Source: an uncultured Erysipelotrichaceae bacterium
Lineage (GTDB): Bacteria > Bacillota_I > Bacilli_A > Erysipelotrichales > Erysipelotrichaceae
DNA length: 64,000 nt
NCBI GenBank assembly: GCA_944326825.1
Contig: CALVFL010000028.1
Span: 1-64,000 of the forward strand
Direction: 5' to 3'
Of the stretch, positions 1 to 64,000 are shown piece after piece. The number at the start of each line of letters is the position of its first letter. Position 1 is the stretch's first letter. The notes below the pieces were generated by a model. That model was not told where the DNA came from and searched no databases. It worked only from the letters and a program-made list of their open reading frames with translations. Made by a program: the position numbers and the translations under genes.

Positions 1-228
1 CTTTTAGAAAGACTATTACAGTTTAAACATCTTGAAGGCAATTATTCGACAAATGAGATCATTAACTTTATAAAAAACTTCAAAGTAGTAGAAGCAGATG
101 GCAGATATATAAATGTTTCGACATCAAGCAGAATTGCAACCGAGCTTTCTAAAACTTATTCACTTCCTCTTGATCATTTAATACTGACAAGTAGAGACAT
201 ACAAAAAGTGCTAAACTTCAGGTTCTGA
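1..228 (+). CDS. IS1634-like transposase, C-terminal end (partial, cut by window edge)
   Basis: An open frame runs from the window edge to the TGA at 226-228 (75 codons, no start in view). It reads like the tail of IS1634-type DDE transposases of Firmicutes: a leucine-rich helix (LLERLLQFKHLEG), the NYSTNEII helix, VVEADGRY, and a closing LTSRDIQKVL segment. The catalytic residues would lie upstream of the window, so whether the element is intact cannot be judged. A rho-independent terminator overlaps its last codons. The family call rests on general resemblance of a short tail; another IS4-superfamily transposase is possible. Confidence 0.5.
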   Translation, partial: LLERLLQFKHLEGNYSTNEIINFIKNFKVVEADGRYINVSTSSRIATELSKTYSLPLDHLILTSRDIQKVLNFRF

Positions 229-254
229 ATCCTTGAGGTTTAGCACCATTTTTT
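208..254 (+). terminator. Rho-independent terminator of the transposase
   Basis: GTGCTAAAC (208-216) pairs perfectly with GTTTAGCAC (238-246), with further partial pairing inward, and is followed by a T6 run at 249-254. The arms read GTGCTAA then TTAGCAC, the reverse order of a CIRCE element, so this is not an HrcA operator. The stretch 255-330 holds only an alternating TA tract (about 278-294) and no gene. Confidence 0.75.
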
Positions 255-330
255 AATCTTGTACCCTAAAGACAGGTTATATATATATATATATTCAAGG
301 CTTTTAATGATGGAAAGAGGGTGTGAAAAT

Positions 331-359
331 AAAAAAAGATGATCAGCTAAGACCATCTT
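331..359 (-). terminator. Terminator of mrp
   Basis: Read on the minus strand, GAAGATGGTC and GATCATCTT pair (one G-U) around a short loop and run into TTTTTTT (337-331). It lies 11 nt past the mrp stop codon. Confidence 0.7.
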
Positions 360-369
360 CTTATATCAA

Positions 370-1194
370 TTAAAGGGTTTCTACTTTTTTTAAGAGATCA
401 TCGATATAATCGAAGTCATAATCTTCGATCCTTCCTGAATCAGAAAGATTAGAAAGTTCTATATCTAACGGGATCCTGCCTAAGACATCTAAACCATACT
501 TAGCTGCCATTTTAGCTGTTTCACTGTCTTTATAGATCTCGATCGCAGCATGACACTCAGGACATTTTACATAAGACATATTTTCAACAAGTCCGATGAT
601 GTTGGAATTAGTCTTTTGAGCCATGACGACTGCTTTAGATACGACCATAGAAATCAGTTTAGAAGCACTGGTAACCATCACTAGACCATCGACTGGCAGA
701 TCTTGAAGTACTGATAAAGCCACATCGCTGGTACCAGGGGGCATATCGATGATGAGATAATCAAGATCACCCCAATAGACATCGGTATAAAACTGATCAA
801 CCATGCCCGAAACGATCGGACCACGCCATAAGACAGGCGTATCTTCACTTTCTAACATCATATTTACCGATACGATCTTGATCTGATATTTCTCGCTTAA
901 TAAAGGAAAAATACCGTTTTCATCGCCATAAGCTTCTCCTTTTAGATCAAACATCCTGGGGATGCTTGGCCCTGTGATATCGGCATCCATGATACCGACT
1001 TTATAACCTTTTTTAGCCAAAGATACCGCTAAAAGCGAAGATACCATCGACTTGCCGACTCCGCCCTTGCCGCTTAAAACACCGATGATCTTTTTGATAT
1101 GAGTGCTTGGCAAAGGTTCTTTTTTCTGAATAGTATTTTGTGAGCAGTTTTGAGCACAACCGCTGCATTCGTGATTACATGTGTTTTCTGCCAT
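370..1194 (-). CDS. mrp: Mrp/NBP35-family P-loop ATPase, Fe-S cluster carrier
   Basis: Cytosolic ATPase of the ApbC/Nbp35 family, which carries [4Fe-4S] clusters to apo-proteins. Visible: the deviant Walker A GKGGVGKS at residues 42-49, the DADITGPS switch at about 70-77, DMPPGTSD at about 150-157, and the paired cluster-bridging CPEC at 211-214. The N-terminus has an extra Cys cluster (C6, C10, C13, C17), recalling the ferredoxin-like N-terminus of eukaryotic Nbp35 and some anaerobe homologues. Start ATG is preceded by AAAGGAGG. It is monocistronic, divergent from purA, with its own terminator. The many Fe-S proteins in the window (Rnf, IspH, RimO) are plausible clients; that is inference. 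Confidence 0.9.
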   Translation of the reverse strand: MAENTCNHECSGCAQNCSQNTIQKKEPLPSTHIKKIIGVLSGKGGVGKSMVSSLLAVSLAKKGYKVGIMDADITGPSIPRMFDLKGEAYGDENGIFPLLSEKYQIKIVSVNMMLESEDTPVLWRGPIVSGMVDQFYTDVYWGDLDYLIIDMPPGTSDVALSVLQDLPVDGLVMVTSASKLISMVVSKAVVMAQKTNSNIIGLVENMSYVKCPECHAAIEIYKDSETAKMAAKYGLDVLGRIPLDIELSNLSDSGRIEDYDFDYIDDLLKKVETL

Positions 1195-1244
1195 TTGAAA
1201 ATCCTCCTTTAAGATAATAACACATTTCTAATAAGATAATTTAT

Positions 1245-2588
<1,344 letters not shown>

Positions 2589-2592
2589 TAAA

Positions 2593-2620
2593 AATCTCTT
2601 GGTTTAAGCCAAGAGATTTT
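2593..2620. terminator. Bidirectional terminator between purA and the DUF2130 gene
   Basis: AATCTCTTGG/CCAAGAGATT, a 10-bp stem with a short loop and A-rich/T-rich flanks on the two sides, lies between two converging genes. Confidence 0.8.
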
Positions 2621-3865
2621 TTATTGACCTTGTTTCTTCAATTCATCAAACATCGCTTTCATCGTCGGATTCTTATGAGTAAGTTTCTTGATGCTCAGAT
2701 CTTCAACTTTATTATTGGCTAAACGAAGATTGTTTTCTGAAGAAAGCAGAGCTTTTTTGATCTTTTCTAAATGTGTGATCGTCTTATCGATCTCTTCGAT
2801 GGCCTCCGAGAATTTTTTTGATGCCAAGTTATAATTGCGGCTGAAACCCTCTTTAAAAGTATTCATGTTTTCTTCAAAGTGGGTTATATCGATATTTTGT
2901 TCTTTTATGAGGGCCAGTTCTTTGCGGTAATCAAGCGAGCGCATAGCGGCATTTTTTAAGATAGATATGATTGGGATGAAGAACTGCGGCCTGATCACAT
3001 ACATCTTGGGATAACGGTAAGACACATCAACGATGCCAGAGTTATATAGATCACTTTCCGCCTCTAATAAACTGACTAAGATCGCATATTCACACTTCTT
3101 TTCGTTGCGGTCTTTATCAAGTTCTTTAAAAAAGTCTTCGTTTTTATGCTTGGTAGCCGTCATATCGTTTTCATTCTTCATCTCAAACATGATCGAAAGG
3201 ATCTCATCGCCTCTTTCATCATATTCCCGATAGATATAATCGCCCTTAGAACCGCTTTTAGCATCATTGTCCTTTTCAAAGTAAGCATTTTGAAAACCGG
3301 TAGCCCTTAGTTTATTAAATTCATTCTCGCAATACTTCTCTAAACTCTCGCCGATCATCTTGGTTGAAAGTTTAAGTTTCAGATCTTTATAGTAATCGAT
3401 CAGATCGTCTTTCTGTTTCAGTTTGAATTCATATTCTTCTTTAAGGCTCTTTTCGCTTAAAGCTTTATCGTTTTGAGCGTTCTTTAATTCATTTTCTAAT
3501 CTGATCTGATCATTTTCAAAAGAAGAGCGCAAAGCACTTAACTCTTTGGCGTGTTCTGCTTTTAAAAGATCAAGTTCACTCTTTTTGACGAGCAGTTCTT
3601 TTTCTTTAGCATTCAAAGCGTTGCTGATCTTCAGATCTTCACTTTCTTTTAGTTCTTTCAGTCTGCTGTTTAACTCCATGATCTTCTGGTCGCTTTTAGC
3701 TTTAAGATCATTTAAAGCCAGCTCTTTTTGTGCCTCGAACAAGCGTTTTTGATCGGACAGTTCTTTTTCAAACTCTTTATTTCTGACTTGTCTGACGATC
3801 TCGTTATAACTGTTTTCATCAACTTTAAAGACCGTCTGGCAATTAGGACATTTTATCTCGTACAT
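2621..3865 (-). CDS. DUF2130 family protein with long coiled coil
   Basis: A 414-residue soluble protein. It starts with a short Cys pair (IKCPNCQTVF, residues 4-13), followed by about 140 residues of charged heptad coiled coil (residues 30-165). The C-terminal half is the conserved DUF2130 core (KMIGESLEKYCENEFNKLRATGF, then GSKGDYIYRE, MFEMKNE). The D...E-x-K-like layout of GDYIYRE and FEMKNE resembles PD-(D/E)xK nucleases, with the coiled coil recalling RmuC; the nuclease idea is inference. GAGGAATAAAG precedes the start. It follows the YolD-like gene with 3 nt between them and so may be co-transcribed with the SOS-like polymerase. Confidence 0.75.
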   Translation of the reverse strand: MYEIKCPNCQTVFKVDENSYNEIVRQVRNKEFEKELSDQKRLFEAQKELALNDLKAKSDQKIMELNSRLKELKESEDLKISNALNAKEKELLVKKSELDLLKAEHAKELSALRSSFENDQIRLENELKNAQNDKALSEKSLKEEYEFKLKQKDDLIDYYKDLKLKLSTKMIGESLEKYCENEFNKLRATGFQNAYFEKDNDAKSGSKGDYIYREYDERGDEILSIMFEMKNENDMTATKHKNEDFFKELDKDRNEKKCEYAILVSLLEAESDLYNSGIVDVSYRYPKMYVIRPQFFIPIISILKNAAMRSLDYRKELALIKEQNIDITHFEENMNTFKEGFSRNYNLASKKFSEAIEEIDKTITHLEKIKKALLSSENNLRLANNKVEDLSIKKLTHKNPTMKAMFDELKKQGQ

Positions 3866-3868
3866 ACT

Positions 3869-4174
3869 TTATTCCTCGCTTATCTCTATCTTGATTATAT
3901 CTTTAAATGCAATGATCTGCTTATCTATTTTCAAATACTTACAGGTAATATCGAGCAGATTGATCTTGCCGGATACTTCTATATACCGGTCTTTGGCATA
4001 GTATCTGATCTTGACGCTTTGCCCCTTTTTTAAAAGCGAGAGATCGCTATTGAGGGCGTAGGCATCATCTTCAGAAAGCAGATGTCTTTTCTCTTTGGTG
4101 ATCTCTTCATCTTTTAAAAGTTCCCTGAAACCGCTTAAGGCATCAAAAGCCTTATAAATATGAGAATTAGCCAT
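3869..4174 (-). CDS. YolD-like family protein
   Basis: A 101-residue protein of the YolD-like type: helical N-terminus (AFDALSGFRELLKDEE), then a beta-rich SH3-like half (GQSVKIRYYAKDRYIEVSGK...). YolD-like genes are regularly coupled to Y-family UvrX/DinB-like polymerases in Bacillota; the partner's biochemical role is not established. Here the start lies inside the last codons of the polymerase gene (8-nt overlap), and that gene's final codons supply the AGGAGGT ribosome site, so translation should be coupled. Confidence 0.75.
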   Translation of the reverse strand: MANSHIYKAFDALSGFRELLKDEEITKEKRHLLSEDDAYALNSDLSLLKKGQSVKIRYYAKDRYIEVSGKINLLDITCKYLKIDKQIIAFKDIIKIEISEE

Positions 4175-5411
4175 TGTGACCTCCTACCATTTTATTGCGG
4201 GCGATACCAGTCGCTTTATCCAAAAGATTCATCCCTTTAAAGACAGCATTTTTACCATATCGATCCTTGATCTTGACAAGACTCTTTTGTACCAGTTTAT
4301 CTTTTAAGGCTTCTTCTTCGTTACTGAAAAGGTCATAACATTCAGCCCTTTCATCTTTGAGTTCATCAAAGGAAATGGCGATCTGTCTGATCGGGTGGTG
4401 ACGATCGACATATTTTTGATAAAGATAAGTAAACTCTTTCATAAGGACATGATAAGAGTTTGTCACAGAAGTTATCTTATGCGATGAGTGAGTGGCTTTG
4501 ATGACATCTTTGGAATAGCGGACAGATAAACTGATATGACCGCTGACTAATCCCTCTTTGCTTAAATAGAGGACGTTGTTTTCAACCATTTCTTTTAAGA
4601 TGAGATAGGCATCTTCATAATCATAATCTTCAAAAAGGATCTGAGAATTATGATGAGAGGTACTTTTAGGATGATAATTTTTAATATCGGCTATTTTAGT
4701 ATCATCTATTCCCCTGGCATGATCGATGATATAGGCAGCATTTATGCCAAAGGTCTTATACAAGATCTTCTCGTCACAAGAAGCGACAGCTTTCAGATCA
4801 TAAAGGCCTAATTTATGTAATCTTTTTTGTGTTCCCTTGCCGATCATCCAGAAATCAGTCAGCGGTTTATGATGCCACATCACTTTTTTAAAGAGTTCTT
4901 CATCAAGATAGCCGATATTGTCCTTTACCCTTTTAGCCATGATGTCTAAGGCTACTTTCGCTAAAAAGATATTGGTGCCGATACCGACTGTCGCTGTTAT
5001 GCCGGTCGAATCAAAAATATCTTGAGTGATCATCAAAGCGATCTCTTTGGGAGTTTTCTTGTAAAGCTTGAGATAGGGCGTTACATCAAGGAATGATTCA
5101 TCGATCGAATAGACATAGACATCATCTTTACAGACATACTTTAAAAGGATCTGATAGATGCGTCTTGAATAATCCATATATAGACGCATTCTGGGCTTGG
5201 CTTTGATATATTCGATATTTTTGGGAATCTCAAAGACCCGGCAGCGGTTTTTGACCCCTAAGTTTTTCATGTGCGGACTTATCGCTAAAGTAATGGCTCC
5301 CTGCCCTCTGCTGGCATCCGTTACAGCTAAATTGACTTTAAAAGGATCAAGTCCCCTTTCCACACATTCTACGGAAGCATAAAAAGATTTTAGATCGATA
5401 CATAGATACAT
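4167..5411 (-). CDS. Y-family translesion DNA polymerase (UvrX/DinB-like)
   Basis: Error-prone lesion-bypass polymerase. Visible: the first catalytic aspartate block CIDLKSFYASVE at the N-terminus, the second in YSIDESFLDVTPY near residue 105, the thumb GIGTNIFLAK and helix-hairpin-helix MIGKGTQKRLHKLGLYDL, then a little-finger domain. MYLCIDLKSF matches UvrX-type proteins better than DinB. GTG 5420, ATG 5417 and ATG 5411 are all in frame; ATG 5411 is chosen because AGGTGAT lies at proper spacing and it gives the family N-terminus. It is divergent from a LexA-type repressor and downstream of TTATGCAA operator copies, as expected for a damage-inducible gene. Confidence 0.9.
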   Translation of the reverse strand: MYLCIDLKSFYASVECVERGLDPFKVNLAVTDASRGQGAITLAISPHMKNLGVKNRCRVFEIPKNIEYIKAKPRMRLYMDYSRRIYQILLKYVCKDDVYVYSIDESFLDVTPYLKLYKKTPKEIALMITQDIFDSTGITATVGIGTNIFLAKVALDIMAKRVKDNIGYLDEELFKKVMWHHKPLTDFWMIGKGTQKRLHKLGLYDLKAVASCDEKILYKTFGINAAYIIDHARGIDDTKIADIKNYHPKSTSHHNSQILFEDYDYEDAYLILKEMVENNVLYLSKEGLVSGHISLSVRYSKDVIKATHSSHKITSVTNSYHVLMKEFTYLYQKYVDRHHPIRQIAISFDELKDERAECYDLFSNEEEALKDKLVQKSLVKIKDRYGKNAVFKGMNLLDKATGIARNKMVGGHNG

Positions 5412-5430
5412 CTTCATCACCTGTAAAGAT

Positions 5431-5459
5431 ATTGTAACTTATCGTAAGTGCCATTTCAA
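5431..5459 (-). promoter_or_regulatory. Sigma-A promoter of the Y-family polymerase operon
   Basis: On the minus strand: TTGAAA (5459-5454), a 17-bp spacer, TACAAT (5436-5431). TTATGCAA operator copies begin 5 bp upstream of the -35. Confidence 0.7.
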
Positions 5460-5463
5460 TAAA

Positions 5464-5527
5464 TTATGCAACTTTTATGCAACTTATAAATAATAAATAC
5501 TTTAAATGACTCGAAATAATTGCATAA
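5464..5527. promoter_or_regulatory. Three TTATGCAA operator copies, candidate LexA-like repressor sites
   Basis: TTATGCAA occurs at 5464-5471 and 5475-5482 (11-bp phasing, one helical turn) and inverted as TTGCATAA at 5520-5527. The first two abut the -35 of the polymerase promoter; the third contains the -35 (TTGCAT) of the repressor's own promoter. This placement fits joint repression of both genes by the product of 5555-6151. The operator is inferred from repetition and position only. Confidence 0.6.
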
Positions 5528-5548
5528 ATTGTTTTAAAAAGGTACAAT
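5520..5548 (+). promoter_or_regulatory. Promoter of the LexA-type repressor, apparently leaderless
   Basis: TTGCAT (5520-5525), 17-bp spacer, TACAAT (5543-5548), then 6 nt to ATG at 5555. The expected transcription start is the A of ATG. No Shine-Dalgarno fits that ATG; the nearest purine-rich GG ends 1 nt before it. Confidence 0.65.
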
Positions 5549-5554
5549 TTAGGT

Positions 5555-6151
5555 ATGTTGTTGAAGGATGTCATCAAAGATTACAAACAAAAGACCGGTT
5601 TGAACAATGAAAACATCGCTAAACTATTAAATGTTTCCAAATCGACTGTCGGACGCTGGCTAAGCGGCGACATTAACAGTCTACAAAGTGAAACCAAGAA
5701 AAGATTAAGCGATATTTTAGGCAACGACATCGATCAGTTATTATCAAATAAAGGGCCGTTATATAAAAAACCGCTTCTTGGTTATGCTAAAGCGGGCTAT
5801 GATATGTATTTAGAGAATAATATCGAAGGCTACATCGAAGTCAATACCAGCGATGATAAAAAAGGCGACTACTTTTTAAGAGTCAAGGGTGATTCGATGG
5901 AACTGGCTCATATTCATGACGGCGATCTGCTCTTTGTCAAAAGCGTGAAGGAAGTCCGCTCAGGAGCGATTGCAGTAGTAAGAGTGGGCGATGAAGTAAC
6001 GATCAAAAGAGTGATCTATAAACCTGATCTCTTGATTTTAGAAGCAGCCAATCCCGCCGTAGAAAACCGCTACTTTACCCAAAAAGAAGTCAAGGAACTG
6101 CCGATAGAGATCTTGGGCAAAGTGATTTATGCCAAAAGCGAGTTTGAATAA
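5555..6151 (+). CDS. LexA-like repressor: Xre helix-turn-helix plus S24 autoprotease
   Basis: A 198-residue two-domain regulator. Residues 6-60 form a Cro/CI-type helix-turn-helix (ENIAKLLNVSKSTVGRWLSGD). The rest is an S24 peptidase domain with the cleavage pair Ala80-Gly81 (AKAGYD), nucleophile Ser114 (KGDSMELAH) and general base Lys151 (VTIKRV). All residues needed for RecA-stimulated self-cleavage are present, so it should act as a damage-responsive repressor like LexA or HdiR, but with a phage-type DNA-binding domain instead of the LexA winged helix. It faces the Y-family polymerase and shares the TTATGCAA operators. The transcript seems to begin at the ATG. Confidence 0.88.
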   Translation: MLLKDVIKDYKQKTGLNNENIAKLLNVSKSTVGRWLSGDINSLQSETKKRLSDILGNDIDQLLSNKGPLYKKPLLGYAKAGYDMYLENNIEGYIEVNTSDDKKGDYFLRVKGDSMELAHIHDGDLLFVKSVKEVRSGAIAVVRVGDEVTIKRVIYKPDLLILEAANPAVENRYFTQKEVKELPIEILGKVIYAKSEFE

Positions 6152-6187
6152 AAAAATACCGTAATGTCTGTCTGTTACGGTATTTTT
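6152..6187. terminator. Bidirectional terminator
   Basis: TACCGTAA (6157-6164) and TTACGGTA (6175-6182) pair, flanked by A6 on the left and T5 on the right. It serves the repressor gene and the converging DUF3137 gene. Confidence 0.8.
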
Positions 6188-6191
6188 ATCA

Positions 6192-7010
6192 TCATTCAAA
6201 ACCGGCCATCAGCTCATCGATGATGTTTAAAAGATATTTAAGATCATCTTCAAATTCACTCTGGATCGCTTCGGCATTATTTTCAAACATGCCAAGTTCA
6301 AAGGAATTGTTGTGATTGTTGACACCGATATAGAGATGATCTTTATTGAAATTGATATAAAGGTCATATTCAGCCAGATCATGTACTCTTTCGATCCTTT
6401 CCATCATTTGCGGAGTCAGGATATAGAAAGCATCATGTTCAGAAGCACAGTTGATCTCAAAGTGCTTATTGAATTCTTCGCTTTCCGTTTCGATGGAACT
6501 GTTAAAAAGCGAGAAACCTTTAGGTGAAAGAGTGACTGGACTTTGGACTGTCTTATCGTAAGCTACCTCTATAAACGGACCCTGAAATACCGTTACATAG
6601 GTCGTCCGGGTATGTTTGCCATCACTGTGGACCTGACGCTGCTGCAGCAAGAGATCACACATCCTTAAATCCAGATCATGATAGCGACCGCTGATATAAT
6701 CGTTGGTAGTCAAACGGTCATAATGCGGAAAATCCATCTCTACCCTGTCAAAGATGTTTTCTTCAAAGGAACCGTTTGGTTCATAGTTCAGATCTTCGAT
6801 ATACTTGCCAAGAACATCATAAGCGATCTTGTTGCCGACTTTGTTTTTAAGATCATTTCTGGTCTTAGCCAGGATAATGCTGCCGATAACAGCTAAAACT
6901 ACTCCGATAAAACTCAAAAAGAGCGTAAGAAAGATTCCGGCAACGATAAGAATGACACTGATGATCTGATTGCGTTTGGCATCAGCGATTATTTTATTGA
7001 GATCATTCAT
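6192..7010 (-). CDS. DUF3137 family membrane protein, LemA partner
   Basis: A 272-residue protein with two closely spaced N-terminal membrane segments (residues about 15-48: ISVILIVAGIFLTLFL and GVVLAVIGSIILA) and a long soluble domain carrying the DUF3137 pattern (YISGRYHDLDLRMCDLLL..., VFQGPFIEV, FNKHFEI, LTPQMMERI). The family often sits beside lemA and its molecular role is unknown. The start is 2 nt past the lemA stop without a ribosome site, so translation is probably coupled to LemA. Confidence 0.75.
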   Translation of the reverse strand: MNDLNKIIADAKRNQIISVILIVAGIFLTLFLSFIGVVLAVIGSIILAKTRNDLKNKVGNKIAYDVLGKYIEDLNYEPNGSFEENIFDRVEMDFPHYDRLTTNDYISGRYHDLDLRMCDLLLQQRQVHSDGKHTRTTYVTVFQGPFIEVAYDKTVQSPVTLSPKGFSLFNSSIETESEEFNKHFEINCASEHDAFYILTPQMMERIERVHDLAEYDLYINFNKDHLYIGVNNHNNSFELGMFENNAEAIQSEFEDDLKYLLNIIDELMAGFE

Positions 7011-7012
7011 GA

Positions 7013-7549
7013 TTAAAACTGCATCTTAACATCTTCATGCTTATACTCTTCGGCTTCGTAGAATTCTTCAGCTGTTCTGCCGCCTGCTAAAAGACTGGCC
7101 GGGAACATAGCGATAGCCGTATTATAAGCTGTTACATTGGCATTATAGACCCTTCTGGCTGCCTGTAAATGTTCTTCAGCATCACGGATGCCTTTTTGCA
7201 GTTCAACAAAGACTTCTGAAGATTTAAGTTCCGGATAACCTTCAGCCAAAGCCAAAAGGCCGCTTGTCATATTGTTCATCTGTTTATCAGAATCGCTCAG
7301 ATCTTTTAAAGACATGCCTTTTCTTAAATTGATCACTTTTTCAAAAGTTTCTGTTTCATGTTTAGCATAACCTTTAGTGACATCAAGCAGTTTAGTCAGC
7401 ATATCATAACGCTTTTCCAAAGCTACTTCAATTCCTGATAAAGCTTCATCGATCTTGATCTCAAGACGTTTGAACTTGTTGGAAGTGGAGATGACCCAAA
7501 TAACTGCTATCACGACAACAGCAACTATCGCAATAATTACGTATTCCAT
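7013..7549 (-). CDS. lemA: LemA family protein
   Basis: A 178-residue protein with one N-terminal membrane helix (residues 4-21, IIAIVAVVVIAVIWVIS) and the LemA four-helix bundle (KRLEIKIDEALSGIEVALEKRYDML, then YPELKSSEVFVELQKGIRDAEEHLQAARRVYNANV...). The C-terminal FPASLLAG-RTAEEFYEAEE is typical. Its function in bacteria is not firmly known. AAAGGGGG precedes the start, with TAGAAT as the likely -10. First gene of a two-gene unit with the DUF3137 protein. Confidence 0.88.
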   Translation of the reverse strand: MEYVIIAIVAVVVIAVIWVISTSNKFKRLEIKIDEALSGIEVALEKRYDMLTKLLDVTKGYAKHETETFEKVINLRKGMSLKDLSDSDKQMNNMTSGLLALAEGYPELKSSEVFVELQKGIRDAEEHLQAARRVYNANVTAYNTAIAMFPASLLAGGRTAEEFYEAEEYKHEDVKMQF

Positions 7550-7591
7550 AAATCATAACCCCCTTTAGTTACTATCTTATTCTAACATAAT

Positions 7592-7628
7592 AAAAGACCT
7601 GCAAGAAATTATTTCTCACAAGTCTTTA
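7592..7628 (-). terminator. Terminator of the clpB end of the heat-shock operon
   Basis: On the minus strand AAAGACTTG...CAGGTCTTT forms a long imperfect stem with an inner AGAAAT/ATTTCT stem and runs into TTTTATTA. It begins 3 nt past the clpB stop. Confidence 0.65.
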
Positions 7629-7631
7629 AGA

Positions 7632-10181
7632 TCACAGTCTTTTATTTACCATTATCTGATAATCATTATCCTTGAAATCGATGAGGATCTCTTTGGCATC
7701 AGGATTGGCGATGATGGTCTTGGCCAGTTTGGATTCAATGGCTCTTTGGATATGTCTTTTCATCGGTCTTGCACCAAATTCCAGATCATAACCGGCCACA
7801 GCGATATTGTTTAAAGCTTCATCGCTGATCTTTAATTCAATATCATTTTCCGCCATTCGCTTTTTAAGTTCAGCGATAAATTTAAGAGCGATATCCTTGA
7901 TGACGTTTTGATCAAGCGGATTAAAGATGATGATCTCATCGATACGGTTGATGAATTCCGGTTTAAAGTAGTTTTTGATAAGCGTATCATACTCTTTTTC
8001 TTTTTTAGTCTTATCGCTTTCAAAAGCATACTCGCTGCCTAAATTGGAAGTCATGATGATGATCGTATTCTTGAAATCGACAGTAACACCTTTGGAATCA
8101 GTGATCCTGCCGTCATCAAGGATCTGCAAGAGGATATTGAAGACATCCGGATGGGCTTTTTCGATTTCATCTAACAAGACGATCGAATACGGCTGACGGC
8201 GGACAGCTTCAGTCAATTGACCGCCCTCTTCATAGCCGACATAACCTGGCGGAGCACCGATCAGACGGGATACGCTGAATTTTTCCATATACTCAGACAT
8301 ATCGATCCTGACGATCTTGTTTTCATCATCAAAAAGCTGTTCGGCCAAGGCTTTGGCTACTTCTGTCTTGCCTACGCCTGTTGGTCCTAAAAACATGAAA
8401 GAGCCGATCGGACGGTTTATATCCTGGATATGGGCTTTAGAGCGAAGGATGGCATCACTGACCAGTTCCAATGCTTCATCCTGACCCATGACCCGTTTCT
8501 TTAAGACATCTTTAAGATGCAGCAGTTTTTCTCTTTCGGAAGACATCAGTTTAGTAACTTCGATATGTGTCCATTTAGCGACTACTTCGGCAATAGAATC
8601 TTCATCGACCACTTCCTTGATCATCTTGTCTTTAGTTTCGCTTTCTAACATTGCTAAACGTTTATTCAGATTAGGGATCGTATCATACTGCAGTTTGGCA
8701 GCCCTTTCGTATTCGGCATTGTTTTGGGCAGCAGTAAAGTCTAACTTGGCCTTTTCCAGCTCTTCTTTGACTTTCTTGCTTTCTTCCAGCTTATTCTTTT
8801 CAAAAGACCACTTGGAATATAATTCATCTTTATGTTTCTTAAGCTCGTCGAGTTCTTTTTTAAGTTCACTCATCCTCTTTAATGACTTTTCGTCATTATC
8901 CTTTTTAAGCGAGATCTCTTCGATCTCTAACTGACGGATCTTACGGATAAGTTCATCCAGTTCTTGAGGCATTGAATCCATTTCTACTCTGATGGAAGCA
9001 CACGCCTCATCGATGAGGTCGATGGCTTTATCAGGCAGGAAACGATCAGTGATATAGCGATTTGACAAAGTGGCAGCGGCAATGATCGCTTCATCTTTGA
9101 TCTTGACGCCATGATGTGTTTCAAAACGGTCTTTCAGACCTCTTAAGATCGAGATCGTTTCTTCGACTGTCGGTTCAGCGACGATGATCTTTTGGAAACG
9201 TCTTTCTAAAGCCTTATCTTTTTCGATGTATTCCCGATACTCATTGAAGGTAGTAGAACCGATACATCTAAGCTCGCCTCTGGCTAACATCGGCTTTAAA
9301 AGATTGGCCGCATCCATGGCTCCCTCGCTTTTGCCGGCTCCGACGAGATTATGGATCTCATCAATAAATAAGATGACGCCGCCGTTTTTATCTTTGACTT
9401 CTTTCAAAACAGCTTTCAAACGTTCCTCGAATTCACCCCGGTATTTAGCACCGGCGATCAAAGCTCCCATGTCAAGCTCGATCAATTCTTTATCTTTTAA
9501 AGTGAGCGGCACATCACCGTTCATGATCCGCCAGGCTAGACCTTCAACGATGGCCGTTTTACCAACGCCCGGCTCACCAATCAGGACCGGATTGTTTTTG
9601 GTCTTGCGGGAAAGGATCTGTGTGACCCTTCTGATCTCTTCATCTCGGCCGATGACCGGATCGATCTTGCCGGCCTTGACATCATCGACCAGGTTTCTGC
9701 CATATTTCTTTAAAGCGTTTAAATTGTTTTCTGCTGATCTGTCATTCATCTGTTTTTCACCCCGATTCTTCTTTTCTTTACTTATTAGAGCATCTTTATC
9801 GATCTTTAGATATTTATTCAACTCACTGGCGATCAGTGAACCGTTATCTAAAAGAGCGATCAGAAAAAGGAAAGCGGAAAGATATTCGTCACCCTTTTCC
9901 TTTTGATATTTCAAAGCCTTGTTGTAGGCATCATTTACATAGTGATTCAAAACGATATTGTCATTTGAGGTCTTGGGAAGCCTAGACAAGTGATCATCGA
10001 TCAATTTGTTAAGAGTCTGCAGATCCTTTTCGCATTCCAAAAAGGCAACGATATCTTCATCATCTAAAAAAGCTTTGAAGAGATGTTCGCTGCAAAGCTC
10101 CGGATTATTGGCTTCCTTAGCCATCCCTATCGCTTTGATAAATATTTCTTCCAGTTTATTTGTCATCGTTTCTAAATTCAT
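7632..10181 (-). CDS. clpB: ATP-dependent disaggregase ClpB
   Basis: Hexameric AAA+ chaperone that reactivates aggregated proteins together with DnaK. Domain order: Clp-N repeats (about 1-135), NBD1 with GEPGVGKT near residue 203 and the FIDEIHNLVGAG Walker B, a full coiled-coil middle domain (about 400-520) that marks ClpB rather than ClpC or ClpE, NBD2 with GPTGVGKT and LLDEIEKAH, and the D2-small domain. Two ATGs are adjacent; the second (10181) has better spacing from AAGGAGGT. The ribosome site directly abuts a CIRCE element, placing the gene under HrcA. It is the last gene of the hrcA operon. Confidence 0.97.
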   Translation of the reverse strand: MNLETMTNKLEEIFIKAIGMAKEANNPELCSEHLFKAFLDDEDIVAFLECEKDLQTLNKLIDDHLSRLPKTSNDNIVLNHYVNDAYNKALKYQKEKGDEYLSAFLFLIALLDNGSLIASELNKYLKIDKDALISKEKKNRGEKQMNDRSAENNLNALKKYGRNLVDDVKAGKIDPVIGRDEEIRRVTQILSRKTKNNPVLIGEPGVGKTAIVEGLAWRIMNGDVPLTLKDKELIELDMGALIAGAKYRGEFEERLKAVLKEVKDKNGGVILFIDEIHNLVGAGKSEGAMDAANLLKPMLARGELRCIGSTTFNEYREYIEKDKALERRFQKIIVAEPTVEETISILRGLKDRFETHHGVKIKDEAIIAAATLSNRYITDRFLPDKAIDLIDEACASIRVEMDSMPQELDELIRKIRQLEIEEISLKKDNDEKSLKRMSELKKELDELKKHKDELYSKWSFEKNKLEESKKVKEELEKAKLDFTAAQNNAEYERAAKLQYDTIPNLNKRLAMLESETKDKMIKEVVDEDSIAEVVAKWTHIEVTKLMSSEREKLLHLKDVLKKRVMGQDEALELVSDAILRSKAHIQDINRPIGSFMFLGPTGVGKTEVAKALAEQLFDDENKIVRIDMSEYMEKFSVSRLIGAPPGYVGYEEGGQLTEAVRRQPYSIVLLDEIEKAHPDVFNILLQILDDGRITDSKGVTVDFKNTIIIMTSNLGSEYAFESDKTKKEKEYDTLIKNYFKPEFINRIDEIIIFNPLDQNVIKDIALKFIAELKKRMAENDIELKISDEALNNIAVAGYDLEFGARPMKRHIQRAIESKLAKTIIANPDAKEILIDFKDNDYQIMVNKRL

Positions 10182-10191
10182 CATGACCTCC

Positions 10192-10218
10192 TTGGCACTC
10201 TTAGTCCTAAAGTGCTAA
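10192..10218. promoter_or_regulatory. CIRCE element in front of clpB
   Basis: TTGGCACTC-N9-AAGTGCTAA at 10192-10218, two mismatches from the consensus TTAGCACTC-N9-GAGTGCTAA. On the minus strand its last arm runs straight into the clpB ribosome site (GAGTGCCAAGGAGG). This suggests HrcA control of clpB separate from the distal hrcA promoter; in many Bacillota clpB and clpC are instead under CtsR. Confidence 0.88.
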
Positions 10219-10229
10219 TGAACAGGCTT

Positions 10230-10259
10230 TTTTAAGTAAGGGTGACCCCTTACTTAAAA
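10230..10259 (-). other. Intercistronic hairpin dnaJ-clpB, contains the dnaJ stop codon
   Basis: TTTTAAGTAAGGG (10230-10242) and CCCTTACTTAAAA (10247-10259) form a perfect 13-bp stem with a 4-nt loop. On the mRNA the dnaJ stop UAA lies inside the first arm. No U-tract follows in the operon direction, so it does not look like a simple terminator. Confidence 0.7.
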
Positions 10260-11395
10260 TTGCGCTTAAATTTTTCAAATACCGATTCTTTCTTCTCAGT
10301 ACGGTTAGCTAACTGATTATAAAGATCTCTTTCTTCTTTAGAGAGCTTTTTAGGTATTGTAACTTCGATCTCGACAAACTGATCGCCGACCCGGCTGCTT
10401 CTTAGATCCTTGCAGCCGTAACCCTTTAAGCGGAACTGCTGATTCGGCTGGGTACCGGCTGGGATATTCAGTTCAACATCGCCATAAACAGTCGGAACAT
10501 CAACTTTACAGCCTAAAGTCGCATCAAGTGAAGAGATCGGAACTTTGATATAGATGTTATTGCCATCACGAGTAAAGTATTTATGCGGCATGACATTGAT
10601 CTCGATATATAAATCACCGTTAGGTCCGCCGTTATAGCCTCTTTCGCCATAACCGGCTACTCTGACCTGCTGTCCGCTTTGAATTCCCGATGGGATCTTG
10701 ATCTCCACTTCTTCCCTTTTGTGAACATACCCTTCACCATTGCAATCCGGACATTTCTTATCGATGATCTTGCCCGTGCCATGACAATCCGGACATTCAA
10801 CGACCTGCTGCATCATGCCAAAGGCCGTTCTGGCACTTCTTGTCACTCTGCCTGAGCCATGACATGTCGGACAAGTCCTGACATCGCTGTCACTGTATGC
10901 TCCAGTGCCATGACATCTTTCACAACGCTTATCCACATCGACGTTTATAACTCTTTCCACGCCATGGATCGCATCCAAGAAATCGATATTTAAAGACATA
11001 TAACGATTTTCACCCTTGACGGATTGATTGCGGCTGCTTGTACGGCTTGATCCAAAACCGCCAAAACCGCCAAAGCCGCCGCCCATAAAGCTTGAGAAGA
11101 TGTCGTTGAGATCATCCATGCCGCCAAAGCCGCCAAAACCGCTGAAACCTCCGGCATTAAAGCCGCTGTTAGGATCAGTGCCGGCAAAGCCATATCGGTC
11201 ATAAGCCGCTTTCTTTTGAGCATCTGATAAAACTTCGTAAGCTTCGTTTATTTCCTTGAACTTTTCTTCGGCGCCAGGTTCTTTATTGACATCAGGATGA
11301 TATTTCTTGGCTAACTTGCGGTAAGCCTTCTTGATCTCATCCTCGCTGGCACCCTTGGAAAGCCCCAGAACTTCATAATAATCTCTTTTTGCCAT
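10250..11395 (-). CDS. dnaJ: Chaperone DnaJ (Hsp40)
   Basis: Type I J-protein, 381 residues. J domain with HPD ([12 protein letters not shown], residues 30-41), a Gly/Phe-rich linker (about 75-125), and four CxxCxGxG zinc modules in the middle ([32 protein letters not shown]), then the two substrate-binding barrels. It delivers clients to DnaK and stimulates its ATPase. Ribosome site GAGGATAACTAGAT-ATG. It lies downstream of dnaK behind an 11-bp hairpin, and its own stop codon is inside a second hairpin. Confidence 0.97.
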
Positions 11396-11417
11396 ATCTA
11401 GTTATCCTCGTTTAATT

Positions 11418-11445
11418 TCATAAACCCCATAGCAGGGGTTTATGA
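11418..11445 (-). other. Intercistronic hairpin dnaK-dnaJ
   Basis: TCATAAACCCC (11418-11428) and GGGGTTTATGA (11435-11445) give a perfect 11-bp stem with a 6-nt loop, directly next to the dnaK stop codon. On the mRNA it is followed by AAUUAAACG, not a U-tract, so read-through into dnaJ is expected. A role in 3'-end stabilisation or processing of the dnaK message is possible. Confidence 0.7.
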
Positions 11446-13792
<2,347 letters not shown>

Positions 13793-13803
13793 TTTCTCAC
13801 CCT

Positions 13804-14820
13804 CTATTTATATATCTTGGCGATCTCTTCGCTGATAAAATCTAACAAGCTTAGTACCCTGTCATATTGCATCCGGTTAGGACCGACGACCATCAGTTTG
13901 GCACTTTCATTCTCGCTGACTTTAATATCTGAAGAAACCACCGCAATATCATCCAACCAGACTAATTCCGAACCGGACTTGGTCTTAAGTGCCAGTTTGT
14001 TGCCGTCATCGCTTTGGGGATCGATCAGCTGGCGGAACAGTTTGGAATTATCAATAACTTTCATAAACTCCTTTAACTTTTCCACATCGGAGAATTCCGG
14101 TTGATACATAATATTGGATTTGCCACGGAAGTAAATGGTTTCCGTCGCAAATTTAACGAATGCTCCATAAAAGGCGTTAAAGAGCATTTCATGTCTTTTG
14201 ACCGTCTTGTTTAGGATCGGTTTGATCGCTTCTAACTTATCCTTTAAACCGCTGACCTTCGTGCCTTTCAGACGATCGTTTAAAATATCGGTACAGTTCT
14301 GGATATCTTCCAAAGATACGTCTTCTTTAAAATTAAAGACTTTGTTTTCTGTATGACCGATATTGGTGATAAAGACTCCGACAGCCGTTTTATGATCGAT
14401 CGGAAACAATTTGATGTGTTCAAGCCTTTGTTCGGAAGCATCCGGTCCTAAAACTGCCGCTGTCAGATTAGTCATATCCGAAATAATGTTGCAGCTTTCT
14501 TTGATCGCATCTTCAATGTTCATCGACTCTTTGGCGAAGATATTGGAAAGAGCATACTTGATCTCTTCGTCTTCTTCTTTATCGACAAGATATTCGCAAT
14601 AAAACTGATAACCTTTATTGGAAGGCACCCTGCCGGCGGAAGTATGCGGTTTTTCCAGATAGCCAAGCGATTCCAGAGTAGCCATATCATTTCTGATCGT
14701 CGCACTGGAATACGGCAAGTCATACTTGTCAACCAAAGTCTTTGAACCAACTGGCTCAGCCGTATCGATGAACTCTTCAACGATCGCTTTTAAGATCTCG
14801 ATATTGCGAGATGTCAACAT
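13804..14820 (-). CDS. hrcA: Heat-inducible transcription repressor HrcA
   Basis: Repressor that binds CIRCE and depends on GroEL for folding. The 338-residue protein begins with a winged helix (TSRNIEILKAIVEEFIDTAEPVGSKTLVDKYDL, then SSATIRNDMATLESLGYLEKPHTSAGRVPS), followed by the GAF-like dimerisation core. AAAGGAGGTGAG precedes the start. First gene of its operon, preceded by two CIRCE elements, so it is autoregulated. No groESL occurs in the window. Confidence 0.97.
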   Translation of the reverse strand: MLTSRNIEILKAIVEEFIDTAEPVGSKTLVDKYDLPYSSATIRNDMATLESLGYLEKPHTSAGRVPSNKGYQFYCEYLVDKEEDEEIKYALSNIFAKESMNIEDAIKESCNIISDMTNLTAAVLGPDASEQRLEHIKLFPIDHKTAVGVFITNIGHTENKVFNFKEDVSLEDIQNCTDILNDRLKGTKVSGLKDKLEAIKPILNKTVKRHEMLFNAFYGAFVKFATETIYFRGKSNIMYQPEFSDVEKLKEFMKVIDNSKLFRQLIDPQSDDGNKLALKTKSGSELVWLDDIAVVSSDIKVSENESAKLMVVGPNRMQYDRVLSLLDFISEEIAKIYK

Positions 14821-14835
14821 TCTGACTCACCTCCT

Positions 14836-14862
14836 TTAGCACTCCTTATTTATCACTGCTAA
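14836..14862. promoter_or_regulatory. CIRCE element 1 of the hrcA operon
   Basis: TTAGCACTC-N9-CACTGCTAA, with a perfect left arm and two changes in the right arm. It lies in the 5' untranslated region just before the hrcA ribosome site. Confidence 0.88.
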
Positions 14863-14865
14863 TAT

Positions 14866-14894
14866 AATATACTATAATCATCTGGCACTGTCAA
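14866..14894 (-). promoter_or_regulatory. Sigma-A promoter of hrcA-grpE-dnaK-dnaJ-clpB
   Basis: On the minus strand: TTGACA (14894-14889), 17-bp spacer, TATATT (14871-14866). A perfect -35 lies within CIRCE 2, and CIRCE 1 begins 4 bp past the -10, so HrcA can block both ends of the promoter. Confidence 0.85.
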
Positions 14895-14908
14895 GCCTTG
14901 AGTGCTAA
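14882..14908. promoter_or_regulatory. CIRCE element 2 of the hrcA operon
   Basis: CTGGCACTG-N9-GAGTGCTAA with a perfect right arm. It overlaps the -35 TTGACA of the hrcA promoter. Its right arm is also one copy of the 10-bp repeat found again at 15969-15978. Confidence 0.8.
14899..14908. repeat. Left copy of 10-bp direct repeat TGAGTGCTAA flanking the toxin-antitoxin island
   Basis: TGAGTGCTAA here is the right arm of CIRCE 2 plus one base and recurs at 15969-15978 in the same orientation. Between the copies lie only an integrase remnant and the toxin-antitoxin genes. Confidence 0.6.
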
Positions 14909-14946
14909 TTTTTAACTTTTTGGCGGAAGTTTGCTGCCGTACTATC

Positions 14947-15039
14947 TTAGTTTGCTATCTCGTTTTCTACCCTCGTTATATCGCTCAAATGGTTATACAC
15001 TTCCCTTATCACATCAAAATGATGTTGCCCAAAATATGT
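14947..15039 (-). pseudogene. Tyrosine recombinase (integrase) C-terminal remnant
   Basis: A 30-codon minus-strand fragment, bounded by stops, reads TYFGQHHFDVIREVYNHLSD followed by ITRVENEIAN. This resembles the end of phage/ICE integrases: a GH-box (normally LGHSS or GHxxxxTxxxY) followed by the Tyr-containing VYNH motif with the nucleophile tyrosine. The residues before it are out of frame, so this is a decayed tail, not a gene. The rest of 14909-15137 shows no open frame with recognisable content. Confidence 0.45.
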
Positions 15040-15137
15040 TTATAGCGAGGCAGTCAAATAGATACAGATGATTGATTTTATCCGTATTTCAGCAAAAACA
15101 TTACTCAATCACTCGCTCGGATCTGAAATTATAGTAT

Positions 15138-15177
15138 AGAAAAAACGGCCGATCTTTAAAGGAGTGGCTGTTTTTTT
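15138..15177. terminator. Terminator downstream of the toxin gene
   Basis: AAAAAACGGCC (15140-15150) and GGCTGTTTTTTT pair with one G-U around a long loop, with A6 and T7 flanks, so it can act in both directions. It lies 20 nt past the toxin stop codon. Confidence 0.65.
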
Positions 15178-15197
15178 ATGAAATATGAAATTATCTA

Positions 15198-15524
15198 TTA
15201 TTTTGTATGGACATTCAGCTCTTTTTCAATGTTGCGCCCGCTGTACATGACACGTAGAACTGTTACCACCTTTTCTTCTATGTCTGGAATGTAAAACACG
15301 ATATACTTATCTACTGCAACAAAACGCAATCCACGGCTATGCCATGGCTCTTTTCCATATCTTTGAAAGCGTTTTGGCATTTCGTTTAAACTCAGTATCT
15401 GTCTTTCCAGACGTTCCAGCTGCTTTTTTGCATTTTCCGGCGACAAAAGCTCAAAAGCGATATACTCAAATATCCCCCTTAGATCTTTTTCAGCCTGTAA
15501 TGATGTGACTACAGTAAAAATCAT
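15198..15524 (-). CDS. ParE/RelE-family toxin of a type II toxin-antitoxin system
   Basis: A 108-residue protein with the ParE/RelE fold pattern: N-terminal ADLxxIxxYI-like helix (TSLQAEKDLRGIFEYIAFELLSPENA...), middle LNEMPKRFQRYG, then RGLRFVAVDKYIVFYIPD, and the end VLRVMYSGRNIEKEL typical of ParE. It probably targets gyrase, or translation if RelE-like; the sequence alone does not decide. It overlaps the antitoxin by 4 nt (ATGA). It sits in the island with the integrase remnant, and its base composition looks different from the neighbouring core genes. Confidence 0.88.
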   Translation of the reverse strand: MIFTVVTSLQAEKDLRGIFEYIAFELLSPENAKKQLERLERQILSLNEMPKRFQRYGKEPWHSRGLRFVAVDKYIVFYIPDIEEKVVTVLRVMYSGRNIEKELNVHTK

Positions 15525-15826
15525 AAGCCATGATCTTTGCGAATATCTGCAAAAACAGTTTTTGCGTCTTTCGTGTGGCCCGCTTTCATATCCGCATATC
15601 CCTTTTCTAACTCTTTGTGCAATTCATCTGTTTTCAACATGCTTATGTCTATGGGCGTTGTGTCCGGGATCTTTACTTCAAAGGGAAGTCCTCGCTGTAA
15701 GATGATCTGTTTATAAAACATATTGATGGCGTTAGAAGCAGGAATACCAAGTGTAGAGAGGATTTTTTCGGCCTGCTCTTTGATTTCGGGTTCTATTCTC
15801 GCATATAAATTGGCTGACTTTGCCAT
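15521..15826 (-). CDS. RelB/DinJ-family antitoxin
   Basis: A 101-residue antitoxin. The N-terminus has the ribbon-helix-helix pattern (KSANLYARIEPEIKEQAEKILSTLGI, then PASNAINMFYKQII) of RelB/DinJ; the C-terminal part (EKGYADMKAGHTKDAKTVFADIRKDHGL) should wrap the toxin. GAAGGAGTTTTAGT-ATG start. The dimer normally represses its own promoter; a TATAAT lies about 40 nt upstream on the minus strand (near 15861-15866). Upstream 15827-15968 holds only this promoter region. Confidence 0.9.
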   Translation of the reverse strand: MAKSANLYARIEPEIKEQAEKILSTLGIPASNAINMFYKQIILQRGLPFEVKIPDTTPIDISMLKTDELHKELEKGYADMKAGHTKDAKTVFADIRKDHGL

Positions 15827-15968
15827 AATACTAAAACTCCTTCCTCATATATCTTCTTCTTTATTATACACGAATGTCCGTACAATAGAAATACATTATT
15901 TCGCACACTCCAGATACGCTTGAACAGTTCTAACGACACTCTATGAAGTTAGGCAGAAGACATGCTCG

Positions 15969-15978
15969 TGAGTGCTAA
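15969..15978. repeat. Right copy of 10-bp direct repeat TGAGTGCTAA
   Basis: A second copy of the CIRCE right-arm sequence, here without a matching left arm. It marks the other edge of the island, just before the weak terminator of coaD (TGCT/AGCA stem, 15990-16001, with TTTTATTTTT on the minus strand). Confidence 0.6.
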
Positions 15979-16013
15979 AAATAAAAGAATGCTTAAAAGC
16001 ACCCTTTCTAAAA

Positions 16014-16493
16014 CTATTTATAAAGCTTCTTTGTTACTTCTTCAACGATCTCTTCAGGAATAAAATTAGAGATGTCGCCATCAAAGACAGCGATCTCTTT
16101 AGCGATCGACGAAGATAAGAAAGAATATTCCGGACGGGCTACTAAGAAAACCGTTTCGATCTTGTCATCCAGGATCATATTGGAAGTGGCTTGTGAGAGT
16201 TCATATTCATAATCGGCAATCGCTCTGATCCCTCTGATCAAAACCTTACAGCCAAGTTTTTTGGCCAGTCTGACCGTTAGATTGGAATCAGAAACGACAT
16301 GGACGTTAGAAAGATCGCAAACACATTTTTTGATCAGTTCTTCTCTTTCCTCAACACTGAAAGTACATTTTTTGCGGGGATTGATCATAATGGCGATATA
16401 AAGTTCATCAAATAAAGACGAAGCTCTTTTAATAATATCGATATGACCTTTGGTAATGGGATCAAATGTTCCCGGATATAACGCTTTAGTCAT
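16014..16493 (-). CDS. coaD: Phosphopantetheine adenylyltransferase
   Basis: Penultimate step of CoA synthesis: 4'-phosphopantetheine + ATP to dephospho-CoA. The 159-residue nucleotidyltransferase has YPGTFDPITKGHIDII (T/HxGH nucleotide site), IRGIRAIADYEYE, and the EYSFLSSSIAKEIAVFDGDISNFIP motif of the ISSS type. It starts inside the end of rsmD (8-nt overlap) with GGAGC before it; rsmD-coaD pairing is common in Bacillota. The next CoA enzyme, coaE, is at 28051-28629. Confidence 0.97.
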   Translation of the reverse strand: MTKALYPGTFDPITKGHIDIIKRASSLFDELYIAIMINPRKKCTFSVEEREELIKKCVCDLSNVHVVSDSNLTVRLAKKLGCKVLIRGIRAIADYEYELSQATSNMILDDKIETVFLVARPEYSFLSSSIAKEIAVFDGDISNFIPEEIVEEVTKKLYK

Positions 16494-17037
16494 AATTTGC
16501 TCCTTTTTTATAATAACTCAGTTTAGAAATACCGTATCTTTTCATCTTATATAATCGATAGATGGCATATTCTTCTTTTAAAACCAGTTCTTTTTTACTC
16601 TCAATAATGATGATGCCCTCATCCTTTAAAAGATCATTTTGATAAAGCTTATCAAAAAGCACATCGTAATCGTTGAAACTGTAAGGCGGGTCTAGAAAGA
16701 TATGGTCAAAGTGATAGCCTTTCAAAGCCTTTAAACAGTGTACATAATCAAGATTCATAATGGTGGCTTCTTCAGCAAGTTTAGAAGCATTATCTTTGAT
16801 GATCTTAAATGCGGCTGCATTTTGATCGTTGATAACGACTTCTTTAGCCCCTCTTGATAAAGCTTCAAGTCCGACAGCTCCCGAACCGCCGAAAAGATCT
16901 AGAAACGAGCCGTCAAGATAGTTGCCTAAACTTGAAAACAGGGCTTCCTTAAGATTGTCTTTAGAGGGTCTTGTAATATCGCTGCCTTCTAAAGAACGCA
17001 ATTTCAAGCCTTTGTATTTGCCAGCGATGATCCGCAT
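16486..17037 (-). CDS. rsmD: 16S rRNA (guanine966-N2)-methyltransferase RsmD
   Basis: A 183-residue SAM-dependent methyltransferase. MRIIAGKYKGLKLRSLEG and TRPSKDNLKEALFSSLG are the RsmD N-terminal signatures; LDLFGGSGAVGLEALSRGA is the SAM-binding motif I, and DPPYSF is the catalytic N-methylase motif. It modifies 16S rRNA during 30S assembly. The start overlaps the rodA stop (TGATG), with GGAG 11 nt upstream. Confidence 0.95.
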   Translation of the reverse strand: MRIIAGKYKGLKLRSLEGSDITRPSKDNLKEALFSSLGNYLDGSFLDLFGGSGAVGLEALSRGAKEVVINDQNAAAFKIIKDNASKLAEEATIMNLDYVHCLKALKGYHFDHIFLDPPYSFNDYDVLFDKLYQNDLLKDEGIIIIESKKELVLKEEYAIYRLYKMKRYGISKLSYYKKGANYD

Positions 17038-18203
17038 CAGTTTTGGGACTCCTTATATTTGATCAGCTTGATCTCTTTTTGAGCGATGCCGATAGCACAC
17101 AAGAAAGCGACGGTACTGGAACCTCCTGAACTTATCAAAAGTAGTGGCACGCCTGTTAAAGGAATGATTCCCGATACCCCGCCGACATTAAAGATAAAGT
17201 GCAGCAAAAGATATAAGATCACGCCGCTCAAGACCATTTTGGAGCGTAATGCAGCTTTTTTATTGAAGGCATACTTTAATAAGCGGTAAGCGATGATGCC
17301 ATAACAGGCCACGATAAACAAAAAGCCAAAGATACCTAGCTCTTCAATGATGATCGGCAGAATAAAGTCATTATCGGTATTGGGGAAATTCATATACTTA
17401 TAGATTGAAGAGGCATAACCGCTGCCAAAAAGTCCGCCGGTCGCACTTGCCACTAATGATAAGATCAGATGATAGCCGATGCCGTATTGATATTTGAACG
17501 GATCGGCACTTGATAAGAAACGGGAAATGATATAGTTGTCACTGTTTAAACTTTCTAAAAAAGAAGTGGTCTGCGGCAGCATGACGACTATGGCAGCCAC
17601 GATGATCAAAAAAAGAACGATCTTTAAATAATGCTGGTACTTGCGGTAAGCCTTGTTGTAAGGGATCATCAAAAGAAAAAAGGATATGCCGCTGAAGATA
17701 AGACCGGAACCGGTATCCTTTTGCCAGCCGACGATGATCAAGGCCATCAGCAAAAGTGTGCTCATCACAAACAAATAAGCACTTTTGGCTTCCTTTTCAT
17801 CACGATATTTGGTATCAGCCAAAAAATAAGTAGTATAGACGATCGCAAATACTTTAGCGAATTCAGAAGGCTGAATACTGATAAAACCCAGTCTGATCCA
17901 GCCATAGGCTCCATAACTGCCCATGCCTAAAAAACGGGGAATAATCAAAGCGATGATCAAAGCGACATAAATAAATAAATAAAACTGACGGCGATGACCG
18001 AAGACCTTTATCTTGCTGAAAAGATACAGACAGAAAAAACCGCCGCCAAGAAAGATGGCTTGTCTGGCCATCGTCTGCAAGATGACTCCTGTATCGCCAT
18101 CGCTTTGTCCCATGACGGCACTGGCGATCATCAGTGTGCCAAATGCCGAGAGGATCAATACCACTATATTTATCAAACGATCACTCGTTATTTTTTTTCT
18201 CAT
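17037..18203 (-). CDS. rodA: SEDS-family peptidoglycan glycosyltransferase (RodA/FtsW)
   Basis: A 388-residue membrane protein with about ten hydrophobic segments and SEDS hallmarks: YGAYGWIRLGFISIQPSEFAKV, GWQKDTGSG with the catalytic-loop aspartate, and FNVGGVSGIIPLTGVPLLLISSGGSS. It polymerises glycan strands with a class B PBP. Whether it is elongasome RodA or divisome FtsW cannot be decided without more family members. The start has no ribosome site; TGCTAAAAT lies exactly 6 nt before ATG, so the mRNA should be leaderless. The divergent neighbour is def. Confidence 0.88.
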   Translation of the reverse strand: MRKKITSDRLINIVVLILSAFGTLMIASAVMGQSDGDTGVILQTMARQAIFLGGGFFCLYLFSKIKVFGHRRQFYLFIYVALIIALIIPRFLGMGSYGAYGWIRLGFISIQPSEFAKVFAIVYTTYFLADTKYRDEKEAKSAYLFVMSTLLLMALIIVGWQKDTGSGLIFSGISFFLLMIPYNKAYRKYQHYLKIVLFLIIVAAIVVMLPQTTSFLESLNSDNYIISRFLSSADPFKYQYGIGYHLILSLVASATGGLFGSGYASSIYKYMNFPNTDNDFILPIIIEELGIFGFLFIVACYGIIAYRLLKYAFNKKAALRSKMVLSGVILYLLLHFIFNVGGVSGIIPLTGVPLLLISSGGSSTVAFLCAIGIAQKEIKLIKYKESQN

Positions 18204-18261
18204 GAAATCATTTTAGCATATTTATACACAAATAATTAAAAATAGTATATAATAATTCGGT
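18204..18261. promoter_or_regulatory. Divergent promoters rodA/def, both apparently leaderless
   Basis: Minus strand: extended -10 TGCTAAAAT at 18218-18210, then 6 nt to the rodA ATG. Plus strand: TACACA (18225-18230), 17-bp spacer, TATAAT (18248-18253), 8 nt to the def ATG. Neither start has a Shine-Dalgarno. The whole 58-bp gap is taken up by these two promoters. Confidence 0.7.
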
Positions 18262-18822
18262 ATGAAAATTAACAACGAAACGATCATTAAAGATGATGAT
18301 ACTTTGATCAGAGAGAAATCCAGCGATGTCACTTTGCCGCTAAGCAAAGAAGATAAAGATACCCTTTTGGCCTTGCTTAAATATGTAGATGATTCCACTA
18401 TTAAAGAAATAGCTGAAAAAGAAGATCTAAGACCGGCTGTCGGCATAGCGGCGATCCAGATCGGTGTTAAAAAGAAGATGATCGCTGTGATCATCAAAAA
18501 CAGCGAAGGCAAGAAGATCTATGAATATGCCCTCGTCAATCCCAAGATCATCTCTAATTCCGTTGAAGAAGCTTATTTGGGAAGCGGTGAAGGATGTCTT
18601 AGCGTCAAGGGCGAACATGAAGGCTATGTCTATCGTTCCAGAAGGATCAAAGTCAAGGCTTATGATCTTTTAGAGGATAAAGAAGTGATCATCAAGGCCA
18701 GCGATTATCTCGCTATCGTCTTACAGCATGAGATCGACCATTTTAAAGGCATCCTGTTTTATGATCACATCAATAAAAAAGATCCCTTTTATATTAAAAA
18801 AGACGCTTTCAGAATTGATTAA
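18262..18822 (+). CDS. def: Peptide deformylase
   Basis: Removes the formyl group from nascent N-terminal fMet. 186 residues, type 2-like length. Motif 1 is AVGIAAIQIG (the usual first Gly of GxGxAAxQ is Ala here), motif 2 is GEGCLSVKG with the metal-binding Cys, and motif 3 is QHEIDHFKG with the two His ligands and catalytic Glu. Downstream of the stop, TTTATCCT/AGGATAAA (about 18837-18859) forms a weak hairpin. No ribosome site; TATAAT ends 8 nt before ATG. Confidence 0.94.
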   Translation: MKINNETIIKDDDTLIREKSSDVTLPLSKEDKDTLLALLKYVDDSTIKEIAEKEDLRPAVGIAAIQIGVKKKMIAVIIKNSEGKKIYEYALVNPKIISNSVEEAYLGSGEGCLSVKGEHEGYVYRSRRIKVKAYDLLEDKEVIIKASDYLAIVLQHEIDHFKGILFYDHINKKDPFYIKKDAFRID

Positions 18823-18888
18823 ATAACGATAATCGTTTATCCTATAAATAAGGATAAAAGATACTTTTTATAATGACAAGGAGGACTA

Positions 18889-20649
18889 ATGACAAGAAAG
18901 ACAACAAGGAACAGCCGCCACATGGTTTCGACGACTTATTACGGGGCTCCTAACTTTGATCTGAAGACTGATACTTTAGTATATGCCTTAGGAGGTCTGG
19001 GTGAAGTCGGCAAAAACATGTACTGTTTCGAACATGATGACGAGATAATTATTGTCGATGCCGGGGTCATGTTTCCTGATGATGACCTTTTAGGTATCGA
19101 TTATGTAATACCGGATTATTCTCATCTGATCAAAAACCGTGACAAGATCAAGGCTTTGATCATCACGCACGGCCATGAGGATCATATCGGAGGCATCCCA
19201 TTCCTTTTACAATCCTGCCCGATCAAAGACATTTACGCTCCTAAGTTTGCGAAAGCTTTGATCGAAAAGAAACTTTCCGAAAAAAGAAAGCTCGCTTCTA
19301 CCAAGATAATTGAGATCAACGAGAATTCCAGCATCCGCACTAAATATTTTACTGTCGGTTTCTTTAATACCATTCACTCAATTCCGGATTCTTTAGGTGT
19401 TTTGATCAATACTCAAAACGGAAGGATCGTCGAAACCGGCGACTTTAAATTCGATCTGACACCGGTAGGTACTAATTCTGATTATCAGAAGATGGCTTAT
19501 ATCGGAGCCAGTGGCGTAACTTTACTGATGAGTGACTCGACCAATTCGGAAGTTGAAGGTTTTTCGATCTCGGAAAGAAAAGTAGCCCGCTCGATCTTTG
19601 AAATCACGCAAAAGACTCCGGGCCGTCTGATCGTATCGACTTTCGCTTCCAATGTCTATCGCTTGGGACAGATTTTGAAATCAGCCGTTGACTGCGGCCG
19701 TAAAGTAGCTGTCTTTGGACGTTCGATGGAAAATGTCGTTGAGATCGCTTTAAATCTTAAAACGATCGACATCGACCGGGATGCCTTCGTATCTCCTGAG
19801 ATGATCAATACTATTCCTAACGATAAGATCTGTATTGTCTGTACCGGCTCGCAGGGCGAAGCCTTGGCCGCTTTATCCAGGATCGCCAACGGTACCCATC
19901 GTCATATCAAGATCATTCCTGGTGATACCGTAGTCTTCTCTTCTAATCCGATACCTGGCAATGCCACCAATGTATCAGGCATCATCAATCAGCTGGTCAG
20001 AGTAGGAGCCAACGTCTTGACCAATACTCCTTTGACTTCCCTGCATACGACAGGACACGCTTCCAAAGAAGAACAGATGCTGATGCTGCAGCTGATCAAG
20101 CCTAAATTCTTCATGCCGATGCATGGCGAATATAAAATGCTTAAAACTCATGCCGATACGGCTGTTGCGACCGGTGTTAAAAAAGAGAATTGTTTTATTT
20201 GCGCCAATGGCGATGCTTTGGTACTTAAAAATGAAGAAGTCTATCGGGCCAACATCCGTATTCAGACCGATGCGATCTATGTTGACGGCAATGACATCTC
20301 CGGCTTGTCCACTTCTGTCATCAAAGACCGCAAGATCTTGGCTGATAACGGTATGGTAGCCGTCATAATCTGCATTGATTCCAGAAGCAACAAGATCCTT
20401 TGCAAACCAGGCATCGTATCAAGAGGTTTTGTCTTTATCAAAGAATCACAGACTTTGATGAAAGAATCGGAAAACCTGGTCTATGAAGCTTTAAGACAGG
20501 CCATGAAACAAAAAGTTACCTTCGGCGATCTTAAAAACAGTGTCCGTGATACTTTGGAACCTTTCCTATATCAAAAGACCAACCGCAATCCTATCGTCAT
20601 TCCGGTCATCTTAAATCATAAAGACGCTATGCCTAAACGTGACCGTTAG
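18889..20649 (+). CDS. rnj: Ribonuclease J
   Basis: Beta-CASP metallo-beta-lactamase RNase with 5'-3' exo- and endonuclease activity, a main mRNA-decay and rRNA-maturation enzyme in Bacillota. The 586-residue protein has GGLGEVGKNM, the HGHEDHIGG metal motif (near residue 86), DSTNSE, CTGSQGEALAALSRIANG in the beta-CASP domain, and the C-terminal domain. A basic N-terminal extension (MTRKTTRNSRHMVSTTYY) precedes the core. AAGGAGGACTA-ATG start. No second rnj gene is in the window, so J1 or J2 cannot be assigned. Confidence 0.93.
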   Translation: MTRKTTRNSRHMVSTTYYGAPNFDLKTDTLVYALGGLGEVGKNMYCFEHDDEIIIVDAGVMFPDDDLLGIDYVIPDYSHLIKNRDKIKALIITHGHEDHIGGIPFLLQSCPIKDIYAPKFAKALIEKKLSEKRKLASTKIIEINENSSIRTKYFTVGFFNTIHSIPDSLGVLINTQNGRIVETGDFKFDLTPVGTNSDYQKMAYIGASGVTLLMSDSTNSEVEGFSISERKVARSIFEITQKTPGRLIVSTFASNVYRLGQILKSAVDCGRKVAVFGRSMENVVEIALNLKTIDIDRDAFVSPEMINTIPNDKICIVCTGSQGEALAALSRIANGTHRHIKIIPGDTVVFSSNPIPGNATNVSGIINQLVRVGANVLTNTPLTSLHTTGHASKEEQMLMLQLIKPKFFMPMHGEYKMLKTHADTAVATGVKKENCFICANGDALVLKNEEVYRANIRIQTDAIYVDGNDISGLSTSVIKDRKILADNGMVAVIICIDSRSNKILCKPGIVSRGFVFIKESQTLMKESENLVYEALRQAMKQKVTFGDLKNSVRDTLEPFLYQKTNRNPIVIPVILNHKDAMPKRDR

Positions 20650-20653
20650 ACCT

Positions 20654-20682
20654 ATCCATCCGCTTAGCGGATGGATTTTTTT
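20654..20682 (+). terminator. Terminator of the RNase J gene
   Basis: ATCCATCCGC (20654-20663) / GCGGATGGAT (20667-20676), a perfect 10-bp stem with a TTA loop, then a T run to 20682. Confidence 0.92.
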
Positions 20683-20693
20683 AATTACAGCAG

Positions 20694-20746
20694 CAAGTTA
20701 TCAGGCAAATAACTTGACTTATAATACTATGCGACATATAGTATTA
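20694..20746 (+). promoter_or_regulatory. tldDE promoter with two tandem interrupted palindromes
   Basis: TTGACT (20714-20719), 17-bp spacer, TATAGT (20737-20742). CAAGTTAT-N7-ATAACTTG (20694-20716) covers the -35 and TAATACTAT-N7-ATAGTATTA (20722-20746) covers the -10. Both are perfect inverted repeats with 7-bp spacers and different sequences. AAGGAGGT follows before the ATG at 20763. Their position over both promoter boxes suggests operators. Confidence 0.7.
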
Positions 20747-20762
20747 AATAAGGAGGTTTAAT

Positions 20763-22157
20763 ATGTTGAGTTCTTTTTTGAAAGAGCGGATCAAAATCGC
20801 TAAAAATCTGGTCGATACTTTAAGCAAAGATTATGAATATGTATCGGTTTTCGGCCGTCATGCCAAAGGCCGAAACTATGTCGTAACATCCAAGCAGGTA
20901 AAGATCGGCGATAGAGAAAGGATCACTGATTCCGATGCCGGATTTGTGATCAAAGTATATGACAGAAATCATTACAGTGAATATTCATGCGACGACATCA
21001 AAGATCTGGATGTCGCCAAAATGAAAGAAGCAATCAGTCTAAAAGATTATGACGGCAAGTATGTTGATGCCGGGGTCTTAAAAGATGAGCCGTTAGTCGA
21101 GTCTTTTCAAAGAGAAGATGAAGAAAGACTGAGTGATGAAGAGATCATTGAATATTTGACCAAGTTCAAAGATGAAGCGATGAGTTATGATGATAAGATC
21201 GTCGAAGCACAATTCGTCTTCTCTAAAAGAGAAGTGTCCAATATCTTTGTTTCCAAGCATCGCACTTTGGATCAATACTACACTTATAATAATGTCATCG
21301 GCTATATCGTAGCCTCGCAAAACGGCAAGATTCAAAGCAGCTATGACGGCACTAACGGAGTAAACTCCAAGACCTGTTTTGAAAAGATGGCTCTTAAAGT
21401 GAAAGATATGGCCGCTTTGGCTTGTAAGCTTTTGGAAGCCAAAACGATGAAGCCGGGCTATTATGATGTCATCACCCACCCTTCGATCAGCGGACTTATC
21501 GCACATGAAGCTTTCGGACATGGTGTCGAGATGGATATGTTTGTTAAAAACAGGGCCAAAGCCAAAGATTATTTAGGAAAAAGAGTAGCCAGCCCTTTAG
21601 TCAATATGAAAGATGGGGCCAAGAGTGCCCTCTCGGCAGCTTCATATTTCTTTGATGATGACGGTGTCTTGGCCCATGATACACAGATCATTGAAAACGG
21701 TATTTTAAAAAGCGGCATCTCTGATGTCTTGTCGGCGCTTGAATTAAAAACCGAGGCCACCGGCAATTCCCGCCGTGAATCAAGCCAAAGCAAAGCCTAT
21801 ACCCGTATGACTAATACTTTCTTTTGTGCCGGCAACGATAAATTAGAGGACATGATCAGATCCATCAAACATGGTTTCTTTCTGTATCAGACCTCAAACG
21901 GTATGGAAGATCCTAAAAACTGGCAGATCCAGTGTACTGCTCAATATGCCTATGAGATCATCGATGGCAAACTGACGGATAATATCTATGCGCCAGTCGT
22001 CATCAGCGGATATGTGCCAGATCTTTTAAATTCCATTTCCATGGTATCAGACGAAGTAGAAGTCGATGGTTCAGGAATGTGCGGCAAAGGCCATAAAGAA
22101 TGGGTCTATGTAGCTGATGGCGGCCCTTATTTGAAAGCGAAGGTGAAATTAGGATGA
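20763..22157 (+). CDS. tldD: TldD-family metalloprotease subunit
   Basis: 464 residues. It contains the zinc-protease motif HEAFGHGVEMD (HExxxH) in the middle, plus the C-terminal DxxxGMCGKGHKEWVYVADGGPY pattern of TldD. TldD/TldE heterodimers degrade unfolded peptides, and in other bacteria they also process ribosomal peptides such as microcin B17. No precursor peptide gene is visible nearby. Overlaps tldE by 4 nt (ATGA). Confidence 0.92.
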   Translation: MLSSFLKERIKIAKNLVDTLSKDYEYVSVFGRHAKGRNYVVTSKQVKIGDRERITDSDAGFVIKVYDRNHYSEYSCDDIKDLDVAKMKEAISLKDYDGKYVDAGVLKDEPLVESFQREDEERLSDEEIIEYLTKFKDEAMSYDDKIVEAQFVFSKREVSNIFVSKHRTLDQYYTYNNVIGYIVASQNGKIQSSYDGTNGVNSKTCFEKMALKVKDMAALACKLLEAKTMKPGYYDVITHPSISGLIAHEAFGHGVEMDMFVKNRAKAKDYLGKRVASPLVNMKDGAKSALSAASYFFDDDGVLAHDTQIIENGILKSGISDVLSALELKTEATGNSRRESSQSKAYTRMTNTFFCAGNDKLEDMIRSIKHGFFLYQTSNGMEDPKNWQIQCTAQYAYEIIDGKLTDNIYAPVVISGYVPDLLNSISMVSDEVEVDGSGMCGKGHKEWVYVADGGPYLKAKVKLG

Positions 22158-23428
22158 TCGATAAATTGATTGCCTGTATTAAAAGACATTATGAAATAAG
22201 TGATTATGAGATCACTTCTACTCACAGTGAAAAAGCACAGCTATTCTTTGTGCTCAATAAATTAGAAACCAATCGGGCTACCGATAACACAAGTGTCAGT
22301 GCCACTATCTATGTCAAACATGATGGATACCTGGGCAGCGCTTCTTTAGTTCTCAATGCTGCCGATGATGATGAAACCATCGAAAACAAGATCAAAGATG
22401 CGATCAAGATCGCTAAGACTATCAATAATCCCTGCTTTGAATTAGAAAAGGATAAAGACAGTCCGCAAAGCGAACTTGTCAGCATTCAAAATAGAGATCT
22501 TAAAGATGTGGCTCTTAAAACAGCTAAAGCCATCATCAAAGCCGATAAAGATAAAGAAGGCTGGCTCAATTCGATCGAAGTATTTGTCAGAAGGAATTCT
22601 CATCACCTTGTCAATTCGCAAGGCGTTGACCGCCGTTTTGAAAAGACTTCCCTGTTTGCAGAAATCATTCCGACCTGGAAAGGCAAGGATGAGGAAGTTG
22701 AATTATATCTTTCTTTCAATATGATCACTGAAGATTATGAAGCTATTACTCAAAAAGCCAGAGATATTCTTTTGGAAGCTAAAAGGCGCAGCGAAGCGAT
22801 CAAACCAAGCGGCAAAATGCTGAAGGCTGATGTCATCATCAAGGGCGAGATGTTAGATACGATCATGGCTAATTTTAAAAGCGATCTGCATTTCAGCAAT
22901 GTCTATATGCACTCTAACCACTATAGCTTAAATGATGAAGTAGTACCTTATGATCTCAATATGAAGGTCAAAGGCATCCTTCCTGAAGCTTATTACTCGG
23001 CACCATTTGATTCGCATGGTACGCTTATCAAAGATACTGCCATCATCGAAAACGGTAAAGTAAGCAGTTATTGGGGCGATATTCAGTATGGCCAATATCT
23101 TAATGCCGATAAGATCAGCGGCAATGGCCAGCTAGTCGAAGTAGAAGTCGGCAAGGAGGCGACTTTTGAAAAGCTTGCCCTGCCTTATCTTGAGCTATGC
23201 AATTTCTCCTCGCCGCAGCTTGAAAGCAATTCCGGCTATTGCGGCGGCGAAGTAAGACTGGCACTATACCATGATTTAGACGGCTCGATCACCCCATTAA
23301 GCTCTTTCAGTATCAGCACCAATATCTATGAAGCGATCAAAAAGGCCACTTTTTCTAAAGAGATGATCACCAGCGATGATTATCATGGTCCTAAATACCT
23401 AAGACTGAAAGGTGTAACGATCAGCTGA
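22154..23428 (+). CDS. tldE: TldE/PmbA-family protein, partner of TldD
   Basis: 424 residues, homologous in layout to TldD but without the HExxxH motif, as usual for the TldE/PmbA subunit that shapes the heterodimer. The NSQGVDRRFEKTSLFAEI segment and the Gly-rich end are typical. Translationally coupled to tldD and followed by a strong terminator, so the two form a closed two-gene unit. Confidence 0.88.
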   Translation: MIDKLIACIKRHYEISDYEITSTHSEKAQLFFVLNKLETNRATDNTSVSATIYVKHDGYLGSASLVLNAADDDETIENKIKDAIKIAKTINNPCFELEKDKDSPQSELVSIQNRDLKDVALKTAKAIIKADKDKEGWLNSIEVFVRRNSHHLVNSQGVDRRFEKTSLFAEIIPTWKGKDEEVELYLSFNMITEDYEAITQKARDILLEAKRRSEAIKPSGKMLKADVIIKGEMLDTIMANFKSDLHFSNVYMHSNHYSLNDEVVPYDLNMKVKGILPEAYYSAPFDSHGTLIKDTAIIENGKVSSYWGDIQYGQYLNADKISGNGQLVEVEVGKEATFEKLALPYLELCNFSSPQLESNSGYCGGEVRLALYHDLDGSITPLSSFSISTNIYEAIKKATFSKEMITSDDYHGPKYLRLKGVTIS

Positions 23429-23444
23429 TCACTCTAAAATGTTT

Positions 23445-23478
23445 AAAAGGCACGGTTTTAAAAGACCGTGCCTTTTTA
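23445..23478 (+). terminator. Terminator of tldDE
   Basis: AAAAGGCACGGT (23445-23456) / ACCGTGCCTTTT (23465-23476), a perfect 12-bp stem followed by T-rich sequence. Confidence 0.9.
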
Positions 23479-23492
23479 TTATGAAGAAGTTT

Positions 23493-23521
23493 AAAAAACA
23501 TCTGCTTTTTGACAGATGTTT
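23493..23521 (-). terminator. Terminator of pfkA-pyk
   Basis: On the minus strand AAACATCTG...CAGATGTTT, a 9-bp stem, followed by TTTTTT (23498-23493). It lies 15 nt past the pyk stop. Confidence 0.85.
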
Positions 23522-23535
23522 GGTAGTTCAGATGA

Positions 23536-24951
23536 TTATTTGACCTCGACGATCTTCATCATATTGGCCGAACCCTCACCAGTCGGATAACCGGCTGAGA
23601 TGATGATGAGCTGACCAGGTTTTAAGCCATGAGCTTTGGCAACAGCACTGGCAAGTTCATCGTCGTTAGTCATCTCGTTTTGAACTTTAGAATAAAGCGG
23701 ATGGACTCCCCAGTAAAGTTCAAGCTTGCTTTGGGTGGACTTTGAGAAAGTAACGGCATAGATCGGACAGCTTGGACGATATTTGGAAAGTCTTCTGGCT
23801 GTCGTACCGCCTTGAGTAAAGACGACGATAGCGCCGATATCAAGTGTTAAAGTAGCATCGGAGATCGAGATACCGATAGCATCCTGAACACTTTGATTGT
23901 TGTATTGTTTTAAGACTTCCAGATTTTGACGGTATGGGATTATACTTTCGGTAGCTTCAATGATCCTGGCCATCGTATGAACGGCTTCGATCGGATAATC
24001 ACCGGCAGCTGATTCAGCCGAAAGCATTACAGCATCACTGCCGTCAAGCACAGCATTGGCTACGTCGCTGGCTTCTGCTCTTGTGCAGCGAGGATTGGAA
24101 GTCATTGAATCAAGCATGTGGGTAGCTGTTATAACAGCCTTGCCATAACGATTGGCAGCCTGGATGATCTTCTTTTGATAGATCGGTACAAAAGCTGTTT
24201 CAACTTCTACACCTAAATCACCTCTGGCGACCATGACGCCATCAGCTGCTTCGAGGATCTCTTCGATATTGTCAAAACCTTCCTGATTTTCGATCTTGGC
24301 GATGATATCGATCTTTGGTTTGCCCATCTCTACTAAGATCGAGCGGATCGCTCTGACATCTTCAGCTCTTCTGACAAATGAAGCGGCGATAAAATCAACG
24401 TTGTTTTCACAGCCGAAACGGATATCGGCATCATCTTTTTCCGAGATGAAAGGCATTGAAAGCTTGACGCCTGGCACATTGCAGCCTTTCTTGGAAGCGA
24501 TCGGTCCGTTTACTTCAACTCGGCAAGTCAATTCTTCCCCATTGTTGGCTAGGATCGTCAAACGCATCTTGCCGTCGTTTATCAGAATATAGTTGCCGGC
24601 CTTGACATCGTCAAAGAGTTCCGGACACTGGATATGGAAACGTTCATGGGTACCCACGATCTTTTCTTTAGTGATCGTAACGATCTCACCTATCTTGTAT
24701 TCTTCTTTACCCTTTTCAAAATCTCCCAGTCTGATCTCCGGTCCTTTGGTATCTAACATGATACCTAAGTTCAGCTGATTTTCTTTTTCTACTTTATGGA
24801 TCAGTTTGATGCGATTCAAATGTTCTTCATGACTGCCATGCGAAAAATTGAGTCGCACGATATTCATTCCTTCTTTGGCCATCTTTAAGATAGTATCGTA
24901 ATTCTCGCTGGCTGGCCCTAGTGTACATACTATTTTTGTCTGTTTATTCAT
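23536..24951 (-). CDS. pyk: Pyruvate kinase
   Basis: PEP + ADP to pyruvate + ATP, the last step of glycolysis. 471 residues, without the extra C-terminal PEP-utiliser-like domain found in Bacillus Pyk. Seen: TKIVCTLGPAS, RLNFSHGSHEEH, DTKGPEIRLG, the active-site IAKIENQEG, MVARGDLGVE, TATHMLDSM, and the C-terminal allosteric domain (FTQGGTTARRLSKYRPSCPIYAVT). AAGGGAGAATGC precedes the ATG. 10 nt after pfkA, in one operon. Confidence 0.97.
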   Translation of the reverse strand: MNKQTKIVCTLGPASENYDTILKMAKEGMNIVRLNFSHGSHEEHLNRIKLIHKVEKENQLNLGIMLDTKGPEIRLGDFEKGKEEYKIGEIVTITKEKIVGTHERFHIQCPELFDDVKAGNYILINDGKMRLTILANNGEELTCRVEVNGPIASKKGCNVPGVKLSMPFISEKDDADIRFGCENNVDFIAASFVRRAEDVRAIRSILVEMGKPKIDIIAKIENQEGFDNIEEILEAADGVMVARGDLGVEVETAFVPIYQKKIIQAANRYGKAVITATHMLDSMTSNPRCTRAEASDVANAVLDGSDAVMLSAESAAGDYPIEAVHTMARIIEATESIIPYRQNLEVLKQYNNQSVQDAIGISISDATLTLDIGAIVVFTQGGTTARRLSKYRPSCPIYAVTFSKSTQSKLELYWGVHPLYSKVQNEMTNDDELASAVAKAHGLKPGQLIIISAGYPTGEGSANMMKIVEVK

Positions 24952-24961
24952 GCATTCTCCC

Positions 24962-25921
24962 TTATACTAAGCGATCAAATAAGCGGTATAGCTGTTTGCG
25001 GGAAGTTTTTGGCATAGCTAATGCTTCATCGATCGGGAAAGAAACGATCTTGTTTTCTTTGATGCCGACACAATGTCCGCCCACTCCCTGAACTAATAGA
25101 TCAACAGCTTTTTCGCCCATCCTTGAAGCTAAAACACGATCATTAGGTGTAGGTGAGCCACCTCTTTGGATATGTCCTAATACTGTCGAGCGACCGCTGA
25201 ATCCGGTAGAAGCTGATATTTTACGAGCCAGAGCCTCAACATCACAGATCTTTTCACAGATGATCACGATGGCATGAGATTTGCCGGTATTGTCTAAATA
25301 ACGCAAACGATCAAGGATATCCTCTTCATCATAACCGGTTTCCGGGGTGACGACGATCTCAGCACCGCACGATAAGCCAGAGTAAACGGCTAAATCACCG
25401 CAATGATTGCCCATTACTTCCACTACCGAGCAGCGATGATGAGAACTGGAGGTATCTCTTAATTTATCCACCGCATCAACAACTGTGTTTAAAGCTGTAT
25501 CGAAACCGATCGTCTGATCCGTGCCGGCAATATCATTATCGATAGTACCTGGCAAACCGATACAGTTGATGCCAAGATCTGTCAAAGCTTTAGCGCCACG
25601 ATAAGAACCGTCCCCGCCGATAACGACGATAGCATCGATCTCTTTTTCCTTGAGGATCTCGCAAGCTTTAAGCTGCACGTCACGATCCTTGAATTCGGGA
25701 AGTCTGGCACTTCCTAAGATCGTACCGCCTCTTGAAAGGATGTCGGAAACATTGGTCTTGCTGAACTGACGCATCCTGCCTTCGATCAGACCACGGTAGC
25801 CGTCTTCGATACCATAGACTTCAATGCCGTTGCCTAGGGCACATCTTGTCACAGCTCTGATGGCAGCGTTCATGCCTGGCGAATCTCCGCCGGATGTTAA
25901 AACTCCAATCTTTCTTATCAT
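24962..25921 (-). CDS. pfkA: ATP-dependent 6-phosphofructokinase
   Basis: Fructose-6-phosphate + ATP to fructose-1,6-bisphosphate. 319 residues from ATG 25921, which has AAGGAGGTAG in front; the in-frame extension upstream to 25951 has no ribosome site and is rejected. Seen: [27 protein letters not shown] (the Gly at this site marks ATP rather than PPi use), [29 protein letters not shown], and [10 protein letters not shown]. Operon pfkA-pyk. Confidence 0.97.
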
Positions 25922-25939
25922 AATTTCTACCTCCTTGCT

Positions 25940-25995
25940 ATTGTAACACAATAAATAAAAGTCAAATACGCTTTTATGAAATGTAAACGCTTAAT
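25940..25995 (-). promoter_or_regulatory. pfkA-pyk promoter with upstream cre-like site
   Basis: On the minus strand: TACAAT at 25945-25940, a weak -35 TATTTG at 25968-25963 (17-bp spacer). TGTAAACGCTTAAT (25982-25995, plus strand) matches 12 of 14 positions of the CcpA operator consensus TGWAANCGNTNWCA and lies upstream of the -35, overlapping the end of dnaI. Such upstream placement is known for activation of the lactococcal pfk-pyk-ldh operon by CcpA. Confidence 0.5.
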
Positions 25996-26905
25996 CTTTA
26001 TTTCTTTTATTATTTCCCTTTAAAACATACTCTAAAGCCAGATTTTTAACTCTTTCCATCATCCTGGCTGCCCTTAGATTATCAACGTTCATATTCTTGT
26101 CAATACGCAGATTATCGTATAAGGCTTTAAGTGTTAAATTGGAAGTAAAAAGGGTACATAATTCATTCTCCATCCGATGATCCAAGATCGTAAACAAGAG
26201 ATCATCCCGGGAATAACTGCTTAAAGTTTCCGTACCGAAATCATCAAAGACCAGATAGTCACAGCTTTTGATGGCTTCCAGCAGTTTTTCGTAATCTTCT
26301 TTATCGTTTATCAGAAGGTTTCGCATCGTATTGACAAATTCAGCCGTCTTTAAAAAAGCGACCCGATGACCCTTTTTAGCCATGGTATTGATAAAAGCGA
26401 TGCTGAGATAGGTCTTGCCGACCCCAAAACTGCCGCTGATATAAAGGCCTTTGTGCAGTTCATTTTGGCTGAGTTTTAAAAGATTGAGATAAAGTTCCCC
26501 ATAAGAGCGCTCATTCACATCGACCTTGATATTATCAAGATCAAGCCCTCTTAAACTCTTGGGGATATTTGAATAGACGAAATTGTTAAGATAGGCTTCA
26601 TCATGATGCTTCTTGCTTAAAAACGGACATTCACACAAAGCCAGAGTCAAAGAACCGTTATATTCCAAAACAAAGTGATGACCGCTCATCTCTTGTTTGC
26701 ACATATATAAGCCCTGACAGCCCTCACAGATCTTTAAACTGTTCAGATATTCTTCTAAATAGCTTAAAGGTCTTAGTTTATCGATATCAAGACCATTTTC
26801 GATCATAAAACGTCTTATCGGCTCTTTTTGAGCGAGCTTTGCTTTTTTTAAAGCCAGACTCTTATCTAATGTCTTATCATCAAGCTTATAATCATCAAAA
26901 TACAT
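25991..26905 (-). CDS. dnaI: Primosomal helicase loader DnaI
   Basis: AAA+ ATPase that loads the replicative helicase, used with DnaB/DnaD in Bacillota. The N-terminal domain carries Cys-rich CEGCQGLYMCKQ and CECPFL (zinc site, about residues 65-100); the ATPase domain has GSFGVGKTYLSIAF and LVFDDFGTE. The track start at 26926 lies inside dnaB; ATG 26905 is preferred because GAGGG lies 7 nt upstream and the dnaB stop is 1 nt away (TGATATG). Roughly 304 residues. Confidence 0.92.
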   Translation of the reverse strand: MYFDDYKLDDKTLDKSLALKKAKLAQKEPIRRFMIENGLDIDKLRPLSYLEEYLNSLKICEGCQGLYMCKQEMSGHHFVLEYNGSLTLALCECPFLSKKHHDEAYLNNFVYSNIPKSLRGLDLDNIKVDVNERSYGELYLNLLKLSQNELHKGLYISGSFGVGKTYLSIAFINTMAKKGHRVAFLKTAEFVNTMRNLLINDKEDYEKLLEAIKSCDYLVFDDFGTETLSSYSRDDLLFTILDHRMENELCTLFTSNLTLKALYDNLRIDKNMNVDNLRAARMMERVKNLALEYVLKGNNKRNKD

Positions 26906-26906
26906 A

Positions 26907-28064
26907 TCAGTTCCCTCTGTTTTCATATTTGCTTAAAAAAGCCAGATATTCTTCATCTGAGATATTCAGATCTTCATCACTCTTAATTTCATAGTCTGGA
27001 ATATCCACTACCTTTGATTTAGTGTTATTATAACTCTTTTGACTGCGATCTAAAAACTCTTTCGCTTTAGCGATCGTATCGACATCATTTCTTTTGAAAT
27101 TAGAGGCTATCGTATATAGATAATTGGGAAACAGCTGATTATCGCATTTCTTTAAAGCGTACTCCAAAAGATAATTGACGACCGGTGTCGGTAGTCTATA
27201 CTCCATGCGCAGTCTTTCAATAAGCTGTTTATCTTTTAAACTAGGCTCTTTGCCTTTAGCGATATTAAGCAAGAAAGCGCTGCAAGGCATATCATAACCC
27301 TCTTTGTCATCATGAAGATCGATCGAGGCATTGCGGCAGAAAGCCAGAAGCTTATTGAGATCAAAAGCGATCGGATCGATGCTGGCGGAACGGATGACGA
27401 ATTTTCTGAACTCATCCTTTTTGATGGCATAAGTATCAGCTGCCTTGCCGATATTTTCAAGATTCTCATAAGTCCTTAGCGAAGAAGGAAAAGAAGTGTT
27501 CTTGATCGTTTTCATAAAACCTTTGATGTCAAAAAGACAACTGAATTCACTGTCCTTGTTTTGGACATCTTTTAGTTCACTGTATTTAACTTCCAGTTCT
27601 TTTGACCAGTCACTAAGTCTTTGAAAATCCAGCTTGTGTGACACTTCCTTAAAACCGGTCTTAGCGATCTTATTTTTAAACTGGCCGTTTCTTAAGAATG
27701 CATAGTATTCTTTAGATACTTTCTTGATAATTAGACGTCCTAAGATGTCATGTTCCAAAAACTCCTGATAAGCTAAAGGTTTTTGCAGTTCAAAGAGATA
27801 GTCATCAGCCCTTTTGTAAGTTCTGATAAGTGATACTTCTTCAAGTTTTTGAATGTTTTCTTCAAAGAAGTCTAAAGAGATATTTAAAGAATTGAGTAAA
27901 ATGATGAGTTCTTTAAAGTCTTCTTTATTCTGATAGATGAGATTCAAAAAAAGACCGACTGCTTCAAAACCGATCAGTTCCCGATATAAAAGAGATAGTG
28001 CTTTTAATTCACTGCCGTATAATGTACTGATGCCTTCTAAGCGATAGCGGTCATTTCCTAACAT
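26907..28064 (-). CDS. dnaB: Replication initiation protein DnaB (Bacillus type)
   Basis: Helicase-loading and membrane-attachment protein of the DnaB/DnaD family, not the helicase. 385 residues: a winged-helix N-terminus (LSLLYRELIGFEAVGLFLNLI), a DnaD/DnaB2-like domain in the C-terminal half (LIERLRMEYRLPTPVVNYLLEYALKKCDNQLFPNYLYTIASNF, with the conserved YxxxIxxxW-like region), and a charged tail. GAAGGAGGCAGTTT-ATG. Followed by dnaI as in Bacillus; overlaps coaE by 14 nt. Confidence 0.9.
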   Translation of the reverse strand: MLGNDRYRLEGISTLYGSELKALSLLYRELIGFEAVGLFLNLIYQNKEDFKELIILLNSLNISLDFFEENIQKLEEVSLIRTYKRADDYLFELQKPLAYQEFLEHDILGRLIIKKVSKEYYAFLRNGQFKNKIAKTGFKEVSHKLDFQRLSDWSKELEVKYSELKDVQNKDSEFSCLFDIKGFMKTIKNTSFPSSLRTYENLENIGKAADTYAIKKDEFRKFVIRSASIDPIAFDLNKLLAFCRNASIDLHDDKEGYDMPCSAFLLNIAKGKEPSLKDKQLIERLRMEYRLPTPVVNYLLEYALKKCDNQLFPNYLYTIASNFKRNDVDTIAKAKEFLDRSQKSYNNTKSKVVDIPDYEIKSDEDLNISDEEYLAFLSKYENRGN

Positions 28065-28629
28065 AAACTGCCTCCTTCATAAACTGGCGGGCCTTTAAAG
28101 CCAGATCTTCTATGCCGTCGTTATTGCAGATAATGATGTCAGCCAGGTCTTTGATCTTAACAAAGGGTCTTTGATTTTTTAAGCGTCTTAAAGCTTCATC
28201 ATGATCAAGACCTCTTCCTTCTAAACGTTTTAAAGCTATTTTTTCATCACAGGTGATCAAAACTTTAAGATCGAAAAGTTCATAAAAATCCGTTTCAAAG
28301 AGTAAAGGTATCTCGGCGATAAAAAGATCTTTATCTTTCATCTTATCAATCAGCACTTCTTTTAATAACGGATGGATCAGACTGTTCAACAAAGTCAGTT
28401 TAAAAGGATCACGAAAGACGATGTCAGCTAATTTTTGACGATCAAGCGAACCGTCTTTTAAAGTGATGTCATCAAAATGTTTCAGGATGAGATCGTAGCC
28501 CTTATGGCCTTTTTTCTCTAAAAGGGCGACTTCTTTATCGGCATCAAAGACTTCCAAGCCTTCTTTTCTTAAAAAATTGACAAAAGTCGTCTTGCCGCTG
28601 CCGATCGTACCGCCGATGCCGATCTTCAT
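28051..28629 (-). CDS. coaE: Dephospho-CoA kinase
   Basis: Last step of CoA synthesis. 192 residues from ATG 28629, which overlaps the mutM stop (ATGA); the upstream GTG is not needed. Walker A GGTIGSGKTTF near residue 10, EVFDADK substrate segment, EIPLLFE, and the RLKNQ lid typical of CoaE. Sits between mutM and dnaB as part of the polA-mutM-coaE-dnaB-dnaI order known from Bacillus. Confidence 0.95.
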   Translation of the reverse strand: MKIGIGGTIGSGKTTFVNFLRKEGLEVFDADKEVALLEKKGHKGYDLILKHFDDITLKDGSLDRQKLADIVFRDPFKLTLLNSLIHPLLKEVLIDKMKDKDLFIAEIPLLFETDFYELFDLKVLITCDEKIALKRLEGRGLDHDEALRRLKNQRPFVKIKDLADIIICNNDGIEDLALKARQFMKEAVYVRK

Positions 28630-29435
28630 AGCTTCTGACACTTAGGACAATAGTATGTCCCCCTCCCGTTGACTTTGATCTTTTTGATCTCGCTTCCACA
28701 GACGCTGCACTTTTGTTTGGTATGTACCAAAAGTTCCTGCTGAAAGCGGCCGGTAACGCCTAAAGAAGAAGTATAGGAGCGGATCGTAGTGCCCCCTTTT
28801 TGAATGGCTTTGGCGAGGATATCATTTGTATAAAGGATCAGATCATCGATATTCTTATCATTGAGATCAGAAGCTTTGCATAGCGGATTTATCTGCATTT
28901 TAAACAAGATCTCATCAGCATAGATATTGCCGATACCGGCTATGAACGACTGATCAAGCAAGACTGTCTTGATCGGCAGTTTACGTTTCTTCAATGCCTC
29001 TTTGACATAAGCGTGATCAAACTCGACACTGAAAGGTTCAACGCCTAAGCCCTTAAAATGACTAAAATCATAGTCTAAGGGCAGCAGTTCCATCCGTCCG
29101 AACTTGCGAACATCCTGATACCAGAGTTCTTTATCATCATCAAGCGTAAAGATCACATGGACATGTTTATTGAAGGCTGTACCTTTAGGCATGACAAAAT
29201 ACTTGCCCTCCATCCTAAGATGAGATACTAAGATATGATCATCAAGGATAAAAAGCAGATACTTGCCCCGGCGTTTAAAATCTCTAAAATGCTGTCCTTT
29301 CAGATCAGCTTCAAATCTTGAGACATCACCTTCGATAATCCTTGGATAAAGGACCTTGACATCAGTGATCTTCTTATCTTTGATCAGTGTTTCAAGTGTA
29401 TCTAAAACTGTTTGTACTTCTGGTAATTCCGGCAT
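28626..29435 (-). CDS. mutM: Formamidopyrimidine-DNA glycosylase (Fpg)
   Basis: Removes oxidised purines such as 8-oxoguanine and cuts the abasic site. 269 residues: catalytic Pro2-Glu3 (MPELPEVQTV), the helix-two-turn-helix with GIGNIYADEILF, and the C-terminal zinc finger CSVCGSEI...YYCPKC; the finger ends the protein. The start overlaps the polA stop by one nucleotide (TAATG) without its own ribosome site, so it is coupled to polA. Confidence 0.97.
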   Translation of the reverse strand: MPELPEVQTVLDTLETLIKDKKITDVKVLYPRIIEGDVSRFEADLKGQHFRDFKRRGKYLLFILDDHILVSHLRMEGKYFVMPKGTAFNKHVHVIFTLDDDKELWYQDVRKFGRMELLPLDYDFSHFKGLGVEPFSVEFDHAYVKEALKKRKLPIKTVLLDQSFIAGIGNIYADEILFKMQINPLCKASDLNDKNIDDLILYTNDILAKAIQKGGTTIRSYTSSLGVTGRFQQELLVHTKQKCSVCGSEIKKIKVNGRGTYYCPKCQKL

Positions 29436-32008
29436 TATTTTGCATCATACCATGTATAGGCGAAACTTAAAGAATTATCTAAAGTCACACCCAGATCCAT
29501 GGCTCCTTTCATTTCTTTATTGATGATAGCGATCATTTCTTCTTTTTCTTCATTCAAGACATCAAAGATCAGTTCATCATGAATAGATAAGACCATCTTA
29601 GAGTTTAAATGACGTCTTTCGATCTCTTTTTGGATGTTGATCATGGCTACTTTGATCAGATCAGCCGCTGAACCCTGTACTCGTGAGTTCATGGCTGCCC
29701 TTTTGCCGAATTCTCTTAAGGCATGATTAGGACTGTTTATCTCTTTGATATAGCGGCGGCGATGCATGATTGTCGTAACATAACCGTTTTCTTTACAGAA
29801 TTCTTTGGTTTCATCCATGAATTTCTTGATATTGGGATAAGTTTCAAAGTAGTTATTGATATACTTCTTGGCATCGAATAAAGAAAGCCCCGTCTGTTTG
29901 GCCAGACCATAATCACTGATGCCATAAACGATACCGAAGTTGATCGCTTTAGCCTGACGGCGATATTCAGGAGTAACTTCGTCTATAGACAATCCAAAGA
30001 CATCCATAGCTGTCTTGGTATGAATATCGATATGGTTATTGAAGGCTTCGATCATTCTGGTTTCATTGCTTAAAGCACTGAGAACTCTAAGTTCGATCTG
30101 CGAATAATCGGAACTGATTAAGATATGATCTTTATCCTGAGCTTTAAAAGCTTTGCGGATGATCTTGCCATCTTCATCTCTTATAGAGATATTCTGCAAA
30201 TTAGGATCATAAGATGACAAACGGCCGGTCTGAGTGATCGTTTGCGAGAAGATAGTGTGGATCTTGCCATCCGAGCGGATATACTTCTTTAGACCCTCAA
30301 CATAGGAACTGTACAGTTTGGCAAACTTGCGGTAAGTCAAAAGTTCATCGATGATCGGACTGTAATCTTTGATCATCAGCAGATATTCAGCAGATGTGGA
30401 TCTTTTCTTGTTGGAAGGAAGACCCATCTCGTCAAACAGGACTTCTGCCAGCTGCTTGGGAGAATTGAGATTGAACTCTCTTTTGGCAAGGGCAAAGATC
30501 TTGTTTTTGGCTTCTTCAAGTCTTTTTAAAGTATCTTCCCCGATCGCATCCAAAACAGCCCCGTCACAGACGATGCCGGCTTTTTCCATCTTGAATAAGA
30601 CATAGCTTAAAGGCAGTTCAATGTCCTGATAGAGTTTATAAACATCCTCTTTGATCAGATCTTCTTTGACTAAAGAAGTGATCGCAAAAGCATTCTTGGC
30701 GATCTCGACGGCTCTTTTGGTTTCTAAAAGCGTATCGACGAGTTTCGGTTTCTTGATGCTGCCATAGACATCTTCACTTTTGATCGGAACTGTTTTTTGA
30801 TAGTTTAAAAATAACTCTTCCAGAGTGTCTAGGTAATTATTCTTTAAAAATCCCATCAGCAAGAGATCATCAAAGTTACCTAGTTTTAAACCTAAATGAT
30901 CGAAGTTATGAAGCAGGAATTTAAGATCGTAAGTCACCTTGGGAGTATCATCAGCCATGAAGGCGAGCATATCTTCATCTTTCAAAAAGTCCTCAAAGGG
31001 GATATATTCACTGAGTTCGCCGTTTGAAAGAGCGAAGCCGTAGATCTTAGCTCCATAGTAGTTAAATCCGTCTGTATCTGCAAAAATAAAGGTACCCTCC
31101 TTATAAAGGAGTTTATTGACCTTGCTTACTCTTTGATAGTTTTCATTTTTGGCAAGAGGCTTGTTTCTTTTGATCAAAGAGAACATCTCATACTTGTTGT
31201 AAAAGGCATTGGCGCCATCATTATCCAAAGCGATCTTAAAATCAGCCAGCTCTTTATCGATCTTGACATCCGTCTTGATCGTGGCAAGAGTCTTGGATAG
31301 AAAACAGGATTCCTGATCTTTGAGAAGATTTTCTTTGACTTTGCCCTTCAGTTTATCGATATTGGCATAGATATTTTCGATCGAACCGTATTCATTGATC
31401 AGTTTGGCCGCCGTCTTTTGGCCGATGCCGCTTACACCTTTGATATTATCACTGGCATCACCCATTAAGCCTTTAAGATCAATCACCTGCAAAGGAGTAA
31501 CGCCCCATTCTTCCTTTAAAGCTCTTTCATCCATGGCCGCTATCTCGCTGAGTCCTTTTTTCATCAGATAGACAGTCGTCGTATCATCGATAAGCTGTAA
31601 CATATCCCGATCAGAAGTCAGGATGGCAATATCGACATCAGGGTATTTCTTGCTTAAAGAGCCGATGATGTCATCAGCCTCAATATCATCATATTCCATA
31701 AAAGGGATATGATAGGCATCAAGATATTCTCTGACCAAAGCAAACTGCGGCACTAATTCTTCCGGAGCCTTCTTGCGCTTGCCTTTATAATCGGTAGAAA
31801 GATCATGTCTGAAGGTATGTTTACCCTTGTCAAAAGCGACTGTGATATATTCCGGATGGATCATATCGATCGCTTTATTGATCATATTGGCAAAGGCAAA
31901 AACGGCATTAGTATAAACGCCGTCACTTGTCATCATCAAATTGGAATAATAGGTGGCATAAAAACCTCTAAACAGCATAGAATTGCCGTCTATCAAAAGC
32001 ATCTTCAT
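29435..32008 (-). CDS. polA: DNA polymerase I
   Basis: 857 residues. Three parts: 5'-3' exonuclease/FEN domain (about 1-290; LIDGNSMLFRGFYA, DKGKHTFRH, DIEADDIIG, GDASDNIKGVSGIGQKTA), a 3'-5' exonuclease-like domain (about 300-470), and the A-family polymerase (SDYSQIELRVLSALS, RRQAKAINFGIVYGIS, SIHDELIFDV). In the middle domain the DxE motif reads DTD and no YxxxD third motif is visible, so proofreading is probably lost as in B. subtilis Pol I. Removes RNA primers and fills gaps. AGAGGTGAAG precedes the ATG. Confidence 0.96.
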   Translation of the reverse strand: MKMLLIDGNSMLFRGFYATYYSNLMMTSDGVYTNAVFAFANMINKAIDMIHPEYITVAFDKGKHTFRHDLSTDYKGKRKKAPEELVPQFALVREYLDAYHIPFMEYDDIEADDIIGSLSKKYPDVDIAILTSDRDMLQLIDDTTTVYLMKKGLSEIAAMDERALKEEWGVTPLQVIDLKGLMGDASDNIKGVSGIGQKTAAKLINEYGSIENIYANIDKLKGKVKENLLKDQESCFLSKTLATIKTDVKIDKELADFKIALDNDGANAFYNKYEMFSLIKRNKPLAKNENYQRVSKVNKLLYKEGTFIFADTDGFNYYGAKIYGFALSNGELSEYIPFEDFLKDEDMLAFMADDTPKVTYDLKFLLHNFDHLGLKLGNFDDLLLMGFLKNNYLDTLEELFLNYQKTVPIKSEDVYGSIKKPKLVDTLLETKRAVEIAKNAFAITSLVKEDLIKEDVYKLYQDIELPLSYVLFKMEKAGIVCDGAVLDAIGEDTLKRLEEAKNKIFALAKREFNLNSPKQLAEVLFDEMGLPSNKKRSTSAEYLLMIKDYSPIIDELLTYRKFAKLYSSYVEGLKKYIRSDGKIHTIFSQTITQTGRLSSYDPNLQNISIRDEDGKIIRKAFKAQDKDHILISSDYSQIELRVLSALSNETRMIEAFNNHIDIHTKTAMDVFGLSIDEVTPEYRRQAKAINFGIVYGISDYGLAKQTGLSLFDAKKYINNYFETYPNIKKFMDETKEFCKENGYVTTIMHRRRYIKEINSPNHALREFGKRAAMNSRVQGSAADLIKVAMINIQKEIERRHLNSKMVLSIHDELIFDVLNEEKEEMIAIINKEMKGAMDLGVTLDNSLSFAYTWYDAK

Positions 32009-32018
32009 ATCTTCACCT

Positions 32019-32993
32019 CTATTCCACCATATTCTCTAACACACTCAGATTCTCATACATCAAGCTTAAATAGTCGGCATTGTTGGCGACCTGAGCAGCC
32101 GTTAAGCTTGAAACATTGTTTAAATTGACTCTGATAAGTCCTAATTCATCTTCTAACTCATTGAATAATTCCGTCATCTCTTCGGTCATATTCGGTTCAT
32201 AAGCGATATATTTAACGCCATCGTTTTTGATACGCTCTTTGATCACCGCTAATTCGCCATCGCTTGGCAAAGCTCCGTATTTAGAAAGGCAGACCGGATA
32301 TACAGCGATGCCGTAGGCTTTTTGCCAGTTGCCGAAACTGGCCGATATCGAAACGAACTTGATGGACTTGCCCTCGTTTTTGATCTGAGATGCCAAATTT
32401 TGATAAGCGGCATCCAAAGAGATCAGATCATTTTCCAAAGCCTCGTAGTTTTCTTTGAAATTAGCTGCTTCTTCGACAAAATTAGCCGACAGAACAGAAT
32501 AAATATCATTAGCGATCGAAAGCATTCCGATCGGATCGATCCAAAGCATCATATCGTTTTCATTGACATCGGTCATATTGAAAAGATCAGAATTGTAATA
32601 AGGACTTTCAATAAACTCTTCCACCCCATCGACATTGACCATCGTATATCTTTGGAATTTATAGATCGTATTGAGTTCCGATACATCTACTACTTCGACA
32701 CCGGTATTTAAAATATCTTCTTCATAAATATCATAGTAAGGTTCTAGATCGCCGATATGAAACAGATAGTTGGAATTTCTTAAAATATCTTCGTAGTCAT
32801 CCAAAATAGTGGCTACCTGGACCAGACTGTCCGATTGAATACTTTTAGATTCAATGACTCCGCCAGTGATGCGGTCGATGATGTAACCTAACGGATAGAC
32901 TGTATAGGCGACATAACTTCTAAAACTCATGCATCCGGCAAGCATGAACATTGAAAGCAATACAATAAATAATTTTCTAATCTTCTTGATCAT
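32019..32993 (-). CDS. ZnuA/TroA-like lipoprotein lacking the metal-binding histidines
   Basis: 324 residues from ATG 32993. Lipoprotein signal with lipobox LAGC (Cys at about 22). The fold landmarks of cluster A-I solute-binding proteins are recognisable: YPLGYIIDRITGG, YLFHIGDLEPYYD, MMLWIDPIGMLSIANDI, a long central helix, and IAYEPNMTEE. The ligand positions are changed: the usual DPHxYEP is absent, DPHxW reads DMMLW, and the SHxAF region reads SISASFGNW. No ABC permease or ATPase gene is adjacent. TATAAT ends 8 nt before the ATG and no ribosome site is seen. Function unclear; Zn/Mn import by the usual mechanism is unlikely. Confidence 0.75.
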   Translation of the reverse strand: MIKKIRKLFIVLLSMFMLAGCMSFRSYVAYTVYPLGYIIDRITGGVIESKSIQSDSLVQVATILDDYEDILRNSNYLFHIGDLEPYYDIYEEDILNTGVEVVDVSELNTIYKFQRYTMVNVDGVEEFIESPYYNSDLFNMTDVNENDMMLWIDPIGMLSIANDIYSVLSANFVEEAANFKENYEALENDLISLDAAYQNLASQIKNEGKSIKFVSISASFGNWQKAYGIAVYPVCLSKYGALPSDGELAVIKERIKNDGVKYIAYEPNMTEEMTELFNELEDELGLIRVNLNNVSSLTAAQVANNADYLSLMYENLSVLENMVE

Positions 32994-33002
32994 ACACAAC
33001 TA

Positions 33003-33617
33003 TTATACTTTATTTTTTAAACGGGCAAAATATATTGGTTTACTTAATTCAACAAATTTACTCTCGTAAGCAGTCATGATGTCATCCTTTGATTCACGGT
33101 GATAGTCAACACTGATCTCTAAAAGAGTGAAACCATTATTTAAAAACTCGATGATTGAAAATTCAAACAGACCGGCATTGTCAGTCTTGAAGATGATCTC
33201 GCCGTCAGCTTTTAAGACCTGCTTATACTTGGCTAAAAAAGTGTGATAAGTCAAACGGCGTTTGGCATGGGCTTTTTTAGGCCAGGGATCACTGAAATGA
33301 AGATAAATGCGGTCGACATTGTGATCAAAATAGGCTTCAATATTATCAGCACCATCAAAGATGATGCCCAGATTGTCAAGATCATACTCTGAAGCTTTAA
33401 TAGCGGCTTTGGCTACACAGGTAGCCTCTTTTTCAAGTCCGATATAAAGGATGTCAGGATTTAAAGAGGCACTCTTAGTGATAAAATCACCCATACCCAT
33501 CCCGATCTCCACATAAAGTTTGTCTTTAGTCTTATTTATCTGATCAGCTCTTTTAATGATGTAGCGATCTTCATTTTCAATATAGGGAGCGACCCATTTC
33601 TTCTTTCTTATTCTCAT
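33003..33617 (-). CDS. trmB: tRNA (guanine46-N7)-methyltransferase
   Basis: 204 residues. MRIRKKKWVAPYIENEDRYI start, VEIGMGMGDFI SAM motif, IGLEKEATCVAKA, IYLHFSDPWPKKAHAKRRLTY (the TrmB catalytic signature), and the end SKPIYFARLKNK. Methylates G46 in tRNA variable loops. No convincing ribosome site; the start is 12 nt after a hairpin formed across the pnp stop codon, and a TATTAT lies 7 nt before ATG, so a leaderless internal promoter is possible. Confidence 0.93.
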   Translation of the reverse strand: MRIRKKKWVAPYIENEDRYIIKRADQINKTKDKLYVEIGMGMGDFITKSASLNPDILYIGLEKEATCVAKAAIKASEYDLDNLGIIFDGADNIEAYFDHNVDRIYLHFSDPWPKKAHAKRRLTYHTFLAKYKQVLKADGEIIFKTDNAGLFEFSIIEFLNNGFTLLEISVDYHRESKDDIMTAYESKFVELSKPIYFARLKNKV

Positions 33618-33629
33618 AGTTTTAATAAT

Positions 33630-33651
33630 AAAGGATGATTACTCATCCTTT
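33630..33651 (-). other. Hairpin with the pnp stop codon in its loop
   Basis: AAAGGATGA (33630-33638) and TCATCCTTT (33643-33651) form a perfect 9-bp stem; the 4-nt loop contains the pnp stop codon (33639-33641). On the mRNA it is followed by AUUAUUAAAAC, not a U-run. Confidence 0.65.
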
Positions 33652-35807
33652 ACCTCTTTCTTTTTGAAAAATCTTTTTTCCGAGTTGCCGTCATCTTTGC
33701 GTTCCGGTTTAGGCAAAAGATCTTTGGCACTTACATTTACTCGGCCTTTATCATCGATCTCGATGACTTTGACTTTGACGACATCGCCGATCTTTAAGAC
33801 ATCTTCCGGTTTTTCGACTCTTTCATGAGAGATCTTGGATACGTGCAATAAAGCATCCTGTCCTTTAAAGAGTTCGACGAAAGCTCCGAATTTTTCCAAT
33901 CTGACGACTTTGGCATCATAGATCTCACCGACCTTGGCTTCTTTGATGATCTCTTCAATCATAGCTTTGGCCTTGTTGATGATGTCACGATCCATATGAT
34001 AGATGACACATTTGCCGTCATCGTCAATATCGATCTTGACTCCGTCACACTCATCGATGATCTGATTGATCATCTTGCCGCCTGTACCGATGACATCACG
34101 GATCTTATCGACCGGGATCATCAGCATATCAAGTTTTGGAGCGTATTTAGATACATCGCTTCTTGGTTTATCGATGGCACTCATCATATTAGCCATGATC
34201 ACCTTGCGGCCTTCTTTGGCTTGTGCTAAAGCTTCTTTTAAGATCTCCCTAGAGATACCCTTGATCTTGATATCCATCTGCAAGGCCGTAATACCTTCAT
34301 CAGTACCGGCTACTTTAAAGTCCATGTCGCCATAGTGATCTTCCATACCCTGGATATCGCTTAAGATCGTATAGTGATCGCCATAAGTAATAAGTCCCAT
34401 GGCAATACCAGCGACCGGCGCTTTGATCGGCACACCGGCAGCCATTAAAGACATCGTACCGGCACAGATCGAAGCCTGTGAGGAAGAACCGTTGGATTCC
34501 AAGACATCAGCCACTGTTCTGATAGCGTAAGGGAATTCTTCGACGCTGGGGATGACTTGCGCTAAAGCTCTTTCACCCAAAGCACCATGACCGATCTCAC
34601 GACGGCCTGGCGAACCCATTCTGCCTACTTCACCTACGCTGTATGGCGGGAAGTTATATTGATGCATAAAGCGCTTTTCTTCAACTTCTGTCAGATCGTC
34701 AATGATCTGGTTATCGCCCAAAGGTCCTAAAGTCGTCGTTGAAAGGACTTGTGTTTCCCCACGGGTAAATAAAGCTGAACCATGTACCCTTGGCAAAAGA
34801 TCAACTTGTGAGTCTAACGGTCTGATCTCATCGGTAGCTCGGCCATCCGGACGGATCTTCTCGACACTTATCAAACGGCGGACTTCTTCAGCCACGATCT
34901 CCGTAGAATATTCACCAGCCTGTTTGACAGCCAGATTCTTTTCTTTTTCACTTGGATATTGCAAACTTTCAAAGTGAGCTTTCATCGCTTCGGTGATCTC
35001 ATCGATCTTGCCATAGCGTTCCAGTTTCTGTTTGATGGATACAGCTTCTTTTAAAGCTTCTTTGCCGTTGGCATCAATGTATTCTTTAACTTCATCAGCG
35101 ATCTTGTAAAGAGTGACTTCCATCTTCGGTTTGGCACACTGGGCGATCACTTCTTCTTCAAAAGCACATAACTTCTTGATATGCTCATGACCAAACATCA
35201 ATGCCTCAAGCATCAGATCTTCGCTGACCTCTTTAGCGCCAGCCTCGACCATGTTGATGGCATCCTTAGTACCGGCAACTGTTAAATTGATCAAAGATCT
35301 TTCCATTTCTTCAACACCAGGATTGATCACAAATTTACCATCGACATAACCGACGATAACACCGGCGATCGGACCATCAAACGGTATATCTGAAATACAT
35401 AAAGCCAGTGATGAACCAAGCATCGCTGCCATCTCAGGTGAACAGTTGGTATCAGCCGACAAGACGGTATTTACTACCTGTACTTCATTTCTGAATCCTT
35501 CTGCAAATAAAGGTCTGATCGGACGATCGATCAATCTTGCCGTTAAAGTGGCATGTTCAGAAGGACGACCTTCTCTTCTTAAAAATCCGCCCGGTATCTT
35601 GCCTACCGAGTACAGTTTCTCTTCAAAGCTTACTGTCAGCGGAAAGAAATCAGTATCTTTAGCTTGTGATGAGGCTGTAGCAGTAGATAATACTACCGTA
35701 TCCTCATATCTGATGATTACCGATCCTCCGGCCTGTTTAGCGATCTCACCGGTCTCGACACGCAATTTACGACCGCAGAAATCAAAATCAAACACATGTT
35801 TTTCCAT
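33639..35807 (-). CDS. pnp: Polyribonucleotide nucleotidyltransferase (PNPase)
   Basis: Phosphorolytic 3'-5' exoribonuclease. 722 residues from ATG 35807 ([15 protein letters not shown]), with AGAGGATTAAGAG in front; the 21-codon upstream extension has no support. Order: RNase PH 1, helical domain, RNase PH 2 ([33 protein letters not shown]), KH domain ([15 protein letters not shown]), S1 domain ([20 protein letters not shown]), charged tail. A promoter is not obvious upstream. No rpsO neighbour here, unlike in many bacteria. Confidence 0.97.
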
Positions 35808-35943
35808 TTCTCTTAATCCTCTTTTACTTTTTAACTTACTTATTTTAACAGTATTGCCGTCTTTTAGCAAATTAAAATTAAGCGTCTGACGGTCTTGATT
35901 TTTAAATATAACCTAATATAATTCTTGTTAGTTAGGAGGGGTT

Positions 35944-37293
35944 ATGGCAAGATCGGCAAACATTACAGAAGGCTCCATCATCAAGCCTTTACTTTATTTT
36001 TTCTTCCCTATCTTACTGGGGACATTCTTTCAGCAGCTTTATAATACTGTCGATGCTTTGATCGTCGGCAATTTTCTTGGCAAAGAGGCTTTAGCGGCTG
36101 TCGGCGGGACTACTTCCACCTATTTAAACCTCTTTGTCGGTTTCTTTGTCGGGTTATCAAGCGGCGTCACTGTTTTGATATCGCAATACTATGGCTCAAA
36201 CAACTATGAAAAGATCTCTAAGACTGTGCATACCGCTATTACTTTAGCTATCGTCATCGGCATCTTTTTAAGTATCGTCGGGATCATGACGGCCCGCTCT
36301 TCTTTGATCTTTTTAAATGTTCCCTATCAGATCTTGGACATGTCGCTTGATTATATCAATATCTATTTTGTCGGATTGTTTGTCATGTTAGTTTACAATA
36401 TGGGCTGTGCTATCCTAAGAGCAGTCGGCGATTCCAAACATCCGCTTTACTTTCTGATCGTTTCCTGCATCATCAATATCATCTTAGACATCCTGTTTGT
36501 CTATAATTTCAACATGGGTGTCAAAGGAGCGGCAATCGCTACCGTCATCGCTCAAGTTGCAGCGGCTGCTCTTGTCATCATGTCGCTTCATCGCAGTGAA
36601 GATGCTTTGCGCTTCAGGTTCAAAGAACTGCACTTAGACTTAAGCATCGCTAAAAACATCTTTCTGATCGGTTTTCCAGCCGCCATAGAATCAGTACTTT
36701 ATACGATCTCTAACCTTGTCATTGCCACTAAGATCAATGATTTTGGGGTCGATGTCATCGCTGCCAATACGGCTTATGGCAAGATCGATGCCATCTTCTG
36801 GATGACTTTGCAGGCTTTCAGTATCTCTATTACGACCTTTGTCGGCCAAAACTTCGGTGCCGGAAGACTGGACAGAGTCAAAAAAGGCATCAATCGCTGG
36901 TTTGGCATCTCGATGCTGACATCCGTCATCTTTTCGATCCTGATGTGTGTCTTCTCAGCCCCTTTGCTGGCCATCTTCAACTCTGATCCGGGTGTTATTG
37001 CCATTGGCCAGAATATCGTCTTATGGATCGCTCCTTTCTGGTTTACCTATGTACCTATCGAACTTATCTCCGGTTCTTTAAGAGGTATGGGCAACACGCT
37101 AGTCCCGACAGTCGTAACAGCTGTAGGCATCATCGGCTTAAGACTTGGCTGGATCTTCTTGATGCCTGATCTTGATCTGCATTTGATCTTCATGGTCTAT
37201 CCGGTAACCTGGAGCGTTACTTCTCTTATCCTTTTAGTCTATTACTATTCAGGACTCTATCAAAAAAATACCATCAATTTAGTCAGCAAGTGA
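35944..37293 (+). CDS. MATE-family multidrug/toxin exporter
   Basis: 449 residues, 12 predicted membrane segments in two six-helix halves. N-terminus ITEGSIIKPLLYFFFPILLGTFFQQLYNTVDALIVGNFLG-KEALAAVGG is the standard MATE opening; the second half opens GFPAAIESVLYTISNLVIATKINDFG. Na+ or H+-coupled export of organic cations is the family role; substrate unknown. TTAGGAGGGGTT-ATG start. Monocistronic; converges on the PHP gene through a shared hairpin. Confidence 0.9.
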   Translation: MARSANITEGSIIKPLLYFFFPILLGTFFQQLYNTVDALIVGNFLGKEALAAVGGTTSTYLNLFVGFFVGLSSGVTVLISQYYGSNNYEKISKTVHTAITLAIVIGIFLSIVGIMTARSSLIFLNVPYQILDMSLDYINIYFVGLFVMLVYNMGCAILRAVGDSKHPLYFLIVSCIINIILDILFVYNFNMGVKGAAIATVIAQVAAAALVIMSLHRSEDALRFRFKELHLDLSIAKNIFLIGFPAAIESVLYTISNLVIATKINDFGVDVIAANTAYGKIDAIFWMTLQAFSISITTFVGQNFGAGRLDRVKKGINRWFGISMLTSVIFSILMCVFSAPLLAIFNSDPGVIAIGQNIVLWIAPFWFTYVPIELISGSLRGMGNTLVPTVVTAVGIIGLRLGWIFLMPDLDLHLIFMVYPVTWSVTSLILLVYYYSGLYQKNTINLVSK

Positions 37294-37308
37294 CCTGAAT
37301 GATGGTAT
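37262..37308 (-). terminator. Terminator of the PHP gene, overlapping the MATE 3' end
   Basis: On the minus strand ATACCATCA (37308-37300 side) pairs with TGATGGTAT (37276-37268), 9 bp with a long loop, followed by TTTTTTT (37268-37262). It lies within the last codons of the converging MATE gene. Confidence 0.6.
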
Positions 37309-38109
37309 CATCTTGTCATAGATGCAGAATGTTTCATAGCCAAGACTTTTTAAAAGGACTTGGCTTTCTTTTATATAAGCCCCCAGATGTTCTTTTTTAT
37401 GAGAATCAGAACCGATGGTAATGATCTTGCCGCCGAGGTCTTTATATAATTTTAAGACCTTTAAAGATGGGGTCGTATCTTTAAGACTATAGCGATGATA
37501 AGAAGTATTGAATTCGATGCCTTTATCATCTTTGATCACCACTTTTAAAATCTCAGCGATCTGATCTTCGATCTTTTCAAAAGGATATGCACCTAAGGGA
37601 TCATAACGGTTCAAGAGATCCAAATGAGCCAAAACACTGTAGTCATGATATTTAGTAACGATATTATAAAGTTCCTGATAATATAATTCGTTATACTCTT
37701 TTTGCGAGCGTCCTTTCATAAAATCACCGGTATGAAACTCCTTGTCTTCGATCTGATGGATCGAAAGCAAAACAAAATCCAAAGGACAGCTTTTAAATAG
37801 TTGCTCGTAGTCAGTGATCGTATGAGTCTGTATGCCAAACTCCAGGCCTTTTTTGATGGTTATATCCTTTTGATATTTTAAAGATAACTGCTCCAGAGTC
37901 TTAAAATAAAGCGGATAATCAACATTGTAGATCACGTCCTTTTTATCGATAGGACCATGATCTTCCTTGACACCGTAATCAACATGATCACAAAAACAGA
38001 TCTCATCAAGACCAAGGTTAACGGCATCTTTGATGACATCTTCCATATCGTAAACAGAATCATCACTGAAATGTGAATGAACGTGATAATCAGCTAACAT
38101 ATCGCTCAT
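37279..38109 (-). CDS. PHP-domain phosphoesterase (HisJ-like)
   Basis: 276 residues with the PHP metal motifs: ADYHVHSHFSDDS (HxH, residues about 6-18), CDHVDYG, KKGLEFG, LLSIHQIE, VLAHLD, and TIGSDSHKKEHLG at the C-terminus. Histidinol-phosphate phosphatase HisJ is the nearest named family, but no histidine genes are nearby and other substrates are likely. The ATG follows the yebC terminator's T-run by 2 nt without a ribosome site; ATG 38100 (MLADYHVHS) is an alternative. Confidence 0.82.
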   Translation of the reverse strand: MSDMLADYHVHSHFSDDSVYDMEDVIKDAVNLGLDEICFCDHVDYGVKEDHGPIDKKDVIYNVDYPLYFKTLEQLSLKYQKDITIKKGLEFGIQTHTITDYEQLFKSCPLDFVLLSIHQIEDKEFHTGDFMKGRSQKEYNELYYQELYNIVTKYHDYSVLAHLDLLNRYDPLGAYPFEKIEDQIAEILKVVIKDDKGIEFNTSYHRYSLKDTTPSLKVLKLYKDLGGKIITIGSDSHKKEHLGAYIKESQVLLKSLGYETFCIYDKMIPSFRSLAD

Positions 38110-38111
38110 TT

Positions 38112-38138
38112 AAAAAAATATCGGAATCATCCGATATT
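38112..38138 (-). terminator. Terminator of yebC
   Basis: On the minus strand AATATCGG-N6-CCGATATT followed by T7 (38118-38112). The stem starts inside the yebC stop codon, and the T-run ends 2 nt before the next gene's ATG. Confidence 0.88.
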
Positions 38139-38856
38139 ATTCAGTAACATTGTGGAATACTTCCTGTACATCATCGACTTCATCAAGAAGCGTCAGCAGA
38201 CGATTCCACATCTCTTTATCCTGAGGATCATCTAATGTTACATATTCGTGCGGAAGCATCTTGATCGCACAGACGCTGAATTCGATATTCGGCAGCATCG
38301 CCTCGATCGTTTCCTGAGCTTTGTGCAGATCGCTAGGATCAGTATAAACAGTCATCGTACCATCTTCAACTTCAATATCCGATACATTGACATCGGCAGT
38401 GATAAGTTCTTCAAGCATCTTGTCTTCATCATCATAGTCAAAAGATAAGACGCCCAGATTATCATAGTTGAAAGATACTGAACCTTTGACACCTAGCTTG
38501 CAATGAGCCTTGTTGAAGCAGGAATTCATTGCCGCAACCGTACGGTTGGAATTATCAGTCAAACAGTCGATAATGATCGTTGCCCCTTTTGGACCGATGC
38601 CCTCATAGCGCAAAGAATCATAATTTTCATTTGAACCGCCCTTGGCCTTTTCAATAGCTCTTTTGATCACGTCAGCCGGTACCTGGTTGGCCTTGGCTTC
38701 AGCGATCTTTCTTTTTAAAGTCAAATTCATATCCGGATCAGGAACTCCGCTTTTAGCGGCGATGTATAATTCCTTTCCGTATCTTGAATATAATTTCGAT
38801 TTCATGGCTGCTGTTTTTGCCATAGCAGCTGCTCGTACTTCATGTGCTCTTCCCAT
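38137..38856 (-). CDS. yebC: YebC/PmpR-family protein (translation/transcription factor)
   Basis: 239 residues: MGRAHEVRAAAMAKTAAMKSKLYSRYGKELYIAAKSG, then PADVIKRAIEKAKG and YEGIGPKGATIIIDCLTDNSNRTVAAM, the full YebC signature. YebC2-type homologues in Bacillota have been linked to relieving ribosome stalls at polyproline; older work treats the family as transcription regulators. GGGAGGTGA ribosome site and a TATAAT about 20 nt upstream of it. Confidence 0.92.
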   Translation of the reverse strand: MGRAHEVRAAAMAKTAAMKSKLYSRYGKELYIAAKSGVPDPDMNLTLKRKIAEAKANQVPADVIKRAIEKAKGGSNENYDSLRYEGIGPKGATIIIDCLTDNSNRTVAAMNSCFNKAHCKLGVKGSVSFNYDNLGVLSFDYDDEDKMLEELITADVNVSDIEVEDGTMTVYTDPSDLHKAQETIEAMLPNIEFSVCAIKMLPHEYVTLDDPQDKEMWNRLLTLLDEVDDVQEVFHNVTE

Positions 38857-38900
38857 TTATTTTCACCTCCCAAACATTATACTACAAAGCATAGCAAATT

Positions 38901-38926
38901 AAAATGTGCTTTTTCAAGCACATTTT
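38901..38926 (-). terminator. Likely terminator or hairpin downstream of ptsI / upstream of yebC
   Basis: AAAATGTGCTT (38901-38911) / AAGCACATTTT (38916-38926), a perfect 11-bp stem with a 4-nt loop. ptsI ends at 38948 on the minus strand; TTTTAATTTG follows on that strand, a weak U-tract. Confidence 0.6.
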
Positions 38927-38947
38927 AAGTTTATTTTAATATTCAAA

Positions 38948-40654
38948 TTATTTGGCAAGTTTACTTTTGACCAGTTCGATGACTTCTTCACAGGTTTCTT
39001 TCTGTAAAGCTTCATCAGCCAAAGTTTCCATTTCTTTTTTAGAAAGAGAAGTGATCATCTTGCGGGCCGGCAGAATGCTCGAAGCACTCATTGAGAATTC
39101 ATCAAGTCCAAGACCCAAAAGCACTGGAGCGGCTAAAGTATCGCCAGCCATCTCGCCGCACATACCGCACCATCTGCCGTATTTGTGCGCACCATCGATA
39201 GCACTCTTGATAAGTCTTAATACAGACGGATTAAGCGGCTGATAGAGATATGATACCTTTTCAGACATACGGTCAGCAGCCATTGAATACTGGATGAGAT
39301 CGTTGGTTCCGATAGAGAAGAAATCGGCATATTTAGCAAACTGTTCAGCTAAGACAGCAGCAGCCGGAATCTCGACCATCATACCGACTTCGATATCGTC
39401 GCTGACCTTAACGCCTTCGCTTACCAATTTAGCTTTTTCTTCTTCATAAACGCCCTTGGCTTCTTTGAACTCATTGATCGTAGCGATCATCGGGAACATG
39501 ATAGCCAGTTTGCCATAGACTGAAGCTCTTAATAAAGCTCTTAGCTGAGTGCGGAAAATATCCTTGCGGTCAAGACATAAACGGATAGCACGATAACCTA
39601 GAAACGGGTTCATCTCTTGCGGGAATTCAAAGTAGTTAAGACGTTTATCGCCGCCGATATCTAAAGTTCTGACTACAACTTTCTTGCCCTTCATGCCTTC
39701 AAGCACAGCTTTATAAGCTTCAAACTGTTCGTCTTCGCTTGGGAAATCTTCAGTAGAATCCATATATAAGAATTCTGTACGGTAAAGACCAACAGCTTCT
39801 CCGCCGTTATTTACGACACCTTCAACATCTTTCGGTGTACCGATATTGCCGGCAACATCTACCCGATGGCCATCCAAAGTAACTGTCGGTTTATCGATCA
39901 ATACTTTTAAAGCTTCTTTTTCTTTGAGATATTCATCACGTTTAACTTCATAAGTCTTGATCTCTTCTTCGCTTGGATTAACGATGACTTTACCATCCAA
40001 TGCATCTAAGATCAGCATATCGCCGTTTTTGACTTCACTCATCAGATCTTTGACACCTACAACAGCCGGTATCTCCAAAGATCTTGCCATGATGGCAGAA
40101 TGAGAGGTTCTGCCGCCGATCTCAGTCGTAAAGCCTAAAGTATAGTTCTTGTTTAACTGAGCGGTATCAGAAGGAGTCAGGTCATGAGCGACGATAACGA
40201 CTTCTTCATCGATGGCAGTAAGATCAGGAATGCTTAAACCTAAGATATTGCACAAAAGACGATAACTGACATCCTTGACATCAGCTGCTCTTTCTTTAAA
40301 GTAAGCATCGCCCATTCCTTCAAACATGGCGATCATATTGTCAGATACGGTCTTGGTAGAAACATCGGCATTGTTTCCTTCTTTGATCATGCCTTCGATC
40401 TGAGAGCGAAGTTCCGGGTCGTTGGCCATCATGAGATGAGCATCAAAGATAGCTAATTCATCTTCAGAAAGATTGCTTTCAGCTCTCTTTTTGACATTTT
40501 CAATATCAGCAATCGTCTTTTGGATCGCTTTATCAAAAATAGCTAATTCATCTTCAACAGTACCCTTTTCTTCTTTCATTACGATCTGGGGCTGTTCCAG
40601 CTTGTAAGCCTTACCAATAGCTACACCGCTGGAAGCTGCAATTCCTTTTAACAT
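38948..40654 (-). CDS. ptsI: PTS phosphoenolpyruvate-protein phosphotransferase (Enzyme I)
   Basis: First kinase of the sugar phosphotransferase system, moving phosphate from PEP to HPr. 568 residues from ATG 40654, with AAAGGAGAAAG in front. N-terminal HPr-binding helices; active-site His in [19 protein letters not shown] (near residue 190); PEP-binding barrel with [33 protein letters not shown], and the catalytic Cys in CGEMAGD. ptsH is not adjacent, unlike in Bacillus. Its substrate PEP is also used by Pyk (23536-24951). Confidence 0.97.
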
Positions 40655-40716
40655 TTTCTCTTTCTCCTTTGAATATATTAAATTACTTTCTGCACATACC
40701 ATTGTGCTCTAAGATA

Positions 40717-40745
40717 ATTTTACTCTTAATAAACGATTTATTCAA
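40717..40745 (-). promoter_or_regulatory. ptsI promoter
   Basis: On the minus strand: TTGAAT (40745-40740), 17-bp spacer, TAAAAT (40722-40717), giving a leader of about 55 nt before the ribosome site. The rest of 40746-40825 shows nothing recognisable. Confidence 0.6.
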
Positions 40746-40825
40746 TAAAAGAAATCAACCAAAAAGACCACCCTTTGATCGTAAGACTGTATTAAACTTG
40801 ATATCAACTATGAGTTAAAGACAAA

Positions 40826-41467
40826 CTAAAGTGAAAGACCGGAATGCTGTTTCCAAAAAGCACCCAAAACATCAGCCAGTTCAATGGGCTTATCTATGTT
40901 TACTTCATGTCCTGCCTCTTTGATAATGGCAAGTTCGCTGTTTTTGATCGCTTCATGAAAACGTCCGGCACTTTTCAGGTTTGCTTTATCGTTTGCCCCG
41001 CAAAGGATAAGAGCGGGACATTTCAGCAATGCAGCCGACTTCATAAAATCAAGTTTAGCCACAGAAGTACTCAAGCGAATAAAGTCTTTCTTGGCTACCC
41101 CAAGGTCCTTAAAGGCCGTTTTAGGCATCAGATGAAACAAGAGATTCTGCAAGGCAAGCAAACCTTTAGGTATCTCAAAGGGTGTTCCGATCAAGACCAG
41201 ACTGTTTATGCTTTGCGGGTGCTCTAAAGCATAATTAAGGGCCAAAAGACCGCCAAGTGAAAGACCGCAAAGATTTAATTGATCGCTATAAGATGTACAT
41301 TGCCTGTTAAAAGAGTGATAAAGAGTGTTATAGTCTAACGCTTGATCTTTAGAAAGATCAAAGAGATCAGGTGCGATCGAGAAGATCCCTTTTGCCGATA
41401 GTTCTTTTATGACTATGTTCCAGTCCTTGTCGTTTTGACCCAAGCCATGAATCAATATGTTTTTCAT
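40826..41467 (-). CDS. Alpha/beta hydrolase
   Basis: 213 residues from ATG 41467, which has GAAAGGAGG at good spacing; the 21-codon upstream extension is not supported. Canonical catalytic triad positions: nucleophile in CGLSLGGLLAL (GxSxG, near residue 84), acid in LCGANDKAN, and His in EAGHEVNID. Oxyanion-hole HGLGQND near the start. Close to BioH/MenH-like carboxylesterases; the substrate cannot be named. Apparently monocistronic. Confidence 0.85.
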   Translation of the reverse strand: MKNILIHGLGQNDKDWNIVIKELSAKGIFSIAPDLFDLSKDQALDYNTLYHSFNRQCTSYSDQLNLCGLSLGGLLALNYALEHPQSINSLVLIGTPFEIPKGLLALQNLLFHLMPKTAFKDLGVAKKDFIRLSTSVAKLDFMKSAALLKCPALILCGANDKANLKSAGRFHEAIKNSELAIIKEAGHEVNIDKPIELADVLGAFWKQHSGLSL

Positions 41468-41552
41468 AAGCCGTTGCCTCCTTTCGTAGATACTGGTTTT
41501 AAACCTTGAATCATTGCACTTACCATACATCCGATTCTATTGTGTTTAAGAT

Positions 41553-41578
41553 AAAGCCTCCTCAAACGAGGAGACTTT
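41553..41578 (-). terminator. Terminator downstream of the hpf gene cluster
   Basis: AAAG-C-CTCCTC (41553-41563) pairs with GAGGAG-A-CTTT (41568-41578), one internal mismatch, loop AAAC. It lies directly past the stop of the 101-residue gene. Confidence 0.6.
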
Positions 41579-41884
41579 TTAAAGTTCTAAGATTCTTAAA
41601 AACTCTTTGTGAGCAAATTTACGTCTGACTTTAAAAGCGGATGGGGAATAATACTCCAAATACCATTTTCCCCTTTTACCTAATACGACTTCGTTATAGA
41701 TGATGAATTTTTCACGTTCGTGCAAGAATTTGATCGCATCATCGATCTGAGCGATCGTATCTTTGCAGATCTCCAAGTCGCAAGCGGAGTAGTGTTTAAA
41801 TCCAAGTTCTTCGTTACGCAGTTTCTTGGAAGAATCTCTGTAACTGGAAGTCAATATATCAATCTTCTTTTGGTCGGATAACAC
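41579..41884 (-). CDS. Small helical protein, possibly MG284/MPN403-like
   Basis: 101 residues, GTG start with AAAGGAGAGGG upstream. All-helical by composition; the C-terminal half (AQIDDAIKFLHEREKFIIYNEVVLGKRGKWYLEYYSPSAFKVRRKFAHKEFLRIL) has the spacing of a sigma-70 region 4-like helix-turn-helix (AI..L.EREKFII...Y....YS.SAF.VRRK...EFL). It resembles the MG284/MPN403 small proteins of Mollicutes and relatives, from memory only. It follows hpf by 50 nt and precedes a terminator. Function not known; a DNA- or RNA-binding role is inference. Confidence 0.6.
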   Translation of the reverse strand: MLSDQKKIDILTSSYRDSSKKLRNEELGFKHYSACDLEICKDTIAQIDDAIKFLHEREKFIIYNEVVLGKRGKWYLEYYSPSAFKVRRKFAHKEFLRILEL

Positions 41885-41934
41885 GTTTTCCCTCTCCTTT
41901 CTATCTTCAACTTTTGAAGGAAGAAAGAAAAATA

Positions 41935-42462
41935 TTATTCATCTACTTCGATAAGTCCGTAATTGCCGTCAAAACGTTTATAGACGACCGCCATCTTTTC
42001 TGCATCGACATCACGATAAATGAAGAATGAATGTGACAACATCTCCATGCGCATAATGGCTTCATCAAGAGTCATCTCTTCAGCATCAATGACTTTAGTT
42101 CTGACTAAGACATCTTTAGCAGAGTTTTCCTTACCTTCATCGACAAAAGTTTCAGCCAATGAATCCTTGTGCCTTCTTGACAAACGGGTCTTCTGACGAC
42201 GGATCTGATCTTCCAGTTTGTCTATCGCCAGATCAACAGCTGCATAAAAATCTTCATGCATCACCTCGGCACGTAAAATACCCACTTTACTTGGAATGGT
42301 GATCTCCACTTTTTGAGCGGTAGGATAGACTTTGGCCACCACTCTGGCTGTCGTATTCTCATCGATCAAAAGATACTTATTGAGAAATGACAGTTTGGTT
42401 TCGATGCGATGCCTCATCCCTTCCGTAATCTCAACATTGTCACCATATATTTCGAATTTCAT
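41935..42462 (-). CDS. hpf: Long-form ribosome hibernation promoting factor
   Basis: 175 residues. N-terminal S30AE domain (MKFEIYGDNVEITEGMRHRIETKLSFLNKYL, VEITIPSKVGILRAEV, DFYAAVDLAIDKLEDQIRRQKTRL) plus the C-terminal dimerisation domain (VIDAEEMTLDEAIMRMEMLSHSFFIYRDVDAEKMAVVYKRFDGNYGLIE), so this is the long form that makes 100S ribosome dimers in stationary phase. AGGAGGAACAAG-ATT-ATG. Start overlaps the DUF2779 gene by 4 nt. Confidence 0.96.
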   Translation of the reverse strand: MKFEIYGDNVEITEGMRHRIETKLSFLNKYLLIDENTTARVVAKVYPTAQKVEITIPSKVGILRAEVMHEDFYAAVDLAIDKLEDQIRRQKTRLSRRHKDSLAETFVDEGKENSAKDVLVRTKVIDAEEMTLDEAIMRMEMLSHSFFIYRDVDAEKMAVVYKRFDGNYGLIEVDE

Positions 42463-43952
42463 AATCTTGTTCCTCCTTTCGAAACAGGTTTATCACACAG
42501 GTCTTTCAACCAGCAATATATCAAGACCAGAGAATATGTATCCATTGCACAGTATTGGCGCAATTCATCACTTACTTTAAGAGTATCGACAGTTTCCAGA
42601 TCTTTATCAAGATCACGCCACTCATAAACAGCTCCCATGCCGTTATGGATCGCCATCTCATCATAACTCAGGGAAGAAACGACTTTCAATAACGACTTCA
42701 CCGAATAATTGCCGGCCATCTTTATATCATAGACCAGTCCGTTTACAAACGGGTAAGCCAGATCATAAGTCCTGGATATCACATCGGCAAGCTCTTCCTT
42801 ATATTGAGGAAACTGTTCACCAAGTTCTTTTAGTCTTAGGATCTCGGCTCCTTTAGCATTATAAGCCACTACTTTGGCATCCTTAGGTATATCCTTAAGC
42901 AAAGACCTGATGAATTCTTCCCGGCAATCTTTGACCCCTAAAAAATCATGATGGATCAGGCTGCCGTCCTTATTTAAGATGTGTACCGAATATTCAAAAC
43001 AGACCACATCATAAGGTTTAAGTCCGCTAAAAGGCGGTATCAGATAGCGTTCCCACTCAAAATCGATAAAGGCGATACGCTCCCCTTTCAGATCCTCTAG
43101 CCATCTTTTTAAAGGATAACGATCATAGAATAAACCTCCCAAACGATCAGCCATGATCTGAGCATATTGAACTTTAGTACCTTCAAGAAGAGATGTATCA
43201 ACATCTTTTAAAGTTTTAATGCCCTTTTGATACATCAGATACTTATAGCGGGAAGAAACTAAAGTGAGGATGGAATCATCTTCATATCTTTCATCTTTGA
43301 AGCATTCCCCATAATAACTGCATAGACCTCTTCCTTTGCAGGCATGACTTTTGATCGGTCTTATATCCTCAGCTTTAAGAGTATCCATCTTCAAAAGAGT
43401 TTCCTTTAGATCAAAGGATTCGGCTTTGATCATTTCGTAAGCCGATAGTTCACTTCTCTCTTTATCCTTTTTCAAAAGATGATCATCAACGATAAAGAGC
43501 TTTTGAACATCTAAATCAGCACCTCTTTCATATTCGCTGTTCAAATAGATGAAATAGACATCTTTGATCTTAAGACCAAGCTTTTCAATGACCCAAAGAT
43601 GAGCGCTGTAATAGTTAAGATCGATCGATTGAGGATATAATCCCAAAAAGAAGAAATAGATCGCAAAACCATCTTTGACCTTTCTTAAAAGCGGCAGTTT
43701 TATCCTTAAGTTCGCATATTCAAAGCGGGGTTTGATAAACCATTCATACTGTTCAAGATATTCGAATACTCTTGCTGGATCATCTCCTTTTTGTCCTTGG
43801 TAGTGATCTTTGATATCAAATCTTTTGATCAAAAGATCGCTTAAGGTTTCATCATTTCTTAAAAACGGCTGATAATCTTCTTTTCTATTTAAAGACAGAT
43901 AATATAATCTTTTGCACTTGTTAAACTTTTTAATATCAGAAACGTGATACAT
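42459..43952 (-). CDS. DUF2779 protein: Cas4-like Fe-S fold fused to a DEDDy exonuclease
   Basis: 497 residues. N-terminal KKFNKCKRLYYL plus the C-terminal Cys trio of HACKGRGLCSYYGEC (near residue 200) match the four-Cys Fe-S cage of Cas4/AddB-type nucleases, but the D...ExK catalytic motif expected between them is not recognisable. The C-terminal half has an RNase H/DEDDy layout: IAFIDFEWERY (D-x-E), VVAYNAKGAEIL, YDIKMAGNYSVKSLLKVV, and YCAMDTYSLV (YxxxD). No CRISPR array or cas gene is in the window. TATAAT lies 14 nt upstream of ATG, giving a very short leader. First gene of the unit with hpf. Confidence 0.82.
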   Translation of the reverse strand: MYHVSDIKKFNKCKRLYYLSLNRKEDYQPFLRNDETLSDLLIKRFDIKDHYQGQKGDDPARVFEYLEQYEWFIKPRFEYANLRIKLPLLRKVKDGFAIYFFFLGLYPQSIDLNYYSAHLWVIEKLGLKIKDVYFIYLNSEYERGADLDVQKLFIVDDHLLKKDKERSELSAYEMIKAESFDLKETLLKMDTLKAEDIRPIKSHACKGRGLCSYYGECFKDERYEDDSILTLVSSRYKYLMYQKGIKTLKDVDTSLLEGTKVQYAQIMADRLGGLFYDRYPLKRWLEDLKGERIAFIDFEWERYLIPPFSGLKPYDVVCFEYSVHILNKDGSLIHHDFLGVKDCREEFIRSLLKDIPKDAKVVAYNAKGAEILRLKELGEQFPQYKEELADVISRTYDLAYPFVNGLVYDIKMAGNYSVKSLLKVVSSLSYDEMAIHNGMGAVYEWRDLDKDLETVDTLKVSDELRQYCAMDTYSLVLIYCWLKDLCDKPVSKGGTRL

Positions 43953-44003
43953 AACTTCTTACTAATATTATACATGATAATGTCCGGTTTTCCCAAAAAT
44001 TCC

Positions 44004-44032
44004 AAAATAAAAGCACAGCTTTCAAGCTGTGC
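44004..44032 (-). terminator. Terminator of the helicase-to-aminopeptidase operon
   Basis: GCACAGCTT (44013-44021) / AAGCTGTGC (44024-44032), effectively an 8-bp stem with 4-nt loop, followed on the minus strand by TTTTATTTT (44012-44004). Confidence 0.85.
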
Positions 44033-44041
44033 CCTGGTATT

Positions 44042-45280
44042 TTAGATAATGAAGTTGCCTTTTTCAAAGATCTTAACTTTTTTATCATCGTAGGTTTCAC
44101 CAACGATCTCCATGTCGCTGCTTCCAAACATGAAATCGACATGGATCAAAGAATTATTGCCGCCTTTAGCGTATAATTCCTCTTCGCTGAGTTCACTGCC
44201 GCCTTTTAAGTTTGTTGGATAGCAGGCTCCTAAAGCTAAATGACAAGAGGCATTCTCGTCAAAGAGCGTATCATAGAAAAGGATATTGAGATCAGAGATC
44301 GGCGAATTATGCGAGATCAAAGCTACTTCACCAAGTGATCTGGCCCCTTCATCGGTATCTAACATATTCTTTAAAACATCTTCATTGGTTTTGGCACTGA
44401 AATCGACTACTTTACCATCTTTAAAGGTTAGACGGAAATCCTCGATCAGTTTGCCATCATAAGCCAAAGGCTTGCTGGAAACGACAGTACCGTCGATGTG
44501 ATAGCGATCAGGCATCGTAAAGACTTCTTCAGTCGGGATATTAGGATTGAACATACAATCATAACCACTGGCTCTATCAGCGCCGCCTTCCCAGACATGA
44601 TCTTTAATAAGACCGACAGTCAGATCGGTACCTAATGAATTCTTGAAATGCAATGATCTGAAATTGTACTCGTTCAGTTTGGCTGAATGGGCCTTGATCT
44701 CCTTATTGTGGTCATCCCAGGCTTTGATGACATCTTCATTCGCTTTGACTCTTGAAGTATATAAGATCGCTTCCCAAAGTTTTGCATAAGCTTCTTCATC
44801 ATTTAGATCAGGAAAGACTTTCTTAGCCCATTTCAGATTAGGATAGGCAATGATCGACCATTGGCCGACATTGGACATCGTGTAGTATTGAAATTCCTTG
44901 TTGGCTTTCATCCGCTCTTTTCTTACGGCACTGATCTTTTCGGAATCGATGCCGTTTAAAAGATCGGGATCATCCGAAGATATGTTCAACATGCAGGCCT
45001 TATGTTCAATGATGTAGCGCATCTTGTCTTTTGACCATTCCGGCACTTCTTTTAAGACATCAGTATCGACATATTCATAATTCATACGGGTGATATCGCC
45101 ATCCCGATAGTCGATCATTACTTTGCTGGCACCGGCTTTATAAGCCTCTTTAGTGCAAAGTCTGATCAGATCGTAAGCTTCAACCGGCCCTTGTATCAGA
45201 AGCATCTGTCCTTTTTGAACATTGACGCCGACTCTTATCGCCAGTTTAGCATATTCTTCTAACAGTTTTTCATCAATCAT
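44042..45280 (-). CDS. M29-family aminopeptidase (AmpS-like)
   Basis: 412 residues, thermophilic metalloaminopeptidase family M29. N-terminal LLEEYAKLAIRVGVNVQKGQMLLIQGPVEAYDLIR is typical. The metal site includes FMPDRYHIDGTVVSS-like NIPTEEVFTMPDRYHIDG, LGEVALISHNSPISDLNILFYDTLFDENASCHLALG (two ligands in EVA and ENASCHLA), and the closing HVDFMFGSSDMEIVGE. Cleaves N-terminal residues from peptides in the cytosol. TAGGAGGTAAT-AAAA-ATG. Last gene of a seven-gene operon starting at the helicase. Confidence 0.92.
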   Translation of the reverse strand: MIDEKLLEEYAKLAIRVGVNVQKGQMLLIQGPVEAYDLIRLCTKEAYKAGASKVMIDYRDGDITRMNYEYVDTDVLKEVPEWSKDKMRYIIEHKACMLNISSDDPDLLNGIDSEKISAVRKERMKANKEFQYYTMSNVGQWSIIAYPNLKWAKKVFPDLNDEEAYAKLWEAILYTSRVKANEDVIKAWDDHNKEIKAHSAKLNEYNFRSLHFKNSLGTDLTVGLIKDHVWEGGADRASGYDCMFNPNIPTEEVFTMPDRYHIDGTVVSSKPLAYDGKLIEDFRLTFKDGKVVDFSAKTNEDVLKNMLDTDEGARSLGEVALISHNSPISDLNILFYDTLFDENASCHLALGACYPTNLKGGSELSEEELYAKGGNNSLIHVDFMFGSSDMEIVGETYDDKKVKIFEKGNFII

Positions 45281-45292
45281 TTTTATTACCTC

Positions 45293-46189
45293 CTAACGAC
45301 GTGATTTTGTAAGTAAAGCTGCTCCGGTAATACCCGGTTCTTTGAGGATGGCCTTTTTGATCAGGACATCTTTCATGCCATCATGTACCAAAGATCTATA
45401 ATAATCAGCAAGTTTTCCAAAATAAAGATCATCAGCATTGGTGATCCCGCCTCCGATCACAAAAATATCCGGATCGACGACATGACCGATATAACTCATT
45501 GCCACAGCCAGATCATAAGCCATGTCATCAATGATCTTAAGAGCCTTGCTGTCACCGCTATAGGCCAGATCAATGACATCCTTGGCACTTTGGATCTTAT
45601 CGCCAAGTATCTCTTTGCCGATCCTGGCGATCGCCAGACCGCCGGCTTCCGTTTCAACAGCACCGGCATTCAAGTGATTATATTTTTGCCGGTCACGGTC
45701 GATGATCAGATTGCCGATCTCGCCGGCATATCCGTTTTTGCCGGACAATACCTTGCCATCGATCACTAGTGCTCCTCCAATACCAGTCGAGTGAGTGATA
45801 TAATAGACGATCGAATGACCTTTGCCAACACCGACTAAAGCTTCGGCCAGTCCGGCTGCATTGGCATCGTTGTCAAGATATACCGGCATCTTAAAGATAT
45901 CTGATAAAGTATCAGCAAAATTATAAAACGCAAAACCCGGCAGATTGCTTGACATCGTCATGACATTGCGCTTGGTATCGACCGGACCTGGCACTCCGAT
46001 CCCGATCCCCTGACATTCTTTATAATCTTTGATCGATTTAAGCATTTCAATGATGTTGGAAACGACGGCTTCTTTACCCTTTTCAGCTAAAGAAGGACGT
46101 TTGATGTCTTCGATTATCTCGCCGTTTTCCAAGACCTTGGCTACTCTTACATTGGTTCCGCCAAGATCGATCCCCAAATATTTTTCCAT
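45293..46189 (-). CDS. ROK-family sugar kinase (glucokinase-like) without the Cys zinc motif
   Basis: 298 residues from ATG 46189 (AAAGGAG in front). ATP site YLGIDLGGTNVRVAKV; GIGVPGPVD; sugar-binding DNDANAAGLAE; YITHSTGIGGALVI; and EIGNLIID. The ROK zinc motif CxCGxxGCxE reads as HLNAGAVETE here, so no Cys ligands remain; the Glu is kept. Such Cys-less ROK kinases occur in some Bacillota. Glucose or another hexose as substrate is inference. 5 nt after rimO. Confidence 0.88.
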   Translation of the reverse strand: MEKYLGIDLGGTNVRVAKVLENGEIIEDIKRPSLAEKGKEAVVSNIIEMLKSIKDYKECQGIGIGVPGPVDTKRNVMTMSSNLPGFAFYNFADTLSDIFKMPVYLDNDANAAGLAEALVGVGKGHSIVYYITHSTGIGGALVIDGKVLSGKNGYAGEIGNLIIDRDRQKYNHLNAGAVETEAGGLAIARIGKEILGDKIQSAKDVIDLAYSGDSKALKIIDDMAYDLAVAMSYIGHVVDPDIFVIGGGITNADDLYFGKLADYYRSLVHDGMKDVLIKKAILKEPGITGAALLTKSRR

Positions 46190-46193
46190 CCTT

Positions 46194-47489
46194 TTACTCC
46201 TTTGCAACTCCATAAAGATCATAATCTTCATAACCGGTTATCTCGACATTGACGAAATCACCGGGCTTTATCACCTTGTCGCTTTTAAAATAGACTACGC
46301 CATCGACATCATCCGGCGCCGAGTAGATACTGCGCCCTACATAACGGTCAAACAGTTCTTCATATCTTTCACAAAGCACTTCATAGACTTTAGAAACCTT
46401 CGCTTCAGCTTTTTTTGAAACGATTTTCTTTTGCACAGCCATCAATTCTTCATATCGTCTTAAAGCTGTTTTTTCATCTACTTCATGATCATATTCATAA
46501 GCCTTGGTATCTTCTTCTTTGGAATAAGTAAAAGCTCCTAAGGAATCAAAACGCAGCTCTTTGACAAGCTCGAGAGTATCTTTAAAAGTTTCTTCATCTT
46601 CAAAAGGAAAACCGACGATCAAAGTAGTACGCAGGACAGGTTCTTTAAAGAGCTCACGGATCTTGGCGATCTTCTCTTTGATCAAAGCCACGCTGCCTCG
46701 GCGATTCATCAGTTTTAAGATCTTGTCATTTCCATATTGGATAGGAATATCAAAATAAGGAATGACTCTTTTGGCCTTGGCCATGAATTCCAAAAGATCA
46801 TCTTCGATCTCATCAGGATACATATACAAGACTCTGATCCATTTAAACGGTATCTCATCAAGCCTTTTTAAAAGGTCTTTTAAAGCAAAGTGCCCGTAAA
46901 GATCATAGCCGTAATAGGTCGTATCCTGAGCGATGACATTGAGTTCTTTGACTCCTAGCTCATATAGGCGCATAGCCTCTTTATAAAGATCTTCGATCGC
47001 AAACGAGCGGCAGTTGCCTCTAATCAAAGGAATGGCACAATAGGCACAACGATTATCACAACCTTCAGCGATCTTTAGATAGCCGTAATAATTATTGGTG
47101 ATGAGTTTGCGGTTAGTCCGATAAGGTACAGTAAATTCTTCACCTAAAAGCTCTTTTAAAATATCATTAAGATCATCATAATCATCAATCTTGATAAAAG
47201 CATCCACCTCTGGCAGATCCTTTTTCAGATCTTCATAATATCTTTGAGCCAGACAGCCGGTCACGATCAGTTTTTTAAGACGGCCTTTTTTATATTCTGC
47301 CATCTCCAAGATAGTATCGATCGCTTCTTTTTTAGCGCTTAAAATAAAACCGCAGGTGTTGATGATGATTACATCGCATTCCTTGGGATCGCTTGAAAAC
47401 TCAAAACGTTTCTCATCAAACATCCCGATGATATATTCGCTGTCAACAAGATTCTTACAGCAACCTAAAGAGATAAATCCTACTTTCAT
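46194..47489 (-). CDS. rimO: Ribosomal protein S12 methylthiotransferase RimO
   Basis: Radical-SAM enzyme that methylthiolates Asp in uS12. 431 residues from ATG 47489, which overlaps the Gx gene stop (ATGA) and has AAGGGTG in front. N-terminal cluster-binding Cys residues (SLGCCKNLVDSE, INTCGF, VTGCLAQR); radical-SAM CDNRCAYCAIPLIRG; VIAQDTTYYGYDLYG; VGFPFEDEETF; C-terminal TRAM domain. The CCKNLVDSE spelling separates RimO from MiaB. Confidence 0.95.
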   Translation of the reverse strand: MKVGFISLGCCKNLVDSEYIIGMFDEKRFEFSSDPKECDVIIINTCGFILSAKKEAIDTILEMAEYKKGRLKKLIVTGCLAQRYYEDLKKDLPEVDAFIKIDDYDDLNDILKELLGEEFTVPYRTNRKLITNNYYGYLKIAEGCDNRCAYCAIPLIRGNCRSFAIEDLYKEAMRLYELGVKELNVIAQDTTYYGYDLYGHFALKDLLKRLDEIPFKWIRVLYMYPDEIEDDLLEFMAKAKRVIPYFDIPIQYGNDKILKLMNRRGSVALIKEKIAKIRELFKEPVLRTTLIVGFPFEDEETFKDTLELVKELRFDSLGAFTYSKEEDTKAYEYDHEVDEKTALRRYEELMAVQKKIVSKKAEAKVSKVYEVLCERYEELFDRYVGRSIYSAPDDVDGVVYFKSDKVIKPGDFVNVEITGYEDYDLYGVAKE

Positions 47490-47974
47490 ACTTTCACCCT
47501 TCTTAAACATTCCTTAGCGACAAAGCCGGTTAAAATACCGGTAGCGATTGATGAGATGGCCAAGATCGGAAAGATCGAAGCGATCATCGCTTGCGAATAA
47601 AGCATCATTACAACGACCACCTGACCCAGAGAATGGAAGATCGCCGACATGATCGACATAAAGATCAAAGATGTCTTTAAACGATGACAGACCATGATGA
47701 CGAGCGTTGAAAAAAGCACGCCCATAAAACTGATCCAGAACTGGCTGCCAAAGATCATTCCTCTTAGTAAAGAACCGATACTTACCCGCATAACATTGAC
47801 AAAGATCAGTTCTTTATAAGAAAAAAGATGGATGGTCACAAGCGAGATGATATTGGCCAAGCCAAAACGGATGCCGAACTGAATAGGCGGGATAAACATG
47901 CTTTCAAAAAGATTGATAACGATGGCCAAAGCACTGAGGATGGCCACATAACTGATTTTCTTAGTCTTATTCAT
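47486..47974 (-). CDS. Gx transporter family protein (heptaprenyl diphosphate synthase component I-like)
   Basis: 162 residues with five or six hydrophobic segments. N-terminal KISYVAILSALAIVINLFESMFIPP and the RFGLANIISLVTIHLF motif match the small Gx transporter family (formerly called HepS component I by similarity), an ECF S-component-like membrane protein. The substrate is unknown; a quinone/thiamine-type precursor is often guessed. Overlaps the NusG-II gene by 8 nt; these two genes travel together in many Bacillota. Confidence 0.8.
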   Translation of the reverse strand: MNKTKKISYVAILSALAIVINLFESMFIPPIQFGIRFGLANIISLVTIHLFSYKELIFVNVMRVSIGSLLRGMIFGSQFWISFMGVLFSTLVIMVCHRLKTSLIFMSIMSAIFHSLGQVVVVMMLYSQAMIASIFPILAISSIATGILTGFVAKECLRRVKV

Positions 47975-48314
47975 TTTCTTCCACCACGATTATTATACCA
48001 TTGGGGATACAGGTTATCGGCGAATAAATACCTAAACTTGGCATCCAGCCCATATTGACGCAAGTCTGGTTGGGACAATCGACATCAAAGGCATGGTAAT
48101 GGGAATCCTTGACTTCAATGTGAAACTTGCCGTATTTGACATCTAATTCATATACAGCATCTTCACTTATGTCAAAACGTAAAAGTTCTTCATCAGTATT
48201 AAGATCGACCACTTTAGCATAAGTGCTGTCTTTTTTTATAAAGTTATCATAGATGAGATACAATCCGCAGATTATCAAGATCAAAACTACGATCAGAATT
48301 TCTTTTTTCTTCAT
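47967..48314 (-). CDS. NusG domain II-containing membrane-anchored protein
   Basis: 115 residues: one N-terminal membrane helix (ILIVVLILIICGLYLIYDNF, residues 5-24), then the extracellular NusG-II domain with its paired Cys in DVDCPNQTCVNMGWM and SPITCIPNGIIIVV. The pattern CP..TC...GW....I.C.PN is diagnostic. Usually found with the Gx transporter; role unknown. GAGGC-TTAAA-ATG start. Confidence 0.82.
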   Translation of the reverse strand: MKKKEILIVVLILIICGLYLIYDNFIKKDSTYAKVVDLNTDEELLRFDISEDAVYELDVKYGKFHIEVKDSHYHAFDVDCPNQTCVNMGWMPSLGIYSPITCIPNGIIIVVEENE

Positions 48315-48315
48315 T

Positions 48316-49668
48316 TTAAGCCTCTATCAGTTCAGTCAGATCCTTAGCCCAGATACCCTTGAAATAGCGTTTTAAAGACAGTATCAATCTTACGACCTGT
48401 TCGATCTGACACAATAATAATACCAAAACAATACTTTGGATACCACAATAGACGGCTATAAAAGCACTGGGAATACCTAAAAGATAGGTTATGCCGGAAT
48501 CAAGGAAGTTAAGGATCTTGGCATCGCCACCGGCTCGAAGAGTTGAAAAGATGACATAGGTCAGCATTCTCAAGATCGCTTTAAAAGCTAAAACATACAA
48601 AAGCCCGGAAGCGATATTATAGACATAAGGGTCTTTGACACTGTAAAGAGCTAAGATCGGACCTTTGAAGATCACGATGAAGAAAGCGATGATAAAAGCG
48701 ATGATGAGTGAAAGACTGATCTGATAAACAGATTCTTCTTTGGCTCTTTCGATCTGATGGGAGCCAAGCCTCGTGCCGATGAGGATCGAAACAGCGCCGC
48801 CATAGCCCCATACGATAAAAAGAAACAAGTTATAGATCTGATTGGCTACATAGTAGGCATCCATATTCTTAGTGCCTAGAAGTCCAAAAGCCTTGATAAA
48901 CAGCGTTGAACCGAAACTGAAGAGCGTTTCATTGATGATCAAAGGCAGCATCTTGGCAATGATCGGCCGATAGAAACTGGGCCGCAAGTCAAAGATCAGC
49001 CTTAGGTCTTGTAAAAAGAAGGGTCTTTTCTTGATAGATAGAATAAGATAGGCGATCATGACGATGGTTTGCGAGATGATGGTGCCCAAAGCTGCGCCAG
49101 CAACTCCGATCTTAAAACCATAGATAAATAAAGCGTTAAAAAAGACATTGCCGATCGCTCCCAATAAAGAAAAATAAAAGGTTATCTTGGTTTCATGAAT
49201 GGAGCGGTAAGCCACCATCATGGAGTTGTTGATGGCAAAAGGGATACAGGAAAAGATCGTTATGCTTAAATAGTCTAGGGAATATTTCAATACTTGAGTA
49301 TCGTCAAGATAAAATAACAGCAAGTCATCGCCCATAAATAAGAACACACCGATCCAGACTAAGGCATTAAAAAGAGTAAAGATCAGGGATAAACCAAAGA
49401 CCCTTGTCATATTATCAGCTTGTCTGGCACCATAAAACTGGGCAGCAAAAATAGCGATGCCGCTGGTAATGCCAAAAGAGATGCCGTCATGCAAAGTTAT
49501 GATCTGCGAGGCATTGCCGACTGCTGTCACCATGCCGATCGAAGAGGCCATCAAAGAATCGATAGTTGACATGCAAGAGCTGAGCAGAGTGCTTAAGGCT
49601 AAGGGCAAGGCGATCCGAAATGTCGTTTCATAAAAGGCCCTGTCGCCAAAGAACCGGCTTAGTTTCAT
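48316..49668 (-). CDS. MATE-family exporter (second copy)
   Basis: 450 residues, 12 membrane segments, two homologous halves: FYETTFRIALPLALSTLLSSCMSTIDSLMASSIGMVTAVGNASQI and MLPLIINETLFSFGSTLFIKAFGLLGTKNMDAYYVANQIY. Different subfamily from the 35.9-kb copy. Substrate unknown. The start overlaps the helicase stop by 4 nt and the ribosome site is poor, so translation is likely coupled. Confidence 0.9.
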   Translation of the reverse strand: MKLSRFFGDRAFYETTFRIALPLALSTLLSSCMSTIDSLMASSIGMVTAVGNASQIITLHDGISFGITSGIAIFAAQFYGARQADNMTRVFGLSLIFTLFNALVWIGVFLFMGDDLLLFYLDDTQVLKYSLDYLSITIFSCIPFAINNSMMVAYRSIHETKITFYFSLLGAIGNVFFNALFIYGFKIGVAGAALGTIISQTIVMIAYLILSIKKRPFFLQDLRLIFDLRPSFYRPIIAKMLPLIINETLFSFGSTLFIKAFGLLGTKNMDAYYVANQIYNLFLFIVWGYGGAVSILIGTRLGSHQIERAKEESVYQISLSLIIAFIIAFFIVIFKGPILALYSVKDPYVYNIASGLLYVLAFKAILRMLTYVIFSTLRAGGDAKILNFLDSGITYLLGIPSAFIAVYCGIQSIVLVLLLCQIEQVVRLILSLKRYFKGIWAKDLTELIEA

Positions 49669-50996
49669 CCTTTATTGTTTGCTTTGTATCTGGCCTTCTT
49701 CTCTTCTTTGATCTTGGCTTTGATAAACTCACGGCGCTCTTTTTGTTTGATGCGGTTGATCAAAGCCGTCTTTTTCTTTTTATAATTCGGTTTTACTTTC
49801 TCTTTTTTACGATAGAGCTGACGAGCCAGCTCTTTTTCTCTGACTTCACTTTTAGAAAGCTTTCGCTCTCTCATCCTTACATCGACAAGACTTCCCTGCT
49901 TGATCGTTTTCGATTTAAAAGCAATACCTTGTTTGAGCAAAGTATCGATCGCTTTTTGATCGCTTTCTTTATAAAGCAGAAAACAAGTGCCGTGTTTGCC
50001 GCTTCGGCCAGTCCGGCCGCTGCGATGGGTATAGAAAGCCAGATCACTTGGCAAGCCCAAAGAAACGACATGAGTTATGGCATCGATGTCGATGCCTCTT
50101 GAAGCTACGTCACTGGCAACGATATATGTGTAGTCTTTCTCTTTTAAAAGTTTCATCGCTTTACTTCGCTCACGGGAAGAAAGACCGCCATGGATCTCTA
50201 AAGCTTTGTAGCCGTTACTTTTAAGAGTTTCATAGGTCTTATGACATTCTTCTCTTGTATTGGCAAAGATCAGACATACATAAGGGTTGATGCAGGGCAA
50301 AAGATCGAGTAAAGCTTCATCATACTCTTTATGTTTGCAGTTTATAAGCACATGATCGATATTAGGATTAAAAGTTGTTTCATTATCGATCTTAATGATA
50401 TCCGGTCCGTTTAAATAACGTTTGATGAACGGTTTTAGATTATCGGATAAGGTAGCACTAAAACACATCACCTCAAGGTTTTCGGGCATCTTGGCAAATA
50501 CCTTGTCGATATCTTCTAAAAACCCGTATTCTAAGGTCATGTCAGCTTCATCAATAACGTAAAGTTTAACACTATCTACTCTTAAACTGTTATCATCAAA
50601 CAATTCTTTTATCTTGCCAGGTGTCCCGATGATGATATGGGGTGCTCTTTTAAGCTTGTTTTTGGCCTTTAAAGAATCAATGCCGGAACTTAGTAAGAGG
50701 ACTCTTAGATCTTTTAGCACCTCTTTAGCCGTCTTTAGACGATCGGCTAACTGAATGGCTAATTCTTTAGTCGGCAAAGAGATCACGACTTGAGTGACAT
50801 CCTCTTTGGTATCGACTAACTCCATGATCGGTATCAGGAAAGCATGGGTCTTGCCGGTACCGGTCGGTGAAATAGCCACGATGTCTTTGCCTTTTTTAGC
50901 CATCTTCACACAGGCTTCCTGCACCTTGGTCAAGGTCGTAAAACCGTTTAATTCGATAAAGTTTTTAGTAGTGTCTTTAAAATTAAAATCAATCAC
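49665..50996 (-). CDS. DEAD-box RNA helicase
   Basis: 443 residues, GTG start. Motif I SPTGTGKT, PTKELAIQL, TPGKIKE, DEAD in VIDEADMTLEYGF, SAT, and motif VI HRSGRTGRSG. After residue 370 the tail is very basic (RKKEKVKPNYKKKKTALINRIKQKERREFIKAK), as in CshA/CshB-type helicases that act in RNA decay or ribosome assembly. TGCTAAAAT ends 6 nt before the GTG, with no ribosome site, so this is probably a leaderless GUG start. First gene of the operon, divergent from ispH. Confidence 0.93.
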   Translation of the reverse strand: MIDFNFKDTTKNFIELNGFTTLTKVQEACVKMAKKGKDIVAISPTGTGKTHAFLIPIMELVDTKEDVTQVVISLPTKELAIQLADRLKTAKEVLKDLRVLLLSSGIDSLKAKNKLKRAPHIIIGTPGKIKELFDDNSLRVDSVKLYVIDEADMTLEYGFLEDIDKVFAKMPENLEVMCFSATLSDNLKPFIKRYLNGPDIIKIDNETTFNPNIDHVLINCKHKEYDEALLDLLPCINPYVCLIFANTREECHKTYETLKSNGYKALEIHGGLSSRERSKAMKLLKEKDYTYIVASDVASRGIDIDAITHVVSLGLPSDLAFYTHRSGRTGRSGKHGTCFLLYKESDQKAIDTLLKQGIAFKSKTIKQGSLVDVRMRERKLSKSEVREKELARQLYRKKEKVKPNYKKKKTALINRIKQKERREFIKAKIKEEKKARYKANNKG

Positions 50997-51032
50997 GTAT
51001 CAATTTTAGCACGACAATGCTAAAATATCATT
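50997..51032. promoter_or_regulatory. Symmetric 36-bp divergent promoter, helicase operon / ispH
   Basis: ATTTTAGCA (51003-51011) and TGCTAAAAT (51018-51026) are perfect inverted repeats with a 6-bp spacer. Each arm is an extended -10 (TGCTAAAAT) pointing outward, and each ends exactly 6 nt before its start codon (ATG 51033, GTG 50996). No -35 of quality is visible for either. Both mRNAs should be leaderless. Confidence 0.75.
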
Positions 51033-51944
51033 ATGAATGTTAAAAAAGTTATTCCCAGCGGCTATTGTAAAGGGGTGATCCGAGCGATCGAGTTAGCCAA
51101 AAAGACCAGACTTGAAAATAAAGAAGCTAAGATCTATGTCTTAGGCATGATCGTTCATAACCGTTATGTGGCAGAAGCTTTAAAGCGCTATAGGATCGAA
51201 ACGCTTGACGATAAGGCCAAAAGCAAGGAAGAGCTGCTTGATAAGATCGATGATGGCATCGTCATCTTTACAGCTCACGGGATCGCTGACAGGATCAAAA
51301 AGAAAGCTGAAGACAAAGGCCTCAAATATGTCGATGCCTCATGTGATGATGTGATCGCCACCCAAAAACTGGTCAAGGAAAAGATCACCGAAGGATATAA
51401 AGTGCTCTATATCGGTAAAAAAAGTCATCCAGAAGCTCTAGCGATCCTTTCGATCAGCGAGGATATCCATTTGATCGCAAATCCTGATGATCTTTCATCT
51501 TTAAAACTTGATGATGACAAGATCTTTGTCACCAATCAAACGACGATGTCGCTTTTGGAAGTAAAGAGCTTTTTTGATAAGATCGCTCAGATATATCCTA
51601 AGGCCGTCTTTGCCAAAGAGATCTGCAATGCCACTACTATGCGCCAGAATGCTATCTTGAATCTTAAAGACTGTGATCTGCTTTATATCGTTGGTGATCC
51701 TTCATCCAATAATTCCATGAAACTTAAAGAACTTGGCGAAAAAGTCGGTATCCGAAAAGTCAGGATGATCGAAGATGCCAGCGAGATCACTGAAACTGAT
51801 CTTGGCGATGTCAAAAATGTCTATGTCACCTCTGGAGCCAGTACCCCTGCTTATCTGCAAGAGCAGGTCATTGCTGTATTAAAGGATTATGCCCAAACGA
51901 AAGTATTAAAAAAGCCTAAGGTCGATCTGGCTGAGATCCTTTAG
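51033..51944 (+). CDS. ispH: 4-hydroxy-3-methylbut-2-enyl diphosphate reductase
   Basis: Last step of the MEP isoprenoid pathway, a [4Fe-4S] enzyme. 303 residues with the three cluster Cys in SGYCKGVIRAIE, DASCDDVIATQ, and AKEICNATTMRQ; also VYVLGMIVHNR, FTAHGI, YVTSGASTPAYL. It implies MEP rather than mevalonate synthesis in this organism. No ribosome site; see the shared symmetric promoter. The 3' end overlaps the converging flippase gene by 4 nt inside a shared terminator. Confidence 0.95.
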   Translation: MNVKKVIPSGYCKGVIRAIELAKKTRLENKEAKIYVLGMIVHNRYVAEALKRYRIETLDDKAKSKEELLDKIDDGIVIFTAHGIADRIKKKAEDKGLKYVDASCDDVIATQKLVKEKITEGYKVLYIGKKSHPEALAILSISEDIHLIANPDDLSSLKLDDDKIFVTNQTTMSLLEVKSFFDKIAQIYPKAVFAKEICNATTMRQNAILNLKDCDLLYIVGDPSSNNSMKLKELGEKVGIRKVRMIEDASEITETDLGDVKNVYVTSGASTPAYLQEQVIAVLKDYAQTKVLKKPKVDLAEIL

Positions 51945-51950
51945 GCTTTT
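51908..51950. terminator. Bidirectional terminator within the ispH / flippase 3' overlap
   Basis: AAAAGCCTAAGG and CCTTTAGGCTTTT pair with one bulge; A-rich on the left, T-rich on the right. Both genes' stop codons lie inside the structure. Confidence 0.65.
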
Positions 51951-53569
51951 AGCTTATTTAAGACTGTATGGATATGATCTTTCAGATCTTTGCCGCTGAT
52001 CGCTTTAAGCAGACCGAAGAAATCGGCGATCAGGATATAAATGGCTATTGACATCAAACCATAGATACCCAAAACAACGATACATAAGATACGGCTTTCA
52101 AAATTGAACGGTACAAAGTTTATAAGCAATATCGGTAAACAAGAGATGATGGAAGCGATGATGATAAAGATCGCTCTTTTGAAAAATAAAGCATAATTGA
52201 CATTAAAATTGTTTCTGATAAGGACAAGAATGCTTATAACTACAAATGCTCCCACAAGGATATCCGATAAGATCATGCCGTTATAAGTCATGAAACGTAC
52301 AAAAGTAAAGAAAGCAATGACTTTGATGATGTTGCCAAGTGTAAGGATGATCAAGGTATTCTTGCGCATCCTGAGGGTTATCGACATCGAACACAATAAC
52401 TGATTAAGCGTATCCACAAAAACTGAGATCATATAGAATTTCAAGATCGTTGAGCCGATCTCTAAACTGGAATCACCATACATGATATAGTAAACCGGTC
52501 TGGCATAAACGATCAGCCAGGCGATCATCGGCACCAAGATGAAAAACAAGGTATTTAAGATAAGCAAGACCTGCTTGCTTAAGTTTTTGAGATCTCTTTT
52601 TTCAAGCGACTCGGTAAGATAAGGGACAAGCCCTGAACTGAAACCCAGTGCTAAAACCAAAGGGATCGATGATAATTTGGAAAGATTGACCTGAATGATG
52701 CCAAAAATCAGTTTGATATTCTCATAATTAGCGCCAACAGAAGTCGAATAGTCAATGAAAAAGGTTGAATTGACTATGACTGGAAAATAAGCGAATAAAG
52801 ATACCAAAAGATACGGCAGACCGATCGATAGCAATTCTAAAAAGACAGAACGGCTATCACGATTGGTATCAGTCTGTTCTAAGGCCAGTTTATGTACTTC
52901 ATCATTGGTCTTGCGAAGCGAGAGTGTCAGATAGATTATCGCAAACAAGGCACCGATACTGGCAGCCAAGATAGCAGTATAGATCGCATAGATGCCTTCA
53001 AGTTTTAAAATATTGACGACAAAAAAACCGCCTAAGATAATAAAACCGACTCTGACTAACTGCTCAAGGACTTGCGAGGCAGCATAGGCATTAAGCATCT
53101 TTAAACCCTGATAATAGCCTCTGATCGAACTAAGCAAAGGAACCAGTACAAGCGCTATTGCCAAAATATAAAACAGATTGACAAGAGTGGCAATATCGCT
53201 TTGTGTTGCCTGATCGCCTAAGATATAGGAAGCAAACGGGTTAGCAGCCAAAACGAAGATGACGGCCACGATAAAACCGCTCACGAGCAAAAAAGAACTT
53301 CCCAGTTTCTTTACCAAAAGCACAGTTTTATAATCGTTGCGGCTATAATACTTAGCCACTAAAGCAGCGATGGCAAAAGGAAGCCCAGCCCCTGATATCC
53401 TTAATAAAAGATCATAATAAGTATAGGTCAGACTGTAAAAGACCATATTGGCATCGCCGGCATAACTGTTTAATGGAACGACATATAAAAGTCCCAGCAG
53501 CTTCGATAAAAAGATGCCAAAAGAACTGGCTAAAGCACCGGTTATCAGCGATTGTTTAGCCTTGCTCAT
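51941..53569 (-). CDS. MVF-family lipid flippase (MurJ / SpoVB-like)
   Basis: About 542 residues from ATG 53569 (GAAGGAG 9 nt upstream). Some 14 hydrophobic segments; opening KQSLITGALASSFGIFLSKLLGLLYVVPLNSYAGDANMVFYSLTYTYYDLLLRIS-GAGLPFAIAALVAKYYSRNDY matches the Bacillota MurJ/SpoVB/YtgP lineage. It probably flips lipid II. This is a better fit than the drug-exporting MATE copies. MurC (57588-58892) and RodA (17037-18203) belong to the same peptidoglycan pathway. Confidence 0.82.
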   Translation of the reverse strand: MSKAKQSLITGALASSFGIFLSKLLGLLYVVPLNSYAGDANMVFYSLTYTYYDLLLRISGAGLPFAIAALVAKYYSRNDYKTVLLVKKLGSSFLLVSGFIVAVIFVLAANPFASYILGDQATQSDIATLVNLFYILAIALVLVPLLSSIRGYYQGLKMLNAYAASQVLEQLVRVGFIILGGFFVVNILKLEGIYAIYTAILAASIGALFAIIYLTLSLRKTNDEVHKLALEQTDTNRDSRSVFLELLSIGLPYLLVSLFAYFPVIVNSTFFIDYSTSVGANYENIKLIFGIIQVNLSKLSSIPLVLALGFSSGLVPYLTESLEKRDLKNLSKQVLLILNTLFFILVPMIAWLIVYARPVYYIMYGDSSLEIGSTILKFYMISVFVDTLNQLLCSMSITLRMRKNTLIILTLGNIIKVIAFFTFVRFMTYNGMILSDILVGAFVVISILVLIRNNFNVNYALFFKRAIFIIIASIISCLPILLINFVPFNFESRILCIVVLGIYGLMSIAIYILIADFFGLLKAISGKDLKDHIHTVLNKLKA

Positions 53570-54086
53570 CAACGGCAGCTCCTTCATCAGCTACAGTCGG
53601 AGTAATATCAAAAGCGAAATACTCCCGATAAGTATTTGTCAGCATCTCATCTTGCCATTGCACCAGCATCTTGACATGAGGTGTTTCATTGGTAGTGACG
53701 CCTGACAAGATCACTCCTTTAACATAGCCCTTTTCTTCATCAATCTGATTGGGGACCATCTTGTAGATCTGATCTTCAAAGATGCCGACACTTGAAGCCA
53801 TGACCGAATGGTAATCAACACCGTTTTCAATAGCCATCGCTTCGATATCGTATAAAGCTATCCTTGGATTATCGATGATGACATAATAACGATATCCCCC
53901 ATCTATAGCCGCAATATCGCAGGTAATATCATAATATTCCGAAGAAGTCATGAAATTCTGATTGGCAGCGATCAGATCGATCATGTCCTGATAACGTCCG
54001 TTGGGACTGACTTCATTGCGGGCAACATTGTCGCCGCATCCTGTCAAGATCAGCAAAAGTGAAAACAACACTACTATTCTTTTCAT
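53556..54086 (-). CDS. Unrecognised lipoprotein
   Basis: 176 residues from ATG 54086. Signal peptide with lipobox LTGC (KRIVVLFSLLLILTGCG). After a short linker comes a roughly 130-residue extracellular domain with aromatic-rich strands (YYDITCDIAAIDGGYRYYVIIDNP, YKMVPNQIDEEKGYVKGVIL). I do not recognise a family. It sits between tyrS and the flippase gene, overlapping the latter's start, so it may be co-translated with the flippase. Confidence 0.75.
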   Translation of the reverse strand: MKRIVVLFSLLLILTGCGDNVARNEVSPNGRYQDMIDLIAANQNFMTSSEYYDITCDIAAIDGGYRYYVIIDNPRIALYDIEAMAIENGVDYHSVMASSVGIFEDQIYKMVPNQIDEEKGYVKGVILSGVTTNETPHVKMLVQWQDEMLTNTYREYFAFDITPTVADEGAAVDEQG

Positions 54087-54091
54087 AACGA

Positions 54092-55324
54092 TCACACTTC
54101 TTCAAAGTAACAGACAAACCAGTGTTTCTTGCCTTTTTTAATGATGTATAGATCATCGGCAAAACCATCTTCTTTTTTAACCTGCAAAGTAAAATCCGTA
54201 ACTTTATTGCCGTTGGCATAGATACTGCCGCCTTTGATAAGATCTCTGGCCTCTCTTTTGGAATGACAGGCCTTAGCGCTTACCAAAGCATCACAAATAT
54301 CCATGCCCTCTTCTATCTTGGCTTTAGGAGCACTTTTTAGACCCTCTCTCAATTCTCTTAGAGAAAGATCTCTAATATCACCTTTAAATAAAGTATCAGT
54401 GATCCTCAAAGCATCTTCAAGACCTTTTTCGCCATGCACGAAAGTAACGACTTCCCTGGCTAAAGCTTTATGGGCATTTCTTAAATGCGGATTTTCAGCA
54501 TGATCTTTTGCCAAAGCTTCGATCTCTTCTTTAGAAAGGAAAGTAAAGATCTTCAAGTAATCGATGACCATTTCATCTTCGACGTTCAATAAATACTGAT
54601 ACATGGCATAAGGTGAAGTCTTATCGCCATCAAGCCAAATAGCGTTGCCTTCTGACTTGCCGAATTTATTGCCGCTTTTATCAGTGACTAAAGGCATCGT
54701 AAAAGCGTAAGCTTCTTTATTCAGTTTCTTGCGGATCAGATCGACACCGGCAGTTATATTGCCCCACTGGTCACTGCCTGCTACCTGCATCACACAGTTT
54801 TTGGAGGTGTAAAGATGATAAAAATCCATCGCCTGCAAAAGCATATAAGTAAACTCGGCAAAAGTGATGCCGGTATCAAGTCTTCTTTTGATGATGTCTT
54901 TATCAAGCATATAGTTGACATTGATGTATTTGCCATACTCACGCAAAAAATCGATCAAAGTCAGATCTTTGGTCCAGTCATAGTTATTGACGACTTCAAA
55001 GCCGAAAAGTTTTTCTACCTGCGCCTTCAAACATTCAATATTGTGTTCGACTTCCTCGATCGATTTCATCTCTCTTTCAGCAGTCGGCTTAGGATCGCCG
55101 ATCCTTCCAGTCGCTCCCCCGATCAGCAAGATAGGATGATGTCCGCCGTCTTTTAATCTTTTTGAGATCAAAAAACTGGATAGATGTCCTAAATGCAGAC
55201 TGTCGCCAGTCGGGTCAGTTCCTATATAAAAGGTCAGTCCCCCTTCGTTAATTTTATCTTCAATTTCCGGGCTTGTCATATCTTTGATCAAACCACGCCA
55301 TTTTAATTCATCAAAAAGTTTCAT
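54092..55324 (-). CDS. tyrS: Tyrosyl-tRNA synthetase
   Basis: 410 residues, class I. HIGH-like DSLHLGHLSSFL, GGATGRIGDP, the KMSKS-like KFGKSEGNA, and a C-terminal S4 RNA-binding domain (ACHSKREARDLIKGGSIYANGNKV). GGAGGTTTTAA-ATG, with TATAAT about 30 nt upstream. The 78-nt upstream gap is too short for a T-box leader, so this copy is not T-box regulated. Downstream of ccpA as in Bacillus. Confidence 0.97.
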   Translation of the reverse strand: MKLFDELKWRGLIKDMTSPEIEDKINEGGLTFYIGTDPTGDSLHLGHLSSFLISKRLKDGGHHPILLIGGATGRIGDPKPTAEREMKSIEEVEHNIECLKAQVEKLFGFEVVNNYDWTKDLTLIDFLREYGKYINVNYMLDKDIIKRRLDTGITFAEFTYMLLQAMDFYHLYTSKNCVMQVAGSDQWGNITAGVDLIRKKLNKEAYAFTMPLVTDKSGNKFGKSEGNAIWLDGDKTSPYAMYQYLLNVEDEMVIDYLKIFTFLSKEEIEALAKDHAENPHLRNAHKALAREVVTFVHGEKGLEDALRITDTLFKGDIRDLSLRELREGLKSAPKAKIEEGMDICDALVSAKACHSKREARDLIKGGSIYANGNKVTDFTLQVKKEDGFADDLYIIKKGKKHWFVCYFEEV

Positions 55325-55370
55325 TTAAAACCTCCAAATCACTATTATGATTATACACATCTCAAGCCTA

Positions 55371-55398
55371 AAAGAAAAGAGCGGAAGACCTTCCGCTC
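55371..55398 (-). terminator. Terminator of the ccpA operon
   Basis: GAGCGGAAG (55379-55387) / CTTCCGCTC (55390-55398), effectively 8 bp with a 4-nt loop, followed on the minus strand by TTTTCTTTT (55378-55370). Confidence 0.88.
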
Positions 55399-55402
55399 GT
55401 AA

Positions 55403-56398
55403 TCAATATACTTTTGTGGTTTCTCTTGAAGTAAAGAGATAACTCAAACATTTTTCTTTATCTTCCACTTCCTCATTTTGCAACATCTTCGTCATTAAGC
55501 GCATACTGACTGCACCTAAGTCATAAGACGGGATAGAGAACGAAGAGATAGTCGGTCTTATCATCGAGTTATATTTAGTATCGATGACACAGACGATCTC
55601 CATGTCTTCAGGAACTCTGATGCCGTTTTCTCTGGCAGCATTCAAGACGGCCATGGCTTGTGAATCACGATTGGCGATCACTAAGTTATGACGATGGTCT
55701 TTAAAATACTTAGAAAGGAATTTATAAGAAGAACGGTATTCTTTAGGGATCTCGATGAAGTTGTCGTAGGCCAGACCTTCTTTTTCAAAAGCTCTTTTAG
55801 CACCTTTAAGCATAAACTTAGTGGTATTGACATTCTTGCGGTCTTCTAATAAAGCAATATCTTTTACACCGTTGGCCAGATATTTAAGACACAGCTCATA
55901 GATAGCCTTTTCAAAATCCACATAGACCGAACAGACACTGTCGCCTGAGATCTTGTTGGAGATGACGACGATAGGAATGTTGTATTCATTCAGTAAACTG
56001 ATCGAATCATCGACGATCTTGTCCGAATAGATGATGACGCCGTCCACACGGGATTTGATGATGACATCCACGATCTTATCGACATCAGTGATCCCTTCGG
56101 TGATGGTATGCAGCATGATGTTGTAATTATAGATCCTCGCTACATCTAAAAGACCGTTGATCACTTGACCGGTATAGGTAAAACTGGCTTCCGGAATGAT
56201 CAGGCCGATCGTTGTCGTTTTGGAAAGGGCCAGACCTTGAGCGATGGCATTAGGCTTATAACCCAGTTTTTTGATCGCTTCTTCAACTCTGATCCTGGTC
56301 GGAGCCTTAACGACACTTGAACCGTTGATGACTCTTGAAACCGTCGCTAAAGAAACACCGGCCTCCTTAGCTACTTCATAGATCGTTACTCTTTTCAT
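55403..56398 (-). CDS. ccpA: LacI-family regulator, CcpA-like
   Basis: 331 residues. Helix-turn-helix VTIYEVAKEAGVSLATVSRVINGSSVVKAPTRIRVEEAIKKLGYKPNAIAQGLALSKTTTIGLIIPEAS aligns closely with CcpA, then a periplasmic-binding-like core (ALLED, NRDSQAMAVL). CcpA with HPr-Ser46-P represses or activates carbon genes at cre sites; a 12/14 cre-like sequence lies upstream of pfkA-pyk. The start overlaps the upstream helical gene by 23 nt. Gene order murC-ytxG-(ytxH)-ccpA-tyrS matches the Bacillus layout, supporting the call. Confidence 0.85.
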   Translation of the reverse strand: MKRVTIYEVAKEAGVSLATVSRVINGSSVVKAPTRIRVEEAIKKLGYKPNAIAQGLALSKTTTIGLIIPEASFTYTGQVINGLLDVARIYNYNIMLHTITEGITDVDKIVDVIIKSRVDGVIIYSDKIVDDSISLLNEYNIPIVVISNKISGDSVCSVYVDFEKAIYELCLKYLANGVKDIALLEDRKNVNTTKFMLKGAKRAFEKEGLAYDNFIEIPKEYRSSYKFLSKYFKDHRHNLVIANRDSQAMAVLNAARENGIRVPEDMEIVCVIDTKYNSMIRPTISSFSIPSYDLGAVSMRLMTKMLQNEEVEDKEKCLSYLFTSRETTKVY

Positions 56399-57116
56399 CG
56401 TTTTCTTCTTTCTTTGGATCGTCTTCTTCCGGTCTTAACCAGTTCTTTAAAGCTTCAACAGCTTTTTCAGCCAGCTCGATAGTGGCATCTTTGGCTCTTT
56501 CGGTCTTTTCTTTGACCTCCGGACGGTTCATATATTCATTGACGCTGTTTTTAACATTGTTTAAAACTTCGCCAGTCTTCGCAACAGCAGCATTCACTCC
56601 GTCTTTGACCGCTCCGCTTTTAATGCTTTCACCAAGATCCTGGACTTTGTCTTTTAAAAACTCAGCTGAATTTTTAACACCTTCCGATACTTTATCGACA
56701 GCTTCCTGGAATTCTTTGGAATCTTTGACTTCCGTAACTTTAGACTGGGCCTTCTCTTTTAAAGACATGATCGTTTCGCCAGCCGATGAAAGAGTTTCTT
56801 TGACCTTTTCACTGTTTTTTAATTCATCGATCTTCTTAAGAGTAGCTGATGACAGCTCTTTCGATTTAGTTTTGACAAATTCGACCGTAGCCTTCATCTG
56901 TTCAGAATCTTTGACATTTACAGCCATTGTCTTAAGTTTTTCAACAGTCGCACTTAAAACTTCAACCGTCTTGTCTTTAACTTCAGCGATCTTGGCTTTT
57001 AAAGCCTCATCTTTAACATCTTCACCAGCCGTAGTGATCTCATCGATCTTGTTTTTCATCTCTTCGACCGTAACTTCGATCGATTCTTCCAATTCTTTTC
57101 TTTCTTTCTCATCCAT
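56376..57116 (-). CDS. All-helical repetitive protein, YtxH position
   Basis: 246 residues, almost entirely Lys/Glu/Ala/Val helical heptads without Pro in the core and without a membrane helix; VKDSE/VKDKT/NSEKVKE-like units repeat about every 22-33 residues, like LEA or apolipoprotein-type amphipathic helices. It lies where B. subtilis has ytxH, next to the YtxG-like gene, but is longer and lacks the YtxH membrane start. GGAGAATAATT-ATT-ATG. Protein-binding or desiccation-type roles are guesses. The 217-residue frame on the opposite strand is a shadow. Confidence 0.75.
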   Translation of the reverse strand: MDEKERKELEESIEVTVEEMKNKIDEITTAGEDVKDEALKAKIAEVKDKTVEVLSATVEKLKTMAVNVKDSEQMKATVEFVKTKSKELSSATLKKIDELKNSEKVKETLSSAGETIMSLKEKAQSKVTEVKDSKEFQEAVDKVSEGVKNSAEFLKDKVQDLGESIKSGAVKDGVNAAVAKTGEVLNNVKNSVNEYMNRPEVKEKTERAKDATIELAEKAVEALKNWLRPEEDDPKKEENDEKSNDL

Positions 57117-57121
57117 AATAA

Positions 57122-57511
57122 TTATTCTCCTTTGATGATGTCATCGCCACTTGGAATAGGAATACTCTCCTTATTCTTCTTTTTAAAAGTATTAGAAAGT
57201 TTATCTTTGATCGCTTTAGAATTGCGGCTAAGATAATCTTTCGACTGCTTGAAAGCCGTTATGCCGGCTTCATGCACACGATCAACAGTTTGAGAGATCT
57301 TGACAGCTGAATCTAAAGGTGCCTGAATCTTTTTTAGACTCGTATCGACAAGGTCAATGGTCTTATGTGATCTTTTGACAGTTTCATCAAGAGTTTTAAA
57401 TAATTTGATCATTCGATAAAGCAAGACCATGATAAAGACCAGCACTACTAAAATAACTGTCGGCATCAATACATTGGCTAAATCATGAGCTGACTGTAAA
57501 AACGCATCCAT
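57122..57511 (-). CDS. ytxG: DUF948 membrane protein (YtxG-like)
   Basis: 129 residues with one N-terminal membrane helix (LMPTVILVVLVFIMVLLYRMIKLF, about 15-38), then a coiled-coil segment (TLDETVKRSHKTIDLVDTSLKKIQAPLDSAVKISQTVDRV) of DUF948 type. In Bacillus ytxG/ytxH/ytxJ are sigma-B-induced general stress genes; here only ytxG and a YtxH-position gene are present. Own promoter TTGAAA-16-TAAAAT with extended TGT, past the murC stop hairpin. Confidence 0.78.
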   Translation of the reverse strand: MDAFLQSAHDLANVLMPTVILVVLVFIMVLLYRMIKLFKTLDETVKRSHKTIDLVDTSLKKIQAPLDSAVKISQTVDRVHEAGITAFKQSKDYLSRNSKAIKDKLSNTFKKKNKESIPIPSGDDIIKGE

Positions 57512-57540
57512 ACGATACTCCCTTCACTATCTTTTAATCT

Positions 57541-57592
57541 ATTTTAACATTTATGAAAATATTTTCAATACTTATGATAACGCTTTATCATA
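57541..57592 (-). promoter_or_regulatory. ytxG promoter and hairpin at the murC stop codon
   Basis: Minus strand: hairpin TATGATAA-AGCG-TTATCATA (57592-57573), whose first arm contains the murC stop TGA, then TTGAAA (57568-57563), 16-bp spacer, extended -10 TGTTAAAAT (57549-57541). The hairpin has no U-tract. Confidence 0.6.
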
Positions 57593-58892
57593 GATATTCT
57601 TTAACTTCGTGAGCGATATTATATATATCTTTAGATGACATAAAGACTAAGACTTCACCTTTGTACTTGGAGAGTTCTTTAGCTCCTTCTTTATTTTCAG
57701 TTAAGATATGACTGCCTTTGATCCGCTCTTGCAGGTAACTGATGTCGATATCGACTCCATCCTGTTTATCATCAATACTGGTAAAATCCAAAAGATAGAC
57801 TTCATCAGCCAGACTTAAGGCCTTGGCGAAATCATCGACGAAATAATAGACACGGCTGGCCCGATGCGGTTTAAAGATGGCGATGATCTTTTTATCAGGA
57901 TAGCGTTTTTTAGCTGCTTCCAAAGTAACTTTTACTTCGGTCGGATGATGGGCATAATCATCGATGAAGACTGTATCATGATATTCTTCAACGACAAATC
58001 TTCTTTTAGGAGCTTTAAAATGACTTAAGGCCATTTCAATGTTGCGGGGATCAAAACAATGCAATACCGCTAATGAAATGACTCCCAGGGCATCGATCAG
58101 AAGATGGCGGCCGATAAAAGGCAGATTGAAATGAAAGATAAAATTATCTTTAAAGTATAGATCGAAGGTAGTCATATCGTCATCTTCTTCAACATTGACG
58201 GCGACAAAATCATCGCTGTTTTCATCAAAGCCGAAAGAAAAACTCGGTACAGCAATGTTCAGTTTACGGCATTCTTTATCTTCACCATAAAAAAGCACGG
58301 CTTCTTTAACATTATCGACAAATTCCTGATAAGCCGATAGATAATCCTCTTCATCCTTAAAATAATCGACATGGTCGATCTCGATATTGGTGATGATCGC
58401 ATAGTCCGGGTGATAGGCTAAAAAATGCCGGCGGTATTCACAAGATTCCACACACAAGAATTCACTGTCGCTTTCTAAATGTCCTTCTCCATCTCCGATG
58501 AGATAACCGGTATTTTTAAAAGCTGAAAATACCTGCGCCAGCATGGCCGTTGTCGTAGTCTTGCCATGCGATCCGCAGACACTGATCGAATGATAACGTT
58601 TCATCAGTTCGCCTAAAAATTCATGATAGCGATAGCATTTGCACGTCGGATTGTTTCTGGCGGCGACCACTTCTTCAAAATCTTCCAAAAAAGCATTACC
58701 GATGATGACGTTGTAGCCGTCTTTAATATTATCTTTATCAAAAGGCAGGATCTTGATCCCTCTTTTGACAAGTTCATCTTCGGTAAAAAAGTGTTTCTCA
58801 AGATCTGATCCGCTCACCTCTTCGCCGATGTCATATAGCATACTGGCCAAAGCAGCCATGCCTGTACCCTTGATACCGATAAAATAATACAC
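57588..58892 (-). CDS. murC: UDP-N-acetylmuramate--L-alanine ligase
   Basis: First amino acid addition to UDP-MurNAc. 434 residues, GTG start that shares a G with the upstream stop (TAGTG), with GGGAGAG in front. Rossmann start YFIGIKGTGMAALASMLYDIGEEVSGSD, ATP loop GSHGKTTTTAMLA, DYAHHPTEV, and the C-terminal IFKPHRASRVYYF. In Bacillus murC also heads the ytxG region. It follows the disordered SPI[FY]G protein. Confidence 0.95.
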   Translation of the reverse strand: MYYFIGIKGTGMAALASMLYDIGEEVSGSDLEKHFFTEDELVKRGIKILPFDKDNIKDGYNVIIGNAFLEDFEEVVAARNNPTCKCYRYHEFLGELMKRYHSISVCGSHGKTTTTAMLAQVFSAFKNTGYLIGDGEGHLESDSEFLCVESCEYRRHFLAYHPDYAIITNIEIDHVDYFKDEEDYLSAYQEFVDNVKEAVLFYGEDKECRKLNIAVPSFSFGFDENSDDFVAVNVEEDDDMTTFDLYFKDNFIFHFNLPFIGRHLLIDALGVISLAVLHCFDPRNIEMALSHFKAPKRRFVVEEYHDTVFIDDYAHHPTEVKVTLEAAKKRYPDKKIIAIFKPHRASRVYYFVDDFAKALSLADEVYLLDFTSIDDKQDGVDIDISYLQERIKGSHILTENKEGAKELSKYKGEVLVFMSSKDIYNIAHEVKEYL

Positions 58893-59590
58893 TACTTCTC
58901 TCCCTTTTCATCATCGAATAAACTGATGTCATCATTAGCGATATAAGTTTCATCATTCGGCTTTTCGAGGATATCTTCAAGCGAACGGTTGGCAAAATCA
59001 TTGCTGGTGACACTATGCAGGTTTCTGGCAAAGTAAGCTTTAAAGTATTCTTCATCATTTACTTCGCTTTTGACTTCTTTTTGACTGACGGTCTTTTCTT
59101 CTTTTAAAGTTTCAGCAGAAACTGCTTTATCTTTGGTTTCTTCACTTTTGATCTTGATGATGTCATCTTTTTTATCATTTATCTCAATAGCACCATAGAT
59201 AGGAGAAAGGACTGTTCCGATCTTGCTTTGAGAAGCGCTTTTAGAACCGGTGATCGAAGGAGCGATAAAAGAATGATTCTCATGATTGGTCTTAAGCACC
59301 CCAAAGATCGGGCTCATTGGCGGTTGTGATTCGTATTTGCCGTTATTATATTCATTTTTGACCTGATAAGTACGGGTCTTGACAGTATTGACATCGATGC
59401 CGAAAGAACTCTTTGGCTTGCTTAAAACATCGTTTTTAGCGATGTCATCCTCCTTAATGGCAACTTCCTTTTTTTGCGGCGTTTTATTGACAACTGCCGG
59501 CTTGATTGGTTGTGGTTCTATTTGAGGTCTGCTTTCTTTTTCTTCCTCTTCAGGTACTGATTCAAATATCAGATCTAAAAACTTCTTCAT
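58892..59590 (-). CDS. Disordered protein with two SPI[FY]G motifs
   Basis: 232 residues, rich in K/E/S/D/N, no signal peptide or membrane helix, largely disordered by composition. It starts MKKFLDLIFESVPEEEE, with two related boxes in the middle (PPMSPIFGVLK near residue 92 and TVLSPIYGAIE near residue 128) and acidic ends (DISLFDDEKGE). I recognise no family; paired SPI[FY]G peptides suggest short binding motifs for one partner. AAAGGAGAAAAG-ATG-type start. It directly precedes murC with a 1-nt overlap, so it is made together with a peptidoglycan enzyme. Confidence 0.7.
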   Translation of the reverse strand: MKKFLDLIFESVPEEEEKESRPQIEPQPIKPAVVNKTPQKKEVAIKEDDIAKNDVLSKPKSSFGIDVNTVKTRTYQVKNEYNNGKYESQPPMSPIFGVLKTNHENHSFIAPSITGSKSASQSKIGTVLSPIYGAIEINDKKDDIIKIKSEETKDKAVSAETLKEEKTVSQKEVKSEVNDEEYFKAYFARNLHSVTSNDFANRSLEDILEKPNDETYIANDDISLFDDEKGEK

Positions 59591-59604
59591 TTCACTTTTC
59601 TCCT

Positions 59605-60264
59605 TTATTCAGCATTTTCTTCAGCCGTTTCATCATCAGGCAAAATATCCTGTCCGATCAATTCTTCAAGACTGCCGGAAGACGGGATGATGACCTTAAA
59701 GAGATCGACCTGCTCTTTTTCATAATCGATGGTTTCTTTATTGGAAAAAGACTTGATCACAAGCTCCGTTTCCACATCGACATTGGACGAGAGGATCAGC
59801 ATCTTCTTTAAAGTAGATACTACATAATTATTATATACGTTAGCAGCCAAACTGACAGCAAAATTAGATACGATCAGGATATAATTATCGTCATATTCGT
59901 ATATCTTCACCTTATTTTCTATATCATTTATAACGACTGTCTTCTGATAGATGAGATTATCATCGCTGTAAGTTTTATCATCAGCCGTTTTCAAAGTATA
60001 GTAAGCATCGTTGATGATGTTAGAAACATTCAAAGTGAAAAGTATCTCTATCCCCTGATATTCAAAGATATTATATGTATCATGAGAAACAAGGTTATCT
60101 ACATCTCTTGGTTTATAAAAACGGTAGTAGGTCTTTGAGTGATTGGGAGCGTGGGCGGTATCGTTTAATGAACCTATCATCTTATCTAGATCGCCCGTCA
60201 GATCATCAGTGACCTGACAGCCGCAAAGAAATACCAGCAAAAAACAAATAAAGATCTTTTTCAT
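59605..60264 (-). CDS. Unrecognised lipoprotein
   Basis: 219 residues; lipobox LCGC (IFICFLLVFLCGCQ, Cys near 15). Extracellular part has a Tyr-rich beta region (SKTYYRFYKPRD, YEYDDNYILIVSNFAVSLAANVYNNYVVSTLKKMLILSSNVD) and an acidic tail (PDDETAEENAE). Not a family I recognise. Extended -10 TGTTAGAAT lies 6 nt before the ATG with no ribosome site, so this should be a leaderless gene and the start of a unit with the SPI[FY]G gene and murC. Confidence 0.75.
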   Translation of the reverse strand: MKKIFICFLLVFLCGCQVTDDLTGDLDKMIGSLNDTAHAPNHSKTYYRFYKPRDVDNLVSHDTYNIFEYQGIEILFTLNVSNIINDAYYTLKTADDKTYSDDNLIYQKTVVINDIENKVKIYEYDDNYILIVSNFAVSLAANVYNNYVVSTLKKMLILSSNVDVETELVIKSFSNKETIDYEKEQVDLFKVIIPSSGSLEELIGQDILPDDETAEENAE

Positions 60265-60270
60265 ATCTTT

Positions 60271-60279
60271 ATTCTAACA
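60271..60279 (-). promoter_or_regulatory. Extended -10 of the lipoprotein-SPI[FY]G-murC unit, leaderless
   Basis: On the minus strand TGT-TAGAAT (60279-60271), then 6 nt to the ATG at 60264. Same spacing as rodA, ispH and the helicase gene. Confidence 0.6.
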
Positions 60280-60296
60280 CATTTTGTTTGATGATA

Positions 60297-60635
60297 CTAA
60301 GGGTTGCAAAGATAGCCTGAACTTTGAAGAGCAGCTGTCGTCATCCAAAGGTCATAGTTTTCTTTTTCAAGCAAAAAAGTCCTATGTAAAAGATAGCCGT
60401 CCTTCGTCTTTTTGACATCATAATTTAAAGACCACTCGTCAAGATATTCTTCACTCAGTTCTTCAACGCTCAGATCGATAGTCTTATCAACGCTTAATAA
60501 GCGGTTATGTGAAGCTTTGAGTTCTACTTTGATGCTGAAAGGCTCTTTATCAAAAGTACAGATAGTGATCATAGGTTCTTTCTTGCAAGAAGCAAGCAGC
60601 AAGATCCATAAAAGAGTCAATATTTTAGATTTCAT
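60297..60635 (-). CDS. Unrecognised small lipoprotein
   Basis: 112 residues from ATG 60635 (an in-frame TTG lies 3 codons upstream). Signal with lipobox LASC (KILTLLWILLLASCKK). The rest (TICTFDKEPFSIKVELKASHN, LDEWSLNYDVKKTKDGYLLHRTFLLEKENYDLWMTTAALQSSGYLCNP) contains two further Cys that could pair outside the cell. 20 nt after the SAF gene, so in its operon. Function unknown. Confidence 0.72.
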   Translation of the reverse strand: MKSKILTLLWILLLASCKKEPMITICTFDKEPFSIKVELKASHNRLLSVDKTIDLSVEELSEEYLDEWSLNYDVKKTKDGYLLHRTFLLEKENYDLWMTTAALQSSGYLCNP

Positions 60636-60655
60636 AATTCCCAAATAAGATGATC

Positions 60656-61366
60656 TTAGCTTTGAGATCTTTCAAAGAGTGCTTTGAATTCACTTTCTGC
60701 ATTGAAAGATGTGATCTGGTCTTCATAAGTATCTTCAGGAACGATCAGTGATACTTCTCCGATCTTTAAAGCTTCATTCAAGATACCCACATATTCTTCC
60801 TGAAGGTTTAAAGTCAAGATGTAAGCTTTTGAAACTGTGTCGCTGCTTAAGATCTTCTTGCCGTCTTTATCATAGATCTCGCCGATCTTGACATGATCGA
60901 ACAGAAGATCGCTTTTGATCTGCTGATCATTTTCAACAGTCAGATAAAGATCGATACTCATGCCTTTAATCAAAGATGAAGGATTGACTTTGATGTCATC
61001 TATAAACAGATCATAGCTGACATAGCCTTCTTCTTTTTTAAGATAGACCCCATCTTTACTTTCGTCTTTGTCTTCCAAAGAACCCTTATAAAAGAAAGCA
61101 TTTCGCAAAACAGTATAATCCATGATCGGATTTTTGCCGATGATCTCTTCTTTTGAAATAATGACATTGTCCATGATGAAAGCTTTAGGAAGACTGATCT
61201 TTTTAAGATCGGACTCTGCGATGATCTCTTTTGGTTTGATGAGCCGATCAGCAACATAGACATCGACTTTCTCTAGACTGAAATAGACAAAAAGAAAAGC
61301 GATCAGGATGCTTAAAAATGAAATGATAATCAAAGTGATGTTTAATAAAGTCGTTTTTGAGTGCAA
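60656..61366 (-). CDS. SAF-domain membrane protein, CpaB/FlgA-like
   Basis: 236 residues, TTG start at 61366 with AAGGAGG 5 nt upstream (the frame's first TTG at 61381 has no ribosome site). One N-terminal membrane helix (LLNITLIIISFLSILIAFLFVYFSL, about 8-32), then the SAF domain (VDVYVADRLIKPKEIIAESDLKKISLPKAFIMDNVIISKEEIIGKNPIMDYTVLRNAFF), then a beta-rich domain. CpaB-type proteins belong to Tad pili, FlgA-type to flagella; no such genes are visible. Possibly an antifreeze/pilus-like envelope protein in its own right. Followed by a small lipoprotein. Confidence 0.72.
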   Translation of the reverse strand: MHSKTTLLNITLIIISFLSILIAFLFVYFSLEKVDVYVADRLIKPKEIIAESDLKKISLPKAFIMDNVIISKEEIIGKNPIMDYTVLRNAFFYKGSLEDKDESKDGVYLKKEEGYVSYDLFIDDIKVNPSSLIKGMSIDLYLTVENDQQIKSDLLFDHVKIGEIYDKDGKKILSSDTVSKAYILTLNLQEEYVGILNEALKIGEVSLIVPEDTYEDQITSFNAESEFKALFERSQS

Positions 61367-61415
61367 GATGACCTCCTTCAAAAAGTTATAGACTCAAAAG
61401 TTATAAAATCCTAAT

Positions 61416-61447
61416 AAAAAAGGTATGATCATTTAGACCATACCTTC
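61416..61447 (-). terminator. Terminator of the Rnf operon
   Basis: AAGGTATGATC (61421-61431) / GACCATACCTT (61437-61447), 11 bp with one G-U pair and a 5-nt loop, then TTTTTT on the minus strand. It closes the operon right after the short rnfB. Confidence 0.85.
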
Positions 61448-61451
61448 AGTT

Positions 61452-61760
61452 TTATATCGATTTTACTTTTAAAGTATTGCCGTCAGGACCAGGCGTAGAA
61501 TTCAGATAATCTACGATCTCTGCCCTTCTTTCCGGTTTGCATGGGCGGCAGTTGACTGTATCGGTTTCGCCGTTTACCAATGCGGCAGCTAAACCGCTGC
61601 AGCCGGGATGACCGCAGCTTCCGCAGTTATATCCGGGAAGCATCTCAGTAACTTTTTCAAGTCTTTCATCTACTTCCACTTTGAAAACGACAGCCGCAGC
61701 ATATAAGATCAAGCCCATGGCACAGCCAAGCACCAGCATAACGATTAACGCTTCAATCAT
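61452..61760 (-). CDS. rnfB: Truncated RnfB: membrane anchor plus first Fe-S motif only
   Basis: 102 residues from ATG 61760 (AAAGGAGATAAT in front), against about 280 in typical RnfB. Kept: the N-terminal hydrophobic helix (EALIVMLVLGCAMGLILYAAAVVF), then CGSCGHPGCSG...CRPC near residue 45-75, matching the C-x2-C-x4-C-x(~16)-C motif of RnfB's membrane-proximal [4Fe-4S] cluster. Absent: the two ferredoxin-type CxxCxxCxxxCP domains. A strong terminator follows the stop, so this is not a window artefact. Ferredoxin would have to dock without the usual cluster chain. Confidence 0.85.
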   Translation of the reverse strand: MIEALIVMLVLGCAMGLILYAAAVVFKVEVDERLEKVTEMLPGYNCGSCGHPGCSGLAAALVNGETDTVNCRPCKPERRAEIVDYLNSTPGPDGNTLKVKSI

Positions 61761-61968
61761 TTTTATTATCTCCTTTATTGTAATCATGGATCGGATTGTT
61801 CATGCAGGAAGTGACCTTGCAGCCATCACAGTTCGCCTTGAGATTCTCACAACCCTTGGGTTTTGGCGTCTTGTGATTAAAGTAATAAGCAGAGCAATAT
61901 ATCCCCGCCATCACAGCAAAGAGTATCACTGCACAAACGATGCCGTAAATGCTAAATACAGTATCCAT
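61753..61968 (-). CDS. Small Cys-rich membrane protein inside the Rnf operon
   Basis: 71 residues. One membrane helix (IYGIVCAVILFAVMAGIYCSAYYF, about 7-30) followed by a soluble tail with CENLKANCDGCKVTSC, spaced C-x6-C-x2-C-x4-C, a plausible metal or Fe-S site, ending NNPIHDYNKGDNKND. Start shares its A with the rnfA stop (TAATG) and its end overlaps rnfB by 8 nt. I know of no named Rnf subunit like it. It may contribute a cluster missing from the short RnfB; that is inference. Confidence 0.75.
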   Translation of the reverse strand: MDTVFSIYGIVCAVILFAVMAGIYCSAYYFNHKTPKPKGCENLKANCDGCKVTSCMNNPIHDYNKGDNKND

Positions 61969-62543
61969 TACACAATGCCTGCAAAACCGCTAAAGGCCAA
62001 AGCCATCAAAGCAGCTACGACTAATGCGACCGGATTGCCTTTCCAGGAAGGAAGGGTATCGGCGCTGTCTAGTCTTTCTCTCAAGCAAGAGAAAAGATAA
62101 AGTACAAGCATAAATCCTAACGGAACAGAAATAGAATTAACGATCGTTTCAATAAGATCGTAGCCTTGAGTAATATTGTCTTGAGCCACGAATAAGACTA
62201 CACAGTTAGTAGTGATTAGCGGCAGATAGATACCCAAAGACTTATAAAGTGAAGCACTGTATTTCTTGATGAACATTTCAGTAAACTGTACGAAAGTAGC
62301 GATTACTAAAATGAATGAAATAAGCTGCATGTATTCGATCTTGAAAGGAACAAGTACCAGATGGTAAAGGGCGTAAGTTATAAGCGAAGCGCCAAAGATG
62401 ACAAAGATAACGGCTACACCCATACCGATGGCACTCTTGGAATTCTTGGATACGCCAAGGAAAGGACAGATACCTAAGAATTGCGATAAAACAACGTTAT
62501 TGATTATAACGGCAGCTAAAGCCATTGACAGTAATTCAGTCAT
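61968..62543 (-). CDS. rnfA: Rnf complex subunit RnfA
   Basis: 191 residues, six hydrophobic segments. Opening LLSMALAAVIINNVVLSQFLGICPFLGVSKNSKSAIGMGVAVIFV and the later YLPLITTNCVVLFVAQDN match the RnfA/NqrE family, including the symmetric Cys positions (GICPF and TNCVV) that hold the intramembrane [2Fe-2S] in Nqr/Rnf structures. Forms the cation/electron core with RnfE. Start overlaps the rnfE stop (TAATG). Confidence 0.95.
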   Translation of the reverse strand: MTELLSMALAAVIINNVVLSQFLGICPFLGVSKNSKSAIGMGVAVIFVIFGASLITYALYHLVLVPFKIEYMQLISFILVIATFVQFTEMFIKKYSASLYKSLGIYLPLITTNCVVLFVAQDNITQGYDLIETIVNSISVPLGFMLVLYLFSCLRERLDSADTLPSWKGNPVALVVAALMALAFSGFAGIV

Positions 62544-63181
62544 TATTTAGCCTCCTTTTTAGATGAACGTGATCTGATCCAAGTGAATAAGGCTGCAAAG
62601 CAGGCAAATGTCAAGAATGCGCCGACTGAACCAGAGAATAAAGAGATCGTATAAGGTTTTAAAGCCTCAAGCGAGAATGCGAAGAGCTGTTGAGTAGCAT
62701 CGAACGGGTTATAGAAAGCAATACCGCCAGTCGCTAATAATTCTCTTACTACCGAGATCAAAAGCAAAGCGAAAGTATAACCAAGGCCCATTCCCAAGCC
62801 GTCAACGGCACTGGCTACGACACCGTTTTTAGAAGCAAAAGCTTCAGCACGTCCTAAGATGATGCAGTTTACAACGATCAAAGAAAGGAATACGCCAAGA
62901 GAAGTATATAGCTCCGGCATAAATGCGTGGACCAGCATCTCAACGATCGTAACTAAAGTTGCAATAACAACGATATAGACCGGAATACGGATCTCATCAG
63001 GAGTGATCTTGCGGATAGCCGAGATGATCACGTTAGAGAAGATCAGTACCAATGTAACACATACACCCATACCAACAGCATTATTCAAGCTGGTCGAAAT
63101 GGCCAGGGTTGAACACATACCAAGATATAGACCGAATACCGGATTTTCTTTTATAAAACCATTTTTAAAATTATTCCACAT
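62543..63181 (-). CDS. rnfE: Rnf complex subunit RnfE
   Basis: 212 residues, six hydrophobic segments. FKNGFIKENPVFGLYLGMCSTLAISTSLNNAVGMGVCVTLVLIFSNVIIS and SLIVVNCIILGRAEAFASKNGVVASAVDGLGMGLGYTFALLLISVVREL are the RnfE/NqrD signature, with the paired membrane Cys (GMCST and VNCII). A C-terminal RSRSSKKEAK tail is cytoplasmic. AGGAGGATAGATT-ATG. Order rnfG-E-A-x-B matches the usual rnfCDGEAB. Confidence 0.95.
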   Translation of the reverse strand: MWNNFKNGFIKENPVFGLYLGMCSTLAISTSLNNAVGMGVCVTLVLIFSNVIISAIRKITPDEIRIPVYIVVIATLVTIVEMLVHAFMPELYTSLGVFLSLIVVNCIILGRAEAFASKNGVVASAVDGLGMGLGYTFALLLISVVRELLATGGIAFYNPFDATQQLFAFSLEALKPYTISLFSGSVGAFLTFACFAALFTWIRSRSSKKEAK

Positions 63182-63192
63182 AATCTATCCTC

Positions 63193-63708
63193 CTATCCGA
63201 TAATATCCTTTAACATCGCCTGTGCTGAGGTAATGGCATTTTGTACAGCTGTTGAAGTAACCGTTGCACCAGAAAGCAGATCGACTGTATCGTCTAAACC
63301 TTTGCCGACATAAGCGCTTTGAATATTGTCATCTTCAAAGACTTTAGAACCGAAACCGTCAGTTTCCTGTTCTTGCAAAGCCATTACATTGGTGATGACT
63401 CCATCATTATCAAATCCGACTAACAAGATAATCGGCGTAGAAGAACTGTAACCAGTCGTTTCCATCTTAACGGCATAGCCTTCATTAACAACTTCAAACA
63501 CGCCGGTAACATAGCCGCCTTCATCACTGACGCCTTCAATGGCACTGAATTCAGCACCCGGGAACATCAGTTCCAGATTTTCTCTTTCAGCAGCCAGCAG
63601 TCTTTCTTCGATGAGCGGTGCTGTGATACTGTTGACAGCTCCGACACCAAGACCGGCTATCGCTGAGATGATACCAAGGAATAATACTAAGGTTAATGCT
63701 TTTTTCAT
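63193..63708 (-). CDS. rnfG: Rnf complex FMN-binding subunit RnfG
   Basis: 171 residues: one N-terminal membrane helix (LTLVLFLGIISAIAGLGVGAVNSI), then an extracytoplasmic FMN-binding domain with LLSGATVTSTAV near the end, which carries the threonine that binds FMN by a phosphoester in RnfG/NqrC. AAGGAGGTATCAG-AAT-ATG. Flavinylation needs an ApbE enzyme, not seen in the window. Electrons pass between RnfD and the RnfA/E core through this subunit. Confidence 0.92.
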   Translation of the reverse strand: MKKALTLVLFLGIISAIAGLGVGAVNSITAPLIEERLLAAERENLELMFPGAEFSAIEGVSDEGGYVTGVFEVVNEGYAVKMETTGYSSSTPIILLVGFDNDGVITNVMALQEQETDGFGSKVFEDDNIQSAYVGKGLDDTVDLLSGATVTSTAVQNAITSAQAMLKDIIG

Positions 63709-63722
63709 ATTCTGATACCTCC

Positions 63723-64000
63723 TTAGTTATTGGCTGCATTCAATGCAGCATTGACAGCAGCAGCTACTGATTCGCTGGTATAAGTTGAGCTTGAGATCAG
63801 ATCAGCTGAATCATTCAAGCCTTTATCGACATAAGATTCAAGATAAGCTTCATCCATGCACTTGTCGCCAAAACCAGTCGTATCGCCGAAAGCTGCAAAG
63901 ACAACGCTTGTAACTTTGCCCTCGCTGATGGTTATATCAAATTCATTGCGGGAATAGGTATGGCCAGAGTAAGAAGCGATCTCTTTGTTTTCAGGAAGCA
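63723..64000 (-). CDS. Second FMN-binding RnfG-like protein (partial, N-terminus outside window)
   Basis: The last 92 residues are present, running in from the right edge to TAA at 63723-63725. They match the end of an FMN-binding domain: GHTYSRNEFDITISEGKVTSVVFAAFGDTTGFGDKCMDEAYLESYVDK, then DLISSSTYTSESVAAAV, which stands in for the SGATxTS attachment site (G-A replaced by S-S, the acceptor Thr kept). 14 nt separate it from rnfG, so it is in the same operon. It is unclear whether it is a duplicate RnfG or the end of another FMN-binding protein. Confidence 0.75.
   Translation of the reverse strand, partial: LPENKEIASYSGHTYSRNEFDITISEGKVTSVVFAAFGDTTGFGDKCMDEAYLESYVDKGLNDSADLISSSTYTSESVAAAVNAALNAANN

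Follow-up and report, generated by a model that had tools for sequence, protein, structure and literature searches.

Predicted leaderless extended -10 promoters, back to back between ispH and a DEAD-box helicase operon in an uncultured Erysipelotrichaceae bacterium

The ispH-helicase intergenic region

The window, as the whole stretch of 64,000 nucleotides analyzed here is called, carries ispH and a gene for a DEAD-box RNA helicase in divergent orientation. The IspH/LytB assignment is provided by TIGR00216 (230.8 bits for a cut-off of 187.85). The GTG codon of the helicase gene (50996, minus strand) and the ATG codon of ispH (51033, plus strand) are separated by an intergenic gap of 36 bp. The features of the locus are as follows.

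51033-51944, plus strand: ispH (LytB), 303 aa, predicted leaderless ATG start
50997-51032, no strand: intergenic region with both predicted core promoters, 36 bp
51018-51026, plus strand: ispH extended -10, TGC-TAAAAT, 6 nt before the ATG, PWM score 9.4
51003-51026, no strand: interrupted palindrome ATTTTAGCA-CGACAA-TGCTAAAAT, 9-bp arms, symmetric only here among the species compared
51003-51011, minus strand: helicase-operon extended -10, TGC-TAAAAT, 6 nt before the GTG, PWM score 10.3
49665-50996, minus strand: DEAD-box RNA helicase (CshA-like), 443 aa, DEAD/Helicase_C, predicted leaderless GTG start
48316-49668, minus strand: MATE-family transporter, helicase operon gene 2, 4-bp overlap
47967-48314, minus strand: NusG domain II protein, helicase operon
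47486-47974, minus strand: Hpre_diP_synt_I (PF07456) membrane protein, helicase operon
46194-47510, minus strand: rimO, helicase operon
45293-46231, minus strand: ROK-family sugar kinase, helicase operon
44042-45280, minus strand: seventh packed ORF, 412 aa, M29 aminopeptidase-like by eye

Seven tightly packed minus-strand ORFs, from 50996 down to 44042, fit the seven-gene helicase operon put forward in a preliminary description of this DNA, the operon itself being a prediction. PF07456 (47486-47974) is named for heptaprenyl diphosphate synthesis, and by name both directions thus touch isoprenoid metabolism. A search for RNA families returned no match in 42000-60000 of the window, which makes a riboswitch or a leader RNA unlikely; both arms of the palindrome fall outside both predicted transcripts.

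The intergenic region (50997-51032) reads GTATCA ATTTTAGCA CGACAA TGCTAAAAT ATCATT. The preliminary description had called the element a perfect palindrome, which holds for the two 9-bp arms (51003-51011 and 51018-51026), exact reverse complements of each other, and fails for the element as a whole: its 6-nt centre, CGACAA, is non-palindromic and the palindrome is therefore interrupted. The same description had read in each arm an outward-facing extended -10 exactly 6 nt from a start codon, and this is seen in the sequence. On the ispH side, TGC-TAAAAT is followed by ATCATT and then by the ATG at 51033, and on the minus strand TGC-TAAAAT is followed by TGATAC and then by the GTG at 50996. The helicase promoter also has, 17 bp upstream, ATGATA, a 4/6 match to TTGACA. 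None of the Shine-Dalgarno (SD) motifs GGAG, GAGG and AGGA lies upstream of the ispH or the helicase start, and the bases at -1/+1 are T/A for ispH and C/G for the helicase, that is, a pyrimidine followed by a purine at both.

A genome-wide class of predicted leaderless genes

In the genome carrying the site (G000, 1.364 of 1.384 Mb examined), TANAAT precedes the first ATG by exactly 6 nt in 65 genes, as compared with 2-18 cases (median about 8) at each of the other distances between 0 and 29 nt, the start being chosen mechanically as the first ATG of long ORFs. SD sequences are the commoner start signal overall. The 6-nt peak is also present in two congeners (G007 and G008) and in G010, from another genus of the same family, and is absent from the portions sampled of G014 (from the same family) and G037 (sister family). 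A PWM for the leaderless promoter, trained without the window's contig, gives scores of at least 8 for 47 of 254 divergent-first genes; moving the block by -3 to +8 bases leaves 0-4 such genes. The motif logo has TG at -15/-14 but lacks a clear -35. A consensus promoter scan found the helicase promoter alone, and no more than shuffles give; the ispH promoter escaped it for lack of a -35 match.

The base at -1, which played no part in choosing the genes, is a pyrimidine in 97% of the 113 motif genes, as compared with 52% of SD genes. As a pyrimidine at -1 with a purine at +1 is the usual signature of a transcription start site, the A of the ATG is very probably where transcription of the motif genes begins. 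An SD site was found in none of the 113. The motif precedes 40 of 263 divergent-first genes (15%) versus 6 of 555 tightly packed downstream genes (1%), which is the distribution that a promoter should show. The leaderless starts that had been proposed for both genes of the window are strongly supported, as predictions, by the 6-nt peak and by the pyrimidine at -1, and ispH and the helicase gene very probably both lack a leader. The helicase transcript may nevertheless carry 0-3 leader bases, since its start is a GTG and the corresponding spacing is 6, 7 or 9 nt in related genomes.

To follow the class across the lineage, TGNTANAAT-N5-Y-ATG was counted as pattern matches over whole genomes, and not at annotated starts. 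Nine genomes of the genus contain 246 matches versus 50 at three bases further away (about five times), 27 other genomes of the family 521 versus 174 (three times), and 24 genomes of the sister family 416 versus 268 (1.6 times). Judged by these matches, the predicted leaderless class peaks in the genus, remains clear family-wide and is weak in the sister family. In this small-genome, uncultured Erysipelotrichaceae genus, about 15% of divergent-first genes appear to be served by leaderless extended -10 promoters, and the motif would help to correct start-codon annotation in the lineage.

Leaderless genes with a TG-extended TAtAAT have been described among Firmicutes in Lactobacillales (Lactococcus-Streptococcus) and in Mycoplasma (Zheng 2011, PMC3160421). 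The site resembles the TA-led genes of that study, in which a TG-extended TANNNT box lies some 12 bp ahead of the start codon and the SD sequence is lacking: a TANNNT ends 6 nt before each start, it carries the TG extension, and no SD is found. In contrast with those genes, it belongs to an uncultured Erysipelotrichaceae lineage, which is absent from that paper's text. A literature search on leaderless genes and Erysipelotrichaceae returned no relevant paper; within the literature searched, leaderless promoters appear to be previously unreported in this lineage, which would thus be added to the known Firmicutes distribution.

Conservation of the arms and of their symmetry

The region was compared with that of ten relatives, nine of them close (eight of the same genus, plus L182) and the tenth being G010. 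The divergent order of ispH and the helicase gene is kept over much of the family. The check on arms and spacings that the preliminary description had suggested comes out in favour of both promoters. Upstream of ispH, TGN-TANNAT lies exactly 6 nt before the ATG in all ten relatives, while the helicase gene is preceded by TGN-TANAAT at 6 or 7 nt, or at 9 nt in G003. The TG one base before the -10 is found in both arms here and in 10/10 relatives. The perfect palindrome, by contrast, is found in none of the ten: the two arms of a pair agree at 6-8 of 9 positions, and their mismatches fall mostly at free positions of the promoter, namely hexamer position 3 and the N that follows TG. The arms lie 6 bp apart here; in the relatives this distance is 7, 832, 26, 35, 21, 15, 35, 21, 23 and 0 bp. 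What the alignments retain is the motif, its spacing and the two arms; symmetry and distance are not conserved. In L004, the locus of G006, about 0.8 kb (654-1500) lies between the helicase gene and ispH and appears, by eye, to contain a single membrane-protein-like ORF.

Nor does the symmetry stand out within the genome. Inverted repeats with arms of at least 9 bp and loops of 3-12 number 16 in the window versus 1-8 in simulated sequence, so that a 9-bp arm alone is unremarkable; what is significant is that each of the two arms lies 6 nt from a start codon. Some of these 16 short inverted repeats may be terminators. In G000, random pairs of extended -10 leaderless arms are identical at 9/9 positions in about 8% of cases; the commonest arm is TGATATAAT (7/38), and TGCTAAAAT shares second place with one other (5/38). 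Among the 132 divergent pairs of this genome, 23 genes of one side and 35 of the opposite side score as leaderless, and pairs that are leaderless on both sides are not enriched (5 seen versus about 6 expected, Fisher p 0.8). Since a genome has about five such double sites, it is no surprise that one of them is a perfect palindrome. Not being kept in related species, the mirror symmetry probably carries no special meaning.

Two probable independent promoters and competing interpretations

The site is best interpreted, with high confidence, as two independent extended -10 leaderless promoters that stand back to back by virtue of the short gap. Each arm would recruit the housekeeping (sigma-A-type) RNA polymerase on its own via its extended -10, transcription would start on the first base of each start codon, and the resulting leaderless mRNAs would be directly translated, making an SD site unneeded. 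The mirror symmetry would amount to two opposite matches to TGN-TANAAT-N6-start, both arms happening to read the same nine bases. With predicted starts 37 bp apart, the footprints of the two polymerases, if we assume their general size, should coincide almost entirely, and both sides are unlikely to form open complexes at the same time. It is plausible, and physically expected at this spacing, that the two directions compete. As the arm distance is not kept in relatives, such occlusion is more probably a by-product of the short gap than a conserved function.

In kind, the site is an ordinary example of a known promoter arrangement. In Mesoplasma florum, 5'-RACE has mapped divergent promoters that overlap back to back, as well as some starts on start codons, with 6-7 nt between the -10 and the start (PMC7745072). 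The two systems share TAWAAT with an extended element, a start 6-7 nt downstream, and overlapping promoters serving two divergent genes. They differ in that the promoters of the window are predicted, and in that both genes would be leaderless at one site.

Three other interpretations were weighed. According to the first, selection in the lineage has acted on the overlap itself, as a switch that makes expression of ispH and of the helicase operon mutually exclusive. The core promoters do overlap completely at the intergenic gaps of 36-37 bp found in G000 and G007, and other double sites with gaps of 34-36 bp exist. However, the gap drifts to 46-68 bp in most relatives and to 862 bp in one, so that exclusion is not kept, and the lack of enrichment of double-leaderless divergent pairs also argues against selection. 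We regard such a selected switch as improbable, and give equally little credence to the narrower proposal that in G000 and its nearest relative, G007, the fully overlapping promoters form a regulator-free, mutually exclusive switch by which ispH and the helicase operon alternate.

Slightly less probable still is an operator, in which the palindrome would serve a dimeric regulator in repressing or coupling the two genes, the promoters being built in. Its appeal lies in the perfect 9-bp arms, whose centres are 15 bp apart, about 1.4 helical turns. No further copy was found in G000, however, even at up to two mismatches, and symmetry and half-site spacing are not conserved in the orthologues (arm spacing 0-832 bp), where variation falls mostly at positions that a promoter leaves free. 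An operator, like a coupled element, also predicts that arms should be more alike within a genome than between genomes; the observed identities are 7.36/9 and 7.39/9, respectively (permutation p 0.65). These data speak against the natural operator suggested in the preliminary description, and equally against its view of the palindrome as one functional element. Its claim that the symmetry couples the two outputs is not supported either: in G006 each gene still has its own arm, with about 0.8 kb separating the two promoters.

The least likely interpretation, a single symmetric promoter whose shared, near-symmetric -10 fires both ways, has in its favor that opposite promoters lie inside one short stretch, as in the bidirectional promoters of Warman 2021. 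According to PMC10268837, that type has overlapping -10 elements and starts counted within 7-25 bp and usually 18 bp apart, whereas the two -10 hexamers of the window are separate, with 12 bp between them, and their predicted starts lie well outside that range.

Other divergent pairs of G000 that are predicted to be leaderless on both sides lie at C16:23228-23262, C34:11666-11701 and C32:46907-46955, with gaps of 35-49 bp, and display the same arrangement without perfect symmetry.
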